From NCBI RefSeq assembly GCF_009765785.1, contig NZ_LMUT01000016.1, forward strand, positions 132,212-196,211: 64,000 nucleotides of DNA, read 5' to 3'. The DNA comes from Granulicella sp. L46 (lineage in GTDB: Bacteria; Acidobacteriota; Terriglobia; Terriglobales; Acidobacteriaceae). The notes beneath the pieces were generated by a model that saw nothing but the letters and a program-made list of their open reading frames with translations, had not been told where the DNA came from and did no database searches. Of this stretch, positions 1-64,000 are shown piece after piece. The position numbers were made by a program, and so were the translations under genes. Each line of letters begins with the position of its first letter. Position 1 is the first letter of the stretch.

Positions 1-1299
1 GGATTGCGGTACGCGGTGGCGACGTCGATTGTAGCGACGCTTGCATACAACTATTATTTTCTGCCGCCGATTGGGACACTGACGATCAGCGATCCGCAGA
101 ACTGGCTGGGGATCTTCGCGTTTCTGACGGTGGCGGTGGTGGGCAGCCGGTTATCGGAGCGCGCCCGCGAAGAGGCGGAGGACGCGCGGCGGCGGCAGAG
201 AGAGCTGGAGGTGTTGTATGGGCTGAGTCGGCAACTGCTGCAGGCTGAGAATGTGGCGAGCCTGCTGAATGCGATCAGTCCAGCAATCATGCTGGTGACG
301 CGGGCGGACACCATCGTGCTGTATCTGCTGGACGGCGACCGGCGGTACATGGCGGGAGAGTCCTCTGAGATCCAGATGGACGACATTGGGTTGCGACAAC
401 TGGCGCAGACGCTGCCGAGTGCGGAGATGGTGGGGCTGCAGGCGAGGATTCCGCTGCGCGTTGGGGTGAGGCCGCGCGGGCTGCTGCTGATCGATGGGTT
501 GAGCCGGGGGGTGCGGCTGTCGACGGAGACGCTGGAGGCGATTGGGGGGTTGATTTCGGTGTCGATTGACCGGGCGCAGGCGCTGGAGGATGTGACTCGG
601 GGCGAGGCGGCCAAGGAGAGTGAGCGGCTGCGGTCGCTGATGATTGACTCGATTACGCATGAGCTGCGAACGCCGCTGACGGCGATTAAGGCAGCCGCGT
701 CGACGCTGCTGCTGCCGAAGACGCTGGACCATGAGGAGCAGCGCGAGTTGCTGACAGTAATCGATGAAGAGAGCGATCGGCTGAACCAGCTGGTGACCGA
801 GGCGGTAGAGATGGCGCAGCTCGATACTCGTGAAGTCCACATGACGTTTGCGCCGACGGGCGTGGGAGCGATGGTGGAGCATGCTCTGGCGAACTGCTCG
901 AGCCTGCTGGATAACCGCGAGGTGAAGGTGAATCTGCCGCCGCTACCGCTGGTGATGGCCGACGCGGACTTCATTACGAAGGTGCTGACAAACCTGGTTG
1001 AGAATGCGGCGAAGTACTCGCCGGCGGGAAGTCCTATCAGTATTTCGGCGGAGCGCAAGGAGGGAATGGTAAGCGTGAGCGTCGCGGACCGTGGGATCGG
1101 GATTGACTTGTCGGAGCAGAGTTTGATCTTTGAGCGATTTTATCGGGCGAGCGTTCCGAGCCAGCAGACCTGGGGCACGGGGATGGGATTGGCTATCAGC
1201 CGCGCGATCATCGATGCACACCACGGGACGCTCTCAGTGACGAGCCAGCTTGGGGAGGGGTCGGTGTTCAGCTTCACGCTGCCGGTGGTGGAGGGGTAG
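1..1299 (+). CDS. KdpD-like sensor histidine kinase, 5' end outside window
   Basis: The frame is open from base 1, so the true start lies upstream; the TTG at 4 is not a credible start. The visible 431 residues begin inside a DUF4118 (KdpD-type) membrane region (hydrophobic segments at about 1-20 and 34-48), followed by a basic coiled linker (50-75) and a GAF-like segment (about 80-195). The kinase core is complete: H-box with phospho-acceptor His219 (ITHELRTPL), N-box with Asn334 (LVENAAKYSP), G1 (DRGIG, 362-366), F-box (IFERFYR) and G2 (GTGMGL, 391-396). KdpD proteins sense K+ and turgor and phosphorylate KdpE; the linker plus DUF4118 matches that family closely. No response regulator follows, so a partner must lie upstream or elsewhere. 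mqnC starts 70 bases downstream and seems unrelated. The KdpD-like assignment is firm; the K+ role is inferred. Confidence 0.85.
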   Translation, partial: GLRYAVATSIVATLAYNYYFLPPIGTLTISDPQNWLGIFAFLTVAVVGSRLSERAREEAEDARRRQRELEVLYGLSRQLLQAENVASLLNAISPAIMLVTRADTIVLYLLDGDRRYMAGESSEIQMDDIGLRQLAQTLPSAEMVGLQARIPLRVGVRPRGLLLIDGLSRGVRLSTETLEAIGGLISVSIDRAQALEDVTRGEAAKESERLRSLMIDSITHELRTPLTAIKAAASTLLLPKTLDHEEQRELLTVIDEESDRLNQLVTEAVEMAQLDTREVHMTFAPTGVGAMVEHALANCSSLLDNREVKVNLPPLPLVMADADFITKVLTNLVENAAKYSPAGSPISISAERKEGMVSVSVADRGIGIDLSEQSLIFERFYRASVPSQQTWGTGMGLAISRAIIDAHHGTLSVTSQLGEGSVFSFTLPVVEG

Positions 1300-1369
1300 G
1301 CGGTGATGCGTTACGAATTGGTCGGGAAGCGCATGGGGTGGAAAGCGGCTTCGGGCATAGACTAGAGGG

Positions 1370-2470
1370 GTGAGTGCTACCGCATCGTTGTCCAATGAAA
1401 TTCGAACGAAGGTTCAGAGCCGCGAACGCGTGACGGCTGATGAGGCCTTGTGGTTGTGGAAGAACGCAACCGATGAAGAGATGCGCGAGCTGGCGCAGAT
1501 CGTGCGGGCGCGGTATGTCAAACCGAATGCCTGCACGTACATGCTGATGCGCATCATCAACTACACGAATGTGTGTGTGGCGCAGTGCGATTACTGCGCG
1601 TTTTATACGCTGCCGGGTGGCGAGGGCGGGTACGTTCTTACCCAGGAACAGGTCTTCGCGAAAATCGACGAGCTGATTGCGCTGGGCGGGGATCTGGTGG
1701 GGTTCAACGGCGGATTTAATCCGGCGCTGGCATTGGAGTATTACTGCGATTTGTTCGCTGCGGTGCGCGCGCGGTATGGCGACAAGATGGAGTTTTATGC
1801 GCTGACCATTGCGGAGTTTATGTACCTGGCGGATCACGCGAAGCTGGACTATGCGACGACGGCGCAGCGGTTCAAGGATGCGGGCGTGCGCTGGATTACG
1901 GGCGGTGGCTCGGAGATTCTTACCGAGGATTTCCGGCGGCGGCACAGCAAGTTCAAGTACACGGTGGCGCAGTATTTTGAAGCGCAGAGGGCGATTGTGG
2001 AGGCGGGGCTGAGCACGTCGGCGACGATGGTGATTGGCTTCGACGAGACGATTGAAGAGCGGATCGAACACTTGGAGCGCACGCGGCAGTTTCAGGATGA
2101 AGTCGGCGGGTTGGGAAGCTTTCTGTGCTGGACCTTCAAGCCGTACTTCACGCCGCTGGGGGACCAGTTGGGCGGGATCGAGATCAGCACGAGTGAGTAT
2201 TTGCGGCACCTGGCGTTGAGCCGGATCTACCTGGACAACGTGCCGCGGATTCGGACGTCGGTGCTGACGCAGAATGAGCGCGCGCTCGAGGGGCTGCTGT
2301 ATGGGGCCGACGATTTCGATCTGCCGATTGAGGACGAGGTGACGCAGAAGGCGGGGGCGACGATCAGTCTCCAGTTCGACAAAATCCTGGCGTTTGCGCG
2401 CAGCCTGGGATATGTGCCGACATATCGAAGTGTAGCGCTGGCGCGTACTGCACCAGTCCCGGCAAGTTAG
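1370..2470 (+). CDS. mqnC: Cyclic dehypoxanthinyl futalosine synthase (radical SAM)
   Basis: 366 residues from a GTG preceded by GAGGGG. Radical SAM protein with the CX3CX2C cluster motif at Cys69, Cys73 and Cys76 (NVCVAQCDYCAFY). The GGGSEIL segment, the FNGGFNPALALEYY segment and the TFKPYFTPLG segment are typical of MqnC rather than the related aminofutalosine synthase MqnE. MqnC cyclises dehypoxanthine futalosine in the futalosine route to menaquinone, in the cytoplasm. No other mqn gene lies in the window. Menaquinone is the expected acceptor for the complex I encoded at 23-36 kb. The 3' end overlaps the convergent LacI-family gene by 4 bases. Length is normal for the family (about 360-380). 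Confidence 0.88.
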   Translation: MSATASLSNEIRTKVQSRERVTADEALWLWKNATDEEMRELAQIVRARYVKPNACTYMLMRIINYTNVCVAQCDYCAFYTLPGGEGGYVLTQEQVFAKIDELIALGGDLVGFNGGFNPALALEYYCDLFAAVRARYGDKMEFYALTIAEFMYLADHAKLDYATTAQRFKDAGVRWITGGGSEILTEDFRRRHSKFKYTVAQYFEAQRAIVEAGLSTSATMVIGFDETIEERIEHLERTRQFQDEVGGLGSFLCWTFKPYFTPLGDQLGGIEISTSEYLRHLALSRIYLDNVPRIRTSVLTQNERALEGLLYGADDFDLPIEDEVTQKAGATISLQFDKILAFARSLGYVPTYRSVALARTAPVPAS

Positions 2471-3564
2471 CGCTTGCGTGGCGTGGTGGCCGGCATCTGG
2501 GGAAGATCCTGAAGCGTGTTTCGCGGCAGACCTGTGGTTTGTCGAACGATGAGACGCGTGGTGATCTTGGTGGCGGATTCAGCGGGGTTGTCGAGCGGCT
2601 TCAAGCGCGAGAGTAAATTGTCGATGGCCCTGGTGGCCAACTCTCTGCAGGACATACGGACGGTGGTGAGGGGCGGGATGGTGTACTCCGCGAGGTGAAT
2701 GTCGTCGAAGCCGATGAGGGAGAAGTCGTCGGGAACGCGCAGGTTGGCTTCGAAGAGGGCGTGCTGGAGGCCGATGGCGGTCATGTCGTTGGAGCAGATG
2801 ATGGCGGTCGGCCAGGTGGGCAGCGCGAGGATCTTCTGCATGGCGTCGCGACCGCCATCGAGGGCGTGATTGCCTTCGATGAGCCATTCGGGATTGGCCT
2901 TGAGGCCTGTGGACTGGAGGCAGCTGAGGAAGGCGGCCTTGCGACTCTGAGCGGAGCGGCGAGTGAGGGGACCGCTGATGAAGCCGATGTTACGGTGGCC
3001 GAGAACGGCGAGGTGCTGGACGCCCTCGTAGATGCCGGCGCGATAGTCGACTGCGAGAACGCTGTTGAGTGGGCGTGAGGGAGCGGGGTCGATGAAGACG
3101 TAGGGGATATTGTCGGCGGTGAAGCGATCGAGGAGAAAGTCTTCGATGCCAAAGGTCATGATGGCGACCCCGTCGACCTGGCGCTCCAGCATGCGGCGCG
3201 CACAGACTTCCATGGTCTTGGTCTCGTAGTTGGTCGAGCCAATGAGAATTTCGTAGCCGCGCGCGACGGCGATCTGTTCGAACTCCTGGATGAGCTCGGG
3301 GAAGAACGGATTCGTAATTTCAGAGACGACGAGGCCGAGCAGGCGGCTTTTGCCAGAGACGAGCGCGCGGGCCTGGGTGTTCGGAAAGTAGTTGAGTTCG
3401 GAAACTGCTTTCCAGACGCGGGAAGCGAGGACGGGGTCCACGGTGGGGACGTGATTGATGGTGCGGGAAACCGTGGCGATCGAAACACGGGCAAGGGAAG
3501 CTACGCCGCGGATATCGATCTTCGGGGGCGTGGTCACGTCATTGGGCTTGCGCGTTCTTTTCAC
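2467..3564 (-). CDS. LacI-family transcriptional regulator, probable arabinose/sugar repressor
   Basis: 365 residues. The N-terminal LacI helix-turn-helix (about 17-62) reads DIRGVASLARVSIATVSRTI and includes the usual hinge (NTQARALVSGKSRLLGLVVS). It is followed by a periplasmic-binding-protein-like effector domain (about 75-345) with NPFFPELIQEFE and the GFDDIHLAEYTIPPLTTVR segment typical of the family. It is divergent from araB-araD-galM, and a LacI-type palindrome lies between them at 3673-3686, so it probably represses that operon until an L-arabinose-type sugar or derivative binds. That is inference from position; no residue identifies the effector. Its 3' end overlaps mqnC by 4 bases, convergently. 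Confidence 0.88.
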   Translation of the reverse strand: MKRTRKPNDVTTPPKIDIRGVASLARVSIATVSRTINHVPTVDPVLASRVWKAVSELNYFPNTQARALVSGKSRLLGLVVSEITNPFFPELIQEFEQIAVARGYEILIGSTNYETKTMEVCARRMLERQVDGVAIMTFGIEDFLLDRFTADNIPYVFIDPAPSRPLNSVLAVDYRAGIYEGVQHLAVLGHRNIGFISGPLTRRSAQSRKAAFLSCLQSTGLKANPEWLIEGNHALDGGRDAMQKILALPTWPTAIICSNDMTAIGLQHALFEANLRVPDDFSLIGFDDIHLAEYTIPPLTTVRMSCRELATRAIDNLLSRLKPLDNPAESATKITTRLIVRQTTGLPRNTLQDLPQMPATTPRKR

Positions 3565-3635
3565 GGGGAGGGCAACCTGGATTTGTGGATCAGCATACGC
3601 GTGAACGGGCCGGGAAGCGAATTGCAGAAACTGTA

Positions 3636-3665
3636 TTGACTAGCAAGTATTCACACAGGTATCGT
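3636..3665 (+). promoter_or_regulatory. Candidate sigma70-type promoter of araB operon
   Basis: TTGACT at 3636-3641 and TATCGT at 3660-3665, separated by 18 bases. The predicted start would fall near 3672, directly at the LacI-type palindrome, which fits repression. The -10 match is partial (4 of 6), so this is tentative. Confidence 0.35.
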
Positions 3666-3672
3666 ACCCCAC

Positions 3673-3686
3673 GGAAAACGTTTACA
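3673..3686. promoter_or_regulatory. LacI-family operator between lacI-type gene and araB
   Basis: GGAAAACGTTTACA contains the central AAACGTTT palindrome typical of LacI/GalR/CcpA-type operators. It lies 79 bases before araB and about 110 bases before the divergent LacI-type gene, so one bound repressor could control both. Confidence 0.6.
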
Positions 3687-3764
3687 CTAGGCATTATTTC
3701 ATTTGTGCCTGCCTCGTGAACCGGCGAAGGTACGCGAGGGTAAGAGAAGGGTTGAGAGGATCGC

Positions 3765-5345
3765 ATGGCCATCGTTGCGGGTGTGGATTTTGGAACGCTC
3801 AGCGTTCGCGTCACATTGCTGGATAGTGAGCGGGGCAGGCTGGGTACAGCTTCGGCGGGGTATCCACTGCACCGGAAACAGGAAGATCCGGACTTCGCGA
3901 CCCAATCGCATGAAGACCAGATGCGCGCCCTCGTGGAGGCGGTGCGGGCGGTGGTGCAGCAGAGTGGTGTGGATGCAAAAGAGATTGTGGCGCTGGCGCT
4001 GGATACGACGGGGTCGAGCGTGATCCCGGTGGACGCGACGCTGCAGCCGCTGGATGAGTACATGCTGTGGTGTGACCATCGGGCACATAAGGAAGCGCAG
4101 CAGATTACCGAGCTTGCTCATGCCAGCGGGCTCGAGGCGATTGAGTGGTGCGGTGGGGTGTACTCGCATGAGTGGGGATTTGCGAAGCTGCTGTATTGGC
4201 TAAGGAATAACCCTGAGAAGCGGGAGCGGTTTGCGACGGCGCTGGAACACTGCGATATGGTGGCGGCTACGCTGATCGGGATTACGGATGCAGCGAAGGC
4301 TCCGCGCAGTGTGTGCGCGATGGGGCATAAGTGGATGTGGAATCCGAAGTGGGGTGGGCTGCCATCGCAGGAGTTTTTGTCGAAGCTGGATCCGGTGTTT
4401 GATGGAGTGAGGGAGAAGCTTGGCGGAGAGTATCGGACGTCGGATGCTGTTGCTGGAGGGTTGAGCGAGAAGTGGGCGACGGAGATGGGTCTGCCTGCGG
4501 GGATTCCGATTCCGGTGGGAGCATTCGATGCGCATTGGGATGCGATCGGGGCGGGGTGTAAGGAAGGCGACGTGGTGAACGTGGTGGGAACGTCGACGTG
4601 CATTATCGCGATGAGCAGCGAGACGACGCTGGTGCCGGGAGTGTGCGGCGTGGTGCCGGGGAGTGTGCATCCGGCGTATGCGGGAATTGAGGCAGGGTTG
4701 TCGGCTACGGGCGATATCTTTGAGGCGATTGCGCGGCGTGCAGGGACGGATGTGAGGAAGCTGTCGGAGGGGTTGGCGGAGTATAAGCCTGGGCAGACCG
4801 GGTTGTTGCGGCTCAGTTGGGATAATGGCGATCGGACCGTGCTGGTGAATCCTGAACTAGGCGGCATGACGCTGGGATGGAACCTGATTCACACGGCGAA
4901 GGATGAGCTGTTTGCGGCGATTGAGGGGACGGCGTTCCATACGCGGATTATTCTGGAGCGGATGGCGGAACATGGAGTGCCGGTGCATCGCGTGATTAAT
5001 GCGGGAGGGATTCCGCAGAATAATGTGGTGCTGAACCAGGTGTACGCGAACGTGCTCGGTAAACCGGTGCTTGTGCCCGATGGCGTGCCGACCAGCCTTG
5101 GGTCGGGAATTTTTGCGCTGGTGGCCGCGGGCGTTTTCAAGACGATCGAGGAGGCGCAGGCGAAGATGTGTCTGCCGTTCAAGACGTATGAGCCTGAGCC
5201 CGGAGCGGTGAAGTTGTATGACGAACTATTTGCGCTGTATCAGAAGGTTTATTTTGCCTTTGGATCGCGGAAGAGTGAGTCAGCGTCGATGGGAGATGTG
5301 TTGCCGGAGCTGCGCAGGATTGCGGCGAGCGTCTGGCGGGCATAG
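3765..5345 (+). CDS. araB: Ribulokinase (FGGY family)
   Basis: 526 residues; ATG preceded by GAGAGG at 5-base spacing. The N-terminal FGGY ATPase motif is VAGVDFGTLSVRVTLLD. The mid-region GTSTCIIAMS plus the VVPGSVHPAYAGIEAGLSAT segment, and the C-terminal NAGGIPQNN nucleotide-binding segment, match ribulokinases rather than xylulokinases or glycerol kinases. The enzyme phosphorylates L-ribulose to L-ribulose 5-phosphate in the cytoplasm. It is first in an araB-araD-galM cluster; araD supplies the next step. L-arabinose isomerase (araA) is not in the window, so isomerisation must be encoded elsewhere, or the kinase may use ribulose from another source. Slightly shorter than enterobacterial AraB (about 566). 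Confidence 0.88.
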   Translation: MAIVAGVDFGTLSVRVTLLDSERGRLGTASAGYPLHRKQEDPDFATQSHEDQMRALVEAVRAVVQQSGVDAKEIVALALDTTGSSVIPVDATLQPLDEYMLWCDHRAHKEAQQITELAHASGLEAIEWCGGVYSHEWGFAKLLYWLRNNPEKRERFATALEHCDMVAATLIGITDAAKAPRSVCAMGHKWMWNPKWGGLPSQEFLSKLDPVFDGVREKLGGEYRTSDAVAGGLSEKWATEMGLPAGIPIPVGAFDAHWDAIGAGCKEGDVVNVVGTSTCIIAMSSETTLVPGVCGVVPGSVHPAYAGIEAGLSATGDIFEAIARRAGTDVRKLSEGLAEYKPGQTGLLRLSWDNGDRTVLVNPELGGMTLGWNLIHTAKDELFAAIEGTAFHTRIILERMAEHGVPVHRVINAGGIPQNNVVLNQVYANVLGKPVLVPDGVPTSLGSGIFALVAAGVFKTIEEAQAKMCLPFKTYEPEPGAVKLYDELFALYQKVYFAFGSRKSESASMGDVLPELRRIAASVWRA

Positions 5346-5386
5346 AAGTTGAAGAGAGAAGCAAAAAAGTTGATGAGGTGTTATCG

Positions 5387-6088
5387 ATGCTGCTGAAGAA
5401 GCTGAGAGAAGAGGTCCTGGAGGCCAACCTGGAGTTGGTGCGCAAGGGGTTGGTGCTGTATACGTTCGGGAATGCTTCGGGCGTGGATCGCGAGCAGGGG
5501 CTGGTGGTGATCAAGCCGTCGGGCGTGGATTACGACGTGCTGAAGGCCGAAGACATGGTGGTGACCGACCTCGACGGAAAGATTGTGGAGGGTACGCTGA
5601 AGCCATCGTCGGACTTGGATACACATACGCTGCTGTATCGGGAGTTTACTGAGATTGGTGCCGTGGTGCATACGCACTCGGAGTTTGCGACGAGTTTTGC
5701 GCAGGCGGGACTGGCAATTCCTGCGTTCGGGACGACGCATGCGGATTACTTTCATGGGCCCGTGCCGGTGAGTTTGCCGTTGAGTGATGAGGCGATCCAA
5801 GGGAAGTATGTACACGAGACGGGGCTCGCGATCGTGGCGCGATTCAAGGGGATTCCGGCGATTGACCCGATGGCGGTGCCGGCTTGCCTGGTGGCGGGGC
5901 ATGCGCCTTTTGTGTGGGGAAAGAATGCTGCGGACGCGGCGCACAATGCGGTGGTGCTTGAGGCAGTGGCGAAGATGGCGTATCGCACCCTTACGCTGAA
6001 GGCGAGTGCGGACGAGGTTTCGCAAGCGCTCCTGGACCGGCATTACCTGCGCAAGCATGGGGCGAATGCAACGTATGGACAAGGGTAG
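5387..6088 (+). CDS. araD: L-ribulose-5-phosphate 4-epimerase
   Basis: 233 residues from the ATG at 5387, which has GAGG eight bases upstream; the in-frame GTG at 5378 overlaps that Shine-Dalgarno. With this start the zinc-binding residues fall at Asp76, His95 and His97, and the catalytic aspartate at Asp120, the same numbers as in E. coli AraD, which supports the start. Motifs: GNASGVDREQG, VIKPSGVDYD, VVHTHS, GTTHADYFHG. It converts L-ribulose 5-phosphate to D-xylulose 5-phosphate, feeding the pentose phosphate pathway. It follows araB by 41 bases and is probably cotranscribed. Confidence 0.92.
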   Translation: MLLKKLREEVLEANLELVRKGLVLYTFGNASGVDREQGLVVIKPSGVDYDVLKAEDMVVTDLDGKIVEGTLKPSSDLDTHTLLYREFTEIGAVVHTHSEFATSFAQAGLAIPAFGTTHADYFHGPVPVSLPLSDEAIQGKYVHETGLAIVARFKGIPAIDPMAVPACLVAGHAPFVWGKNAADAAHNAVVLEAVAKMAYRTLTLKASADEVSQALLDRHYLRKHGANATYGQG

Positions 6089-6152
6089 TGTGCTTGGTAA
6101 AGAATGATGCGGCGATAGTGAATTAAAGCGATTGAAGTTTGAAGGAGATGGA

Positions 6153-7259
6153 ATGACGTTCAAGCAGGCTGTACTTGGAGTTGCGGTAGTGTTCATGAGT
6201 TCGCTGGCGCAGGCGGGTGTGACGAAAGCGGATTGGGGGAAGACCGCGGATGGAACTCCGGTGCAAATTTATACCCTCAGCAACGAGAACCTTACCGTGC
6301 TGATTACGACGTTTGGTGCGCGGGTCGTTAGCATCGAAGCTCCAGACCGCGCGGGGAAAAAGGCGGATGTGGTACTGGGCTATGACAGTTTGAAGGAGTA
6401 TGAAGCGGACAAGAGCACGTACTTCGGTTCAATTGTGGGGCGCTATGGAAACCGCATTGCGAAGGGTGCGTTCACGATTGATGGCAAGACCTATCATGTG
6501 CCGCTGAACAACAATGGCAACGCGCTGCATGGCGGGCCAGCGGGCTTCAGCAGCAAGGTTTGGGTGGGCAAAGAGATTCCGGACGGCGTCGAGATGACGC
6601 TGGTGAGCCCGGATGGCGACATGGGTTTTCCGGGAACGCTGACGGCGCGCGTGCGTTATACCGTGGAGGGCAAGTCGCTCAAGATTAATTACATCGCGAC
6701 GACGACTAAGGCGACGGTCGTGAACCTTACGAACCACAGCTATTTCAACCTGGCGGGCGATGGGAAGGGAACGATCCTCGATCACGTGTTGATGATGCCC
6801 GCGGACTTCTATACTCCTGTGGATGCTACGCAGATCCCCACAGGCGAGCTGGCGCCGGTCAAAGGAACGCCGTTTGATTTCCTGAAGCCTACGGCGATTG
6901 GCGCGCGTATCAACGATACCAACGAGCAGTTGAAGATTGGCGGTGGCTACGACCATAACTGGGCGCTCAATGGCGCGGGCGATGGGCTGCATGTGGCCGC
7001 GAAGGTTTATGAGGCTAGCAGCGGACGGACACTTACCGTGACGACGACGCAGCCGGGCGTGCAGTTTTATTCCGGCAACTTTCTGGATGGCAGCAAGACC
7101 GGGAAGTTTGGCGTGACGTATCAGAAGTATGCGGGCTTCTGCCTGGAGACGCAGCACTTTCCGGATGCGCCGAATCAGCCGAAGTTTGCGTCGACCCTAT
7201 TGAAGCCGGGCGAGACGTTGCACTCGGAGACGGTGTTTACGTTTGGCGTGCAGAAATAG
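6153..7259 (+). CDS. galM: Secreted aldose 1-epimerase (mutarotase)
   Basis: 368 residues from the ATG at 6153, with a strong GAAGGAG five bases upstream; a longer frame from a TTG at 6132 would swallow that site. The first 20 residues form a signal peptide ending SLAQAG, so the enzyme is probably periplasmic. GalM family signatures: FGARVVSIEAPDR, GRYGNRIA, LHGGPAGF, catalytic His in NHSYFNLAG, and catalytic Glu in FCLETQHFPDAPNQP. It interconverts alpha and beta anomers of aldoses. Third in the ara cluster, 64 bases after araD; export suggests that sugars are prepared before uptake. A bidirectional terminator follows at 7279-7308. Confidence 0.9.
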   Translation: MTFKQAVLGVAVVFMSSLAQAGVTKADWGKTADGTPVQIYTLSNENLTVLITTFGARVVSIEAPDRAGKKADVVLGYDSLKEYEADKSTYFGSIVGRYGNRIAKGAFTIDGKTYHVPLNNNGNALHGGPAGFSSKVWVGKEIPDGVEMTLVSPDGDMGFPGTLTARVRYTVEGKSLKINYIATTTKATVVNLTNHSYFNLAGDGKGTILDHVLMMPADFYTPVDATQIPTGELAPVKGTPFDFLKPTAIGARINDTNEQLKIGGGYDHNWALNGAGDGLHVAAKVYEASSGRTLTVTTTQPGVQFYSGNFLDGSKTGKFGVTYQKYAGFCLETQHFPDAPNQPKFASTLLKPGETLHSETVFTFGVQK

Positions 7260-7278
7260 CTGGTAGAGGCGGATGGCT

Positions 7279-7308
7279 CAAGCGGTAGTGCTTCGGCGCT
7301 ACCGCTTG
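7279..7308. terminator. Bidirectional intrinsic terminator after galM
   Basis: Perfect 10-bp stem CAAGCGGTAG/CTACCGCTTG around a 10-base TTCG-containing loop, followed on the plus strand by CTTTCGTTT. It lies 19 bases after the galM stop and overlaps the last codons of the convergent outer-membrane protein gene, so it probably serves both. Confidence 0.7.
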
Positions 7309-8393
7309 CTTTCGTTTGGGAGTTTTTGTTCGACCTGGGACGTTACGGGTTCGGCGGGGCCTAGCAGGAGTTGAACGCCGACATACGCGATCCAGCTCGG
7401 CTGGCTGTTGTTGGCTGTGATGGTTTGGAAGCTGCGGCCCGCCATCAGCAATAAGTTGAATGTCTTGGAGTGATTGAGCGCCTGACGGCCCCCGAGGCCG
7501 AGCGTGGTTTCACGCTGTTTGGGGCCACCGGTGGCGAATTTCCCGACACCCTGGCCGGCAGGGAGCGTGTTGGCGTCCTGCTGGTCGTAGAGTTCAATGT
7601 AAGCTTCGGTGCGGTCCGTGAACTCGTGCCCTACGAGCAGACCGCGTCCCCAGCTTTGGGGTAACGCATGATTGCCGAAGTTGTAACCGACTTCGCCGTC
7701 GATACGGATGGGGCCGATGCGGCCATTAATTTCGATCGGAAGAAAAAAGTTTGGCCCGGGGGCGACGACACCGCGAGGGACAGAGCCGGTGGGATTGTCA
7801 AGAAAGAGCTGCGGGTACGTGGAGATGCTGAAGTTGACGATGGGCTCTGTGGAATCGTCGGCGCCGGGGGAATCGCCGGAGGCCGCGACGGGCTGGGGCT
7901 GATCGGATGGATGACGCCCGAAAGCTCCCAGCAGGCCGGTACCGAAGCGATTCTTGACCCAGGGATCGTTGGGATGATGTTCGTAGAAGCGCCACTTGAT
8001 ACCGAGCAGGCTTTGCCCGAGGCCGCCGATGACCTGTTCCTCAACGGCAGGCTGAGACGGTGAGGCTGGCTGGGCGCGCGTCTCTTCGATGGCGATGGGG
8101 ATTTCGTACTTGAGTTGGATGCGGTCGCCGAGACCGTAGTTGATGTCGAAGTCGGGCACCTGGTAGGCGCCTGCCTGGGGATTGCGATCGCCAATCCAGC
8201 CGAAGTTAATCTCCCAATGCTTGTTGCCGGGTGTTTCCGGATCGTCGGTGCGAAAGGGCGGGCCTCCTTGCGCATGCGCGATGGTCGCGAGCACAGGAAT
8301 GACGATGAGAAACAGAACCAATTGGCGAGGCCATTGACGTTGCTGTCTTTTTTGGAGAGGTAAGCTCAAGGCCTTGAGCCTATCGAGGTTCAT
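7299..8393 (-). CDS. Outer-membrane beta-barrel-like protein, function unknown
   Basis: 364 residues if translation starts at the ATG at 8393, which gives a basic N-terminus and a clean signal peptide (hydrophobic LVLFLIVIPVLATI, cleavage near AHAQ). A longer frame to 8468 adds 25 residues that hide the signal. The mature protein begins GGPPFRTDDPETPGNKHWEI and then has alternating beta-type segments (DFDINYGLGDRIQLKYEIPI, IRIDGEVGYNFG, TEAYIELYDQ), resembling the MetA-pathway-of-phenol-degradation/transporter-like barrel family. The element TACTAT ends six bases before the ATG, so the transcript may be leaderless. It is convergent with galM. No substrate can be named. Confidence 0.7.
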   Translation of the reverse strand: MNLDRLKALSLPLQKRQQRQWPRQLVLFLIVIPVLATIAHAQGGPPFRTDDPETPGNKHWEINFGWIGDRNPQAGAYQVPDFDINYGLGDRIQLKYEIPIAIEETRAQPASPSQPAVEEQVIGGLGQSLLGIKWRFYEHHPNDPWVKNRFGTGLLGAFGRHPSDQPQPVAASGDSPGADDSTEPIVNFSISTYPQLFLDNPTGSVPRGVVAPGPNFFLPIEINGRIGPIRIDGEVGYNFGNHALPQSWGRGLLVGHEFTDRTEAYIELYDQQDANTLPAGQGVGKFATGGPKQRETTLGLGGRQALNHSKTFNLLLMAGRSFQTITANNSQPSWIAYVGVQLLLGPAEPVTSQVEQKLPNESKR

Positions 8394-8480
8394 GTATCTA
8401 TAGTAAGCAATCCAGCTAAAGACAAGCTGAAGATCAGCGTCGGTGGGAGACAGTGCGCTGCTGGGCACATGAATTTTTGT

Positions 8481-9401
8481 TCAGACAGAATGGCTGGTGC
8501 GAGCGCGCCAGAGTGCGCCTGCGATGGGGTCGATGACGCCGTCGAGGGTGTGGAGCGTAGGAAACTCGGCGCGGACGGCGGCGATGAGGGCGTCGCGCAC
8601 GGGCTGAACTTTTTCCATGATGGAGCCGGTAAAGGCGAGGCTTGGAAGCGGGGCATCGGCGGAGGACGCGGCGTGAATGCGGTGAAGAACGACGCGGACA
8701 AGCCATGCTAAATCTTCGCCCTCGCGACGGAGGACTTCGGCTGCAACGACGTCACCCAGGTTAGCGCAGCGAAGGACGACTTCGGTGAGGCGAGAGAAGT
8801 CAGGGGCGGGGCGGGAGTTGGCGTACTCGACGAGGAGATCGAGAGAGGCGAGTTTCCAGAAGTCGAGGACGGCGTCGAGGAGGATGGTGGGGAGTTGTTC
8901 ATCGCGGGCGAGCAGCGCGGCGCGAAGGCCTTGGCGGCCGATCTTGTAACCGGAGCCCTGGTCGGCGAGCTCGGGCCCCCAGCCGCCGGCGGTGACGAGG
9001 GTTCCGTTGGGCATGCGGCCGGCTACGTTGGATCCCGTGCCGGCCATCGCGAGCACGCCGATGCCGCCTTGAAAGGCTGCGTCGAGCGCGATCTCGACAT
9101 CGCCTAGAAGGATGAGGTCGCCGGAGACGCGGGCGGCGAAGGCTTCGCGCAGCCAGTCGGTGACGAGCGGAACGGTTTCGCCAGCGGTGCCGATGCAGGT
9201 GCGGGTGATGGCTTGCGGCGAGATGCCGGTGAGGGTAGTGAGTTCCGAGAGCGCTTGATCGAGGTTGGTGGCTGCAGTGGTGGCGTCGGTGCGCATGCGC
9301 TTGATGGTGCCGGTGCGCACGCGCGCGAGTTCGCGGGTGTCGTCGGCGAGGAGGTAGTCGGTTTTGGTACCGCCGATATCAAGGGCAAGGAAGTACGGCA
9401 T
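8481..9401 (-). CDS. BadF/BadG/BcrA/BcrD-type sugar kinase, probable N-acetylglucosamine kinase
   Basis: 306 residues. The actin-like ATPase fold is visible: phosphate-1 motif LALDIGGTKTDYLLAD near the start, a phosphate-2 region with GVLAMAGTGSNVAGR, GGWGPELADQGSGYKIGRQ in the middle, and a C-terminal FTGSIMEKV adenosine segment. This family includes eukaryotic-type GlcNAc kinase and bacterial GlcNAc/glucosamine kinases. It follows the SIS-domain deaminase gene by 8 bases on the same strand, and the region carries nagA, GH18 and GH20. The likely reaction is GlcNAc + ATP to GlcNAc-6-P, the substrate of NagA. The family is firm; the substrate is inferred from context. Confidence 0.8.
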   Translation of the reverse strand: MPYFLALDIGGTKTDYLLADDTRELARVRTGTIKRMRTDATTAATNLDQALSELTTLTGISPQAITRTCIGTAGETVPLVTDWLREAFAARVSGDLILLGDVEIALDAAFQGGIGVLAMAGTGSNVAGRMPNGTLVTAGGWGPELADQGSGYKIGRQGLRAALLARDEQLPTILLDAVLDFWKLASLDLLVEYANSRPAPDFSRLTEVVLRCANLGDVVAAEVLRREGEDLAWLVRVVLHRIHAASSADAPLPSLAFTGSIMEKVQPVRDALIAAVRAEFPTLHTLDGVIDPIAGALWRARTSHSV

Positions 9402-9409
9402 GGGATGAG

Positions 9410-10546
9410 CTACTCCGCGAGCACGGCCTTGGTCAGATTCCTCGGATGGTCGACGTCGATGCCGTTGTTGATGGCCATCCAGTAGGAAAGAAGCTGCAAT
9501 GGAATCGTCTCACAGATCGCCAGCAGCGGCTCGCGCATCTCGGCGACATAGACCGTGTGATCGGCGAGCTCGGCTACCGTTTCATCGCCGGTGTTGGCGA
9601 TGGCGAGGATGCTCGCGTGCTGCTCGCGCATGTCGCGCATGAGCTGAACTACCTTCTCGTAACGCTGGATCGAGTCGGGATCGGAGTGGTCGACGGTGGC
9701 GATCATGACCAGCGGTGTGCCTTCGGCGACGAGCGCGTTGGGGCCGTGCTTGAGCTCACCGCTCGGATAGCCTTCGGCGTGAAGGTAGGCGGATTCTTTT
9801 AGCTTGAGGGCGCCTTCGCGGGCGATGGGATAGTGAATGCCGCGGCCGAGGAAGAGGAAGTTTTTGGCTTCGCGGTACTGGTAGGCGACGCCGTGCATGG
9901 CCTCCTCCCAGCCGCGGAGCTGGGCTTCGATCTGGTCGGGGAGTGCGGCCACTTCGGCAAGGCGCTGCTTGAGCTCGGCGGCGTCCATTAGGTCGCGCGA
10001 GATGGCGCTCATGAGGGCGAGGAGATAGAGATTGAGCAGTTGCGCGGTGAAGCTCTTGGTGGCAGGGATGGCGCGCTCGCGGCCGGCAACAGTGGGGAAG
10101 GAGACGGTGGCTTCGCGCTCCATGGTGGAGTCGTCGACGTTGGTGATAGCGAGGGTTTCGTTGCCGACGAGATTGGCCTTGCGCAGCGCGGCGAGGGTGT
10201 CGGCGGTTTCGCCGGATTGGGAGATCACCATGACGGCGGTGTTGGTGAGGGCCTTCTCCGAGCGGTAGGAATATTCGCTCGCGTACTCGACGTCGACGGG
10301 GATGCCGCTGAGGTCTTCGATGATGAGTTCGGCAAGCAGACCGGCGTGGCGGCTGGAGCCGCTGGCGGCGATCACGATCTTGTTCTGTACGCGCTTGAGC
10401 CATTCGAGGAGAGGGGCGCAGGTTTCGGAGCAGAGGCCGTCTTCATCGACGTAGCGGGCTACCGTCGCCTCAAGAGTGGAGGGCTGTTCGAAGATCTCGC
10501 GCAGCATCCAGTGAGCGAATGGGGAGGGTTTAGGCGATGTGGGCAC
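9410..10546 (-). CDS. nagB-II: SIS-domain glucosamine-6-phosphate deaminase (NagB-II type)
   Basis: 378 residues from a GTG at 10546 with GAAGGA ten bases upstream. The longer frame to 10606 would run through a 27-bp operator-like site, so I prefer the GTG. The protein equals the isomerase half of GlmS: FAHWMLREIFEQP at the N-terminus, two SIS domains (first with AASGSSRHAG and ISQSGETADTLAAL), and the C-terminal GIDVDHPRNLTKAVLAE. The glutamine amidotransferase domain of GlmS is absent, which is the hallmark of NagB-II/AgaS deaminases that convert GlcN-6-P to fructose-6-P and ammonia. First gene of a deaminase-kinase pair; the DeoR-type regulator is divergent. Confidence 0.82.
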   Translation of the reverse strand: MPTSPKPSPFAHWMLREIFEQPSTLEATVARYVDEDGLCSETCAPLLEWLKRVQNKIVIAASGSSRHAGLLAELIIEDLSGIPVDVEYASEYSYRSEKALTNTAVMVISQSGETADTLAALRKANLVGNETLAITNVDDSTMEREATVSFPTVAGRERAIPATKSFTAQLLNLYLLALMSAISRDLMDAAELKQRLAEVAALPDQIEAQLRGWEEAMHGVAYQYREAKNFLFLGRGIHYPIAREGALKLKESAYLHAEGYPSGELKHGPNALVAEGTPLVMIATVDHSDPDSIQRYEKVVQLMRDMREQHASILAIANTGDETVAELADHTVYVAEMREPLLAICETIPLQLLSYWMAINNGIDVDHPRNLTKAVLAE

Positions 10547-10569
10547 GGAGTGGCTGTCCTTCGGCAAAA

Positions 10570-10596
10570 TTGATCGTTTAAGCTCTATACGATCAG
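10570..10596. promoter_or_regulatory. Putative nag operator, copy 1
   Basis: Perfect inverted repeat TGATCGT-N11-ACGATCA (10571-10577 and 10589-10595). It lies 24 bases before the preferred deaminase start and 87 bases before the divergent DeoR-type gene. A 27-bp site at 22105-22131 matches it at 20 of 27 positions without gaps. A DeoR-type target is likely but unproven. Confidence 0.6.
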
Positions 10597-10682
10597 AATA
10601 GGGCACGTTTCAGGAAGCTGCAAGAAAAATATTTAGTTAACGGCAAGCATTGTGGCGCTACACTCATCTAGATTCAAATCGT

Positions 10683-11468
10683 ATGTCAACCAAGACAGAT
10701 GTTCGCGGCGATCGTATTATGAAGGCCCTGCTTCGGGCGGGGGATATCTCCGTTCAGGAGCTGGTGGACCAGGTGGGGACGTCGGCTCCGAGCATTCGGC
10801 GAGACCTGGCGCGACTGGAAAAACGTGGTCTCGTGTTGCGTACGCATGGTGGCGCGACGCTGGTGGAACCGCTGTTGTATGAGCCATTTCGGCACGATAC
10901 TTCGTTCCAGGCCAGAGAGCTGCGGTCGGCGGATGCGAAGCGGCGGATCGGCGTGGCGGCTAGCGAATTAATTGGCGAGAGCGAGACGATTGGGCTGACG
11001 GCGGGAACGACGACGACGCAGATTGGTCGGTCGCTGCGGCATCGGCGCGGGATTTCGGTGATCACCAATGCGGTCAATATCGGGATGGAGCTTTGCAATC
11101 AACCGGCGATCAAGACCATGCTGACGGGCGGAACGCTGGCCTGGGCTTGGACCTTCGCGCTGGCAGGGCAGCCGGCCTTGAATTTTCTCCGCGATGTGTA
11201 TCTGGATAAAGCGTTTATCAGTATCACGGGGTTCGATATGGAGCGCGGAATCACGACGCTGGAATCGGAAGAGGCGGCGGTATCGCTGGCGTTCATTCGG
11301 AATGCGAAGAAAGTGATCGTGGTGGCCGATAGCAAGAAGATGGGGCAGGTGAGTCCTGCACTCATCTGCCCCATATCGGCGATCCATTGTCTGGTTACAG
11401 ATTCGGATCTGCCGAAGTCGATCCATGAAGAGCTCACGGCGCGGGGTATCGAGGTCATTCTCGCGTAG
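10683..11468 (+). CDS. DeoR-family transcriptional regulator, probable nag regulator
   Basis: 261 residues from the ATG at 10683; an upstream TTG at 10650 is less likely. N-terminal DeoR winged helix (about 8-60: VRGDRIMKALLRAGDISVQE, then SAPSIRRDLARLEKRGLVLRTHGGA). The DeoRC sugar-phosphate sensor domain follows (about 78-250), with GLTAGTTTTQIGR, ISVITNAVNI, LTGGTL and ADSKKMGQ. DeoR proteins usually sense a phosphosugar; here GlcNAc-6-P or GlcN-6-P would fit. It is divergent from the deaminase-kinase operon and separated from it by the palindrome at 10570-10596. It ends 14 bases before the convergent GH20 gene. Confidence 0.86.
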   Translation: MSTKTDVRGDRIMKALLRAGDISVQELVDQVGTSAPSIRRDLARLEKRGLVLRTHGGATLVEPLLYEPFRHDTSFQARELRSADAKRRIGVAASELIGESETIGLTAGTTTTQIGRSLRHRRGISVITNAVNIGMELCNQPAIKTMLTGGTLAWAWTFALAGQPALNFLRDVYLDKAFISITGFDMERGITTLESEEAAVSLAFIRNAKKVIVVADSKKMGQVSPALICPISAIHCLVTDSDLPKSIHEELTARGIEVILA

Positions 11469-11482
11469 CCGCTGCGGTGGCC

Positions 11483-13642
11483 CTATTTGGGTGGTGAAAC
11501 CGGTGCGGGAATGCCTATCTGGTTTGCGGGCGGAAGGGTTCGCGTCACGTAGAAGTTGTCGATGAGGGTGTCGATGTCCTGGCCGCGCTTCTGCCAGAGT
11601 TGCGTTTGCAGGTCGTAGCGGACGAGGACGTTGTCGATCCAGTAGGGACGATTCTCAGCCATCCAGCTTTCGCGATAGAGGTTCTTGAGGAGCGAGAACC
11701 CGTCGCGCAGATCCTGGCAGCGGCCGTTCATACTGCTGATGTTGTAGAGCAGGTTTTCGGTGGTGGAATCTTTCTTGCGATCATGCTGCAGGTCGTAGGC
11801 CTGAGCGTAGAGGTCGCGCATTTCGTCGGAGAGCTGGAATTTCAGGCCGATGAAATCAATGCGGCGGGCGCCTAGTTCCATGGCACGTAGCGAATCTTTT
11901 TCGCGGAGAGACGGATCGGTGGCGAGCGCGGTTTCGATCAGCTCGATGGCTCGCTCGGAATGGAGGCGCGCGGCGGAGAGGTTGGGTCGGAGCTTATCGG
12001 CCTTGGCGAGGCCGGCGGGGCTCCAGGGGTCGAGCCAGAAAGCTTCGTCGCTGACGTCGATGAGATCTTCGGCGGCGATGATCTCGGCCATGGCCTGGTT
12101 GATGCGGCCTGTTTTATCGCCATAGAAGCTCGGGCCGAATGATGCTTCGTAAGGCGCGGCCTCGGCTTTGACGGACTGCCACCCGGCGGCCGCGCCGAAG
12201 AGCGTGCCAAACCAATCCTGGTTATAGAGGCCTTCGCCGTCGTCGTTCCAAATGGTGGTGAGTTCGCCGGTGCTGCCGAGACGCTGGCCGGCAGCGATAA
12301 AGCCGGAGATGTTGTCGAGTGCGGTTTTTTCGACGGGGTAGACCTGGCGCCAGTTGGAATCGCCGGGGGCAACCCAGGTCTCGAGGCCTTGTTTCTTGAA
12401 GGGAAGAATGTCGTTGTCGTAGCTGTCTTTGTGGCCGTAAACCCAGGGGACGGCGATCATGTCCTTAGGGATTCCGAGGATGGCGGAGGGGTCGGAGTCG
12501 CCGATGTCGCCCCAGAAGATGAGGCGGCGGTGAAGCGGGGCGAGCACCGTATGGATAGAGCTGAGGAAGTCGGCGTACGCGGGGCCGAGACCGCGCTTGT
12601 CGACTTCGGGTTTGGTGCGACCGAGGCCGAGGTCGAAGGTTTCGTCTGCGCCGATGTGCAGGAACGGGCTGGGGAAGTCGGCGGCAATCTGGGTGAACCA
12701 GCTCACGATGAGCGGGAGCGAGTTGGGCTGGCCGGGGGCGATGACGTTGCCGTGCGGCGTCTCGGCTACGTCGGCATACTTTTCGTATTCGAGAACGTGG
12801 TGAACGTGGCCAAAGGCTTCCTGCTCAGGAACGATCATGATGTGGAGAGGCGTGGCGAAGGCTACGAGCTCTTTGGCCTCATCGCGGGTGAGGGCTCCGC
12901 CGGGGGGCGCGGCGAGAGGGTCGGCGGAATACTCGAGATTGCTCTCGAAGTAGGGCGAGTAGAGATTGACCTTGTGCGCGGCGAAGACTTCAAGCTGATG
13001 CTTCTGGAAGGCGAGCGTGGGGAAGGGGCCGCGGGAGAGGTCGTCGTGCTGCCCTCGATACTTCATTGCGGGCCAGTCGCGGATGGTGGCGGACCATATC
13101 TGTGGGCCGTTGGGGGAGGATTCCACGAGCTGCTTGATGGTCTGCGCGCCGTAGAAGATGCCGGCGGCGGTCTGGCCGATGATGTCGACGGTCTCGCCTG
13201 CCGTGGAGTTTTTTTGCGAGACGAGGACGTAGCCTTCGTCGTGCATGGGAGCGTCGAAGGCGAGATGGCTTGCGGATAGGAGCCGGCGGGCTTGCGAGGA
13301 GTCCGCGCGGAGGAGATTTACGGTGAGATCGGCGTTGCCCGCGGCTGAGGATAGGAGGATGCCGCTTTGGGTGAGGGATTGGGTGAGGTTTTGCGCGGCG
13401 AAGAGGTCGTCCGGATCGCTGCCGGGAACGAGTACAGAAACGGAATGCACAGAAACCAATGCGCCGGGCTGGATCTCCTTTGGCTGCGGAGACATGGCGG
13501 GAGCAGCAGGTGTGACGGATTGCGCCTGGATAACGGGAGTTGACACGAAAAGCAGGCAGAAGACACCGGCCAGAGACCAACTCGACCGGAAGCGGCAGAA
13601 GCGAAATGTCGGTTGGATGGAATCGATCATGTAAGTGGACAT
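11483..13642 (-). CDS. Secreted GH20 beta-N-acetylhexosaminidase
   Basis: About 719 residues from the ATG at 13642; an ATG at 13630 is an alternative, since AGGAG sits one base before the first and 13 bases before the second. A signal peptide ends near PVIQAQS. A GH20b-type N-terminal domain (about 50-165: PQPKEIQPG, then GYVLVSQ and AAGIFYGAQTIKQLV) is followed by the GH20 catalytic barrel, with the Asp-Glu pair in HIGADETFDLG near residue 330. The Asp-Glu pair distinguishes GH20 from GH84. A long helical C-terminus (about 500-719) resembles tails of acidobacterial homologues. The enzyme would release GlcNAc from chito-oligosaccharides in the periplasm. It is divergent from nagA. Confidence 0.85.
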   Translation of the reverse strand: MSTYMIDSIQPTFRFCRFRSSWSLAGVFCLLFVSTPVIQAQSVTPAAPAMSPQPKEIQPGALVSVHSVSVLVPGSDPDDLFAAQNLTQSLTQSGILLSSAAGNADLTVNLLRADSSQARRLLSASHLAFDAPMHDEGYVLVSQKNSTAGETVDIIGQTAAGIFYGAQTIKQLVESSPNGPQIWSATIRDWPAMKYRGQHDDLSRGPFPTLAFQKHQLEVFAAHKVNLYSPYFESNLEYSADPLAAPPGGALTRDEAKELVAFATPLHIMIVPEQEAFGHVHHVLEYEKYADVAETPHGNVIAPGQPNSLPLIVSWFTQIAADFPSPFLHIGADETFDLGLGRTKPEVDKRGLGPAYADFLSSIHTVLAPLHRRLIFWGDIGDSDPSAILGIPKDMIAVPWVYGHKDSYDNDILPFKKQGLETWVAPGDSNWRQVYPVEKTALDNISGFIAAGQRLGSTGELTTIWNDDGEGLYNQDWFGTLFGAAAGWQSVKAEAAPYEASFGPSFYGDKTGRINQAMAEIIAAEDLIDVSDEAFWLDPWSPAGLAKADKLRPNLSAARLHSERAIELIETALATDPSLREKDSLRAMELGARRIDFIGLKFQLSDEMRDLYAQAYDLQHDRKKDSTTENLLYNISSMNGRCQDLRDGFSLLKNLYRESWMAENRPYWIDNVLVRYDLQTQLWQKRGQDIDTLIDNFYVTRTLPPANQIGIPAPVSPPK

Positions 13643-13936
13643 TCTCCTGCCAAAGTGATTGTTTTCTATTGAAGTGCGCAAACTTCTGAGCTATCGTGTA
13701 CTACAAGAACACACTCTGTCTGGTGTGGGCAAGAACTTTTATTCGCAGCGTCCATGGCGGAAGCTGCGACGGCCCCTTCTGCGTGCTGTAACGAGGGTAG
13801 CTTTTGATGTGCCGTCGAAGGCACCTCGGCGGTGTGCATCACATGATTCGAGCATAGCTTCGTGATAGCACAGCTGATACGAAGAAGGCGATCGACCGGG
13901 CTTGAGCATTGCAAGTTGTTAGAAGAATGGAAATCG
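13643..13936. other. GH20/nagA divergent intergenic region
   Basis: No gene is supported in these 294 bases. GTGATTGTTT at 13655-13664 followed by GCGCA at 13676-13680 matches the left half of the nag operator seen at 10570 and 22105 (9 of 10), but the right half is poor, so it is at best a degenerate site. Confidence 0.3.
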
Positions 13937-15073
13937 ATGCTGACGACAATAACTGCACGTAGATTGATCACCGACACGGGAGAGATTGAATATCCGGTGG
14001 TATCGGTGGAGGATGGCCATATCGTTCGCATCGAGTCGGGAGATGCGAATGGCTCGAAGGAAACGCTTACCGCAGCCTTCTTCGATATTCATGTGCATGG
14101 AGCGCGATCGTTCGACTTCATGGCGTCGGACTCGTCGGGTATTGCGGAGGTAGGCCGGTTCCTGGTGACGCGTGGCGTAGCCCATTATTTACCGACGACG
14201 GTGACAGCGCCACTGGAGCTGACGCTCAAGGCGCTGGAACGGCTGGCCGATGTGATCGAACATCCGTCCCACGGCCGATCCGGCGCTCCTATCGCGGTTC
14301 CGGTTGGGATCCATCTGGAAGGACCGTTTGTGTCGCACGGAAAACGTGGCGTCCATCCCGAGGTCAGCATTCGTGAACCGAACATTGAGTTGTTCGATCG
14401 CTTCCAGGCGGCGGCGAGAGGGCACATTCGTTTGATGACGCTGGCGCCGGAACTTCCGCATGCGCTTGAACTGATTCAGCACGCGACCGCTGCCGGTGTG
14501 CGCGTAACGATGGGCCATAGCACGGCGACATCCGAGGAGACGCTGGCGTCAATCGCGGCGGGGGCAACGAGTTCCACACATTTGTTCAACGCGATGCGGC
14601 CCATTGATCATCGTGAGCCGGGAATTGTGGGAACCATCTTAGATCGCGATGATATTTATGCTGAGGCGATCTGCGACGGAGTGCATGTGGATCCAGCCAT
14701 CATTCGGCTGTGGCTGAAGATCAAGGGGGAAGAGCGGGCGATCCTTGTGACCGATGGTATGTCGGCGACGGGCGTGCCGGATGGAACGTATACGCTTGGA
14801 GATTTTGAGGTCGTCGTGAAAGATGGTGTCTGCCTGTCGGGCGAGACTCTGGCTGGGAGCGTGTTGACGATGGACCAGGCCGTTGCGAACGTGCAGAAAT
14901 TCACTGGAACGTCGCTGGGAGCAGCCGTTCGGCTCGCTTCGCGTAATCCTGCGCGCATGATGGGAATGTCGCAGCTGTCGACGATGGCGCCGGGCACGCC
15001 TGCGAACTTCAACGTGTTCGACGAGGCTGGCGATCACACGGGTACCATCTTCCGCGGACGGTTGGTGGAGTAG
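13937..15073 (+). CDS. nagA: N-acetylglucosamine-6-phosphate deacetylase
   Basis: 378 residues from the ATG at 13937, normal for the family (about 380); a longer frame from 13862 adds an Arg-rich stretch unlike NagA. Amidohydrolase-fold metal sites are visible: FFDIHVHGARSFD (His52, His54), HLEGPFVSHGKRGVHP (metal Glu), MGHSTATSEE, STHLFNAMRP, and the catalytic Asp in ILVTDGMSATGVPDG. It removes acetate from GlcNAc-6-P to give GlcN-6-P, between the kinase (8481) and the deaminase (9410). It is divergent from the GH20 gene and is followed by a strong terminator at 15099-15120. Confidence 0.92.
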   Translation: MLTTITARRLITDTGEIEYPVVSVEDGHIVRIESGDANGSKETLTAAFFDIHVHGARSFDFMASDSSGIAEVGRFLVTRGVAHYLPTTVTAPLELTLKALERLADVIEHPSHGRSGAPIAVPVGIHLEGPFVSHGKRGVHPEVSIREPNIELFDRFQAAARGHIRLMTLAPELPHALELIQHATAAGVRVTMGHSTATSEETLASIAAGATSSTHLFNAMRPIDHREPGIVGTILDRDDIYAEAICDGVHVDPAIIRLWLKIKGEERAILVTDGMSATGVPDGTYTLGDFEVVVKDGVCLSGETLAGSVLTMDQAVANVQKFTGTSLGAAVRLASRNPARMMGMSQLSTMAPGTPANFNVFDEAGDHTGTIFRGRLVE

Positions 15074-15098
15074 CGGTTGCGAATTGCTGGTGAAGAAA

Positions 15099-15120
15099 AG
15101 CCCTCTCGTTGGAGAGGGCT
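15099..15120. terminator. Intrinsic terminator between nagA and GH18
   Basis: Perfect 9-bp stem AGCCCTCTC/GAGAGGGCT with a GTTG loop, preceded by AAAA and followed by CTTTCG. It lies 26 bases after the nagA stop and 30 bases from the convergent GH18 stop, so it can act in both directions. Confidence 0.75.
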
Positions 15121-15149
15121 CTTTCGTGCGTTCGTCCCTATAGTTTGAG

Positions 15150-16196
15150 CTAGCGTTTGGCTGGGATCGCGTCCCATATCGCTGGGTCTTCTTCGCCGAG
15201 CACCCAGGCGCAGACGCCCTGCAGGTTTGACTTCTTCGCGAGGTCGAAGCGATCCATGAAGGCGCGCTTGTCGGTGTAGAAGAACCACTCGCGCATCTGA
15301 TCGCGATTGATGAAGAACCAGGGAGTGTGCTCCTCCTCATCCCACTGGGTCTTCCCGCCGTAGGTGTCACGGAGATAGATTGTGTCGGCATAGGAGATAT
15401 AGTCAGCGGTGGGATGCGGGATCCGGTCCTTACCCTCGAAGCCAGGCTCGCCGGTGTACCAGTGATAACCATAGAACGCGATGCCGAGCGAGAGCTTGCT
15501 CTTGGGCACGGCCTTGAGCGCGTAGTCGAGGTTCTGATTCGTCCAGACCCAGCCGTCGACGGGACCGGGTTCAGTCCAGCGAGTGTTCTGATCGTAGGTC
15601 ATCAGGCAGATGAGGTCGACGGCATCCGCGAGAGCTTTCAGGTCGTAGCCTCCGCGCCACTCTTGAAACATCCATGTGCTGAAGGCAGTCTCGCCAGGAT
15701 GTCCGGGCGCGTTGGGAACAACGTCGATCTGAACTTGCAGGTGTTGCTGGTGGAGGGCGTCAGCGATTTTCTTTACGAGCGCGGAGAGGCCATCGCGATC
15801 GGTCCACATGACATCTTCGATGTCGAGATTTGCGCCGTCGTAGCCGTTCTCTTTGCACTCGCGAAGGAGGGAAGCGATCAGCGCGTCCTGAGCTTTTGTG
15901 TCGTTGAAGAGTGCATGCGCCTTGTCGGGATTGAAAAGCGCGAAGAGCGGGATGATGGTGAGATGCGCGTCCTTGGCGGCCTTCAGGACAACCGGCTGCG
16001 GCTCGCCGCTAACGAAGCCGTTCTGGTCGATCTGATACCAGGTCGGAGAGATGATGTCGATCTTATCTTTGTGCGCCATAAAGGATGCGACGGAGGTGGT
16101 CCCGTTACTCATCCAGAACTCTGTTTTCTGAGCGTGTGCAGGTTGGATCACGCTCATGCAGATCACTACGAATAACGCGTAAACGGAATGTTTCAT
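15150..16196 (-). CDS. Secreted GH18-family glycosidase (chitinase-like)
   Basis: 348 residues from the ATG at 16196, which places a signal peptide at the N-terminus (MKHSVYALFVVICMSVIQPA, cleavage near AHAQ). The GH18 catalytic motif DGxxxDxE is intact as DGANLDIE (Asp120, Asp125, Glu127). Other GH18 barrel strands are visible: FYGYHWYTGEPGFE and GVCAWVLGEEDPAIWD near the end. The layout resembles YaaH-like/spore-germination GH18 enzymes as well as small chitinases. With GH20 and nagA nearby, hydrolysis of GlcNAc-containing polymers is likely. A hairpin at 16256-16280 separates it from the upstream receptor gene on the same strand. Confidence 0.85.
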   Translation of the reverse strand: MKHSVYALFVVICMSVIQPAHAQKTEFWMSNGTTSVASFMAHKDKIDIISPTWYQIDQNGFVSGEPQPVVLKAAKDAHLTIIPLFALFNPDKAHALFNDTKAQDALIASLLRECKENGYDGANLDIEDVMWTDRDGLSALVKKIADALHQQHLQVQIDVVPNAPGHPGETAFSTWMFQEWRGGYDLKALADAVDLICLMTYDQNTRWTEPGPVDGWVWTNQNLDYALKAVPKSKLSLGIAFYGYHWYTGEPGFEGKDRIPHPTADYISYADTIYLRDTYGGKTQWDEEEHTPWFFINRDQMREWFFYTDKRAFMDRFDLAKKSNLQGVCAWVLGEEDPAIWDAIPAKR

Positions 16197-16255
16197 TGAA
16201 ACCTCAATTATCCAAATGTACCCGAAGAGAAATCTCTGGTTGGCGTTAAGCACAA

Positions 16256-16280
16256 ATGCCACCCCGAGCTGGGGTGGCAT
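16256..16280 (-). terminator. Hairpin after TonB-dependent receptor gene
   Basis: Perfect 10-bp stem ATGCCACCCC/GGGGTGGCAT around a 5-base loop, followed on the minus strand by TTGTGCTT. It sits between the receptor stop and the GH18 start and may terminate or attenuate transcription; the T-run is weak. Confidence 0.5.
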
Positions 16281-16299
16281 CAATGGTTAGGGTTGATGG

Positions 16300-19200
16300 T
16301 TAGAAGCTGAGTCTGAGTGCGAACTCAACTTGACGCCCAGGGTTCGATCCATCGACGAGGCCGAAGGTGCCAACCGTGCCCGCACCGCCGCCGAGTGGAC
16401 CGGTTGTGCGAACAGCATTGCAAGCTCCGCAGGAGCTGTATGCTCCGCCGTAGGCTGCCGGTACGCTGAAGATCGGCGTGTTGGTCAGGTTGATGAACTG
16501 TGCAGAGAAGGCGAGGTTGAACGTATCGGTAAAGTACACCATCTTGGTGATATTCAGGTCTGCCGTCTTAAGGCCCGGTCCACGAAGGGCGCCATTCTGA
16601 CAGTTTCCGAACGTTCCACCATCGGCTACATCAGCGACTTCAGTTACCGACTTAGGATTGAGATTGGTTCTGCCAATGCTTCCGCCGATCTGCACGGTCT
16701 GCATGGGTTGATTGTTTAACATGCCTTGCACGCAATCAGGACGTGCCATGTAAGAGCCGGTGAGTGTCGATGCAGAGTTGGGATTTTGGTCTGCGAAGTA
16801 GGCGCCGGCAAAAGGAGTGATACCGAAGCCGGAATGCATCTGGGTGTCGGCAGCAATCTTCCAGCCACCGATCACGGCATTGACGGGCCTGCTGACGTTG
16901 GTGCCAATCAGCTTTCCGCGACCGAAGGGCAAGTCATACACGCCGTAGGCTACGAAATACTGGGCGACGTCTATAGTGCAGCGGCCGTAGTCGGCCTTTG
17001 GGTCGTACTCGTTCTGGAAGAAGTTCTGCCCGGCCTCCGTCTGCGATTCGCCGGCACCTTCTTCATCACCATACGATCCGAAGTAACCGAGGGAGTTGGC
17101 CTGGCACTTCGACCAGGTATAGCTTACCGTGAGATCCAGGCCGTGGTAATTCTTCTGAGCAAACATGAGTTCCAATGCGTTATAGCGGGAGATGCCGTCG
17201 GACGCGTTGTAACGCGCCTGAGCTCCAGCGTTCACGATCGGCTGCATGTAAGGACCGGGAACGACCTCGCCCGCGGAGTTGATCTGCTTCTGGTTGTAGA
17301 GGTAGATGTCGGACATGTGGTCGTCTTTGTTACCGACCCAGCCGATGGTGATGGACGAATTCGCGGCGAACTGCTGCTGAACAGCGAGGCTGAACTGCTG
17401 ATCGACAGCGGGTCGCAGATTCGGATTGGTAGCGTGCACCTGTCCACTGGCAAAGCACTCGGATGCAAACTCCTGCAAGAGTGCCGGAGTGCAGGCAGCC
17501 GATTCGAAGGGCAGGTAGCCTTCATCCAGTGTGGTGGTTGGATACAAGAGCGACGCGCCTGAAATGTTTTGCTCATTATGCAGTTCGACGTTGGGAGGAT
17601 TGACGACCGCCATATTGTTGACGCCGTTGCCTTCCATGTAGGTGGAGATATCGTACGCGCCACGAACGACCATCTTCGGAATCCAGCTCGGCTGCCATGC
17701 AAAGCCGACGCGCGGCTGCCAGTTACCGATACCGGTATAGGTGTTGTAGTTGGTTCCGATCTGTGGAGTTCCGGTGAGGAGATCGAAGTTGACGTTGTTG
17801 TTGTGGTCCTTGTCGCCCCGGTCGGTGGTGAGCTCGTAGCGAAGACCGAGGTTGAGGGTCAGGTTGGGAGAAACCGTCCAATTGTCCTGCACGAAGCCTG
17901 CGAACAGACTGTTGCGAAGGTGGAAGTTGAAGGGTTCGCCCTGTTGAACGCCCTGGGGCAAGCCGAGCAGGAAGTCGGCGAACGCGCTACCGGAGATGGC
18001 CGTCTGGGTGCCCGGGACGAGCCCGTTGGCAGTGTATTGACCGTTGAAGCTGAACGCACCCGAAGCGCCCTGGTTGCCGGCGTAGACGTCGTTCATGATG
18101 TAGTGATAGTACTCAAACCCGCCGTGAATGGAATGCTTGCCATGTACCCAGGTAAGCGAATCCTCCGCTTCGATGGTGGTGTCGTGGAAGATCTCGACTC
18201 CGTTTTGGCTGCCCACGTTGCCGTAACCGAAACTCATCAAAGGCAAGATCGTTCCCTGAACGCCGGGGAGTCCAAACACCTCAGGTAAATTCTGGTCGGT
18301 TGCGTTGGTGTAGATCTGATCGTTGGCCGGGAAGATCTGCATACCTGCACGAACTTCGTTTACCAGCGATGGGGTGATCTGGCGATCCCAGTTGGCGACG
18401 AAGTTCTTGAGCGGATATTCGCGCGTAAGATTCGGCGTCAGGACGTTGGTTCCATTGCTGCTGGTGTTGATCGTGTACGCCTGGGTGTAACGGCCGTTGA
18501 TGTGATCCTTCGGGCTGGCTTGCCAGTCGATCTTGAGATCACCCTGGTAGCTGTGCACGTAGCCGTTGGTGTAGTAGGTCGGCTGCTCGAATTGCTCCTT
18601 GAAGAGCGAGGACGAGACCATGTTTTGCGCTACGGTGCTGTTGATCGGCACCAGGTTGTTGAGGAAGGGCTGACGTCCACCGATAGGGGCGATCTGGCCG
18701 GCGTTGGGACCAGTGAGATAGACCGGGCTGTAGAGTTGCAGGGCCTGGTTGGAGCAGACGCCGTCGACAAAGGAAGCGCCCTGGCTAGTACAAAGGGTGC
18801 TCATATCGCCGGTAAGAAAGGCTGACGGAATGACCTGGTTATTTTGCGCTGTTTTGGGAGTGTTGTTAATCGCAGAGTTGAAGTCAGCGAAGAAGAACAA
18901 TTTGTCCTTGACGATCGGTCCACCTACAGCGGCGCCAAAGTTGTTCCACTGCAGAACCGGGCGAGGATTTCCTGGTCCGGTAAAGTAGCCACCGTCACCG
19001 TTGGTGTCAGGGATGAGGAGGAAGGCCTGGGCCTTGTCCTGCCAGCTATTGGCATTGAGAACGGTGTTGCGGAAATACTCGTAGACGGTTCCATGAAAGT
19101 GGTTGGTGCCGGACTTTGTGGTCTCGACGAGTACACCGCCGATGTAGTTGCCGTAATCGGCCGGCGCATTGCTTGTGATGAGTTGGAAGTTTCCGATGGC

Positions 19201-19872
19201 ATCCGGTGCGGCCACATAGGCTGCGTCGTTGTTGTCGGGCTGGTTGATGTCCATGCCGTCGAGGCTGGCGTTGTTGTCCTGCTCACGCGCGCCGTTCACA
19301 TAGGGACGACCGGTACCAAAGGTGTTCTGCGAGGATGCGAAGGCGAAGATGTTGGGGCTGATCGCGCCCGGAACAAGGAGGGTCAGTTGGTTGATGTTAC
19401 GCGAGGCCATCGGGAGATTTCCGACGGTGTTGGCGTCAAGGACGGTGCTCACTTCCGTTGAAACGGTCTGGAGGAGGGGAGGAGCTGCAGTCACATCAAC
19501 CACTGCATTGACTCCGCCGACCTGCAACTTGAAGTTGATTTCAGCGACCTGATTGACGGACAGCGAGAAGGAGTTGCGAACCTCTTTGCTGAAGCCGGAA
19601 GCCTCGACGGTGATAACAACGTTTCCCTCGGGGATTTGGGGGAAGTTGTACAGACCCGCGCCGCTGGTCTTGGTGGTCCATACAGTGCCACGATCGGTAT
19701 CGCGGACGGTGACGAGTGCATTCGGAATGGCGCCGCCGCTGGGGTCAGTTACGGTTCCAGTAATAGAGCCAGCGGCTTGCTGGGCCCACGCAGGCGTTGA
19801 CGCTCCAAATACGAGCGTGCCCAAACAGATGGCTATCACCATCATTAACGTTGAGTAACATTTCAGCTTCAC
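16300..19872 (-). CDS. TonB-dependent receptor with carboxypeptidase-regulatory-like domain
   Basis: 1190 residues from a GTG at 19872 with AAGGAG six to seven bases upstream; the frame extends 12 codons further, but without such a site. The signal peptide ends at AWAQQ. The N-terminal CarboxypepD_reg-like domain (about 30-115: AGSITGTVTDPSGGAIPNAL) is followed by a plug (VVDVTAAPPLLQT, then NFVANWDRQ-type barrel repeats) and a long barrel ending with the outer-membrane Phe signature EFALRLSF. This is the typical acidobacterial family of long TonB-dependent transporters. Placement between GH18 and the NagP-type permease suggests uptake of chito-oligosaccharides across the outer membrane; that substrate is inferred. 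Confidence 0.88.
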   Translation of the reverse strand: MKLKCYSTLMMVIAICLGTLVFGASTPAWAQQAAGSITGTVTDPSGGAIPNALVTVRDTDRGTVWTTKTSGAGLYNFPQIPEGNVVITVEASGFSKEVRNSFSLSVNQVAEINFKLQVGGVNAVVDVTAAPPLLQTVSTEVSTVLDANTVGNLPMASRNINQLTLLVPGAISPNIFAFASSQNTFGTGRPYVNGAREQDNNASLDGMDINQPDNNDAAYVAAPDAIGNFQLITSNAPADYGNYIGGVLVETTKSGTNHFHGTVYEYFRNTVLNANSWQDKAQAFLLIPDTNGDGGYFTGPGNPRPVLQWNNFGAAVGGPIVKDKLFFFADFNSAINNTPKTAQNNQVIPSAFLTGDMSTLCTSQGASFVDGVCSNQALQLYSPVYLTGPNAGQIAPIGGRQPFLNNLVPINSTVAQNMVSSSLFKEQFEQPTYYTNGYVHSYQGDLKIDWQASPKDHINGRYTQAYTINTSSNGTNVLTPNLTREYPLKNFVANWDRQITPSLVNEVRAGMQIFPANDQIYTNATDQNLPEVFGLPGVQGTILPLMSFGYGNVGSQNGVEIFHDTTIEAEDSLTWVHGKHSIHGGFEYYHYIMNDVYAGNQGASGAFSFNGQYTANGLVPGTQTAISGSAFADFLLGLPQGVQQGEPFNFHLRNSLFAGFVQDNWTVSPNLTLNLGLRYELTTDRGDKDHNNNVNFDLLTGTPQIGTNYNTYTGIGNWQPRVGFAWQPSWIPKMVVRGAYDISTYMEGNGVNNMAVVNPPNVELHNEQNISGASLLYPTTTLDEGYLPFESAACTPALLQEFASECFASGQVHATNPNLRPAVDQQFSLAVQQQFAANSSITIGWVGNKDDHMSDIYLYNQKQINSAGEVVPGPYMQPIVNAGAQARYNASDGISRYNALELMFAQKNYHGLDLTVSYTWSKCQANSLGYFGSYGDEEGAGESQTEAGQNFFQNEYDPKADYGRCTIDVAQYFVAYGVYDLPFGRGKLIGTNVSRPVNAVIGGWKIAADTQMHSGFGITPFAGAYFADQNPNSASTLTGSYMARPDCVQGMLNNQPMQTVQIGGSIGRTNLNPKSVTEVADVADGGTFGNCQNGALRGPGLKTADLNITKMVYFTDTFNLAFSAQFINLTNTPIFSVPAAYGGAYSSCGACNAVRTTGPLGGGAGTVGTFGLVDGSNPGRQVEFALRLSF

Positions 19873-19908
19873 TGGGATCTCCTTATGCAATACAAATTCG
19901 CGTGTCAT

Positions 19909-20419
19909 GTCTGCTCTCTCTTGAAGCCTTGTTTGCGAACCTTGTGCGATACGTCACACATGAGTTAATGGCCCGTGACTCAAACTGCTGCTCTAGGGTT
20001 CTTCGAACACTATTTTGTTCAAATGGGGCCGAGTTGCTCAAAAGTGTGACGATTTAGTGAAATCTACCTTGTCTCGATGTGGTTTGCAACAACGAAATTG
20101 CGGATAGGGCAAAAAAACTGCTAGTCAAGGGCGGAATAGCGATTTTTGGGCACAATTCGAGCAGATTTCTAGCCGGATCAGGGGGAAGCGACCGGCGAAA
20201 TCGGCGTTTGGTGCCCAAGTGATCGCGGGGTCTCGGGCCTTTGGATCAGAACTGAGCAGCCGGATGTCAGGTATGATTGGCCGCGCACGCCTTCCGGTTC
20301 GCTTGGGCGAACTCATTGTCTTCTCGTCCAAGGGCGGAAACCAGGCCGAATTGCCCCCCAACAGAATCGCGGAGCAAACCACTCAATTGCAGAGGGCACA
20401 ATTTCACTAGCATGGTTGA
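19909..20419. other. Upstream region of the TonB-dependent receptor gene
   Basis: No credible gene in this stretch. The leader nearest the receptor gene is AT-rich, and one tentative minus-strand promoter lies at 20101-20128. No copy of the nag operator was found here. Nothing else recognised. Confidence 0.5.
20101..20128 (-). promoter_or_regulatory. Tentative promoter for the TonB-dependent receptor
   Basis: On the minus strand, TTGACT (20128-20123), 16 bases, then TATCCG (20106-20101). The -35 is good and the -10 weak. It would give a leader of about 220 bases. The flanking TTGACTAGCA also occurs at the araB promoter, perhaps by chance. Confidence 0.3.
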
Positions 20420-20695
20420 ACGAAGCGATGGGCATCGCGGTCGGAGTATGCTTCGCGTTCGCCGGATGAATGGTGCGAACTCGGATGGGCGCAGCTATCA
20501 GCCAAACGTTTTGAGCTGCGACTACGATGCATCGATCGGGTCGATGGGCAGCCTGTTTCTGCCGGGCGCATGGTGTACTCCGGCAATAACGACGTTACGG
20601 TGATGGGTCTCGATGGTGGTCCGACTGCTTCGCTCGGAGCGGACGATCGCCCAACGCATCTCGATCCCAAGCGGAAGCCGGGACCGACGTCATAA
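20420..20695 (+). pseudogene. Start-less open frame, possible gene remnant
   Basis: A 91-codon frame opens after a TGA at 20417 and ends at TAA 20693-20695, six bases from the convergent permease stop. It has no ATG/GTG near its 5' end and no upstream ribosome site. The translation is protein-like in its second half (RFELRLRCIDRVDGQPVSA, then GRMVYSGNNDVTVMGLDGG), but I do not recognise it. It may be the 3' remnant of a lost gene or merely non-coding sequence. Confidence 0.25.
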
Positions 20696-20700
20696 GTTAA

Positions 20701-21990
20701 CTAGATCTCAACCGGCGGCATGTAGTTGGGTAGGGAATCGAAGCGGGGCTGGCGAATCTTGTAACCGCTGGTGGCGAAGAAGACTAGGTAGGCGTAGCAG
20801 AGCAGCACCATCACGAAGCTGTGCTGGTAACCGAGCTTGTCGGCGAGGAAGCCTTGAAGGACAGGCACGATGGCGCCTCCGACCACCATGGTGATCAGGA
20901 TGCCAGAACCCTGGCTTGTGAATTTGCCGAGGCCCTTGACCGCGAGCGGAAAGATGCAGGGCCACATGACAGAGTTGAAAAGGCCGCAGCTGACAATAGC
21001 CCACTTGGCGACAGAGCCATGGCCGAAGATGGTGATGACAACCATGAGGGCGGCTACGCTGGCTACGGCGAAGAGCGCGTGCTGGGCTTTGACCTTGAGC
21101 AGGGCTACGGAGCCGATGATTCGGCCGGCCATGGCACCTCCCCAATAGAAAGAGACGAAGGTGGCGGCCGCGGCGTGGGTGTAACCGCCCATGGAGGGTT
21201 GGCCGAGAAAGTTGATGAGGATGCTGCCGATGGCGACTTCGGAACCGACTGAGGAGAAGATGGCGAGTGCGCCGAAGCGCAAGTGTGTGAAGCTCCAGGC
21301 TCCGCCATCGGCTTTAGTGGTGACGGCTTTGGAGTTGGTTTCGATCAGCGAGGGTAGGGGAACAGCGGCGGTGATGAGGGCGACCAGCAGGGCGAAGCTT
21401 CCGAGGATGACATAGGGCATGCGCACGGAGTGGGCGAGCTGCGCGGTGGTGGCTCCGGCTGCGATGAAAATAAAGATGGCGCCGACGCGCGGAGCGATGG
21501 TCGTTGCGGAGGAGTTGAAGATGCCGCAGAGATTGATGCGCCAGGCGCCCTTATCGGGTGGACCGAGGACACTGACATAAGGATTGACCGCAACTTGCAG
21601 GAGAGCGAGTCCGCTGCCGACGACGAAGAGCGCGAAGAGGAATATAGGATAGGAGATCGCGATGGAGGCTGGAACGAACAGGAAGAGGCCCGCCGACATG
21701 ACACAAAGGGCGGTGATGATGCTGGGCTTGTACCCGATGCGGCCGACGATCCAGCCGCAGGGCACCGACATGACGAAGTAGGCGCCGAAAAAGCAAAGGT
21801 CGACCAGCAGGGCGAGCACGTTCGTGAGGTGGAAGAGTTCTTTGAAGTGCGGGATGAGGATGTCGTTGAGCGCGGTGATGAAGCCGATGCTGAAGTAGAG
21901 AGCGAGCATGAGGACCATCGGCAGGATGTAACTTCCCGACGCTTCGTTGCGGATGGTTGTGCCTGCATCTCCGGTGGTTCCAACAGCCAT
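20701..21990 (-). CDS. nagP: NagP-type sugar MFS transporter (FHS family)
   Basis: 429 residues with about 12 hydrophobic segments; ATG preceded by GGGAG at 6-7 bases. It resembles the fucose/glucose-galactose/GlcNAc proton symporter family: the first helix pair carries ALYFSIGFITALNDILIPHF, and the loop after helices 2-3 reads FFGAYFVMSVPCGWIVGRIGYKP. Helix 4-5 has LALLQVAVNPYVSVLGP, a family signature. It probably imports GlcNAc across the inner membrane without phosphorylation, so the cytoplasmic kinase at 8481 is needed. An operator-like site matching that of the deaminase operon lies 115 bases upstream (22105-22131). The GlcNAc substrate is inferred from context. Confidence 0.8.
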   Translation of the reverse strand: MAVGTTGDAGTTIRNEASGSYILPMVLMLALYFSIGFITALNDILIPHFKELFHLTNVLALLVDLCFFGAYFVMSVPCGWIVGRIGYKPSIITALCVMSAGLFLFVPASIAISYPIFLFALFVVGSGLALLQVAVNPYVSVLGPPDKGAWRINLCGIFNSSATTIAPRVGAIFIFIAAGATTAQLAHSVRMPYVILGSFALLVALITAAVPLPSLIETNSKAVTTKADGGAWSFTHLRFGALAIFSSVGSEVAIGSILINFLGQPSMGGYTHAAAATFVSFYWGGAMAGRIIGSVALLKVKAQHALFAVASVAALMVVITIFGHGSVAKWAIVSCGLFNSVMWPCIFPLAVKGLGKFTSQGSGILITMVVGGAIVPVLQGFLADKLGYQHSFVMVLLCYAYLVFFATSGYKIRQPRFDSLPNYMPPVEI

Positions 21991-22104
21991 GCGTGTCTCC
22001 CGTGTATCGTGCTTGAAGAGTTTAATGCTCTAAATCCTGATACATATTCGTCATTCGGTTATCTCTTGGTAATCATTCTCAAAGAGGTAACGCCATGACC
22101 CAAT

Positions 22105-22131
22105 TTGATTGTTTGGCGCCTATACGCTCAG
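22105..22131. promoter_or_regulatory. Putative nag operator, copy 2
   Basis: Ungapped 27-bp match (20 identical positions) to the site at 10570-10596; both share TTGAT, GTTT, CTATACG and TCAG at the same spacing. The palindrome is imperfect here (TGATTGT versus ACGCTCA around GGCGCC). It lies in the nagP/cutC divergent region, 115 bases from nagP and 279 from cutC. Confidence 0.55.
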
Positions 22132-22409
22132 TTAGAGTGACGATATCACACAGAATATAGGTCAGGGGGATCTCTCCAATCCGGTTCGCCGAGCAGGTCT
22201 GCGGTCCCATGGGCTGATCGAAGAGTGCAATGCTCCCGTGCCTGGACCTCGTTATCACGACGTCGATCGTACGGCTTCCTCATTGGAGGCGCGGTGAGGT
22301 CGTGCGTCGTCAAACGACTTCCTATCGATGCTGACTAGGTACAATCGAGTCGTTGAAGTGACTCAACATGTAAGTTGTTTTCGTTGATGCCGGAAGCAGG
22401 TCAGGCCAA
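22132..22409. other. cutC upstream region
   Basis: No gene is supported. GAGTC-N8-GACTC (22347-22364) just before cutC is a short inverted repeat of uncertain meaning. No convincing promoter hexamers were identified. Confidence 0.3.
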
Positions 22410-23144
22410 ATGCAAGAGATGATCTTTGAACTCTGCGCCGAGACGATCGACGCGTGCCTCGCGGCAAGAGAGGGCGGAGCGCACCGAATCGAACTATGTT
22501 CTGGACTCAGCGAGGGTGGAATTACCCCGAGTCACGGACTGATTCTTGATGCGGTCGAGCGTAGCGGGCTTCCCGTGCATGTACTCGTGCGGCCGCGTGG
22601 TGGCAGCTTCGTGTACGCGGCGTCCGAAATCGATGTTATGCGGCGAGACATTCTGCACATCAAGGAACTTGGTGCCGCTGGTGCGGTCTTCGGAATTCTG
22701 TGGCCGGATGGGCGCGTCGACGTTGAGGCCACGCGTGCGCTGGTCCAGCTCGCACGACCGCTGAAGGTCACCTTTCATCGGGCCTTCGATGCGACGCCAT
22801 CGCTGCCCCAAGCTCTCGAAGACGTGATCACCACTGGAGCCGATCGACTTTTAACTTCAGGGGGGCAGCCGAACGTCGTTGCCGGATCCGCAGCGCTCGC
22901 AGAGTTGGTTCGGCTGGCAGGCGATCGGATTGAAATTGCAATTGGAGGCGGTTTGCGGTTAGAGAATGCTGCCTCGTTGGCGCGGGCCACCCACGCCAAA
23001 CACTTTCACGGATCGCTCCGTCGAAGGCTGAAGCAAACTGCTTCGCCAGCGGAAATGGCCGGCGAGTCGCTTTCGATGGGACCTCAATATGTCGTGGATG
23101 CGGATGACGTTCGAGCTCTTATCGAACGGCTCGCGAAGGATTGA
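22410..23144 (+). CDS. cutC: CutC-family TIM-barrel protein
   Basis: 244 residues. Family signatures run through the protein: ELCAETIDACLAAREGGAHR, IELCSGLSEGGITPS, VHVLVRPRGGSFVYA, FGILWPDGRVDVEATRALV, VTFHRAFDATP, DRLLTSGGQPNV and AIGGGLRLENA. CutC was named for copper homeostasis in E. coli, but its copper role has been questioned and the fold is that of an enzyme. Here it is divergent from the NagP-type permease, with a putative nag operator between them, which suggests a link to amino-sugar metabolism. It is convergent with nuoN, and a hairpin overlaps its stop codon. Confidence 0.88.
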   Translation: MQEMIFELCAETIDACLAAREGGAHRIELCSGLSEGGITPSHGLILDAVERSGLPVHVLVRPRGGSFVYAASEIDVMRRDILHIKELGAAGAVFGILWPDGRVDVEATRALVQLARPLKVTFHRAFDATPSLPQALEDVITTGADRLLTSGGQPNVVAGSAALAELVRLAGDRIEIAIGGGLRLENAASLARATHAKHFHGSLRRRLKQTASPAEMAGESLSMGPQYVVDADDVRALIERLAKD

Positions 23145-23156
23145 AAGCCTTCGCGA
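23131..23156. terminator. Hairpin between cutC and nuoN
   Basis: Perfect 9-bp stem TCGCGAAGG/CCTTCGCGA with an 8-base loop, overlapping the cutC stop and 67 bases beyond the nuoN stop. No U-tract follows on either strand, so it may be a processing or Rho-assisted end rather than a classic terminator. Confidence 0.45.
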
Positions 23157-23222
23157 TATGTGGGCACACCTATGACAAGATAACGATCGTCTGATCGAAA
23201 TCAGTTCGCAGCCGCTGGTAGA

Positions 23223-24719
23223 TCAGAGTCCCGAGGCGTGAATCACTTTCAGAATCTGGTTCAGGATCAGGTCTGGGGCGCAGCCCAGGGCGACTACGCC
23301 AGCTGCAAGCAATCCCACGACTAACTGCAGCAGCATGGGCGACTGAATTGGTGTGGCATCGGCCGGGGGATCAGCGACGAATGCGCTCTTGAGCACCCTG
23401 AGGTAGTAGTAGAGGGAGACCGCGCTCATGCCAATGGCGAAGATGATTAGGCCGATCAGGAGCTTCGAACCCGGGCTTACCGCGAGCACCGCGGTGAAGA
23501 GAAGGAACTTCGCGAAGAATCCCGACAGCGGAGGAATCCCAGCAAGGGAGAGCACGAAGATGAAGAGGCAAGCAGAGAGGAAGGGCGCCCGTCGGCTCAG
23601 GCCAGCAAGGTCGGAGATTTTGTCGTTGCCAAGCTGCTTTTCCGTGACTGTCAAAATGCCGAAGATACCGAGCGTGGCGAGCGCGTACGTCGCGACGTAA
23701 TATAAGAGCGCCGCCAGACTTTGCTCTGAATGGGCCACGTAGGCGAGCAGCATGTACCCAGCATGGGCAACAGCAGAATAAGCAAGCAACCGGCGGAGGC
23801 TGGTCTGCGTGATCGCGACTAGATTTCCCAGCAGCATCGAGGCGACTGCAACCGTGACAATCACCGGCACCCATCCGCTCTGGAAGTGATGCAACGTCGC
23901 GCTACCTTCCGCGCCGGCAAAGCCTATAACGAGAACCTGGAAGAAGATGAAGAAGCTCGCCACCTTTGAACCGGAAGCGATGAAGGCAGCACTCGGTGTG
24001 GGCGCGCCTTGATAGACGTCTGGTGCCCAGAAGTGGAACGGTGCGGCAGCGATCTTGAATCCGAAGCCGATCACCGTTGTGACGATCGCAAGGATCACGA
24101 GTGGATTGAGCGGCACCGCGTGAATGGCACTGGCGATCTGGACGAGGTTAGTCGAATTGGAGAACCCATACAGCAAGCTGAAGCCAAACAGCATGAAGGC
24201 CGCAGACATGCCACCGAAGAGGAAGTACTTCAAAGCAGCTTCAGCCGAACGAGAGCTCCGCTTGTCAAACCCTGCAAGAATGTAGACCGACAGGCTCAGC
24301 AACTCTAGCGAAATGAAGATAACGAGCAGATCCTGCGAGGCAACGAGAAACATCATTCCAGTTGTCGCGAGCAGAATTAGGAGAACGAACTCACCCACGT
24401 GATCAGTAAAGGTTGAGTCTACCGAGAGGAAGAGCGTCAGGATCGCGATCACCAGCAGCGCGATCTGAACCAGGTGCGTGGCCGGATTGGATAGAAAGAC
24501 GCCGCCGAGAAGCATGCCCTCGCTCGAGCCGGGCAACAGCTTGAAGATCGCGGCTATGCAGCCAATCGACGCTATGCTTGCGGCGACCAAAAATCGGGTA
24601 CGCAGTGCAGACTGTCGAAAGAATAGGAGGTCGGCAGCCAAAGCGATCAGCGCCGCTACGGTAAGGATGATCTCTGGCCAAGCGAGTTGCAGCAGTTGTC
24701 CGTAGTTGATGACGCTCAT
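23223..24719 (-). CDS. nuoN: NADH-quinone oxidoreductase-like subunit N
   Basis: 498 residues, about 14 membrane helices. Antiporter-like subunit of the complex I membrane arm. The TM5 Glu segment reads FISLELLSLSVYILAGF, the TM7 Lys segment GFGFKIAAAPFHFWAPDVYQ, and the TM8 Lys segment ASGSKVASF; all proton-channel residues are present. Last gene of the nuo operon; its start overlaps the preceding nuoM stop by one base, indicating translational coupling. It is convergent with cutC. Confidence 0.93.
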   Translation of the reverse strand: MSVINYGQLLQLAWPEIILTVAALIALAADLLFFRQSALRTRFLVAASIASIGCIAAIFKLLPGSSEGMLLGGVFLSNPATHLVQIALLVIAILTLFLSVDSTFTDHVGEFVLLILLATTGMMFLVASQDLLVIFISLELLSLSVYILAGFDKRSSRSAEAALKYFLFGGMSAAFMLFGFSLLYGFSNSTNLVQIASAIHAVPLNPLVILAIVTTVIGFGFKIAAAPFHFWAPDVYQGAPTPSAAFIASGSKVASFFIFFQVLVIGFAGAEGSATLHHFQSGWVPVIVTVAVASMLLGNLVAITQTSLRRLLAYSAVAHAGYMLLAYVAHSEQSLAALLYYVATYALATLGIFGILTVTEKQLGNDKISDLAGLSRRAPFLSACLFIFVLSLAGIPPLSGFFAKFLLFTAVLAVSPGSKLLIGLIIFAIGMSAVSLYYYLRVLKSAFVADPPADATPIQSPMLLQLVVGLLAAGVVALGCAPDLILNQILKVIHASGL

Positions 24720-26233
24720 TACCAGCCTCCGTTTCGCAGGCCCTGGAAGAGCGGCGAGTTCAAGGCTGGATGAATGACGTTAAGAAAGACCTGGGGAAAT
24801 GTTCCGACGATCACACTGGAGCAGATGAGAATTCCTGCACCCAATTTCTCCGGGAAGGTGATCGGGGGAAGCGGATGATCTGGCGGAGCGACGGCGGCAG
24901 CAGGCGTTGGCCCCGTAAAGAATGCTTGTTGCATCGCTCGCCAGATATAGGCGACTCCGGCAATAAGCCCTATGCCGACAAAGAGAATGAGTGTCGGATA
25001 CGAATGCCAAACCCCAATCAAGATCATCAACTCCGCAGCGAATCCGCTGAAACCAGGTAGACCCATGCTCGCCATACCGGCAATGACGAAGGTGAAGGCA
25101 GCAAACGGTAGCGCCTTGTTCATGTGCATGGGTCCCAGAGCGGGAAGATCGCGGGTGTGGGTGCGGGAGTAGACCATGCGCCCGACAACAGCGAACAGCA
25201 AGCCGGCGAGAATTCCGTGCGACACCATCTGAACTACGGCACCGGAGAGGCCAATCTGGTTGAGGGTCATCAGGCCAAGCAAGATGAAACCCATGTGGCT
25301 GATGCTCGAGTAGCCGATGACGAACTTGAAGTCTTTCTGCACCAAGGCGACCAGCGCGCCGTACAGAATGCCGATGACGGCGAGTACCGCAAAGACGTCA
25401 CGCCAGGAACCCAGGCCAAGGACATGAAAGCCCCAGGGAGCAAGGCCAAGAGGGAAGAGCGTCATGGCCACGCGCAGGCAGCCGTATGCTCCCAACTTCA
25501 TCACGACGCCGGCGAGCAACATGGAAGCAGCCGTCGGCGCCGCAACGTGGCCCGTTGGTGCCCAGGTGTGGAAGGGCCAAAGACCGGCGAGAATGCCGAA
25601 TCCCACGAAGACCAGCGGAAACGCCCACATCTGGAAGTGAGGCGAGTACTGATATCCAGCAAGATCGCCGAGGGACATGCTTCTGGAACCTGCGACTACG
25701 TACGCGGCGATGAGGCCGACCAGGACCATGGCGCTGCCAATGAAGGAATAGAGCACGAGCTTCATAGCCGCATATTCGCGACGTGTCGAACCCCAGATGG
25801 CGATGAGGAAGTACTTGGGGATCACCACGATCTCGTAGAACACAAAGAGGAGGAATAGGTCAAAGCTCAAAAACACGCCGTAGACTGCGCCGATCAAGAC
25901 AAGGTAGAACGCGAAGAACTCCTTGATGCGATGGTCAACATCCCAGGAGAAGAGAACCCCGCAAACTCCGATGACGCCGGTGAGCAGGAGCAAGGTCAAG
26001 CTGATGCCATCGGCCTTGAGGCTGAAGTGAATGCCTAGCGATGAGATCCAGGGATAGTCGACGACCGTAAACATCTCGCCCGAACGGTGCTGGAGGAACG
26101 CCGTCAACGTGATGGCAAAGGTGACCAGAGTTGTCGCAAGCGCTAGGACGCGTACCAACGCCGCGTTACGGCTGGGCAGCAAGAGGAGCACCAGAGCTCC
26201 GAGAAACGAGATGTAGATCGTCCAAGCAAGCAT
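24719..26233 (-). CDS. nuoM: Second NuoM paralogue, lacking the TM7 lysine
   Basis: 504 residues, about 14 helices, and distinct from the adjacent NuoM. It keeps the TM5 glutamate (Glu134 in FYEIVVIPKYFL), the TM8 lysine (Lys246 in GVVMKLGAYG) and the TM12 glutamate (GFAAELMIL). In the TM7 motif, other NuoM proteins read AVK(M/V)P before the conserved PFHxW; this protein reads FGILAGLWPFHTWAP, with Leu215 at the lysine position. A complex I with two NuoM subunits is expected to have a longer membrane arm. The changed TM7 makes its proton stoichiometry uncertain. It starts 2 bases after the upstream nuoM stop and its stop overlaps the nuoN start. Confidence 0.88.
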   Translation of the reverse strand: MLAWTIYISFLGALVLLLLPSRNAALVRVLALATTLVTFAITLTAFLQHRSGEMFTVVDYPWISSLGIHFSLKADGISLTLLLLTGVIGVCGVLFSWDVDHRIKEFFAFYLVLIGAVYGVFLSFDLFLLFVFYEIVVIPKYFLIAIWGSTRREYAAMKLVLYSFIGSAMVLVGLIAAYVVAGSRSMSLGDLAGYQYSPHFQMWAFPLVFVGFGILAGLWPFHTWAPTGHVAAPTAASMLLAGVVMKLGAYGCLRVAMTLFPLGLAPWGFHVLGLGSWRDVFAVLAVIGILYGALVALVQKDFKFVIGYSSISHMGFILLGLMTLNQIGLSGAVVQMVSHGILAGLLFAVVGRMVYSRTHTRDLPALGPMHMNKALPFAAFTFVIAGMASMGLPGFSGFAAELMILIGVWHSYPTLILFVGIGLIAGVAYIWRAMQQAFFTGPTPAAAVAPPDHPLPPITFPEKLGAGILICSSVIVGTFPQVFLNVIHPALNSPLFQGLRNGGW

Positions 26234-26235
26234 AA

Positions 26236-27795
26236 TCAGAAGTTCCGCAGATGGATCGCCATCTGTATGGCGGTATGGTTGACGACGCCGAGAATCAGCT
26301 GGGGATAAAGACCCAGAGCAAACATAAGTCCAATAACAGGCACGAGCGCCAGCCGCTCGCCGAGTGTGAGGTCAGGTAACTGCGCCCACTTCTCCTTGAG
26401 CGGCCCGGAGAAGACGCGCTGGATAACGCCGAGGATGAAGATGGCTGTGATCAGCAGGCCGATCACTGACAGGGAAGTGGCCCAGGTTACGAGCGGAAAC
26501 GACCCCTTGAAGATCAGGAATTCGCCGATGAATCCGTTCAGTCCGGGGAGGCCGAGGGAAGAGAACAGCGCGATCCCCATCAGGCCGGTGAAGACTGGAA
26601 TGACTTTGCGCAGTCCGCCGAAGTCATCGAGTCCGCGCACGCCGCCGGTCCGCTTCTCCAACATCGCGATGAACCAGAAGAGCGTCGCTGCTGTGAGGCC
26701 ATGGTTGAACATCTGCAGGAAGACGCCATTCATCGCGGCAAACTTCTGAGTGGTGAGCGCTGCATCTCCGCCGGTGAATTTGGCCACCGCGAAGATCGCC
26801 AGCAGGCAGTAGCCCAAGTGGTTGATCGACGAATACGCAAAGATTCGCTTTAGGTCTTTCTGCGCCAATGCTGTGTAAGCGGACAGAACCACAGTTGCGA
26901 CCGCGAGCCACAGAAGGAGGTTCAAAACCTTCTGCATCTCGGGGTTGAAGATTGGAAGGAGGATACGAAGAAAACCGTATACACCCATCTTGGACATCGC
27001 GCCCGTCAACAGGATGGTCGTTCCACTTGGGGCTTCCGAGTAGGTCGAGGGCAGCCACGTGTGAAAGGGGAACAGCGGGACCTTGACCGCGAAACCAAGA
27101 AACGCACCAAAGAAGATGACCAGCGCCACGTGTTCCGGAGTTAGCAGATGCCATCCGAGCTTCGCGACCACCGCCGGCATCAGGGTGCCGTTCTGCGCCA
27201 TGGCCGCGAGTTCGGTGAAATCAAATGTCTTCGTTGCCAGGAAGATTGCCAGAAAGGAAAGCAGCATCGCCACGCTGCCCACCATGGTGTACACGAGGAA
27301 TTGCATCGCGGCCTTGGCGCTGCCGGAGCCGCCCCAAAGTCTGACCAGGAAGAACGCGGGAATCAGCGCCAGCTCCCAGAAGATGAACCAGTGGAAAAAG
27401 TTCAGTGCCGTGAAGGTGCCGACGAGACACGTCTGAAGCATAAGAACCAGCGCAAAGTACAGCGGAACCCGTTGTTCAATCTGCCAGGACGCGAGCATGC
27501 CGATTGGAACGACAATCGCAGTGAGCAGTAGCATCAGCAGGCCTAGCCCATCGATGCCCACGCGATAGCTCACGTTGAGCGACGGTATCCACGCATGCAA
27601 CTCCTGAAATTGGAAGCCGTCAGCGGTGCTGTTGAAGCTGTGCCAAAGAATCAGCGTAATGATCAGGGAGATTGCGCTGAAGGCCAGCGCTGTCCAGCGT
27701 ACGAACGCCTTGTTCCTGACGCCCAGCGCCAATACAGCAAGCGCGCCCACGAGCGGGACTGCGGTCAGAATGGTGAGCCATGGGAAGGAGTTCAT
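26236..27795 (-). CDS. nuoM: NADH-quinone oxidoreductase-like subunit M (canonical copy)
   Basis: 519 residues from the ATG at 27795, which overlaps the nuoL stop as ATGA; the frame runs on to 27924 inside nuoL, but that extension is Arg-rich and not membrane-like. About 14 helices. The channel residues are intact: Glu141 (FWELALIPAFFL), Lys238 (FAVKVPLFPFHTWLP), Lys269 (GAMSKMGVYG) and a TM12 Glu (GFIGEFLIFKG). It is the proton-pumping antiporter-like subunit next to NuoL, in a pair with the paralogue downstream. Confidence 0.92.
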   Translation of the reverse strand: MNSFPWLTILTAVPLVGALAVLALGVRNKAFVRWTALAFSAISLIITLILWHSFNSTADGFQFQELHAWIPSLNVSYRVGIDGLGLLMLLLTAIVVPIGMLASWQIEQRVPLYFALVLMLQTCLVGTFTALNFFHWFIFWELALIPAFFLVRLWGGSGSAKAAMQFLVYTMVGSVAMLLSFLAIFLATKTFDFTELAAMAQNGTLMPAVVAKLGWHLLTPEHVALVIFFGAFLGFAVKVPLFPFHTWLPSTYSEAPSGTTILLTGAMSKMGVYGFLRILLPIFNPEMQKVLNLLLWLAVATVVLSAYTALAQKDLKRIFAYSSINHLGYCLLAIFAVAKFTGGDAALTTQKFAAMNGVFLQMFNHGLTAATLFWFIAMLEKRTGGVRGLDDFGGLRKVIPVFTGLMGIALFSSLGLPGLNGFIGEFLIFKGSFPLVTWATSLSVIGLLITAIFILGVIQRVFSGPLKEKWAQLPDLTLGERLALVPVIGLMFALGLYPQLILGVVNHTAIQMAIHLRNF

Positions 27796-29909
27796 ATTTT
27801 GGCCTTCCATAGCAGCACGATCGTGAACACGATGAGCGCTCCTGCGACAATCTTGAGGTATCCCTGCACGCGACCAGCTTGCAGCCTCGAGAGGATCTGG
27901 CCGCTGAGCGAGACGCCTTCGCATCCTTCATCAAAGCCCGAGTTCACTACGTTAGTGTCTAAGAAGTTATCCAAGTGAGCGAATCCAAATACGAGTGAAG
28001 TGATCGTCTTCACGGCACCACTCCAGACCCAGCGGTCGAGCCAATCGGAGATCTTCGAAAGCAACGTATTCAGTCGAATAAAGGTCGCACCGTAAAACGC
28101 GTCGAAGTAGAACGCGTGGCCCAGCACCGTGAAGATAGGAGGAGAAAGTTTTCCGACAGCGTCGGGGGCTACAGCACTCTCAATCGGCTTGCGGCCATAG
28201 AACCACCAGCCCAGGCCAAGGCCGAGAAACACGATGACCGAGGAAATCAGCATCACTGGCAGTATGCCGCCCTCTCCGAACGCGCCGAAATTAACGGCCA
28301 ACGGCGAGTCATCGAGGAATGACTGGAACCACGGCCACGCTGGCGTTCCGAAGAAACCGAGCAGCAGGGCAAACACCGACAGGAGAGCGAGCGGCACCGT
28401 CATGACCGCAGGGCTTTCATGGATTGCGCTGGAGCCATGATGGTGGTCGGCGGCGTGCGCATCGGTGTGAGCCGCGGCGTGCGATGCATCCGTGACCTCT
28501 TCGGTGAGCCGCGAGCTTCCGGCAAAGACATAGAACACCTGCCGCGTCATGTAGAACGCCGTGAGCAGCGCGGCAAACGCACCCATGTAGTACGGCGCCT
28601 GCGAGATGTTCCAATGATGCGCGGCGTGAAGAATTTCGTCCTTACTCCAGAACCCGGAGAACAACGGAAATCCGCACAGCGCCAGCATCGCGATCCCGTA
28701 GGTGAGGAAGGTAATGGGCATCAGCTTTCGAATTCCGCCCATGCGGCGGATGTCCTGCTCGCCCGAGCAGCCGTGAATGATCGAGCCAGCGCCGAGGAAC
28801 AGCAGCGCTTTGAAGAACGCGTGCGTGATGAGGTGGAACATGCCGACGGCAACGCCGCCCACGCCCAGTCCCATCATCATGTATCCCAGTTGGGAAACAG
28901 TCGAGTACGCCAGGATCCGCTTGATATCAAATTGCGCGACAGCAACTAGAGATCCGAACAGCGCCGTGATTGCCCCGATCCACGTCACAGCCTGCAGCGC
29001 AGTCGACGTTGTCAGCATGCCAGCGATGCCGTTGTGGGCGCTCATCAGCGGATAAACCCGGGCGACGAGAAATACGCCGGCAGCTACCATCGTCGCAGCA
29101 TGGATCAACGCGCTTACCGGCGTCGGGCCTTCCATAGCGTCCGGAAGCCATACGTGCAGAGGGAACTGGCCAGATTTTCCAATCGCTCCACAGAAGATCA
29201 GCAGCGCAATTCCGGTTGCTACGCAGACGCCGATCGCGGTCGTCTGCGAGAGCAGGTGAGTGATGGCTGTGGGTTCGAGGCACCCGGCCCCGTTGTTGTA
29301 GAACAGCAGCGTCCCCGTCTGCGAGTACAGCCAGACGATCCCAAGGAAGAAGGGAAGATCTCCGATGCGGGTTGTAATGAATGCCTTTTTTGCTGCCGCC
29401 GCGGCGCTCGGTTTGAAGTACCAAAAGCCGATGAGCAGGTAGGAGGTAAGACCCACAATCTCCCAGCACATGAAGAGCAGCAGCAGGCTGTTCGAGATGA
29501 TCACGCCCAGCATCGCGCTCGCGAACAGCGCCAGGAAGCAGAAGAAGCGCGTGAAGTTTTCGTCATGCTCCATGTAGCCGACGCTGAAGATGAAAATCAG
29601 CAGACCCACGAAGGTGACCATCACGAGCATCACGGCAGTCAGCGGATTTAGTACCCATCCCAGCGACAGCCAGTCATTGCCGAACTGAAACCAGGGAAAA
29701 TTGAAGACCTGTTGCGTCGCCTGCCCGCTGCTTCGCAACACCAACACATGAGCAAACGCGCACAAGGCAAGGAGGAAGGAGATGCCCATCGAGCCGATGG
29801 CAAGGCCGGCCGCGAGAGCGCGATTCTTCTGCTTCGCGAGTGCGCTGATTCCGGCTGCAAAGAGAGGCAGCGCGGGAATCAGCCAGAGATTTCGTACGAT
29901 CCAGTTCAT
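27792..29909 (-). CDS. nuoL: NADH-quinone oxidoreductase-like subunit L
   Basis: 705 residues, longer than E. coli NuoL (613). Distal antiporter-like subunit with TM5 Glu (MCWEIVGLTSYLLIGFW) and TM7 Lys (GAIGKSGQFPLHVWLPDAMEGPTP). A His/Asp/Ala-rich loop (AAAHTDAHAADHHHG) lies at roughly residue 480-500. The C-terminus carries the amphipathic lateral helix region (SGQILSRLQAGRVQGY) and a last anchor helix. In two-NuoM complexes the lateral helix would need to span an extra subunit; the extra length is consistent with this but was not aligned. It starts 8 bases after the nuoK stop. Confidence 0.93.
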   Translation of the reverse strand: MNWIVRNLWLIPALPLFAAGISALAKQKNRALAAGLAIGSMGISFLLALCAFAHVLVLRSSGQATQQVFNFPWFQFGNDWLSLGWVLNPLTAVMLVMVTFVGLLIFIFSVGYMEHDENFTRFFCFLALFASAMLGVIISNSLLLLFMCWEIVGLTSYLLIGFWYFKPSAAAAAKKAFITTRIGDLPFFLGIVWLYSQTGTLLFYNNGAGCLEPTAITHLLSQTTAIGVCVATGIALLIFCGAIGKSGQFPLHVWLPDAMEGPTPVSALIHAATMVAAGVFLVARVYPLMSAHNGIAGMLTTSTALQAVTWIGAITALFGSLVAVAQFDIKRILAYSTVSQLGYMMMGLGVGGVAVGMFHLITHAFFKALLFLGAGSIIHGCSGEQDIRRMGGIRKLMPITFLTYGIAMLALCGFPLFSGFWSKDEILHAAHHWNISQAPYYMGAFAALLTAFYMTRQVFYVFAGSSRLTEEVTDASHAAAHTDAHAADHHHGSSAIHESPAVMTVPLALLSVFALLLGFFGTPAWPWFQSFLDDSPLAVNFGAFGEGGILPVMLISSVIVFLGLGLGWWFYGRKPIESAVAPDAVGKLSPPIFTVLGHAFYFDAFYGATFIRLNTLLSKISDWLDRWVWSGAVKTITSLVFGFAHLDNFLDTNVVNSGFDEGCEGVSLSGQILSRLQAGRVQGYLKIVAGALIVFTIVLLWKAKI

Positions 29910-29916
29910 GTGCTGC

Positions 29917-30228
29917 TTAGCCCTTCATCGAGTTCAGCTTGTCTAGGTCCGTTGTCCTGGAGTGCCGATAGACGGCAAGGATAATGCTGAGGCCCACAGC
30001 GGCCTCTGCTGCGGCGACACTGATGGAAAAGATCGCAAACATCACGCCGGTCAATGCTTCAGGGTGCGGACCGTAACGCCAAAAAGCAATAAAGTTCAGG
30101 TTGGCCGCGTTCAGCATCAACTCGATTCCAATCAGCACCAGAATCGCGTTGCGACGCGTGAGAGCGCCAGCCAGGCCAATGGAAAACAGAAAGGCAGAGA
30201 GCAGAAGGTAGTCGGAGAGCGGGTTCAT
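29917..30228 (-). CDS. nuoK: NADH-quinone oxidoreductase-like subunit K
   Basis: 103 residues, three helices, normal size. The conserved membrane glutamates are present in RNAILVLIGIELMLNAANLN and in SVAAAEAAVGLSIIL. NuoK helps link the quinone site to the antiporter-like subunits. Its start overlaps the nuoJ stop by 4 bases (ATGA). Confidence 0.94.
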   Translation of the reverse strand: MNPLSDYLLLSAFLFSIGLAGALTRRNAILVLIGIELMLNAANLNFIAFWRYGPHPEALTGVMFAIFSISVAAAEAAVGLSIILAVYRHSRTTDLDKLNSMKG

Positions 30229-30725
30229 CGAGTCCCCCGATGTTCATCCATCGCAAGGATGCCCGCACCGATGAGTGCGGCTGTGAGCAGCAGACCGATG
30301 ACCTCGAGCGGCAGAACGAAGCGATGCATCAGCGCCGCGCCCACCTGGCCGACCGAGCCTTCCGGCGCTGCAGTGAAAATCGGCTGCGCCGAGGTTCCGG
30401 AGATTGTCGCCCAGGCCAGGACCGCAAAGACCAGAACGGCGATCAATGCGCCGGATGCTCGAAAGGAGGCGGCAGCGTTCGATGCCGTCGGGTCAGCGCT
30501 TCGCGTCATCATGATGGCAAATGCGGCGAGAATCGCGACAGCTCCGACATACACCAAAATCTGCGTGAACCCAACGAACTGTGCGCCAAGTTGCAGGTAC
30601 AACGCCGCTAATCCGACCAGGCCAAGCGACAGCGCGAGAACACAGTGCACGAGATTTTTCAGAGTCATCGCCGCGGCGGTTCCGATGATGGTGATTGCGG
30701 CGAGCAGCAAAAAGGAAATTGTCAT
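30225..30725 (-). CDS. nuoJ: NADH-quinone oxidoreductase-like subunit J
   Basis: 166 residues from the ATG at 30725; a TTG at 30749 gives a longer frame, but the ATG removes a charged leader before the first helix. Five hydrophobic segments; the NuoJ signature is VHCVLALSLGLVGLAALYLQLGA, followed by FVGFTQILVYVGAVAIL. It overlaps nuoK by 4 bases. The 84-base gap to nuoH upstream holds a perfect 20-bp palindrome, so transcription may also start here. Confidence 0.93.
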   Translation of the reverse strand: MTISFLLLAAITIIGTAAAMTLKNLVHCVLALSLGLVGLAALYLQLGAQFVGFTQILVYVGAVAILAAFAIMMTRSADPTASNAAASFRASGALIAVLVFAVLAWATISGTSAQPIFTAAPEGSVGQVGAALMHRFVLPLEVIGLLLTAALIGAGILAMDEHRGTR

Positions 30726-30787
30726 CTTGAAACGATTCCAACCCTGCAAAGGAAGTAGATACAGATGAACATACGGAACCCGACTAC

Positions 30788-30807
30788 CCTGTGATGATCA
30801 TCACAGG
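30788..30807. promoter_or_regulatory. Crp-type palindrome between nuoH and nuoJ
   Basis: CCTGTGATGATCATCACAGG is a perfect 20-bp palindrome with the exact Crp core TGTGA-N6-TCACA. It starts one base beyond the nuoH stop and lies 63 bases before nuoJ. The 16-base core differs by one base from that of the site at 35677-35694. It could control an internal promoter for nuoJKLMMN. Confidence 0.65.
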
Positions 30808-30808
30808 T

Positions 30809-31984
30809 CTAACTGGCGAAGCGATACGTGCGCACATGAAACCACTTGTTGCGCCGCAAGCCGCGGCTTAACAGCACACACGACAGAAGGATGAGCAAGC
30901 TTACTACGCCCCACCGCGTAAATCCGGCAGGCATAAAGTGCCAGATTCCGGCACCAACAATATTGATCAGCGACAGAGGCAGCATGAACTTCCATGCGAA
31001 GTTCATCAACTGATCCATGCGCAGACGCGGCAGAGTGCCGCGAACCCAGATGAACGCGCAGATGATCGTCAGCAGCTTCCCGAAGAACCAAACGTAGGAA
31101 GGAATCCAGGTGAGGAAAGAGAACGGAGCCGCCCAGCCGCCGAGGAAGAACGTGATCGCCATCGCGCTGGTCGCAAACATGCCGAGATACTCGGCGAGGA
31201 AGAACAGCGCAAACTTGAATCCGGAATATTCGATGAAATAGCCGGCGATAATCTCCGATTCGCCCTCGGGCATATCGAACGGGCAACGGTTCGACTCCGC
31301 TGTCGCCGCAATCATGAAGATAATAAATCCGGTGATGCCCCAGGGCGTAAACACGTACCAGTGTGGCCAGATCCCGGTATAGCCGGCCTGCATGTTCACA
31401 ATCGTCACGGTCGAGAGGGACCCGGCTGCCATGATCACGACCACCGATGCAAGCACCAGCGGCATCTCGTAGCTGATCATCTGGGCGATGGCGCGCATCG
31501 CACCCAGCAGCGAATACTTGCTGTGGCTCGACCATCCCGCCATGAATACCGACAGCTCCACCATGGAGCCGATCGCAAAGAAGAACAGCACGCCGGCATT
31601 TAGATCGGCGATGACCATGTTCCTGCCGAGAGGCACTACGGCGTAGACCAGGAACGAAGCAATCACCATCACGACGGGTGCCAGGAAGTGCACCAGTTGA
31701 TCTGCCGTCCGCGGAACGATGTCTTCCTTGGTCAGGGATTTAATGCCATCGGCCATCGGCTGCAGGATGCCGAACCAGCCGGTACGATTCGGGCCGTAGC
31801 GGTTCTGCATTCTTCCCAGACCTTTGCGCTCGAGGACGGTCGTAATCGCAAACAGCAGAGGGAACGCAATGACCACCGGAACAACCGAGAGGATCGCGGA
31901 GATGAGAGGCTGAGCCATACCGGGCACATAGCCAAGGAGCCAGTGCTTGATGAGGACAAAGATTTGATCGATCGTCTCAAACAT
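30809..31984 (-). CDS. nuoH: NADH-quinone oxidoreductase-like subunit H
   Basis: 391 residues with eight or more helices. Signature segments: LERKGLGRMQNRYGPNRTGW near the N-terminus, DGIKSLTKED, and the quinone-chamber loop AESNRCPFDMPEGESEIIAG followed by YFIEYSGFKFALFFLAEY, which holds the conserved acidic residues. It connects the hydrophilic arm to the membrane arm and lines the quinone tunnel. Preceded by nuoI with a 54-base gap. Confidence 0.94.
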   Translation of the reverse strand: MFETIDQIFVLIKHWLLGYVPGMAQPLISAILSVVPVVIAFPLLFAITTVLERKGLGRMQNRYGPNRTGWFGILQPMADGIKSLTKEDIVPRTADQLVHFLAPVVMVIASFLVYAVVPLGRNMVIADLNAGVLFFFAIGSMVELSVFMAGWSSHSKYSLLGAMRAIAQMISYEMPLVLASVVVIMAAGSLSTVTIVNMQAGYTGIWPHWYVFTPWGITGFIIFMIAATAESNRCPFDMPEGESEIIAGYFIEYSGFKFALFFLAEYLGMFATSAMAITFFLGGWAAPFSFLTWIPSYVWFFGKLLTIICAFIWVRGTLPRLRMDQLMNFAWKFMLPLSLINIVGAGIWHFMPAGFTRWGVVSLLILLSCVLLSRGLRRNKWFHVRTYRFAS

Positions 31985-32038
31985 ATGTCCGCACCATCCA
32001 ACACAGAATATTGATCCCGTTTCCTACCACTCGATCGT

Positions 32039-32719
32039 TCACTTGGTCTCTCCAGATGCCGTCGCGACGGCGGGTGCCGGCGTCTCAGCTGCAAGAGCCG
32101 GCGTCGCGTCTGGAGGAGGAGGAGCTGCTGCTGCGGCAGCCTTAGCGGCAGCGACTTCTGCGTCCTTCTTCGCCTTCGCCTCTGCTGCCAGCTTTGCCTT
32201 CGCGCGCTCCTCGGCCAGGGCTGCGTCGACAGCGCCAGCCTCGGTGGGATGAATCTTGTTGTAATACTCGTTCGATTTCGCGAGCTTGTACTTGTCCAGC
32301 AGCAAGCCACCAAAGCGATCCTCGGAGCTCATCTCGAACTCGACGTCCATCTTGATCGCGTCGAACGGGCAGACCTCGACGCAAATCTGACAGCTCATGC
32401 AGACCGAGATATCAATATCAAACTGTGCAGGATAGAACTGCGCTTTCCCTGTCGCGTCCGGCTTCTTGTCCGCGCTCTTGACGATGTAAATGCACTTGGG
32501 CGGACACTCCTTTTCGCAGATCTGGCAGGCCACACAACGCAGTCCGGGCTCGGGATCGGTGCCGTCATACACCAGGAAAGGGAAGTCGCGCGTCGCCTCG
32601 ATCTGGGGTAGCCGCTCTTCTGGAAATTGAACCGTCGTGAGCCGTTCTTTGTTGACGTAGCTGCCGAAGAAATTGCGTGCCGTCTCGGCCAGGCCCTTAA
32701 CAATACCTTCACCTAGCAA
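32039..32719 (-). CDS. nuoI: NADH-quinone oxidoreductase-like subunit I (2x 4Fe-4S)
   Basis: 226 residues. Two 4Fe-4S motifs: Cys62-Cys65-Cys68-Cys72 (CVACQICEKECPP) and Cys107-Cys110-Cys113-Cys117 (CMSCQICVEVCPFDAI), carrying clusters N6a and N6b. The fold ends near residue 155; a low-complexity tail of about 65 residues follows, rich in Ala, Lys and Glu, then Pro, ending ASGETK. NuoI without this tail is normally 160-180 residues. In a complex without NuoEFG this subunit is the most exposed cluster carrier and the likely entry point for ferredoxin electrons; that is inference. Confidence 0.93.
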   Translation of the reverse strand: MLGEGIVKGLAETARNFFGSYVNKERLTTVQFPEERLPQIEATRDFPFLVYDGTDPEPGLRCVACQICEKECPPKCIYIVKSADKKPDATGKAQFYPAQFDIDISVCMSCQICVEVCPFDAIKMDVEFEMSSEDRFGGLLLDKYKLAKSNEYYNKIHPTEAGAVDAALAEERAKAKLAAEAKAKKDAEVAAAKAAAAAAPPPPDATPALAAETPAPAVATASGETK

Positions 32720-32768
32720 AGCGAACCCCCTGCGATGCGAAAGATGGCGAGCTGCCGTTTACAGGAAC

Positions 32769-33929
32769 TCAACGGTCCACCTCGCCCAAAACGATGTCGA
32801 TGCTGCCGAGAATGATCACGATGTCGGCGACGTTATGTCCCAGGCACATGTCTTCCAGCAGCGTGAGGTTGATCAGCGTCGGCGGACGGACACGATAACG
32901 GTAAGGATTCGGTGACCCATCGCTAATCAGATAGAAGCCAAGCTCCCCCTTCGGTCCCTCAATGCGTCCATAGGCCTCGCCAGCCTTGGGACGGAAGCCG
33001 CGAATCTTGGTGCCGGGGTCCATGATCGGGCCTTCCGGCAGATCGCGAATCGCCTGCTTTAGAATCTCGACCGACTCGCGCATCTCCAGCACGCGCAGCA
33101 TGTAGCGGTCGTACACGTCGCCGACTTCGCCGAGCGGAACTCTAAAGTTGAAACGCTCGTAGATGCCGTACTTATCCACCTTGCGCAGGTCGTAATCGAC
33201 GCCCGAGGCCCTCGCCATCGGTCCGCTCAACCCAGCGTTGATGGCCTGTGCCTTGGTGACGATGCCCACTCCCTGAGTCCGCGCCATCAGGATTTCGTTG
33301 GTCTTCAGTAGGCTTTCAAACTCGTCCAAAAACTTCGGGAAGCCTTCCACGACCTTCTTTGCGCCGTCCAGCCAGCCCGCCGGCAAGTCACAACGGCAGC
33401 CGCCAAACCGCATGTAATTACACATCATGCGCGCGCCGGTCAGCGCCTCAAACAGGTCCAGAATCTTCTCGCGCTCGCGGAAGGCATACATCAGCGGTGT
33501 GCCGCTGGCGCCCATGTCCTGCATCAGGAAGCCGATCAGGCCGGCATGATTCTGCAGCCGGGTCAGCTCGCCCGTGATGACACGCAAATACTCCGCGCGC
33601 TCCGGGACCTTGATGCCGGCCAGGGTCTCGACCGCCAACGCGTACGCCCAGTTGTTGGTGATCGAGCAGATGTAGTCCAGCCGGTCCGTGTAGGGCATGC
33701 AGCCGAGGTAGCTTTCGGTCTCGGCGATTTTTTCGTGATTGCGATGGAGGTAGCCGAAAACGGGCTTCAACTTCACCACCTGCTCGCCGTCCAGCGTCAC
33801 GTTCATCCGAAACACGCCGTGCGTGGAAGGGTGCTGCGGCCCCATCGAAATCTCGAGCAGGTCTCCTGTGAGATGGTCGGTTTCATCAGTGGAAATCGAA
33901 TCGACAGAAGTGTCGGTCAGGATGTTCAT
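32769..33929 (-). CDS. nuoD: NADH-quinone oxidoreductase-like subunit D
   Basis: 386 residues, 49-kDa subunit. The conserved [21 protein letters not shown] near the N-terminus carries the quinone-site histidines, and [14 protein letters not shown]-like, [18 protein letters not shown] and [13 protein letters not shown] follow. It forms the quinone-binding cavity with NuoB. Its start overlaps the nuoC stop by 4 bases (ATGA). NuoD is separate from NuoC, unlike the fused form of E. coli. Confidence 0.95.
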
Positions 33930-34561
33930 AGACCTCCCTCCTGCGCGGGACGATGCGCCTGGGCTCGCTTCAATACGTCGTCGTGCGCTGTCGGCTCGTA
34001 CTCGTAGTCGTCCGGATCAACATAATCTCTGCGCATTGGATGATCTACAAAGCCTTCCCACATCAACAGCCTGCGAAGATCCGGATGTCCATCAAACAGA
34101 ATCCCGAAAAGGTCATATGCCTCGCGCTCCTGAAACTCGGCGCTCCGCCAGATCGGCGTGAGTGAGGGAACATGTACCCGCTCGGCGCGGTCTTCGGTCC
34201 GCATGCGCAGAACCACCGGACCTTCCCGCTGCTCAATCGAATAGAGGTGATAGACCACCTCCAGATACCCACCCGTCTGGGACTTCACCACCTCATCCAC
34301 TTCCTTCTCCACGCCATCGACGATCTTCTTCACCTTGGTCTTGGTGGAGACCTCTTTGACAGGCCAGTCAATGCCAGTGACGTTGGAGCAGAAGTCAAAA
34401 CGCGGGGTGGCGCCATCGCGCAGAAAGCTCGCCACGGTAAATCCGTGCTCCACATCCACCAGCAGGGAATGCTGACCGGAAGGGCTGCCATTGGGAATGA
34501 TCTCCAACCGGCAACCGGGAACGTTCGCTTCGATTTGGGACTTAATCTCTTCCAGGTTCAT
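33926..34561 (-). CDS. nuoC: NADH-quinone oxidoreductase-like subunit C
   Basis: 211 residues from the ATG at 34561, overlapping the end of nuoB by 20 bases; upstream in-frame codons lie within nuoB. The 30-kDa subunit signature is visible: [10 protein letters not shown], then [20 protein letters not shown] and [20 protein letters not shown] charged insertion ([20 protein letters not shown]) sits between the first strands, where many homologues have a short loop. It ends with an acidic tyrosine-rich stretch and overlaps nuoD by 4 bases. Confidence 0.92.
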
Positions 34562-35189
34562 TCTTGCCTGCATTCGAAATGTTAACCAGCGGAACGCTCC
34601 AGACTTCGCTGTTGCTTGTCGGAACCAAATCGTGTGGGCCAAACTCCGGCACCACAAACTCACTTGGCGTTTCAGCGTCCAGGTGCCGCGGCCGACCGGG
34701 GCCGGTCAGATACTGCGCATCGATCTTCCGCTGCAACATCATGAAGGCGTCGATCAGCGCTTCGGGACGCGGCGGGCAGCCGGGAATATAGACGTCCACC
34801 GGAATGTAGCGGTCGATTCCCTTGAGCACGTTGTAGCCCTGCTTGAAGGGACCGCCGGATATCGCACAGGCTCCCATCGAGATCACGTACTTCGGTTCCG
34901 GCATCTGGTTATAGAGTCGCACCACTTGCGGCGCCATCTTTTTGGTCACGGTTCCGGCGACGATCATCAGGTCGGCCTGGCGCGGGGAGGGGCGAAAGAC
35001 CTCGGCGCCAAATCGCGCAAGATCATAGCGGGCCATGGTGGCCGCGATCATCTCGATGGCACAGCAGGCGAGGCCAAAGTTCAACGGCCATACCGAACTC
35101 TTCCGGCCCCAGTTGTAGAGTTCCTGAAGAGAGGTTGCAACCACACCTTGCCGTCTCAACTCGCTCTTTAGCTGCTCATCCATTTCCAC
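34542..35189 (-). CDS. nuoB: NADH-quinone oxidoreductase-like subunit B (N2 cluster)
   Basis: 215 residues. Cluster N2 ligands are all present: the tandem Cys42-Cys43 ([10 protein letters not shown]), Cys108 ([12 protein letters not shown]) and Cys138 ([12 protein letters not shown]). It passes electrons to quinone at the NuoB/NuoD interface. A C-terminal extension of about 60 residues follows the core fold and covers the overlap with nuoC. Confidence 0.95.
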
Positions 35190-35265
35190 AAAACCTTCTA
35201 ACGTCAGGGTTCAATCGGTTTTTTGGGGGCAAACCGACGCTTTTTCTAGTTTACTCCGCGTTCGG

Positions 35266-35637
35266 CTAGCTCCAGGAAAGCACATCTTTCCGGCAGGCCC
35301 AGACCAGGCCACCCACCAGCAAAATTACAAACACCAGCATCTCGATCGCTTCGCCTGCGGTAAAACCACCAAACGACACTGCGAAGGGCAGCAGAAAGAT
35401 CGCTTCTACATCAAAGATAAGAAAGACGATCGCGTAAATGTAGTAGCCCGGCTTGAACTTGATCCAAGCGTCCCCGTCGGATTCCAGACCGCACTCGTAG
35501 ATAGAGTTCTTGCTGGGGCCGGATTTCTGTGGCGAAAACTTCCTAGCCCACACCCACGCCAAGGCCAGCGGACCGACCGCAAACCCGGCGCCTCCAATCA
35601 ACAGGACGATAACCGGCAGATAGATATGGCTTGTCAT
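35266..35637 (-). CDS. nuoA: NADH-quinone oxidoreductase-like subunit A
   Basis: 123 residues, three helices. Family signature YECGLESDGDAWIKFKPGYY followed by LIFDVEAIFLLPFAVSF. First gene of the nuo operon, 76 bases before nuoB and divergent from nifJ, with a 109-base intergenic region that contains the Crp-type palindrome at 35677-35694. The operon runs A-B-C-D-I-H-J-K-L-M-M-N; nuoE, nuoF and nuoG are absent from it. Confidence 0.95.
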   Translation of the reverse strand: MTSHIYLPVIVLLIGGAGFAVGPLALAWVWARKFSPQKSGPSKNSIYECGLESDGDAWIKFKPGYYIYAIVFLIFDVEAIFLLPFAVSFGGFTAGEAIEMLVFVILLVGGLVWACRKDVLSWS

Positions 35638-35676
35638 ACGTTCTTTCTACAACATATCAGACCCCGAAAAACAGCT

Positions 35677-35694
35677 TTGTGATAATCATCACAA
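35677..35694. promoter_or_regulatory. Crp-type palindrome in nuoA/nifJ divergent region
   Basis: TTGTGAT-N4-ATCACAA, containing the exact Crp core TGTGA-N6-TCACA. It lies 40 bases upstream of nuoA and 53 bases upstream of nifJ, so one Crp/Fnr-family dimer could act on both operons. It shares 15 of 16 core bases with the site at 30788-30807. Confidence 0.7.
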
Positions 35695-35746
35695 CCGCTC
35701 ATCGGCCACAAGCTCAGAATGGGATTGCAACGATTGGAGCCTCCCA

Positions 35747-38700
35747 TTGGTCGATCAAAAGACAGCAGTTCCTGAAGGAACTGAGACAGCCATCCTTGAT
35801 GGAAACGAAGCCGCCGCCCTGGTGGCTTACCGGTTAGCGCAGGTAATCGCCATCTATCCCATCACTCCCTCATCCACCATGGCCGAGTGGGCGGACCAGT
35901 GGAAAGAAGAAGGCCGCAAGAATATCTGGGGCACCATTCCCCTCATCGCAGAGATGGAGAGTGAAGGCGGAGCCGCCGGCGCCATGCACGGCGCCCTGCA
36001 GGCCGGAGCCTTCAGCACCACCTTCACCGCCTCGCAGGGCCTTCTATTAATGATCCCCAACCTGTTCAAGATTGCAGGCGAGCTCACCTCCAACGTCATC
36101 CATGTAACTGCGCGCTCGATCGCGACCCACGCTCTCTCCATCTTTGGCGACCACTCGGACGTCATGGCCTGCCGCTCCACCGGCTACGCGATGCTCGCGT
36201 CGAACTCCGTGCAGGAAGCCGGAGATATGGCCCTCATCTCGCACATCGCCACCCTCGAATCGCGAATCCCCTTCATGCATTTCTTCGACGGCTTCCGCAC
36301 ATCGCACGAGATCAATAAGGCCGCTGTCATCTCCGACGCGACCATCAACGCACTGCTAGACGAGAAGCTCGTTCGTGCCCATCGCGAGCGTGCCCTCAGC
36401 TCCGACAATCCGATCCTCCGCGGCACTGCCCAGAATCCCGACGTCTTTTTCCAGGCGCGCGAAGCCTCCAATCCCTTCTACCTCGCCTGCCCCACCATCG
36501 TGCAGAACACCATGGACAACTTCGCCCGCCTCACCGGCCGCGCCTACCAACTATTCGACTACGTTGGCGCTCCCGACGCCGAGCGCGTCATCATCATCAT
36601 GGGATCGGGTGCCGGAGCCGTCGAAGAAACCATCAACCATCTCAACGCCCAGGGGGAAAAGCTCGGCCTGCTGAAGGTTCGGCTCTATCGCCCATTCGCT
36701 GCCGAAGCCTTCATGGCGGCATTGCCGCTGACAGTCAAATCCATCGCCGTCCTCGACCGCACCAAGGAGCCCGGCTCGCTCGGCGAACCGCTCTATCAGG
36801 ACGTCGTCACGGCGCTCGCCGAATCCTTCGCGAGCCCCGCGCCGCGCTTTTTGCAAAGCCCGCGCGTGATTGGCGGCCGCTACGGTCTCTCCTCCAAGGA
36901 GTTCACTCCCGCCATGGTCAAAGGCATCTTCGACGAGCTAAAGAAGCCGCAGCCCAAGAACAAGTTCACCATCGGCATCCAGGACGACGTCACCCACACC
37001 AGCCTCGACTACGATTCAGCCTTCTCCACCGAAGATCCGCGCACCATCCGCGCTCTCTTCTACGGCCTCGGTTCAGACGGCACCGTCGGCGCCAACAAGA
37101 ACTCCATCAAGATCATCGGGTCCGGCACCGACAACTACGTGCAGGGCTATTTCGTCTACGATTCCAAGAAGTCCGGCTCCGTCACGACGTCCCATCTGCG
37201 CTTTGGTCCCGAGCCCATTCTCTCGACGTATCTCATCACCGAAGCCAACTTCATCGCCTGCCACAACTTCTCGTTCCTCGAGCGCATGGACATCCTCGCC
37301 GCGGCCGCTCCTGGCGCAGTCTTCCTGCTCAATTCGCCCTACGGCGCCGACGAAGTCTGGCAGCATCTCCCCCGCAAGACGCAGGAGACCATCCTCGCCC
37401 GCAAGCTGCAGTTCTATGTGATCGACGGCTACAGCGTCGCGCATGATGCCGGCATGGGCAACCGCATCAACACCATTATGCAGACCTGCTTCTTCGCCAT
37501 CAGCGGCGTTCTTCCGCGCGACGAAGCCATCATCCAGATCAAGCAGGCCATCAAGAAAACCTACGGCAAGCGCGGCGACGTTGTGCTACAAAACTACGCG
37601 GCCGTCGACGCCGCCCTGGCTCACCTGCATCGCGTCACCTTGCCCGAGCACGTCAGCGCCACCTTCGACCTTCTTCCGATGTTCCCGCGCGAAGCCCCCA
37701 GCTTCGTCTACAACGTGCTCGGCGAGATGGCTGCCGGCCGCGGCGACCTGCTCCCCGTCAGCGCGCTGCCGCCTGGCGGAACATTCCCCACCGGCACCGC
37801 GCACTGGGAAAAGCGCAACATCGCCCATGAGATTCCTGTGTGGGATACCGACCTCTGCATCCAGTGCGGCAAGTGCGTCCTGGTCTGCCCCCACGCCGTC
37901 ATTCGCGCCAAGGTCTTCGACTCCACGCTCCTCGCCACCGCGCCGCAAACTTTCAAAACCGCGAAGCCGAAGTGGCGCGGCATGGAAGCCGAGCGCTACA
38001 CTCTGCAGGTCGCGCCCGAAGATTGCACCGGCTGCCATCTCTGCGTAGAGATCTGCCCCGCCGTCAGCAAGACCGATCCAAAACACAAGGCCCTCCAGAT
38101 GGTGCCGCAAGCCCCGCTGCGTGAAGAAGAAGTCAAGAACTGGACATTCTTCGAAGCCTTGCCTTCGGTCGACCGCAATCGCCTCTCGCACAACCAGGTG
38201 AAGGACATCCAACTCCTCGATCCGTTGTTCGAGTTCTCGGGCGCCTGCGCCGGTTGCGGCGAAACGCCGTACCTCAAGCTCCTCACCCAGCTCTTCGGCG
38301 ACCGCCTGTTCATTGCGAACGCCACCGGCTGCTCGTCCATCTACGGCGGCAGCCTTCCCACCACGCCCTACACCGTCAACAAGAGCGGCCGCGGTCCCAC
38401 CTGGTCCAACTCTCTCTTCGAAGACAACGCCGAGTTCGGTCTCGGCATTCGTCTCGCGCTCGACCAGCAGAAGGAGTACGCCGAAGTTTTGCTGCAGTCG
38501 TTCGCTGCGATCCTCGGCGACCAGCTTGTCACGGCCATTCTCTCTGCTGACCAGTCCGCTGAGGCTGGTATCGAAGCGCAGCGCGGGCGCATTGTGCTTC
38601 TCCGTGCGAAGCTGGCTGGCGTTGATTCCCCTGAAGCTCGCACCCTGCTCACCGTGGCCGACTCGCTCGCCCGCAAGAGCGTTTGGCTGGTCGGCGGCGA

Positions 38701-39388
38701 TGGCTGGGCCTACGACATCGGCTTCGGAGGACTCGACCACGTGCTCGGCTCCGGCGAGAACGTCAAGGTCCTCGTCCTCGATACCGAAACCTACTCCAAC
38801 ACCGGCGGCCAGATGTCGAAGTCCACCCCACGCGGCGCGGTCGCCAAGTTCGCTGCCGGCGGCAAGCTTACCGCCAAGAAAGATCTAGCCATGGAGGCCG
38901 TCAGCTACGGTTCGGTCTACGTTGCCCGCGTAGCCATGGGCGGCAGCGACGCCCAGACCATCAAAGCCTTCCAGGAGGCCGAGGCCTACGACGGTCCCGC
39001 CCTCATCATCGCCTACAGCCATTGCATCGCCCACGGCTACGACCTCTCCCAGGGCATGGAGCAGCAGAAGAAGGCAGTGCTCTCGGGCTACTGGCCGCTG
39101 ATGCGCTACAACCCATCTTTGCGGGCCGAGGGCAAGAACCCCTTCCAGCTCGACTCGCGCGCACCGTCGATCCCGCTGAAAGATTACAGCTACAACGAGG
39201 CGCGCTACACCATGCTCGCCCGCAGCCATCCGGACGTCGCCGCCAGGCTGTTGGAAGAAGCGCAGGAGGACGTGGATCGCGAGTGGCGCGTCTACTCCGC
39301 GCGCGCCGCAAATCCGGGTCATTCGGATCCGAAAGCAATCCTCGCAGCGGAACCACAAAAGGCACCTGTCCAAACGGGCGCAGAATGA
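35747..39388 (+). CDS. nifJ: Pyruvate:ferredoxin (flavodoxin) oxidoreductase, single-chain
   Basis: 1213 residues, normal for homodimeric PFOR. The start is a TTG at 35747 with GGAG seven bases upstream; there is no in-frame ATG near it. Domain order: pyrimidine-binding domain (about 20-260, AIYPITPSSTMAE), transketolase-C-like domain (about 270-410), gamma domain (about 430-650), a 2x4Fe-4S ferredoxin domain (CIQCGKCVLVCPHAVI near 703 and CTGCHLCVEICPA near 760), and the TPP-binding domain (about 830-1150), with the proximal-cluster Cys in GACAGCGETP and TPP/Mg residues in GGDGWAYDIGFGGLDH. It converts pyruvate and CoA to acetyl-CoA, CO2 and reduced ferredoxin or flavodoxin. It is divergent from a complex I operon that lacks NuoEFG. 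Confidence 0.94.
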   Translation: MVDQKTAVPEGTETAILDGNEAAALVAYRLAQVIAIYPITPSSTMAEWADQWKEEGRKNIWGTIPLIAEMESEGGAAGAMHGALQAGAFSTTFTASQGLLLMIPNLFKIAGELTSNVIHVTARSIATHALSIFGDHSDVMACRSTGYAMLASNSVQEAGDMALISHIATLESRIPFMHFFDGFRTSHEINKAAVISDATINALLDEKLVRAHRERALSSDNPILRGTAQNPDVFFQAREASNPFYLACPTIVQNTMDNFARLTGRAYQLFDYVGAPDAERVIIIMGSGAGAVEETINHLNAQGEKLGLLKVRLYRPFAAEAFMAALPLTVKSIAVLDRTKEPGSLGEPLYQDVVTALAESFASPAPRFLQSPRVIGGRYGLSSKEFTPAMVKGIFDELKKPQPKNKFTIGIQDDVTHTSLDYDSAFSTEDPRTIRALFYGLGSDGTVGANKNSIKIIGSGTDNYVQGYFVYDSKKSGSVTTSHLRFGPEPILSTYLITEANFIACHNFSFLERMDILAAAAPGAVFLLNSPYGADEVWQHLPRKTQETILARKLQFYVIDGYSVAHDAGMGNRINTIMQTCFFAISGVLPRDEAIIQIKQAIKKTYGKRGDVVLQNYAAVDAALAHLHRVTLPEHVSATFDLLPMFPREAPSFVYNVLGEMAAGRGDLLPVSALPPGGTFPTGTAHWEKRNIAHEIPVWDTDLCIQCGKCVLVCPHAVIRAKVFDSTLLATAPQTFKTAKPKWRGMEAERYTLQVAPEDCTGCHLCVEICPAVSKTDPKHKALQMVPQAPLREEEVKNWTFFEALPSVDRNRLSHNQVKDIQLLDPLFEFSGACAGCGETPYLKLLTQLFGDRLFIANATGCSSIYGGSLPTTPYTVNKSGRGPTWSNSLFEDNAEFGLGIRLALDQQKEYAEVLLQSFAAILGDQLVTAILSADQSAEAGIEAQRGRIVLLRAKLAGVDSPEARTLLTVADSLARKSVWLVGGDGWAYDIGFGGLDHVLGSGENVKVLVLDTETYSNTGGQMSKSTPRGAVAKFAAGGKLTAKKDLAMEAVSYGSVYVARVAMGGSDAQTIKAFQEAEAYDGPALIIAYSHCIAHGYDLSQGMEQQKKAVLSGYWPLMRYNPSLRAEGKNPFQLDSRAPSIPLKDYSYNEARYTMLARSHPDVAARLLEEAQEDVDREWRVYSARAANPGHSDPKAILAAEPQKAPVQTGAE

Positions 39389-39741
39389 TAATCGCACCAA
39401 ATGTCAGCTATCTCGATTCCTGTGGGAAGTACCCGCTGCCCGGTCTAGCGAACCACCACGAAACCCCCGCCACACAAGGGAGTTCGCTCGCCAATGCTCT
39501 TGGGAAATGCAACCTCGTTGTAAACCATGACCACTCAAAAAGGCTATCAATACAGGGTTTTCGTAACTATCCGCTTGCGCCATCCCATAGCGAGCAGTTA
39601 TGCGAAAGGGCTACAATTCCGATGACATAAGCAAGTTGGCCGTTAAACGGCCACGAGTGATTTCGGCAGGTTCCACGCATGGATTCCCCAACACACATTG
39701 CAAAACGCACTCGACGCACCCAAGGATGGAAGGATTTTTAG
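39389..39741. other. nifJ-korA intergenic region with palindrome
   Basis: 353 bases without a credible gene. At 39637-39653 lies TGGCCGTTAAACGGCCA, an 8-bp perfect inverted repeat around one base, 88 bases before korA. The size of the gap suggests that korAB has its own promoter, but I could not assign hexamers. TACAAT occurs at 39612-39617 without a matching -35. Confidence 0.45.
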
Positions 39742-41595
39742 ATGGCTACCAGTAATCTCGACGTTCAGAGTCTCCCCGTTGCAGACTCGACCGTTCACCC
39801 TAAGAAAATCGTCAACGATTTCGCGATCAATGTCGCAACGGTCAATGGCTCTGGATCACAGTCGGCCAACAGCATTCTTCTTCGCAGCATCTTCAACATG
39901 GGAGTGCCGGTCTCGGGCAAGAATCTATTTCCGTCTAACATTGCTGGTCTGCCCACCTGGTATCTGATTCGCGCCAGTCAGGACGGCTGGGTCGCGCGCA
40001 AGAGCGAAAACGACCTCCTGATCGCCATGAACCCCGAGACGGTTCACGAAGACATTCGCAAGCTCGCACCCGGTCGCGCCGTTATCTTTGACGAGGCATT
40101 CAATCTCACCGAGCGCCGCGACGACATCGTCTATTACCCGGTTCCGTTCGACAGCCTGGTAGCTGCCACCGGCGCCGAGATGAAGGTCCGCAAGCTCATC
40201 AAGAACATGGTGTACGTCGGAGTTGCAGCCCAGCTCCTCTCAATCGACCTCAAGGGCATTGAGAGCATCGTGCGGAAGCAGTTTGCCAAGAAGGTCACGG
40301 TAGCCGACCTCAACTGGAACGCAGTCCAGCTCGGCTATGACTACGCCGCCAACTCCCTCACCAAGCAGGATGGCCTGGTCGTTGAGCCCATGAGCGCCAC
40401 CCGGGGCAAGATCATCATCGACGGCAATGCCGCCGCCGCCATGGGCGCCATGTTCGCGGGCGTCACCGTCGTCGCCTGGTACCCGATCACGCCTTCGACC
40501 AGCATCGTCGAAGACCTCATCAAATACATGAAGACCTACCGCGTCGAGAAAGATGGCAAAGCAAGTTTCGCCATCGTCCAGGCAGAGGACGAACTCGCCG
40601 CCATCGGCATGGTGCTCGGCGCGGGCTGGGCGGGTGCCCGTTCCATGACCGCAACCTCAGGTCCCGGCATTTCGCTCATGGCAGAGTTCGCCGGCCTCGG
40701 CTACTTCGCCGAAATCCCGGGCGTCATCTTCGACGTGCAGCGCACCGGCCCCTCGACTGGTCTGCCCACCCGCACTGCCCAGGGCGACGTAGCGTTCATC
40801 GCGGGCCTCTCCCACGGCGACACCAAGCATGTCCTGTTGTTCCCGGGCACAGTCCGGGAGTGCTTCGAGTTTGCCACCCAGGCCTTCGATCTCGCCGAGT
40901 CGCTTCAGACTCCAGTCTTCGTCCTCTCCGACCTCGACCTCGGCATGAACAACTGGATGTCCGAGCCGTTCGATTATCCCGAGAAGCCGCTCGCGCGCGG
41001 CAAGATCCTCAACGCCCAGCAGCTTGAAGAAGCCGGCGGATTCGCCCGCTATAAGGATGTCGACGGCGATGCGATTACCTATCGCACCCTCCCCGGCACG
41101 CCTCACCCAAAGGCCGCATACTTCACCCGCGGCAGCGGTAAGAACGAGAAGGCTCAATACACCGAGCGTCCTGAGGATTACGAGTACAACATGCGTCGTC
41201 TCGCGCGTAAGTTCGAGACCGCCAAGACCTATGTTCCCAAACCTGTTCTCGAAGCCTCCGGCAACCACAAGATTGGCATCATCGCCTTCGGCAGCAGCCA
41301 CGTAGCCGTGATTGAAAGCCGCAGCCAGCTCGAACGCGAGTCGAAGATCGAGACCGACTACCTCCGCGTCCGTGCCTATCCCTTCACCCAGGAAGTCGAA
41401 GACTTCGTCGCCAGTCACGAAATCATCTATGTCGTCGAGCAGAACCGCGACGGCCAACTCCTGAACCTCATGAAAGTTGACCTGGATCCAGCCCAGGCAA
41501 CCAAGCTGCACTCCATCGTTTATTTCGGCGGCCTTCCGCTCGACGCCCGCACAGTTACCGAGGCCATCGCCTCACACCAAGGAGCAACCAAGTAA
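39742..41595 (+). CDS. korA: 2-oxoacid (2-oxoglutarate):ferredoxin oxidoreductase, fused gamma-alpha subunit
   Basis: 617 residues; ATG preceded by GGAAGGA. The N-terminal gamma-type domain (about 25-200: FAINVATVNGSGSQSANSIL) is fused to the alpha domain (about 220-600), as in the two-subunit KorAB class. The alpha domain has WYPITPSTSIVEDLIKYMK, then IVQAEDELAAIGMVLGAGWA and MTATSGPGISLMAEFAGLGY. Oxidises a 2-oxoacid with CoA to acyl-CoA and CO2 while reducing ferredoxin. The long alpha subunit with no separate ferredoxin subunit fits 2-oxoglutarate best, but the substrate is inferred. Its stop lies 2 bases before korB. Confidence 0.9.
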   Translation: MATSNLDVQSLPVADSTVHPKKIVNDFAINVATVNGSGSQSANSILLRSIFNMGVPVSGKNLFPSNIAGLPTWYLIRASQDGWVARKSENDLLIAMNPETVHEDIRKLAPGRAVIFDEAFNLTERRDDIVYYPVPFDSLVAATGAEMKVRKLIKNMVYVGVAAQLLSIDLKGIESIVRKQFAKKVTVADLNWNAVQLGYDYAANSLTKQDGLVVEPMSATRGKIIIDGNAAAAMGAMFAGVTVVAWYPITPSTSIVEDLIKYMKTYRVEKDGKASFAIVQAEDELAAIGMVLGAGWAGARSMTATSGPGISLMAEFAGLGYFAEIPGVIFDVQRTGPSTGLPTRTAQGDVAFIAGLSHGDTKHVLLFPGTVRECFEFATQAFDLAESLQTPVFVLSDLDLGMNNWMSEPFDYPEKPLARGKILNAQQLEEAGGFARYKDVDGDAITYRTLPGTPHPKAAYFTRGSGKNEKAQYTERPEDYEYNMRRLARKFETAKTYVPKPVLEASGNHKIGIIAFGSSHVAVIESRSQLERESKIETDYLRVRAYPFTQEVEDFVASHEIIYVVEQNRDGQLLNLMKVDLDPAQATKLHSIVYFGGLPLDARTVTEAIASHQGATK

Positions 41596-41597
41596 TC

Positions 41598-42641
41598 ATG
41601 GCGACCTCACCTGTTATCCCAACACCGAAAACCAACGTCATCGGTCTCGAGATCCTCGAATACCGCGGCGGCAAATCGACCCTCTGCGCCGGCTGCGGAC
41701 ACAATGCGATCTCTGAGCGCATCCTCGAAGCCTATTACGAGATGGGCATTCAGCCCGAGACGGTAATGAAGATGAGCGGCATCGGCTGCTCCTCCAAGTC
41801 GCCGGCCTACTTTATGTCACGCTCCTTCAGCTTCAATTCCGTGCACGGACGCATGCCGTCGGTGGCCACGGGCGCTATCCTCGCCAACAAGACCATGCGC
41901 AGCATCGGCATCAGCGGCGACGGCGACACGGCCTCCATCGGCGTTGGCCAGTTTATTCACCTGCTCCGCCGCAATCTCCCCATCATCTACATCATCGAGG
42001 ACAACGGCGTCTACGGTCTCACCAAGGGCCAGTTTTCCGCGACCGCCGACATTGGCTCCAAGCTGAAGACTGGCGTGGTCAACGACATGCCACCCATCGA
42101 TGTCTGCGCGCTTGCGATCCAGCTAGGCGCAACCTTCGTCGGCCGCTCGTTCTCGGGCGACAAGAAGCAGCTCTCCGCGATGCTCAAAGCCGCCATTGCC
42201 CACAAGGGCACGGTGCTGCTCGACATCATCTCGCCCTGCGTTACCTTCAACGATCACGAAGGCTCGACCAAGAGCTACAAGTACATGAAGGAGCATGACG
42301 AGCTGGTCAACGAAACCGGCTTCATCGCCCAGTTCGAGAACATCTCCGTCGAGTACGATCCCGACACCACCGTCGACGTCGAGCTGCATGATGGCTCTCA
42401 CCTGCGTCTCCGCAAGCTGCATGAAGACTACACCCCCACCAGCAAAACAGGCGCCGTCAACATGCTCATGGAGGCCCACGAAAAAGGCGAAGTCCTCACC
42501 GGCGTCTTCTACATCAACACCGAAGAACTCGACTTCGCCAGCCGCCTCAACATGGTGGACGAGCCGCTCGCAACCCTGCCAGAAGATCGCGTTCGCCCCA
42601 GCCGCGAAGTCTTCGCAGAACTCATGCGCGCCCACGCATAA
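41598..42641 (+). CDS. korB: 2-oxoacid (2-oxoglutarate):ferredoxin oxidoreductase, beta subunit
   Basis: 347 residues. TPP-binding beta subunit: CAGCGHNAI and SGIGCSSKSPAY carry cysteines for the single 4Fe-4S cluster, and GDGDTASIGVGQFIHLLRRN with IYIIEDNGVYGLTKGQFSAT forms the TPP/Mg site. It pairs with KorA directly upstream. With nifJ this gives two ferredoxin-reducing 2-oxoacid oxidoreductases beside a complex I without its NADH module. A strong terminator follows at 42662-42687. Confidence 0.92.
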   Translation: MATSPVIPTPKTNVIGLEILEYRGGKSTLCAGCGHNAISERILEAYYEMGIQPETVMKMSGIGCSSKSPAYFMSRSFSFNSVHGRMPSVATGAILANKTMRSIGISGDGDTASIGVGQFIHLLRRNLPIIYIIEDNGVYGLTKGQFSATADIGSKLKTGVVNDMPPIDVCALAIQLGATFVGRSFSGDKKQLSAMLKAAIAHKGTVLLDIISPCVTFNDHEGSTKSYKYMKEHDELVNETGFIAQFENISVEYDPDTTVDVELHDGSHLRLRKLHEDYTPTSKTGAVNMLMEAHEKGEVLTGVFYINTEELDFASRLNMVDEPLATLPEDRVRPSREVFAELMRAHA

Positions 42642-42661
42642 AACGATTGTTTCAGAAAAAT

Positions 42662-42687
42662 GGCTCTGATCCGAAAGGGTCAGAGCC
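42662..42687. terminator. Intrinsic terminator after korB
   Basis: GGCTCTGA/TCAGAGCC stem extended by CC-GAAA-GG in the apex, followed by GTTCCTCTTT. It lies 21 bases after the korB stop and 17 bases from the convergent barrel gene, so it probably serves both. Confidence 0.7.
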
Positions 42688-42703
42688 GTTCCTCTTTAAC
42701 CTG

Positions 42704-43330
42704 CTAGCGAGGGCCAATGCGAAAAGCAATCCCAGTCGTCACGCGAAGATCATTCTGATGATCGTTCACAGCATTTGGCAGCCGCGAGTAGACGTAATTC
42801 ACCTCAACGATGTTCCACGCAAAATGCCGGCTCAGCAAGCGACTGACGCCGCCGCCGCCACTCACTGCAAACGCCTGGCTGTTCCGCACAAACGCATAGT
42901 TTGAGAGCTCGTCGGACCCTCCTACCAGCACCTGCGCATACGGCGTAAACCTGCTCGCCGATCGATACGAATAGCGCGGCCCGAATAAATAGTCGAACAC
43001 CGTAATCGTCTGCGGCGTGTCATTGATATTGTGCGCGTGGGTAGTCTGCAGGTCTGCAACCATGCTGAGACCATGCGGCATATTAACTACTAAATTTCCG
43101 CCGCCGCCGTTCATCGAAAAGCATCCGCACGCCGCCGGTGGCGCATTCGCCCGCACATACGCATAATCCAGGCCGACATCCACCGCACTTGTCTGCCCCG
43201 GCTCCAATCCAAACACCATCGTCGGCCGCGCCTGTGCTCGACCGTGAAAGGGAAGCGCGACGACTACCAGCGCGACGAATCCCTTGATCGCCGCCGCACC
43301 TACCGCTGAGAAGGTTCTATCCAATCGCAT
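42704..43330 (-). CDS. Outer-membrane beta-barrel protein, function unknown
   Basis: 208 residues with a signal peptide (hydrophobic KGFVALVVVALPF, cleavage near GRAQA). The mature part shows alternating beta strands typical of small 8-stranded barrels (VDVGLDYAYVRAN, LSMVADLQTTHAHN, TVFDYLFGPRYSY, FTPYAQVLVGG, FAWNIVEVNYVYSRLP, LRVTTGIAFRIG). It resembles acidobacterial OmpA-like/porin-family barrels. It lies 10 bases downstream of the NHL/choice-of-anchor gene on the same strand and may be its last operon partner. No specific function. Confidence 0.7.
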   Translation of the reverse strand: MRLDRTFSAVGAAAIKGFVALVVVALPFHGRAQARPTMVFGLEPGQTSAVDVGLDYAYVRANAPPAACGCFSMNGGGGNLVVNMPHGLSMVADLQTTHAHNINDTPQTITVFDYLFGPRYSYRSASRFTPYAQVLVGGSDELSNYAFVRNSQAFAVSGGGGVSRLLSRHFAWNIVEVNYVYSRLPNAVNDHQNDLRVTTGIAFRIGPR

Positions 43331-43340
43331 CGCGTCTCTC

Positions 43341-46300
43341 CTACTGAACCGTCAGCGTGACGGTGGTGGAATGTTGAGTGGAACCGCTCGTACCGGTCAC
43401 GGTAACGGTGTATGTCCGGGCCGGAGCCTGCGAGTAATATCCGCCGCCGCAACCCGTCAGCATCGCCGCCCCCACGCTGAGCAGCAGGCACAGCAGCCCG
43501 GAACCCAGCCGCCAGATTCGCTCTCTGCGCCTCCACCAAAGTAGCGGTATGCAGAATGCCAAGGTAACGCCAGGCATCCAGCGCCAGCCGCTCGGCGCAT
43601 GGGCCTGCGCAGTGAGCGAAGCCGTCTGGATCGTCAGCACGCTCCCCTCGCTCTCGCCGCCCGGTGTCACCGACGCCGGCGCAAACGTAGCCGTCGCGCC
43701 CGTAGGCAATCCCGTGGCGCTCAGCGCGACCGCATTGCTGAAGTCCCCGTTCACCGAGCCGACTGTGACCTGATACGTCGCCACGCCGCCGTAGTTCACA
43801 GTCTCTATAGCCGGCGTGACGCTCACCGTAAAGTCCGGTGCCGCAATCCCCGCGCCGCTCAAAGAAGCAGTCTGTGGCGAACCCGCCGCAGAGTCCGCCA
43901 CAGAAACCGTTGCCGTGAAGCTCGCCACCGAGCTCGGCGTGAACGTCACCTCGATCGTGCACGAGGCCCCCGCCGCCAGCGACTCACCGCAAGTTGTCGT
44001 CTCGGCAAAGTCCGATGCATTCGTCCCGCCAATCGCGACGCCCGAGATCGTCATCGCTGCATTGCCCGTGTTCGAGAGCGTCACCGTCTGCGCACTCGCA
44101 GTCGCTCCCGTAACCACGTTCCCGAAGCTAACCGTACTCGGCGAAAGTGCAGCAATCGGAGCCGCCGGAGCCGTTCCCGATCCACTCAGCGTCGCCGTCT
44201 GCGGTGAGCCCGTCGCGTTATCCGCAACCGAAACCGTCGCCGCAAAGCTCGCCACCGAACCCGGCGTGAACGTCACCGAGATCGTGCACGTAGCTCCCGC
44301 AGCCAGCGAACCTCCGCACGTATTCGTCTCTGCAAAGTCACTAGGATTCGCGCCAACAATCGTGATCCCCGAGATTGTCAGCGCCGCGTTGCCTGTATTC
44401 GACAGCGTCAGCATCTGCGCACTCGACGTCACGCCCGACGCCACACTCCCGAAGCTCAGCGTCCCCGGAGAGAGCGTCGCAGTGGGTGCCGCTGCAGCCG
44501 TTCCCGTCCCTTGCAGCGTAATGCTCGAAGGGCTCGCCAGGGCATTGCTGGCTACGCTAATCGACCCCGTCTGCGCCCCGGTTGCTGTGGGAGTAAACGT
44601 CACCGTCAGGGTGCAGGTTTCGCTCGGACTATACCCGCCATCCGTCTCCTGTTCGCAGGTTCCTCCCGTGACGCTGAAGGGCCCCGTGGCAGTAAAGTTC
44701 AGGCTATTGAAGTTCAGGAAGTTGTTACCCGTATTCTCGACCGTAACGGTCAGCGGCGCGCTCGTCGTGCCCGTCGCCTGGTTGCCAAACTGCAGCAATC
44801 CCGTTGGTCCAGCCGACAGCACCTGCGGCGTCCCCGTTATCGGAATGAGCACGTTGCCGTTGTTGTCGATTCCTGGCTGTCCAACACCAGACAGTAATGC
44901 CGCCGTCGCTGGTCCTCCCAGCCCGCCGGTCCCGCCCCCCGCGAATGTGGAGATGTACCCCTGGTTGCTAGCCTTGCGTAGAGTCGTTCCATTCGAAATA
45001 AAGATGTCATCGGCTTCGTTGAGCGTAATCGACAGGGGAGTAATCTCCGCGCTGGTGGCTACGCCGCCATCTCCCGTATTGCCCGCGGTCCCGTTACCAG
45101 CCGCGGTCGAAATCAGCCCCGGCTCGAAGTTTTCGTTGATGTAGCGTATGCGGTAATTCAGCGAGTCCGCAATATAGATGTTCCCGTTGCGATCACTCGC
45201 CACACTGGTCGGCGCATTCAACTCCGCGGTGTTTGCTTGTATGTTGTCGCCGTTATATCCGGCCATGCCCGCGCCGCCCGGCGCCTGCACACCCGCGAAC
45301 AGCGTCGCCACGCCTATAGACGTCACCTTCACCACAATCTGTTGCGTTGGTTCCGCAATGTACAGATTGCCGGAAGGATCAAAGGCAATCCCCGCAGGAG
45401 CGAGCACGACAGCCGCTCCCGTGCCTCCATTGAAGTAGGTGCCACTGCCTCCTCCGACAAAGGTCGTAATCGTGTGGGTCGTCGCATTCACCTCGCGAAT
45501 GCGAAGATTGCCGGAGTCAGAAATGTAGACATTTCCCAGTCCATCAACCGCGAGGCCTGACGGTGCATTCAGATGGGCCGCGTTTGCCGGGCCGTTATCG
45601 CCGCTAAAGCTGCCAGCGCTGCCTTGAACACCCGCAAACGTTGTGATGTTTCCGGTGGTATCGAGCTTCAACACCACGTTTGCGGTCGGCTCCGCGATGT
45701 ATACATTTCCACTAAAGTCCACCGCCACCGCGCTCGGTCCGCACAGCTGCGTTTCCAGGGCCGGGCCTGGCTCCGCCGGGCTCACACAGTTTATTGGCAT
45801 CGTGCCGGTTCCTGCAATCGCGCTCAGGACGGTTGGCGTGAACTGCACCTGGGGCTCCGCCGCAGGCGTTCCTACACCGCTTAGTGTGATCGTTTGTGGC
45901 GAGCCGCTGGCGCTATCCGCTACCGAAAGTGTTGCCGAAGATCCGCCGACGACCGTTGGAAAGAAGTTGATCAGATAGGTGCAGCTGGCTCCCGCGGCAA
46001 GCGTGCTTGTGCAAGTAGAAGTTGGATAGATTACGAACTCACTCGCGTTTGTTCCCGTGATGCTCGCCACGATATTGGTGAGGGTCGCAGTGCCGGTATT
46101 GGTCAGCGTAGCTGTACCTTGCGTGTAATTGCTATTCACCGCGACGTTTGGGAACACCAGCGGATTCGGCGACAGGCCAGCAATCGGCGCCGACGCCGAT
46201 GTTCCATTGCCGGACAAACTGAAGCTCACCGATGGCGCATTTCCCGGTCCCACATCCGTCACCGAGACGCTTCCCGTTGCGCTATAACTCTGTACTGCTG

Positions 46301-48023
46301 TCGGCGCAAACGTCACGTTCAAAGTGCACGTCGCATTGACGGCTACGCTGGCGCAGCCGCTGCCCAGGGTCGCGGTGAATGCTGGATCCGTCGTGCTGAC
46401 GCTATACGCATCTGCGGCGAAACCGTATCCCTGGTTCGTCAACGTGATCGACTGTGTCGTGCTCGTCGTCCCGTCCGTCTGCGATCCAAAGTTGAGCGAC
46501 GTCGGCGATCCGACCAGGTAGGCCCCGCTGATCGTCGCGGAGAGCGCCACCGTCTGAGTGACAGCCGTCTGGTTCAGCGAGTTGGTTGTGAACGTCAGCG
46601 TTCCCGTAAAGTCTCCCGGATTCGCCGACGTGAATCCGAGCTGGACCTGGCACAGGGCGCCGGGAGCGATGGTTGTCGATGACGTGCAGTTTCCCGAAGG
46701 CAGTGTTCCGATCGTGAACGTCGCAGATCCGCTTAGGGCCAGCCCTGAGATCGTGAGCGGCTCGTTGCCGCCGTTGTATAACGTAATCGTCTGTGCGGTT
46801 GCGGCTGTCCCAGGCTGTTGCGCTCCAAAGGCCACGGCGCCCGAAGAGCGGTTCACGACGTCCAGGTTGGTGTAGTTCTCGACGAAGACGGTGCCATCCG
46901 GCCCGATCGAAGCTCCCAGTGGGGAAGCGGCTGTATCGATGGATGCTTCCAACGTCCCATATCCCGTTGCCGGCAGCTCGGCCACGCCGCCAGCCGTGTA
47001 CCGCATCGCGTAGAGCGTGTCAGCGGCATCCGTAAACAATCCCTCGCTGGCCCCCACCGTGTTGACTTCCGTCTGCGTCCCGCCAGGCGTTAACTCATTG
47101 ATGGTGTACCCGCCGATGAATACGTTGCCCGCGTCGTCAACCGTCATAATGCTGGGCTGCGTGATCGCCGGGGCGATCGTCACATCGGTCGGACTTCCGG
47201 TCGGAGGAAAAATATAGATGTTCGCATAATCGGCCTCATAGACCGTGCCCGTATTGCCCACCGTAGCCGACTGAATATATCCCGGGCTGGGAGTAGGCCA
47301 CGGAAAAGTGTCTTGGACCCCCCGCACAGTATCGTAGGTGGTGATCGCGGAGTTGGGCTTCTGGTCGGCAATGTACAGAACACCCGCACCGTCGATGGCG
47401 ATCGTCCGCGGAGAGCTGAGACCTGTGATCGGCATCGCCGTAATCACTCCCGCCTTCGTCCGCTGCAAGACAGTGTTCTGTTCGGTTTCCAGGATGTAGA
47501 GCACCCCATTCTCATCCACTACCGAGTCGTAGAGATAACCCGCTTCAGAAACCGAGGTGCTGAACATTCCGGGTTGCAGCAATGCAAATGGGCTCTCACC
47601 GATTCCGTACACCAGCACCGTGGCCAGTCGTGTCGTGCCATTCATCAGGAACAGCGCGTCTCTCCGCCCGCCCGGATACGTAGGCGTAAACTTCACCGAC
47701 ACAGTGCAACTCTGGCTCCCCAACGATCCCGTGCAGCTCACCGCTCCTGCGGTGTAAGACAGTCCATAGTGCATGGTCGCCGTCGGCGTGATCAGGCTGC
47801 TGAACCCCGTGATCGTAAACGTCTCAGTAAGGCTCTCGGCCGTCCCGGCGGAGATTCCCACCTGGGCCGAGGTGAAGGTCAGGCTCGTGCTCGCCGGCGT
47901 TACCGTTTGCGCGAATCCCGGCACGACCATCCCGAAGAGAATGAGTGCAACCCCAAACCGAGCTAAACACGTCGATTTGAGACGCGAAACCGGGCTAAGT
48001 ATGTCGTAAATTGAACCGCTCAC
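43341..48023 (-). CDS. Large NHL-repeat/choice-of-anchor-D surface protein
   Basis: 1560 residues from a GTG at 48023 with a near-perfect AAGGAGG five bases upstream. The signal peptide ends at PGFAQ. Order: an N-terminal beta sandwich (about 45-150), NHL-like beta-propeller blades (about 150-380), choice-of-anchor-D modules (about 390-790), a second NHL propeller (about 790-1120; repeats such as GNVYISDSGNLRIREV and GNIYIADSLNYRIRY), then further choice-of-anchor-D modules and an Ig-like domain. The C-terminus has two hydrophobic helices around a basic loop (WWRRRERIWR), the second ending LTGCGGG, and a last TYTVTVTGTSG strand ending LTVQ. Probably exposed on the cell surface, for adhesion or polymer binding; function unknown. 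Confidence 0.82.
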   Translation of the reverse strand: MSGSIYDILSPVSRLKSTCLARFGVALILFGMVVPGFAQTVTPASTSLTFTSAQVGISAGTAESLTETFTITGFSSLITPTATMHYGLSYTAGAVSCTGSLGSQSCTVSVKFTPTYPGGRRDALFLMNGTTRLATVLVYGIGESPFALLQPGMFSTSVSEAGYLYDSVVDENGVLYILETEQNTVLQRTKAGVITAMPITGLSSPRTIAIDGAGVLYIADQKPNSAITTYDTVRGVQDTFPWPTPSPGYIQSATVGNTGTVYEADYANIYIFPPTGSPTDVTIAPAITQPSIMTVDDAGNVFIGGYTINELTPGGTQTEVNTVGASEGLFTDAADTLYAMRYTAGGVAELPATGYGTLEASIDTAASPLGASIGPDGTVFVENYTNLDVVNRSSGAVAFGAQQPGTAATAQTITLYNGGNEPLTISGLALSGSATFTIGTLPSGNCTSSTTIAPGALCQVQLGFTSANPGDFTGTLTFTTNSLNQTAVTQTVALSATISGAYLVGSPTSLNFGSQTDGTTSTTQSITLTNQGYGFAADAYSVSTTDPAFTATLGSGCASVAVNATCTLNVTFAPTAVQSYSATGSVSVTDVGPGNAPSVSFSLSGNGTSASAPIAGLSPNPLVFPNVAVNSNYTQGTATLTNTGTATLTNIVASITGTNASEFVIYPTSTCTSTLAAGASCTYLINFFPTVVGGSSATLSVADSASGSPQTITLSGVGTPAAEPQVQFTPTVLSAIAGTGTMPINCVSPAEPGPALETQLCGPSAVAVDFSGNVYIAEPTANVVLKLDTTGNITTFAGVQGSAGSFSGDNGPANAAHLNAPSGLAVDGLGNVYISDSGNLRIREVNATTHTITTFVGGGSGTYFNGGTGAAVVLAPAGIAFDPSGNLYIAEPTQQIVVKVTSIGVATLFAGVQAPGGAGMAGYNGDNIQANTAELNAPTSVASDRNGNIYIADSLNYRIRYINENFEPGLISTAAGNGTAGNTGDGGVATSAEITPLSITLNEADDIFISNGTTLRKASNQGYISTFAGGGTGGLGGPATAALLSGVGQPGIDNNGNVLIPITGTPQVLSAGPTGLLQFGNQATGTTSAPLTVTVENTGNNFLNFNSLNFTATGPFSVTGGTCEQETDGGYSPSETCTLTVTFTPTATGAQTGSISVASNALASPSSITLQGTGTAAAAPTATLSPGTLSFGSVASGVTSSAQMLTLSNTGNAALTISGITIVGANPSDFAETNTCGGSLAAGATCTISVTFTPGSVASFAATVSVADNATGSPQTATLSGSGTAPAAPIAALSPSTVSFGNVVTGATASAQTVTLSNTGNAAMTISGVAIGGTNASDFAETTTCGESLAAGASCTIEVTFTPSSVASFTATVSVADSAAGSPQTASLSGAGIAAPDFTVSVTPAIETVNYGGVATYQVTVGSVNGDFSNAVALSATGLPTGATATFAPASVTPGGESEGSVLTIQTASLTAQAHAPSGWRWMPGVTLAFCIPLLWWRRRERIWRLGSGLLCLLLSVGAAMLTGCGGGYYSQAPARTYTVTVTGTSGSTQHSTTVTLTVQ
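43840..44490 (-). repeat. Two near-identical tandem choice-of-anchor-D modules
   Basis: The last two modules repeat with a 327-base (109-codon) period, judged from the matching GTCTGyGGyGArCC words at 43870 and 44197. At protein level SLAAGATCTISVTFTPGSVA aligns with SLAAGASCTIEVTFTPSSVA. More diverged copies lie at 45850-46750. Boundaries are approximate. Confidence 0.7.
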
Positions 48024-48349
48024 CGGAGCCTCCTTATGTCCTCGCTCTGCCGCGAGCCCTTCATTCCGCCTCGTTGTTTGGGACCAGGACACGATCCCTG
48101 GCCGTCCCGATGTCCTAGCTTCAGTTCCTGCGCCTTCTCTTCGGATAAGGGTTCCGGTACCGGAAACATTGGGTTTCCGCACAAAGGACACGTCTTGGGC
48201 CCACCCCAGGACGTTCCTTCGAGCACCAGGGTTTGCTCTCTCTCGCTCACCGTCACCTCGGTGCGCACGCTATGGTGCGTTCCGTCGTCATGCGACTCGA
48301 CGCGGAAGAGCATTGCTCGTTCCCTCAACCATTGGTAAAGTCGTGTCAC
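48020..48349 (-). CDS. Small CxxC protein coupled to the NHL gene
   Basis: 109 residues from a GTG at 48349 with GAGGAG five bases upstream. The stop overlaps the GTG start of the NHL gene as GTGA, and the NHL ribosome site lies inside this frame, so translation is probably coupled. One zinc-knuckle-like pair is present (Cys54-Cys57 in KTCPLCGNPMFP). The N-terminus (RAMLFRVESHDDGTHHSVRT) is beta-rich, the C-terminus basic and Gly/Gln-rich. There is no signal peptide. I do not recognise the family. Support for expression is the coupling and both start signals. Confidence 0.55.
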   Translation of the reverse strand: MTRLYQWLRERAMLFRVESHDDGTHHSVRTEVTVSEREQTLVLEGTSWGGPKTCPLCGNPMFPVPEPLSEEKAQELKLGHRDGQGSCPGPKQRGGMKGSRQSEDIRRLR

Positions 48350-48460
48350 CAAGCTCCTCGAAATTCAGCGTGCGCGAATTGTGCGCATCGCGCTGCAAGA
48401 ACGCCAGTGACCCATTCTGACCGCGACTGACAAGTTGTGAATGGCGATAAACTCAAATAA

Positions 48461-50806
48461 ATGAGTGAGATATTCCAGTTCGGTGAGTTCCGGATTGACC
48501 CCTTGGAACGCACATTGCGGCGCAATGACAGCGCCGTGACGTTGCAACGTCGCGCATTTGACGTGTTGCTTTATCTCGTCCAAAACCCCGGACGGGTCGT
48601 CACCAAGGATGAATTGTTGAAGAACGTCTGGCCAGATGCCTTCGTAGACGAGAACAATCTCACCCAAAGCATCTCTGTACTGCGAAAAGCTCTCGATCAA
48701 CCCCCCGGAGGAAGCAACTACATTACGACTCTCCCCGGCCGTGGCTATCAATTTGTTGTTCCAGTACAGATTCTCGGGCAATCCGAAGGTGCTGGTCAGC
48801 GAAGAAGGCTCGGAGATACGCCGCAGGGTGGAAGCCTGTTGCTTCAGCAGCGCACCGTGACCACCAGCATCGTCACGGAGGAGAAGCACACGCGGCGAAG
48901 GACCTCTATCTGGGGTTGGGTCGTAATTGCGGCGCTCACCTCGGGGCTAATTGCGATCATCTTTGCAGGCAATGCCCTATGGAAACGTCTTCACCCAAAG
49001 CCATCTGTAGCGACCGTCGTGTTGGCGGATTTTGTCAATTCCACGGGAGATGTGACGTTTGATCGCACGCTCAAGCGGGCCCTCAACATCGATCTGGAGC
49101 AGTCTCCCTACATGAATGTCTTGAGCGAGCGTGCGGGAGTAAGCACGCTTCTCTTCATGGGACGGAAGAGTGATACGCCGATTACCGCAGATATCGGCCA
49201 GGAGATTTGTGAGCGTACCAACCGGCAAGCTCTGCTTACGGGCACGATATCGACCGTCGGGAACAAATACCTCGTAACATTGGAGGCTTCATCCTGCACT
49301 ACGGGGAAGCAACTGGCCAGCGCAAAGGCAGAGGCGAAGAGCAAAGAACAGGTTCTCGAGGCACTCGACACCGTTGCTGAACGCGTCCGCAGAGGTTTGA
49401 ATGAGTCCGCCGAGTCCGTTCAGAGTTACGAGGTGCCGCTGCGAGTCGCTACGACGCCATCATTAGAAGCGTTGAGAGCCTATTCCATAGGGAAATACCT
49501 GCAATCGCAGGGTAGCAGTCGAAGCGACATCATTGCTGCCTATCAGCGAGCCGTCGAGCTGGATCCTCAGTTTGCGATGGCTTACCGTGAACTCGCAGTT
49601 GAGAATGTAAACAGCGGCCAAAACACTGTTGGCGCCGAATATTACAAGAAGGCCCTGGATCTGAGCGACCATATCAGCGCATATGAGCAGCTTGTCATTC
49701 GGGCTGGATATTACGCCTATGGACAGCATGATCTGATTGCAGGGATCAAGGCAAACCAGGTATTGGCGTCGGCCTATCCTCAAGACGTCGTTGCAACAGT
49801 CAATATCACCGATGAATACCTGAAGTTGGGACAATATGGTCCCGCGATCGCGACCGGCGAGCGGGGCGTAAAGCAATTCCCAACGAATGCGCTAATGTAT
49901 GAAAACCTCGCCGAGGCCTATAAAGGCGTAAACCGCTTCGAAGATTGTAAGAGAGCAACATTGATGGCTGCGCGAGTCGGCAGGGGAGATACGGGGCTGC
50001 ACCTCAACCTATTTGAGATCGCATTGGCGGAAGATGACGAAGATTCGCTTACTCGGGAGACAAAGTGGTTTGAGACTCACGAGGATGGGACGAGCGTATG
50101 GTATTTCCCATCCTTTCGCGGCGGAGCGGCTGCGGTCCAGGGAAGATATCGACAAGCGCGGGATCTCTTTCAGGCGGCTTATCAAAATGCCGAACGAGTG
50201 AAGTTGCCGGAAACTGCAGACAAAATATTGACCGATGAGGCCCTGGTTGAGTTGAAGCTTGGTCTGCCTGAAGCGTCTCGAATGGCGCTGGATCGAATTC
50301 ATCCTGCCGATTCTGGAACCGCAGATTATGCCCAACTCCGAGCAGAGTTGGGAGATCCGTCGGCGGCGCAAGCATTTCTTGCCGCACACAGCAGTCCGTC
50401 GCCGGACACGTTGCTGACGTACGTAGACTTGCCGCGGATCCGTGCGGTCTTGGCATTGGAACACGGAAAGCCGCTGGATGCGATCTCCGCGCTAGAGTTG
50501 GCGAGGCCGTATGAAATGCGCGATTACAACATTCTGTCGCTTCGCGGGCAGGCTTTTCTGCGAGCCGGCCAACCTGGCAGGGCAATCGATGAATATAAGA
50601 AAATTTTGGGGAATCGGGGAATAGACCCGACATCCGTTCTCTATCCATTGGCATATTTAGGCATGGCTCGGTCCTATGCGGTACTTGGAAACATGAGTGC
50701 AAGTCGCGGTCAGTATGAGGCTTTTCTTACCGCATGGAAAAACGCGGATCGTGATCTTCCGGTTTTGAAAGATGTAAATACGGAGCTCGGCAAGCTGCGA
50801 ATCTAG
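48461..50806 (+). CDS. Membrane-bound winged-helix regulator with TPR sensor (CadC-like)
   Basis: 781 residues. An OmpR/CadC-type winged-helix DNA-binding domain (1-105: FGEFRIDPLERTLRRNDS, LQRRAFDVLLYLVQNPGRVV, ENNLTQSISVLRKALDQ) lacks a receiver domain. A single helix follows (about 148-172: WVVIAALTSGLIAIIFAGNA), then a periplasmic part with an FlgO/TolB-like region (about 180-320) and TPR repeats (about 330-780). The architecture is common in Acidobacteriota. It is divergent from the NHL/CxxC operon (gap 111 bases) and may regulate it; the signal is unknown. Confidence 0.85.
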   Translation: MSEIFQFGEFRIDPLERTLRRNDSAVTLQRRAFDVLLYLVQNPGRVVTKDELLKNVWPDAFVDENNLTQSISVLRKALDQPPGGSNYITTLPGRGYQFVVPVQILGQSEGAGQRRRLGDTPQGGSLLLQQRTVTTSIVTEEKHTRRRTSIWGWVVIAALTSGLIAIIFAGNALWKRLHPKPSVATVVLADFVNSTGDVTFDRTLKRALNIDLEQSPYMNVLSERAGVSTLLFMGRKSDTPITADIGQEICERTNRQALLTGTISTVGNKYLVTLEASSCTTGKQLASAKAEAKSKEQVLEALDTVAERVRRGLNESAESVQSYEVPLRVATTPSLEALRAYSIGKYLQSQGSSRSDIIAAYQRAVELDPQFAMAYRELAVENVNSGQNTVGAEYYKKALDLSDHISAYEQLVIRAGYYAYGQHDLIAGIKANQVLASAYPQDVVATVNITDEYLKLGQYGPAIATGERGVKQFPTNALMYENLAEAYKGVNRFEDCKRATLMAARVGRGDTGLHLNLFEIALAEDDEDSLTRETKWFETHEDGTSVWYFPSFRGGAAAVQGRYRQARDLFQAAYQNAERVKLPETADKILTDEALVELKLGLPEASRMALDRIHPADSGTADYAQLRAELGDPSAAQAFLAAHSSPSPDTLLTYVDLPRIRAVLALEHGKPLDAISALELARPYEMRDYNILSLRGQAFLRAGQPGRAIDEYKKILGNRGIDPTSVLYPLAYLGMARSYAVLGNMSASRGQYEAFLTAWKNADRDLPVLKDVNTELGKLRI

Positions 50807-50916
50807 CGGATTCTCGATCATCGCTACTGGCCTTCCTCGACTTTCGTACGTAGGACCTTTGCGCAGAGCCGATTCATGTCCCGCGGTGTTGCATCTAATC
50901 TGCAGCACCATCGAAG

Positions 50917-53900
50917 GTGGCCCCGGAGCGGGATCAAGTGGCTGGACGCAAACTGACACCAGGGAAGACGAGAATATCGCCGGGTCGGCGGAGCGGTGCA
51001 TCTGCCGCCAGCAGCAGCGATGTGCTCGATCTTTTCCATCCGATCACCGCCGAATGGTTTCGTGCGGTTTTTGATGACGCCACTGCGCCGCAGAGGGAAG
51101 GCTGGCCCGCGATCTCACGCGGGGAGTCCACGCTTATCCTCGCGCCCACCGGCACAGGCAAGACGCTGACGGCCTTCCTCTGGTGTCTCGACAAGCTTAT
51201 GCTGCGCGAGCCCGCGACGGGGAAGGGATGCCGCATCCTCTATATTTCGCCGCTCAAGGCGCTGGCTGTTGATGTGGAGCGGAATCTTCGCTCGCCGCTT
51301 GCGGGCATCGCAAATATGGCGCAACGCAAAGGTGTCCCGGTGCACATGCCGGAGATCAGTGTCCGTACCGGCGACACGTCTCCGAAAGATCGCGCGCGCT
51401 TTAGGAATCACCCTGGCGAGATTTTGATCACCACGCCTGAGTCTCTTTACCTTCTGCTGACCTCGGACGCGGGAGAAGCGCTTCGCTCGGTCGAGACAGT
51501 TATTATCGACGAGATCCATGCGCTAGTGCCGACGAAGCGAGGTGCGCACATGGCGCTCTCGCTCGAACGGCTGGAGGCGCTCGCGGGTCGACCGATTCAG
51601 CGCATCGGGTTGAGCGCGACCCAGCGCCCTCTGGAAGAAGTCGCTCGTTTTCTCACGGGAGCGGTCGGAGTCGGCACTGAGCTGACGGGCGAGAGACTCG
51701 CGATCGAGAGCGAGAGCGAGATCACCGTGGATGGGGTTTTGAAGGAAGACGAGGGAGGCGATGGGCGGCTGGTAAAGGGAGAAGTTGCCGGGCCGCGCTA
51801 TCGTCCCGTGACGATCGTGAATGCGGGCACGCGTAAGACGCTGGAGTTGAGGGTTGAAGTCCCAGTGGAAGATATGGCAAAGCTCGGGGAGATCGACGAG
51901 CTGCCCAGCGGGCCGGCTTCGCAAGGCCCCAAGCGCACCAGCATCTGGCAGAGCATCCATCCACGTCTACTCGAGATCGTTCGCGGGCGGACCTCGACAT
52001 TGATCTTTGTGAATGCGCGTCGTGTGGCTGAGCGGCTTGCCGGCGCATTGAACGAGCTTGCCGGCGAGCCCATTGCACGGGCGCATCATGGATCGCTGGC
52101 AGCGGCGCAGCGCAGTGAAATCGAGGAGATGCTGAAGGCAGGCAAGATCAAGGCACTCGTTTGTACGTCGTCGCTCGAGCTTGGTATCGATATGGGCGCG
52201 GTAGATCTGGTTGTCCAGATTGAGGCGCCGCCGAGTGTCGCCAGCGGCATGCAGCGCATCGGACGCGCGGGTCACCAGGTGGGCGCGCCGTCAACAGGCA
52301 TCATCTTTCCGAAGTATCGCGCGGACCTGGTGGCCTGCGCCGCAGTCACGCAGGCGATGCACGAAGGCCACGTGGAGTCGACGCGTTTTTTACGTAATCC
52401 GCTCGACGTACTGGCGCAGCAGATGGTTGCCGTCATCGCGCAGCCCCCGCTTCCCGCAGCTGAGGTCGAACGTCGCCGCAAACGCAAGGCAAGCGAGGAA
52501 GAAGAAGCGCCTGGAATTTCCTACGAGGCTCTCCTCGGACTCGTGCGCAGTGCCGCTCCCTTCGCGGGATTGAGCGTTGCGGTATTTGATGGCGTGTTGG
52601 ACATGCTTGCTGGCCGCTATCCCTCTGACGAGTTCGCCGAACTACGTCCGCGTGTCACATGGGACCGCACGCGCAATTGGATTACGCCGCGCCAAGGTGT
52701 GAAGCGCATCGCTATCCTGAACGGCGGGACGATTCCGGATCGCGGCCTGTATGGCGTGTTTCTGAGCGGATCCAGCAAGCCACTGCGTGTAGGCGAGCTG
52801 GACGAAGAGATGGTCTTCGAAGCGCGCGCCGGCGAGACCTTCGTGCTCGGCGCATCAACCTGGCGGATCGACGAGATCACGCACGACCGCATGCTTGTAA
52901 GCCCCGCACCCGGCGAGCCCGGAAAGATGCCGTTCTGGCATGGAGACCGGCCAGGCAGGCCGATTGAGTTCGGCCGCCGCATCGGCGCGCTCATGCGCGA
53001 ACTGCGCGGGATGCCTCGGAGCGCCGCGATCGCAAAACTCACTAGGGACCACGATCTCGATCCGCAGGCTGCAGAGAATGTGTTGCGCTTTCTTGTCGAC
53101 CAGGAACTGGCGACTACCGAAGTGCCGGATGATCGCACGATCGTAATCGAACGCGTGCGCGACGAGCTTGGCGATTGGCGAGTGTGCGTTCTTACGCCGC
53201 TCGGCAGCCGCATCCACGCGCCCTGGGCGATGGCTGCAACTGCCAGGCTGAAGGTTGCCGGGTTCGACGTCGAAACGATGTGGAGCGAAGATGGATTCGT
53301 TCTTCGCTTTCCCGAAACCGACGCGCCACCGGAGATCGACTCCCTGCTGATGGGTTCGGAAGAGGCCGCACAGCTCGTCATGCAGCAACTGGGTTCTACG
53401 GCGCTATTTGCGGCGAAATTTCGCGAAGCCGCCTCCCGCGCGTTACTTCTGCCGCGCCGACGCGCCGACGGCCGCACGCCGCTGTGGCAGCAGCGCAAGC
53501 GTGCCTACGATCTGCTGAGCGTCGCTTCGCGCTATGCCAGCTTTCCCATATTGCTTGAGGCCTATCGCGAGTGTCTCCGCGATGTTTTCGACATGCCTGC
53601 TCTGATGGAAACACTTCGTGCCATCGCCAGCCGTTCCATCCGCGTTCATGTCACTGACTCCCGAACCCCGTCACCCTTCGCCGCGTCGCTGCTCTTTAGC
53701 TATGTGGCGAACTACATCTATGACGGCGATGCGCCCCTCGCCGAACGCCGCGCGCAAGCTCTGAGTATCGACCAAGAACAGCTGCGTGAGCTGCTCGGGG
53801 ATGCCGACTTGCGTGAGCTACTCGACGTCGGCGCCATCGAGGAAGTTGAAGAGCAACTGCAGTGCGTCGTCGATGCCTACAAGGCGCGGTCGATGGATGG

Positions 53901-55734
53901 CGTACACGATCTCCTGCTGCGGCTTGGGAATATGACGCGCGCAGAAATCGCAATACGCAGCACAAGCAAGGACGTAGCCGCCAGCGTCGACCGACTTATC
54001 AAAGCCCGTCGAGCGCTGGAGTTGATGGTCGCGGGCGAAAAGCGGGTGATGGCCGTCGAAGACGCAGCACGCGTGCGAGATGCGCTTGGCGTTCCGCTCC
54101 CGCCTGGCCTTCCTACGGCATTTCTCGAACCCGCTCCCGATGCATTGCTCGATATAGTTCGTCGTTATGCCCGCACGCACGGTCCGTTCACCACGAATGA
54201 TCTCGCTCAGCGATATTCGCTTCCAAAGGCTTCTGTGGAAGCCACGTTACAGCGTCTCGTCGGCATGGGCCGCGTTGCAGAAGGTGGATTTCGTCCTGGC
54301 GGCGTCAATCGCGAATGGATTGACGCCGAGGTGCTGCGCTCCGTCCGCCGCAAGTCCCTCGCGAAGCTGCGCAAAGAAGTCGAGCCGGTCGAGCAGCGCA
54401 CCCTGGCGCGACTATTTACGCGCTGGCAGGGAGTCATGCAGCCTCGTCGCGGACTGGACGCGTTGCTGGACGTTATCGAAAACCTACAGGGCGCGCCGCT
54501 TCCTGCGAGCCTACTTGAGAGAGAGATCCTGCCCGCACGCATCGTGGAGTATAAATCTGCCGATCTTGATACATTGATTGCCGCTGGCGAAGTGGTCTGG
54601 GTTGGTTTGGATCCGCTGGGGGAGCGCGATGGGAGGGTAGGGCTCTACCTGGCCGAAAAGCTACCGTTGCTTTGGCCGATGAAACCAGGCGGGAGCGAAG
54701 AGCCTCTGAGCGAGCGGGAGCAGACGATCGTTGCGTATTTGCAACGCAACGGAGCCTCGTTCTTTCAACCGCTGCACGATGGTATCGGCGGCGGATATCC
54801 GGGCGAGACGCTGGAGGCTCTCTGGTCATTGGTGTGGCGGGGCTTGCTTACCAACGACGCGCTGCACGCGTTGCGCGCCTACTGCGAGAAGCCGGCGGGT
54901 ACGGGGCACAATGCAAGGCCTGCGCGACGGGTACACAATCAGAGCAGCTTTCGCAGCCGCCGCACAACGCCACCGACAGGACAGGGCCGGTGGAGCTTGA
55001 ATGTCGTGGCCTTCGATACCACGCGCGATACCCCAGCCGGGCAGACTGCGTGGAGTCATGCGATTGCGCAACAGTTGCTGACGCGGTACGGCGTTGTGTT
55101 TCGTGAGACGGCGCATGCGGAGAATCTTCCCGGCGGATTTTCTGCGGTGTACGACGTACTGAAGGCATTGGAAGAGAGTGGCCGGGTTCGTCGGGGGTAC
55201 TTTGCGGCCGCTCTTGGGGCGACGCAGTTTGCGATGCCTGCGGCTGTCGATCTGCTGCGCTCGCTGCGGATCACGCAGCAGGAGCAGAGCGAAGTGGTGA
55301 TGCTGGCCGCGACGGATCCGGCGAACCCGTATGGGTCGCTGCTGCGCTGGCCGACGGCGCCTGAAGAAGGTTCGTCGCTTACGCGCAGCGTCGGCGCGCG
55401 CGTCGCTCTCGTCGATGGTGCTCTCGCGGCATATATCCGGCGTGGGAATCCAAACCTACAAGTCTTGCTGCCCGAAGAAGAACCTCAGCGTTCGCAGACG
55501 GCGCGAGCACTCGCCGAGTTCCTTGTGCAGCATGTTCAACGTGGAGATAACCCCGAAGGCCGCGGACGCACCAGCATGTTGATTACCCAGGTAAACGGCG
55601 TTCCTGTCGCCGAGCATCCGCTTGCCCGCTTCCTGCTCGATGCAGGCTTCCAGGCAGCTCCACTCGGTTTTAACGTGCGGCGCAATCTGCCTTCGCTTCC
55701 AGGTCGCGCCGCAGAAGCGAGGCCGGATGCCTGA
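50917..55734 (+). CDS. lhr: Large DEAD/H-box helicase Lhr
   Basis: 1605 residues from a GTG at 50917; the start is uncertain because further in-frame GTGs follow and the first 35 residues look like a non-conserved basic leader. Superfamily 2 motifs: Q-motif region TAPQREGWPAI, Walker A APTGTGKT (GTGKT at 79-83), motif Ia ISPLKALAVD, DEIH box (198-201), SAT motif GLSATQRP and motif VI QRIGRAGHQVG. A winged-helix/beta-barrel Lhr core and a long C-terminal domain follow, as in full-length bacterial Lhr (about 1500 residues). Lhr is a 3'-5' ATP-dependent helicase linked to DNA repair. It overlaps the Nei-type glycosylase gene by 8 bases. Confidence 0.92.
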   Translation: MAPERDQVAGRKLTPGKTRISPGRRSGASAASSSDVLDLFHPITAEWFRAVFDDATAPQREGWPAISRGESTLILAPTGTGKTLTAFLWCLDKLMLREPATGKGCRILYISPLKALAVDVERNLRSPLAGIANMAQRKGVPVHMPEISVRTGDTSPKDRARFRNHPGEILITTPESLYLLLTSDAGEALRSVETVIIDEIHALVPTKRGAHMALSLERLEALAGRPIQRIGLSATQRPLEEVARFLTGAVGVGTELTGERLAIESESEITVDGVLKEDEGGDGRLVKGEVAGPRYRPVTIVNAGTRKTLELRVEVPVEDMAKLGEIDELPSGPASQGPKRTSIWQSIHPRLLEIVRGRTSTLIFVNARRVAERLAGALNELAGEPIARAHHGSLAAAQRSEIEEMLKAGKIKALVCTSSLELGIDMGAVDLVVQIEAPPSVASGMQRIGRAGHQVGAPSTGIIFPKYRADLVACAAVTQAMHEGHVESTRFLRNPLDVLAQQMVAVIAQPPLPAAEVERRRKRKASEEEEAPGISYEALLGLVRSAAPFAGLSVAVFDGVLDMLAGRYPSDEFAELRPRVTWDRTRNWITPRQGVKRIAILNGGTIPDRGLYGVFLSGSSKPLRVGELDEEMVFEARAGETFVLGASTWRIDEITHDRMLVSPAPGEPGKMPFWHGDRPGRPIEFGRRIGALMRELRGMPRSAAIAKLTRDHDLDPQAAENVLRFLVDQELATTEVPDDRTIVIERVRDELGDWRVCVLTPLGSRIHAPWAMAATARLKVAGFDVETMWSEDGFVLRFPETDAPPEIDSLLMGSEEAAQLVMQQLGSTALFAAKFREAASRALLLPRRRADGRTPLWQQRKRAYDLLSVASRYASFPILLEAYRECLRDVFDMPALMETLRAIASRSIRVHVTDSRTPSPFAASLLFSYVANYIYDGDAPLAERRAQALSIDQEQLRELLGDADLRELLDVGAIEEVEEQLQCVVDAYKARSMDGVHDLLLRLGNMTRAEIAIRSTSKDVAASVDRLIKARRALELMVAGEKRVMAVEDAARVRDALGVPLPPGLPTAFLEPAPDALLDIVRRYARTHGPFTTNDLAQRYSLPKASVEATLQRLVGMGRVAEGGFRPGGVNREWIDAEVLRSVRRKSLAKLRKEVEPVEQRTLARLFTRWQGVMQPRRGLDALLDVIENLQGAPLPASLLEREILPARIVEYKSADLDTLIAAGEVVWVGLDPLGERDGRVGLYLAEKLPLLWPMKPGGSEEPLSEREQTIVAYLQRNGASFFQPLHDGIGGGYPGETLEALWSLVWRGLLTNDALHALRAYCEKPAGTGHNARPARRVHNQSSFRSRRTTPPTGQGRWSLNVVAFDTTRDTPAGQTAWSHAIAQQLLTRYGVVFRETAHAENLPGGFSAVYDVLKALEESGRVRRGYFAAALGATQFAMPAAVDLLRSLRITQQEQSEVVMLAATDPANPYGSLLRWPTAPEEGSSLTRSVGARVALVDGALAAYIRRGNPNLQVLLPEEEPQRSQTARALAEFLVQHVQRGDNPEGRGRTSMLITQVNGVPVAEHPLARFLLDAGFQAAPLGFNVRRNLPSLPGRAAEARPDA

Positions 55735-56629
55735 AGGCGACACGATTTACCGGGCGGCCCGCGCTCTTCAGAGAGCTCTTGGCAGCAAGGTCGTCACCGC
55801 GTTTGAAACGGGTTTGGCGAAACTTGCGCGCGTCAACGATGACTCGCCGTTGGTTGGCCGCACCGTCGAGAAGGTGGAAGCTCGTGGCAAATGGTGCCTC
55901 ATCTTCTTGTCGGGCGACTTAATTCTCGTCACGCACATGCTCATGAACGGTACGTGGCACATCTATAGGACCGGCGAGAAGTGGTGGCAGCCAAAGAACC
56001 GGATGCGCGTGGCCATCAGCTGCGGCGACTATCAGGCCGTTGCGTTCAATGTCCCAATTGCCGAGTTTCATACGGCTCGCTCACTTGAACGCAACTCGCA
56101 GATCCCCAGACTCGGCCCGGATGTGTTGGCTGACGAGTTCTCCATCGAAGCGGGCGTTCAGGTACTGCTTCAACGCGCTGCTTCCCATCCCGCGGACGAG
56201 ATCGCCGTGGTGCTGCTCAATCAAAGGGTACTCGCAGGTCTTGGCAATGTGTACAAGAGCGAAGCCGCCTTTGCTGCCGGTGTAAACCCTTTTCGTCCGA
56301 TGAGCAGCATCACCGAACGCGAAATGCTGGCGATGATTGACGCCTCACACAAATTTATGAAAGCTAACGTGCTCGATGGTTCTGGCAACGAAATTGTCAC
56401 CTATGCCGGGAACCGTCGGACGACACACTTCATGGATTCAAGTGACCGGTTGTGGGTTTACGGACGCCAGGGGAAGGAATGCCGCCGCTGCGGCGCCAGC
56501 ATCCTGATGCGCAAACAGGGCGAACAGGCGCGCTCCACTTACTGGTGCCCGAATTGCCAACCCCGGCATGCGGCTGATGGACAGCAGGACAAAGCTACCG
56601 TTGCATTGCCGACAGTTGCGAAGAGATAA
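55727..56629 (+). CDS. nei: Endonuclease VIII-type DNA glycosylase (Fpg/Nei family)
   Basis: 300 residues from the ATG at 55727, which exposes the catalytic Pro2-Glu3 (MPEGDTIYRAARALQ). The N-terminus matches actinobacterial Nei rather than Fpg. A helix-two-turn-helix region (LLNQRVLAGLGNVYKSEAAF) and a C-terminal zinc finger (CRRCGASIL with YWCPNCQ) are intact. It removes oxidised bases by beta/delta-lyase chemistry. The gene overlaps lhr by 8 bases in another frame, so the pair is translated together. Lhr/Nei pairing is known in mycobacteria; the same pairing here supports a joint repair role. Confidence 0.9.
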   Translation: MPEGDTIYRAARALQRALGSKVVTAFETGLAKLARVNDDSPLVGRTVEKVEARGKWCLIFLSGDLILVTHMLMNGTWHIYRTGEKWWQPKNRMRVAISCGDYQAVAFNVPIAEFHTARSLERNSQIPRLGPDVLADEFSIEAGVQVLLQRAASHPADEIAVVLLNQRVLAGLGNVYKSEAAFAAGVNPFRPMSSITEREMLAMIDASHKFMKANVLDGSGNEIVTYAGNRRTTHFMDSSDRLWVYGRQGKECRRCGASILMRKQGEQARSTYWCPNCQPRHAADGQQDKATVALPTVAKR

Positions 56630-56704
56630 ACTCTTGGGAATATAGAGTCGCGTAGAGCTGCGAGGGAGATTCTTTCAGCATTTGAAATATACGTATTTCT
56701 GGAA

Positions 56705-57457
56705 TTAATAAACATGCGTTCCTGCGGTGATCGGTATCGTTATTCCTTGTATATAGTCCGACGCGGGAGAAAGAAGTAGTTCAATTGCTCCCAACAGATC
56801 AGAAGGCGCCGCGTTCCGTTTTTGAGGATTCGAAGCCGCTTGCATTTGGACAGCCACCTCCGGAAGGTCAGACAGGAACTGCGTTTCAACCATGCTTGGA
56901 GAAATAGCGTTGATCCGTACGTGCGTCGAGTCATACTCCGAAGCTAGCGATCGCATAAGCCCCAGTTGCGCATACTTGACCGTGGTGTACATCGTCATAT
57001 ATTTGGGCGCCACTCCATGCACGTAGCTCGACAGGATAAAAACTACTCTCGCGCCCGGCATCTTTGCCATCTTCGGAAGGAACCGTTGCAGCAGGATCAC
57101 GGCCGACTGCAACTGCACTGCAAGATCGGCCTCGAAGCGCTCCCAGTTAAACTTGGTGAAGCGCTCTGGTGAAGGACGCAGGGCCGGCAAATGTACCATC
57201 GCTGACGGGGTTCCGACCTCGCTGACGATGAGGTCCGCCATCGCCGATACCGAGGTGCTTTGCGTGAAGTCCGCTTCATACAGTCTGAGGCTTTTACCGA
57301 ACTCAGCCTTCAGCGAGCGCAGCTTCTCGCCGGAGCGGTGCGAGTGCGCCAGAACTACCGGGGGATTTGCGCGGCTGAGCAGACTGCGGATTAGCGCGCA
57401 CCCGATGTCCGACGATGCGCCGGTGATGAGAATCGTTTGAGCTATATCAGTTGACAT
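56705..57457 (-). CDS. Short-chain dehydrogenase/reductase, FabG-like
   Basis: 250 residues. Rossmann motif TGASSDIG (13-19) and the catalytic YxxxK at Tyr157-Lys161 (MYTTVKYA), with Ser143/Ser144 in ILSSYVHG. The usual NNAG segment is replaced by VHLPAL. It ends with GITIPITAGTHVY, like FabG-type reductases. It overlaps the MaoC gene by 11 bases as the last gene of the FkbH-ACP-MaoC operon. A beta-ketoacyl-ACP reductase role fits the operon; the exact substrate is unknown. Confidence 0.85.
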   Translation of the reverse strand: MSTDIAQTILITGASSDIGCALIRSLLSRANPPVVLAHSHRSGEKLRSLKAEFGKSLRLYEADFTQSTSVSAMADLIVSEVGTPSAMVHLPALRPSPERFTKFNWERFEADLAVQLQSAVILLQRFLPKMAKMPGARVVFILSSYVHGVAPKYMTMYTTVKYAQLGLMRSLASEYDSTHVRINAISPSMVETQFLSDLPEVAVQMQAASNPQKRNAAPSDLLGAIELLLSPASDYIQGITIPITAGTHVY

Positions 57458-57866
57458 GAAAACCCACTCGTATGGTTGCTTTCGAGACTAGTTTGCGATC
57501 GCCTCGGCGGATCGTAGCCTTGATCTCGACGCGCTTCATGGCTTCGCTCACGAAGACCACCTCGCCCGCCACATGCAACGGGTCACCCGCATGGCACGGC
57601 GAATTGAAGTCAATGTCTATCCCATGCAGCAAAACGTACTTGCCTGGAAGATAGACACCCACCAACTGTGAATACAGGGAAGACGTCAGCATTCCAAAGA
57701 GCACGGGCGACGCAAATCCCGCGCCTTTGGCATACGTTTCATCTACATGCAAGGGGTTCACGTCGCCCGAGATCCTCGCAAACGCCGCCGCATCTTCCGC
57801 GGTGAGCGTAGCGTCGAACTCATGCTTCATGCCGACCGTGACGTCTCCCAGACGATACTCGTTCAT
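57447..57866 (-). CDS. MaoC-like (R)-specific acyl dehydratase/hydratase
   Basis: 139 residues, single hot-dog domain. The hydratase-2 motif is intact: FARISGDVNPLHVDETYAK, with catalytic Asp35 and His40. The rest (GFASPVLFGMLTSSLYSQLV, DIDFNSPCHAGDPLHV) follows R-specific enoyl-CoA hydratases such as PhaJ. Overlaps the ACP gene by 4 bases (ATGA) and the SDR gene by 11 bases. In this operon it probably hydrates or dehydrates a short acyl chain on the dedicated ACP. Confidence 0.87.
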   Translation of the reverse strand: MNEYRLGDVTVGMKHEFDATLTAEDAAAFARISGDVNPLHVDETYAKGAGFASPVLFGMLTSSLYSQLVGVYLPGKYVLLHGIDIDFNSPCHAGDPLHVAGEVVFVSEAMKRVEIKATIRRGDRKLVSKATIRVGFHVN

Positions 57867-58126
57867 TTCGCGGCCAATTTTCTCTGGATTAGCTCGATCA
57901 TGTCGCCGACATCTTTCAGTTCCTGAATCTCATTGAGCGCGAATTTGATCTTGAACTGCTTCTCGATTGTCGTCAACAGATTGATGTGCGCGAGAGAGTC
58001 CCAATCCTCTACGTTACTGGCGTTGGAGGCGCGCGTCAGAATGAGATTAGGTTGATCGAGAATGTCGCGGAAGATTTCCTGCAACTCGGCAAGGATCTCA
58101 TCGCCGTTCTTCGTAATATCAGCCAT
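57863..58126 (-). CDS. Dedicated acyl carrier protein
   Basis: 87 residues from the ATG at 58126, the start that gives an ACP-sized protein; the open frame extends upstream within the FkbH gene. The phosphopantetheine site is Ser44 in DWDSLAHINLL, followed by FKIKFALNEIQELKDVGDMI. Acidic, helical, as in discrete ACPs. It overlaps FkbH by 8 bases upstream and MaoC by 4 bases downstream. Such ACPs act with FkbH proteins as carriers of 3-carbon units and here probably carry the acyl group that the MBOAT transfers. Confidence 0.88.
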   Translation of the reverse strand: MADITKNGDEILAELQEIFRDILDQPNLILTRASNASNVEDWDSLAHINLLTTIEKQFKIKFALNEIQELKDVGDMIELIQRKLAAK

Positions 58127-59906
58127 GTACAAGCTCCAGAATGTGGATGTGCCGGTTGTGTGCGGCGTAAGAGGAAACGTCGAGCGACCAGGCCGACGCG
58201 TTGGTTTCGGGGTCGAGCGAAACCGGCTCAAATCCTAGCTTCTCATAGTGGTCCGCGACCATTCCGTTCTTTTTGGTCGGGAGGTAGAATCCCCTCAGTG
58301 TACGAATGTTCGCGGCCCTGGCGCGGTCGACGAGGACGTCGAGCATCGCCTGCTCCATATCCCGCTTGAGAACGCGGCAGCTCATCAGCCAAAGGTCGAG
58401 CTCCAGTTCGTCGCCTTTCTTGCGACCGAGCACGATGGACACCAGGCCGTTGTCTCCGAAGCGATCGAGCAGCCGTCCATAGATCCCGATGTAGTTGGGG
58501 TCTGCCGAGATCGCATCTATTTCGGTCTGCGTGTAGCGGCGAGTTGTCAGGTTGAACTGGTTTGTCTTGTTGGTCAATTGCGCAATGCGTTCTAAATAAA
58601 CCGGCTTGAACTCAGCAATCTCCGCCTGCATCTGCAGCGAATCCAGGTATTCGCCGTAGTTCGCAAACTGCGCCTCCGACAAGGCTCGCGCCGCATTCGC
58701 CTCATAGAGCGCCGAGCGCGACAAGTCTTCCTTTGACATCGAGATTGGCTCAAAGTACCTGCCTGCATCGATGATGGCAGCGTAGCGCGACACCTCCGCT
58801 CCCACGTCAGGCACGGCAATGCCCCCGATCTGTGCGGCGACGATGGCGCGCTCGGCCGGATTATCGTCTACGAAGACGAAGCTGTCTGTCCCGAGGCTGA
58901 GCTCCTTGGCAATCGCGAGAATGTTCTCGTGCTTCGGCTCCCAGTTCGCCTTGAAGCAGGAGATGTGTTCGAGCTTCAGCACCGAACTCGGGTGCTCGAA
59001 TCCTGATTTGGCCACGTCCTCGTCGTTCTTCGAGCACACGGCAAGCAGCACGCCGCGCCGCTGCAGCGAGAGGCAGTACTCCTGGAACGCTGTGTAGGCC
59101 TCGGCCACCGGCGTCTCGCGCCCGATCTGAATTTTGTCAACGCCATCGTCTCCGATTACGCCACCCCACAACGTGTTGTCTAGGTCGAGCACCAGCACCT
59201 TGCGGCTCTTACCGTAAACCGCGCGCACCAGCGAGGTTAGCGAGCGAGCGATGGCGACACTAGCCTCGGTCGTGGTGAGAATCTTGTAGCTGAAATAGCG
59301 GTCCCAATCGAACCACTGTTCTGTCCCCATGCGTGCCGAGAGGCTATGGATGTCCTGCAGCAGAAGCCGCGAATCCGCCGCAGCGGACCGTGCAAACTCC
59401 ACGTTGAGTGCCATGAAGTAGCGCACCGCGCCGCCACTCGACACGGCATCAAAGTTTCCCAGGATCGCGTAGGGAGGTGTCTCGAAGTTGTTCTGAATAA
59501 TCTGTGCGGCAACGTTTTGCTCGATCGACTTCCATATTTGCTGATACCGTTTTGCCTCTGCCGCGACGTACCCATCAAACTCCTCTTCCGAACAGCTCAC
59601 GGGAGGCACAGACTGCACATTCAGACAGGAGGTGTGGAGATAAACAATGTCTGGCTTGAACGCGATCAGATCGGCCGGATCCTGCACGGCATCCTCGTAA
59701 AAGCGCCCGTACTCCGATTGGTGGAATACAGGCTTGAAGCCGGATTCCAGTAGGAACAACTCGAGCAGGTCGACTACCTCATTCGTCGTCGTTCCGCCGA
59801 GCACGGCGATCCGGAGTGGCTGCAATCCTTCCACCGCGGATAGTTGACGACGCAGGCCCAGGCGCTTCCGGAACAGTTCGTCGACAGCGTATTGGTCGAG
59901 GTTCAT
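58119..59906 (-). CDS. FkbH-like HAD-IIIC protein with N-terminal SGNH-like and C-terminal GNAT regions
   Basis: 595 residues. The N-terminal part (about 30-215) resembles the FkbH/SGNH-type segment (IAVLGGTTTNEVVDLLELFL). The HAD catalytic motif DLDNTLWGG has Asp241 and Asp243, with FVFVDDNPAERAIV as a later HAD motif; a GNAT acetyltransferase-like domain ends the protein (about 440-595). FkbH proteins take 1,3-bisphosphoglycerate, dephosphorylate it and load a glyceryl unit on an ACP. It is first in the FkbH-ACP-MaoC-SDR operon and overlaps the ACP gene by 8 bases. A glyceryl or other hydroxyacyl load is therefore likely but not proven. Confidence 0.87.
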   Translation of the reverse strand: MNLDQYAVDELFRKRLGLRRQLSAVEGLQPLRIAVLGGTTTNEVVDLLELFLLESGFKPVFHQSEYGRFYEDAVQDPADLIAFKPDIVYLHTSCLNVQSVPPVSCSEEEFDGYVAAEAKRYQQIWKSIEQNVAAQIIQNNFETPPYAILGNFDAVSSGGAVRYFMALNVEFARSAAADSRLLLQDIHSLSARMGTEQWFDWDRYFSYKILTTTEASVAIARSLTSLVRAVYGKSRKVLVLDLDNTLWGGVIGDDGVDKIQIGRETPVAEAYTAFQEYCLSLQRRGVLLAVCSKNDEDVAKSGFEHPSSVLKLEHISCFKANWEPKHENILAIAKELSLGTDSFVFVDDNPAERAIVAAQIGGIAVPDVGAEVSRYAAIIDAGRYFEPISMSKEDLSRSALYEANAARALSEAQFANYGEYLDSLQMQAEIAEFKPVYLERIAQLTNKTNQFNLTTRRYTQTEIDAISADPNYIGIYGRLLDRFGDNGLVSIVLGRKKGDELELDLWLMSCRVLKRDMEQAMLDVLVDRARAANIRTLRGFYLPTKKNGMVADHYEKLGFEPVSLDPETNASAWSLDVSSYAAHNRHIHILELVHG

Positions 59907-59985
59907 GGTGGCGGCTCAAGATCATTTTATCGCACGCCGAAGGTCACCCCCTAGCCTACTAGACTTAGATCTCAGCTGATCGCAA

Positions 59986-60024
59986 GCGGTCTGTCGCCAT
60001 CGCCTTGTGACGACGACAGACCGC
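59986..60024. promoter_or_regulatory. Inverted repeat in the FkbH/SGNH divergent region
   Basis: Perfect 11-bp arms GCGGTCTGTCG (59986-59996) and CGACAGACCGC (60014-60024) separated by 17 bases. It overlaps the -35 side of the plus-strand promoter at 60005-60035, so it may be an operator. No regulator gene is adjacent. Confidence 0.5.
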
Positions 60025-60035
60025 GCTTATATAAT
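60005..60035 (+). promoter_or_regulatory. Promoter of the SGNH-MBOAT operon
   Basis: Perfect -10 TATAAT at 60030-60035; the best -35 is TTGTGA at 60005-60010 with a 19-base spacer. The predicted start near 60042 gives a leader of about 74 bases to the ATG at 60116. Confidence 0.55.
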
Positions 60036-60115
60036 TGGATTGCCAGCTAAAACGAAAGCCTTGATACCTTGCGCTGAAGAGGCGTTGACCATACAGCCTT
60101 CTCCCCCGGAGCTAG

Positions 60116-61165
60116 ATGCCCACCCTGAGTGAGATTCCACACAGCATGGAGCCGGTCGAGCCCGAGCTGGTTGCCGGCAAACAGGCTCCGCTCTGGTATG
60201 CAGCTCTCTTTGTCTGTGTGCAGCTTGGCGCGTTGGCGGGTTTGCTCTCCGTTATGGCGCGGCCCTGGTTTCTCACCCACGACGGGTATCCCGGTATCTA
60301 CCAGGCCGGCTATGGAATGCGGCTCATGCATGCGGACTGTGACGTCGTTGTATATGGAGATTCATCCGCTCTTACCGGGCTTGACCCTCAACTGATTGCA
60401 AAGATTACCGGGTTGAAGACCTGCAATATCGCCGAAGCGCGCGGGGTAGAGGATGTGGTGGGCTTTCGATTTCCATTGGACGCGTATTTGCAAAGAAACA
60501 AGCGGCCACGATTCATTTTGATGATGCTCGGCGCCCCCTCATTTCTACCCGACAAGAAACCATTCACCGCGTTCTCAACGGAGGGCATGATTTACGCGCT
60601 TCAGTATGACCACGGTCGAGAGATGCTCCATGGATTTCGACGGCGCCCCAGCTGGGTCGTGAACTTTGTGTTCTGGGCGGCCGAGAACATCTTGGAAAAC
60701 CAATGGAAGCAACTCTTGCCCTGGACCCGTAGAGCTGACATCGACACCAGGAAGCAGCGCGCGGATCGAGACGGCATCTGGCCGTTTCCATTGCCGCCCG
60801 AGATCAACTGCGACTACAGTGCGCTAGCTCCCGGCGCAGTGGTCGAGCGAAATGCTGTAGACGTTGCCGAAACCCGAAAACAATATGCAGTCGAGGGAAC
60901 TCAAGTGATTATCAATGTCTCCCCGATTTCAAATTGCAACCCGTACGAAGGTCTCTATCGAAAACAACTGGATGGATTGCATGACAATGCCCTGATTGCG
61001 CTTCCCATGCCCTATTTCAATATGACGGATGTGCACTTCAGCCCCGTGGGCTCGGCCTATATATCTACGGCGGCGGCCAACCAGATCCTCGAACTCATGC
61101 ACCAGTACGATGCAAAAAGGCTGAATACCCCTTCGCCCGTTCTCCGAGGACCAATCGGCAAATGA
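60116..61165 (+). CDS. SGNH-like membrane-anchored protein, partner of the MBOAT
   Basis: 349 residues; ATG with GGAG four to five bases upstream. One membrane helix (about 27-47: WYAALFVCVQLGALAGLLSV) is followed by a large exported domain. A GDSS-type motif (VVVYGDSSALTGLDPQLI, about 78-95) and a late DVHFSPVGSAYIS segment with an Asp-His pair fit the SGNH hydrolase/acyltransferase fold, as in DltD or AlgX/AlgJ partners of MBOAT proteins. Its stop overlaps the MBOAT start (ATGA). It probably completes transfer of an acyl group to a glycan outside the membrane; acceptor unknown. Confidence 0.7.
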   Translation: MPTLSEIPHSMEPVEPELVAGKQAPLWYAALFVCVQLGALAGLLSVMARPWFLTHDGYPGIYQAGYGMRLMHADCDVVVYGDSSALTGLDPQLIAKITGLKTCNIAEARGVEDVVGFRFPLDAYLQRNKRPRFILMMLGAPSFLPDKKPFTAFSTEGMIYALQYDHGREMLHGFRRRPSWVVNFVFWAAENILENQWKQLLPWTRRADIDTRKQRADRDGIWPFPLPPEINCDYSALAPGAVVERNAVDVAETRKQYAVEGTQVIINVSPISNCNPYEGLYRKQLDGLHDNALIALPMPYFNMTDVHFSPVGSAYISTAAANQILELMHQYDAKRLNTPSPVLRGPIGK

Positions 61166-62670
61166 CTTTCAGCAGCCCCGTTTTCTATTTGTGCTTCCTA
61201 CCCCTCAGTCTGCTGGGCTTCCAAATCTTTGGTCGGCTCGGCAGGCGCGGTGCAATCGGCTTTCTTGCTTTCATGTCGTTCGCCTTCTACGCCCACTGGA
61301 GCAGGGTTTACCTTTTGCTGCTGGTCGGTTCGATCTTTTTCAACTTCGCGATCACTCGCATGATTGTGCGTTTCAGGGCGAGCAATCGCGCGGCTACTGG
61401 CTGGCTCGTCTTCGGCATCGCGTCGAATCTTGCTGCGCTCTGCTACTTCAAATACCTCTTCCCGGTGTTGGGTTTTTTTAGCGGACACGGCCTGTTGAAC
61501 CACGATTTTGGATCGGTCATTCTCCCACTGGGCATCTCCTTCTTCACCTTTACCCAGATTGCTTACCTAGTCGATCTCAAGCAGGGCGCCGCCGAACCAG
61601 AGCCGTTGCTCAGCTACTCGCTCTTCGTGACCTTCTTTCCTCACCTGATTGCCGGTCCCATCCTGAACCACAATGAGATGATGCCGCAATTCCGGCAGGA
61701 GCGGCGCTATCAGCTCGACCGTAACGACGTCGCCCTCGGCTTGACCTGGTTCACCATGGGGATGTTCAAAAAGGTGATGGTGGCCGATCGAATCTCGCCG
61801 ATCGCAGACGCTGTCTTCGCGGACACGCACACAGGAATGGTCAACGCGTGGATTGGAGCGTTGACGTACTCGCTGCAGCTCTACTTCGATTTCTCCGGAT
61901 ACTCCGACATGGCGGTCGGCCTCGCGAGGATGTTCTCCATCCGCTTCCCGCTCAATTTCAACTCACCCTACAAGGCGTCGAATATCATCGACTTCTGGCA
62001 ACGCTGGCACATGACGCTCACCCACTACATCATGGATTACATCTACGCTCCGATACAACTACGCGTCAGCCGAAGCCGATTGAACGCGGGCAAGAAGATA
62101 TCAAAGAAGGCAACGGCGACGCCTGAAGGGTTTTTGCATATGGTGGCGTGGCCAATGATGCTTACGATGTTTCTTGCCGGAGTGTGGCACGGGGCGGGCA
62201 GGCAATTTCTGGTCTTTGGTCTGCTGCATGGGACGTACCTGGTGATCGCCCACGCCTGGCGTATCTTCGTGCCAAACGATAGTAAGCTGCAGAAGCCCCT
62301 AGTCCGGCCGGTAAGCATCGGCATCACCTACCTCGCAGTTGTTGTTGCAGAAGTCTTCTTTCGGGCTAACTCGGTGCACGCCGCACTGTCGGTACTCTCC
62401 AGCATGACAGGGCGAAGCGGATTCGATCACTTGACCGGCCATACAACCCAGATCCTCATCCTTGTGTGGTTGTACGCGGTTATCTGGCTGATGCCGAACA
62501 CGCAGGAGCTGCTTGGCGAAGAGCAGAAGAACGACTCACCCAATTGGTCGATCCTGCCGCACATTCGCTGGCGTCCGAACCTCCCCTGGTGGGCGGCCAT
62601 TAGTACGGCCTTCATGATCAGCATGTTTTACTCGACGGCTGGTTCGACGTTTCTGTATTTCCAGTTCTGA
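61162..62670 (+). CDS. MBOAT-family O-acyltransferase (AlgI/DltB type)
   Basis: 502 residues, about 11 helices. Signatures: FFPHLIAGPILNHNEMMPQF, YFDFSGYSDMAVGLARMFSI, then DFWQRWHMTLTHYIMDYIY and the catalytic His343 in GVWHGAGRQF, with His356 in LLHG. AlgI/DltB-type MBOATs move an acyl group across the membrane to a polysaccharide or teichoic acid. It overlaps the SGNH-like gene by 4 bases. Next to a dedicated ACP, FkbH, MaoC and SDR, it probably takes its acyl group from that ACP rather than acetyl-CoA; that is inference. Confidence 0.93.
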   Translation: MTFSSPVFYLCFLPLSLLGFQIFGRLGRRGAIGFLAFMSFAFYAHWSRVYLLLLVGSIFFNFAITRMIVRFRASNRAATGWLVFGIASNLAALCYFKYLFPVLGFFSGHGLLNHDFGSVILPLGISFFTFTQIAYLVDLKQGAAEPEPLLSYSLFVTFFPHLIAGPILNHNEMMPQFRQERRYQLDRNDVALGLTWFTMGMFKKVMVADRISPIADAVFADTHTGMVNAWIGALTYSLQLYFDFSGYSDMAVGLARMFSIRFPLNFNSPYKASNIIDFWQRWHMTLTHYIMDYIYAPIQLRVSRSRLNAGKKISKKATATPEGFLHMVAWPMMLTMFLAGVWHGAGRQFLVFGLLHGTYLVIAHAWRIFVPNDSKLQKPLVRPVSIGITYLAVVVAEVFFRANSVHAALSVLSSMTGRSGFDHLTGHTTQILILVWLYAVIWLMPNTQELLGEEQKNDSPNWSILPHIRWRPNLPWWAAISTAFMISMFYSTAGSTFLYFQF

Positions 62671-62809
62671 TAGCGTCCCACGCAAAATGGGTATTTGTCG
62701 TCCTGGGCCTTCCTTCGCGTCTGGTGAAAGCTGATCGGGGACCGGGCCATTTCGAAGGATGAAACTCAAACTGATCCGATCGGTTGGCGTAACAACGCTT
62801 GTCAAATCT

Positions 62810-64000
62810 TTATTGCACCGACAACGTGACGTTCACGGTGTGTTGCAGGGAATACCCTCCGGATCCTAGAGCGGTGGCTGTGATCAGGACGGTGTAGTTG
62901 TGCTGACGCCTGGGGAAAATGGCGGTGCGGGTTCCGCATCCCGTGATACTGCCAAGGGTGGCCGCGCATGCCAGCAACGCAACTGTCAGCTTGATGGGGC
63001 GGGGCATCTTCCTCTGCCGCATACGCCACGGCAAGCGACGCTTGAAAGGCAGCAGTAATAGAGCGATCGCCACGGTCCCGCCGCCGAAGGTTCCTTTAAG
63101 ATGGTTCAAACCTTGATTGACCGCGGTTTGCACGGTCATGGTGAGGAGCGTGGCAGCGGCACCAGGGGTGGCCGTCTGTGGCGAGAAGGTGACGGTTGCT
63201 CCCGGTGGCAATCCTGTAGCGCTCAGCGTGATAGGAAAATTGAAGGGGCCTACCAGCGGTGTCAGGATAGCGTCGAAGGTGGCGGCGTTGCCGGGAACGA
63301 CGGTTTGGCCGGTAGAGCCTGCTGGGTTCGTCGGCTGCTGTGTAAGGTTGATGCTAAAGTCCTCAACGACCTGGGCCAGCATGGTCGAGGTGCTGCCGGT
63401 AAACTTCGGATCGCCGGAATAGACGGCGAGGATGATGGACATCCCTGTGGGTCGCACGTGGGCACCGGATAGAGTTGTTGCACTTCCAGGAGCGAGCGCC
63501 TGAGTGTTGAAGGCGATGGCCCCTGCATCGAAGGCGACTGTTCCCGTTGGCGTTCCAAGTCCGATTGGGTTTACTACGGCAGTGTAGGTGATAGGTTGGC
63601 CAGCGAGCGCCGGGTTTACGTTTGCGGTCAGTGCGACGGTGGTCGGTGCCTGGGTTGCGGTACCTGTGAGTAAGATGGTTTGCGGCACGACACCTGTGCC
63701 GTTGAAGATGATTGCCCCCCCTGCAGAACCCGCAGCTATGGGAAGAAATTCAATGTTTTCCGTGCAGCTTCCACCCGCGGAGAGCGTTATGGGCAGAGCG
63801 GAGCAACTGCCGCCGGTCGCCAGGGTGAAGTTGGTGACGAGGGTGATTGCCGAGACGGTGATGGATTTCGTGCCAGTGTTGGTCAAAGTTACTGACTGAG
63901 TTGGGCTGGGGAGGCCGACGTCCTCGCTCGGGAAAGTCAGGATTGGAAGCATGCCGGAGCGTATGCGCTGGTTGAGCCTGTCGGCGATGGAGAGGTTGCC
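62810..64000 (-). CDS. NHL/choice-of-anchor-D surface protein, 5' part outside window
   Basis: The frame is open through base 64000, so only the last 397 codons are visible. They begin in an NHL blade (NLSIADRLNQRIRSG) followed by a choice-of-anchor-D module (LPILTFPSEDVG), an Ig-like repeat (about 105-200) and a second Ig-like domain with ITLSATGLPPGATVTFSP. The C-terminus has a hydrophobic helix (VAIALLLLPF), a basic loop (KRRLPWRMRQRKMPRPIK), a second helix ending GSITGCGTRT, and final strands ending LSVQ. This order matches the end of the protein at 43341-48023. Function unknown. Confidence 0.75.
   Translation of the reverse strand, partial: GNLSIADRLNQRIRSGMLPILTFPSEDVGLPSPTQSVTLTNTGTKSITVSAITLVTNFTLATGGSCSALPITLSAGGSCTENIEFLPIAAGSAGGAIIFNGTGVVPQTILLTGTATQAPTTVALTANVNPALAGQPITYTAVVNPIGLGTPTGTVAFDAGAIAFNTQALAPGSATTLSGAHVRPTGMSIILAVYSGDPKFTGSTSTMLAQVVEDFSINLTQQPTNPAGSTGQTVVPGNAATFDAILTPLVGPFNFPITLSATGLPPGATVTFSPQTATPGAAATLLTMTVQTAVNQGLNHLKGTFGGGTVAIALLLLPFKRRLPWRMRQRKMPRPIKLTVALLACAATLGSITGCGTRTAIFPRRQHNYTVLITATALGSGGYSLQHTVNVTLSVQ

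Follow-up and report, generated by a model that had tools for sequence, protein, structure and literature searches.

AgaR of E. coli is described as a DeoR-family repressor of GalNAc and GalN catabolism that also regulates its own gene and binds to palindromes located before amino-sugar genes including agaS (PMC4694137). For the GlcNAc pathway, control is assigned to NagR, a LacI-family protein, in Shewanella, and to NagC, a ROK-family protein, in E. coli (PMC2996990). In Bacillus, NagR/YvoA of the GntR/HutC family is described as the repressor of nagP and nagAB (PMC6141813).

Here, a stretch of 64,000 nucleotides from Granulicella sp. L46 (contig NZ_LMUT01000016.1, positions 132,212 to 196,211; hereafter the window) was analysed, in which a DeoR-family regulator is encoded within a group of amino-sugar genes. 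The regulator resembles AgaR in its family, in the predicted operators before amino-sugar genes and in its best NCBIfam model, which is that of AgaR. The difference lies in the genes, which belong to GlcNAc and chitin utilisation (nagB-II, nagK, nagA, nagP and GH20). The Shewanella pathway, as described, also has nagP, nagB-II and nagK, whereas Shewanella NagR and E. coli NagC belong to unrelated regulator families and have other predicted DNA motifs (PMC2996990). NagR/YvoA of Bacillus is likewise a nag repressor, but its family is unrelated to that of the window DeoR. Control of an amino-sugar pathway by the DeoR family is already known from AgaR. In an open-access literature search (titles and the starts of abstracts), none of the papers listed appears to deal with a nag regulon of the DeoR type for Acidobacteria.

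Genes and candidate operators in the window

The features are listed in Table 1. In the regulator, the DeoR N-terminal helix-turn-helix (PF08220) and the C-terminal DeoRC sensor (PF00455) both score above their cut-offs. The AgaR equivalog model NF040755 gives 186.6 bits against a cut-off of 260; the regulator is AgaR-like and is not AgaR. Its nearest named relatives are from genomes of Granulicella and of Acidobacteria. A search of the solved structures gave only remote kin, 7l6l (deoxyribose operon repressor, E 1.3e-8) and 5kvr (E 0.00025). The SIS-domain protein is divergent, with 130.3 bits against 430 for the NagB-II model NF046059, and 360.4 bits against 381 for a GlmS-type model of which the C-terminal part only is matched. 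We infer its deaminase function from the family and the context. AgaS is a SIS protein. Taken jointly, the genes read as a GlcNAc/chitin utilisation cluster.

Table 1. Genes, candidate operators and inferred promoter elements (positions of the window)
Feature	Positions	Strand	Remarks
BadF-type kinase, NagK-like	8481..9401	-	downstream of nagB-II
SIS-domain protein, presumed glucosamine-6-phosphate deaminase (NagB-II type)	9410..10546	-	start GTG 10546
Operator 1 (candidate)	10571..10595		perfect TGATCGT-N11-ACGATCA, between nagB-II and deoR
nagB -10 (inferred) TATTCT	10595..10600	-	from conservation; directly before operator
nagB -35 (inferred) TTGCAG	10618..10623	-	from conservation
DeoR-family regulator	10683..11468	+	261 aa; HTH_DeoR and DeoRC sensor domains; AgaR is the best NCBIfam model but stays under its cut-off
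GH20 beta-hexosaminidase family protein	11483..13642	-	start ATG 13642 by eye
Operator 3 (candidate)	13656..13680		degenerate full-length TGATTGT-N11-GTGCGCA, flanked by GH20 and nagA; conserved among relatives
NagA, GlcNAc-6-phosphate deacetylase	13937..15073	+	above TIGR00221 cut-off
GH18 family protein (chitinase-like)	15150..16283	-	family scan
TonB-dependent receptor-like outer-membrane protein	16300..19908	-	family scan
Operator 4 (possible, weak)	20016..20040		upstream of TonB-dependent receptor; 6.7 bits, inside noise
NagP-like MFS sugar transporter	20701..21990	-	exceeds the gluP subfamily cut-off but not the NagP cut-off; gluP/fucP/NagP type
Operator 2 (candidate)	22106..22130		flanked by nagP and cutC; scores 23.1 bits with the matrix from relatives
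nagP extended -10 (inferred) TGATATCGT	22140..22148	-	from two-genome alignment
CutC-family protein	22410..23144	+	transcribed divergently from nagP; operator 2 is 279 bp away

The initial annotation had reported two similar 27-bp sites, at 10570-10596 and 22105-22131. Their positions are correct, the gapless identity of 20 of the 27 positions was obtained again on recomputation, and the blocks TTGAT, GTTT, CTATACG and TCAG are identical in both. The first site is, as had been stated, an exact inverted repeat (10571-10595). A degenerate left half-site had also been proposed at 13655-13664. The left part of the motif is present there, but it belongs to a full-length 25-bp site (13656-13680), and the half-site reading was dropped in favour of a complete, weaker site that is conserved in relatives. 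The operator consensus would be roughly a 25-bp inverted repeat, TGATYRTWT-N7-AWAYRATCA.

With up to three mismatches, the pattern shared by the first two sites matches only these two sites in the genome (5,479,411 bases in 39 contigs) and gave no match in 100 shuffles of the window, the pattern having been derived from both sites themselves. In a fairer test, a matrix was built from the deoR-upstream sites of 17 relatives, with the window excluded. The scores are 35.0 bits at 10571, 23.1 bits at 22106 and 17.8 bits at 13656, and the next best is 6.7 bits. None of the 60 windows simulated with a first-order Markov model (3,838,560 positions) reached 17.8 bits; the largest score was 17.1 bits and the mean maximum was 10.3 bits. 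The symmetric pattern TGAKYRTWT-N7-AWAYRMTCA, with up to two mismatches, occurs at four places in the genome, and its backwards control at one. Several transcription units of the nag cluster have this motif in common (three sites), and the only other place, C39:202623, was discounted as lying within the coding region of argF, a gene named by eye from its translation.

The sequence at 20016 is a possible operator of the same regulon, its backing being limited to comparable sites, scoring 13.8 and 14.6 bits, upstream of the receptor orthologs in G014 and G018. A weak palindrome before the TonB receptor is common to G000, G014 and G018, and the window copy fails on score alone.

Predicted promoters and the start of the deaminase gene

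Fifteen nagB loci, the window included, were aligned at the promoter. A conserved cttg..g block is followed by TA.t. directly before the operator, and the -35 and -10 elements assigned in the window are separated by 17 bases (TTGCAG-N17-TATTCT). In the two-genome alignment of nagP, TGRTATYGT is located nine bases before the operator. A mechanical sigma-70 scan found neither inferred promoter (nagB, including its -35, or nagP), and thus the promoter assignments rest on conservation. As the nagB -10 abuts the operator, transcription should start inside the operator. For deoR, a likely -10 (TACACT, about 10659-10664) was recognized by eye about 65 bp from the operator, and the arrangement makes autoregulation of deoR possible.

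The start codon is located 19-34 bases after the operator in all of the aligned nagB loci. GTG 10546 had been preferred to GTG 10606 as the start of the deaminase gene, and the alignment bears this out. In 11 of the 15 loci, an in-frame stop closes the frame through the operator and excludes a start upstream of it. GTG 10606 is a most improbable start codon because it would lie upstream of the -10, whereas GTG 10546 fits. These closed frames bear on the explanation that the sites are alike by chance, or because coding or promoter sequence is conserved there for a different reason. The 27 bp do overlap the longest possible deaminase reading frame, and argF illustrates that coding sequence is able to mimic the motif. 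Nevertheless, the palindrome recurs before unrelated genes and permuted matrices yield almost nothing (see below), and we regard this explanation as extremely improbable.

Conservation in relatives and co-occurrence with the regulator

The DeoR protein was searched in 61 genomes, 36 of which gave a match, and 23 upstream regions were inspected. Absence of the motif upstream of nag genes in close relatives had been named beforehand as grounds to reject the proposed regulon, and this check did not refute it. The palindrome precedes deoR in all 18 orthologs of the genus with at least 59% identity, the window's own one included (18 of the 23 regions inspected). The core has at most two mismatches in 17 of these sites, and four in G009, which is no better than background by count. 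According to leave-one-out matrices, the 18 sites score 16.0-35.3 bits, with a runner-up per 300 bp of at most 8.0 bits; the G009 site scores 18.5 bits against a runner-up of 8.0. The five regions without the palindrome are those of G029 (DeoR 62% identical) and of four distant proteins of 42-48%. In G029, deoR is preceded by an altered palindrome, GAGCAA-N11-TTGCTC, whose spacing is unchanged.

Eleven relatives have GH20 or nagA as a neighbour of deoR within the stretch examined. In nine of them, a site of at least 13 bits was found before GH20 or nagA, and in the eight closest it has at least 13.5 bits. The score is 16.2 bits in G014 and 11.1 bits in G015. In G009, no GH20/nagA site above 11 bits was seen; in G019, the site directly precedes nagA, and GH20 was not found there. 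Three relatives have a nagP ortholog (70% identity or more) as well as DeoR; of these, G019 has the nagP site, and G015 and G021 do not. Within 400 bp of nagP, no site was found in G004, which is without DeoR, or in G015 and G021, which have it.

The relation between site and regulator was surveyed with 26 nagB genes of the genus (at least 55% identity), sites being scored within 400 bp. A site that scores 24 bits or more was found at each of the 16 nagB genes that adjoin DeoR, these being the training sites of the matrix itself (leave-one-out range as given above), whereas nine of the 10 that do not adjoin an intact DeoR score at most 8.1 bits and are without a site. At nagB, the motif is present with the regulator and absent without it; at nagP, it is present in one of the three relatives with DeoR. 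Seven of the nine genomes with a site-less nagB have no detected DeoR ortholog, and G009 and G018 have DeoR elsewhere. The exception is G012, in which a nagB operator of 29.9 bits is kept and about the last 20 residues of DeoR are left, in a fragmented assembly that is 74% complete. In G004, deoR is reduced to its first 14 codons, which now lie beside nagA; the nagB promoter survives there, but the operator is decayed, with one spacer base lost and one half-site changed. As far as sequence can tell, this natural deletion provides the strongest individual argument that the operator belongs to the window-type DeoR, and G012 is the counter-case.

Sites with at most one mismatch were found in 15 of the 18 genomes of the genus with a DeoR ortholog versus one of the 10 without (Fisher p 0.00027; the 28 genomes are related, and neither the counts nor the p value represent independent trials). 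The lone match in the group without DeoR, that of G012, was set aside as it lies inside argF. The match at C32:89520 of G013 is beside a sister DeoR locus and, as far as read, not at nag genes. Sites at C1:978220 of G006 and in G043, which belongs to another genus, have no explained link to nag genes.

It is very probable that the sites are operators of the AgaR-like DeoR, and that this protein is a local repressor of GlcNAc/chitin catabolism in Granulicella and related Acidobacteriaceae. The initial annotation had proposed a candidate regulon of this protein, and the conservation of the sites and their co-occurrence with DeoR argue for it. If another nag regulator used the sites (a second DeoR paralog, or one of the GntR or LacI type), DeoR would be a mere neighbour. 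At nagB, however, the site tracks the window-type DeoR, as counted above, and in G001 and G022, where nagB adjoins a different DeoR (41%), there is no such site. Paralogous DeoR clades do exist, one of which adjoins cutC in related genomes; in G013, a motif-like site precedes a GH92-like gene (by eye) near a DeoR paralog, and in G012 the operator persists with a truncated deoR. In the genome studied here, no DeoR of the paralog clade was found, and two other matches, 37 and 40% identical, are on other contigs. We consider the use of the sites by another regulator improbable.

We infer binding and repression by DeoR, its effector and the autoregulation of deoR as follows. Bound DeoR would block the initiation of transcription of nagB-nagK from a site just downstream of the promoter. 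The nagP operator would have about the same placement relative to the inferred -10 as that at nagB, and the weaker site (13656) would serve GH20/nagA. The predicted regulon comprises nagB-nagK, GH20/nagA, nagP and perhaps the TonB receptor. After the entry of GlcNAc, GlcNAc-6-P or GlcN-6-P would bind to the DeoR sensor, DeoR would be released, and uptake and breakdown would rise together. These two candidate effectors are suggested by the pathway and the DeoRC sensor domain. The sign of regulation is not readable from sequence alone, and DeoR might instead be an activator, or both activator and repressor, at these sites. This is quite improbable, as the nagB site is downstream of the inferred -10, the usual position for repression, and G004 has lost deoR and the operator yet retains nagB, nagK, nagA, nagP and the nagB promoter.

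The predicted regulon in Acidobacteriaceae and the possible place of CutC

A scan of species genomes gave 71 named loci, all from Acidobacteriota except one actinobacterium, with genera including Granulicella, Edaphobacter, Terriglobus, Occallatibacter, Acidicapsa, Terracidiphilus, Acidipila and Silvibacterium. Sites were scored in 69 loci, L208, in which the gene is incomplete because the contig ends there, and L209, the actinobacterial locus, being left out. Thirteen of the 69 loci are from genomes used for the matrix; the other 56, some of which are closely alike, comprise 929,397 bases. In these 56 loci, 57 sites of at least 16 bits were detected, in 40 loci. The reversed matrix gave none, and 100 column-permuted matrices gave a mean of 0.37 and a maximum of 2.

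In all 69 loci, 82 sites of at least 16 bits were obtained. According to a hand count, with labels given by similarity to the window proteins and every locus holding deoR by choice, 72 of them are no more than 450 bp away from the start of nagB, deoR, GH20, nagA, nagP, GH18, cutC or a TonB receptor. Seven of the 82 are inside ORFs as drawn. The neighbours of the remaining sites include PNGase A-family and sugar-transporter proteins, and GH92 and a second GH20 are also beside sites. Directly before deoR (350 bp), a site of at least 16 bits is present in 36 of the 69 loci, and of at least 12 bits in 44. In 16 loci, there is no site of at least 16 bits anywhere in the stretch examined.

CutC is encoded in 24 of the 69 DeoR loci, and within 1 kb of deoR in 15. 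For eight of these 24 cutC genes, the 300 bp upstream contain a site that scores 13 bits or more. Eight others follow a site-bearing gene on the same strand, operons being assumed; the site-bearing gene is a TonB receptor in L184, L192, L198, L199, L201 and L202, and nagB in L158 and L160. A sister DeoR clade (47-52% identical) adjoins cutC in G002, G003, G007, G009, G013, G018, G023 and G035. The idea that CutC always goes with the operator was dropped: 15 of the 29 CutC matches are in other contexts, with a best site of at most 12.9 bits, the scores covering the stretch examined and L132 and L136 being outside the reading of contexts. Among 25 CutC proteins, many Arg, Glu, Asp and His residues are held in common, together with one invariant Cys.

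CutC is named for copper, and its function is disputed, as for the human homolog. The sensitivity of E. coli cutC mutants to copper is described as wholly due to the small RNA MicL encoded at the locus (PMC6538781). In Acidobacteriaceae, CutC is often found beside the window-type or the sister DeoR and the same operator, with GH20, GH92, PNGase A, TonB receptors and nag genes. CutC may have a working role in the catabolism of amino sugars or N-glycans, a tentative assignment to which we give slightly less than even weight. With CutC placed in a carbohydrate regulon, the context suggests where the role of the protein should be sought.

The regulatory switch described here is of an ordinary kind and well supported. 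Acidobacteriaceae are common in soil. The analysis gives this family a concrete candidate regulon for GlcNAc and chitin. Its regulator would be of the DeoR family, in contrast to the ROK, LacI or GntR proteins of some other bacteria, and the matrix predicts members of the regulon in many genomes.

Likely regulator change, and regulator loss, at the nagB-II locus

In two relatives, G001 and G022 (loci L221 and L222), the neighbour of the presumed glucosamine-6-phosphate deaminase gene nagB-II (74% identical) is another DeoR-family protein (41%), and nagB-II has no copy of the operator, the 25-bp inverted repeat predicted as the site of DeoR. A regulator swap at nagB-II is likely in these two genomes. 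In a third, G004 (L213), deoR is naturally deleted, with 14 codons remaining beside the deacetylase gene nagA; the operator is decayed and the nagB promoter is preserved. In G012 (L226), an intact operator adjoins a deoR cut to approximately the last 20 residues, and this reduction may be an assembly effect or a recent loss.

The protein downstream of nagK

The 389-aa protein encoded after the kinase gene nagK has no match in Pfam or NCBIfam at E 0.001. A stretch 70% identical to its own likewise comes after nagK in G004.

Features of the window
Feature	Position	Strand	Location
389-aa protein	7299-8468	minus	downstream of nagK
cutC	22410-23144	plus	divergent from nagP

Further motif-like sites, and the CutC-family genes

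Motif-like sites are located at 7288-7312 of L060 (G043), where a nag gene was not found nearby, and at C1:978220-978244 of G006. Operator-like sites near PNGase A-family proteins (PF12222) are observed in L184, L201 and L202; the release of N-glycans may also belong to the regulon.

A sister clade of DeoR proteins (47-52% identical) adjoins cutC (L059, L111, L113, L117, L120, L122, L123, L138 and L030). Near this pair in G013, an operator-like site and a GH92-like gene (assigned to GH92 by eye) are present. In Acidobacteriaceae, DeoR itself as a neighbour and predicted control by its operator are recurrent for CutC-family genes (cutC of the window; L166, L169, L171, L180, L188, L191, L195 and L200). 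This recurrence suggests a carbohydrate role for CutC, a protein with a copper-derived name.
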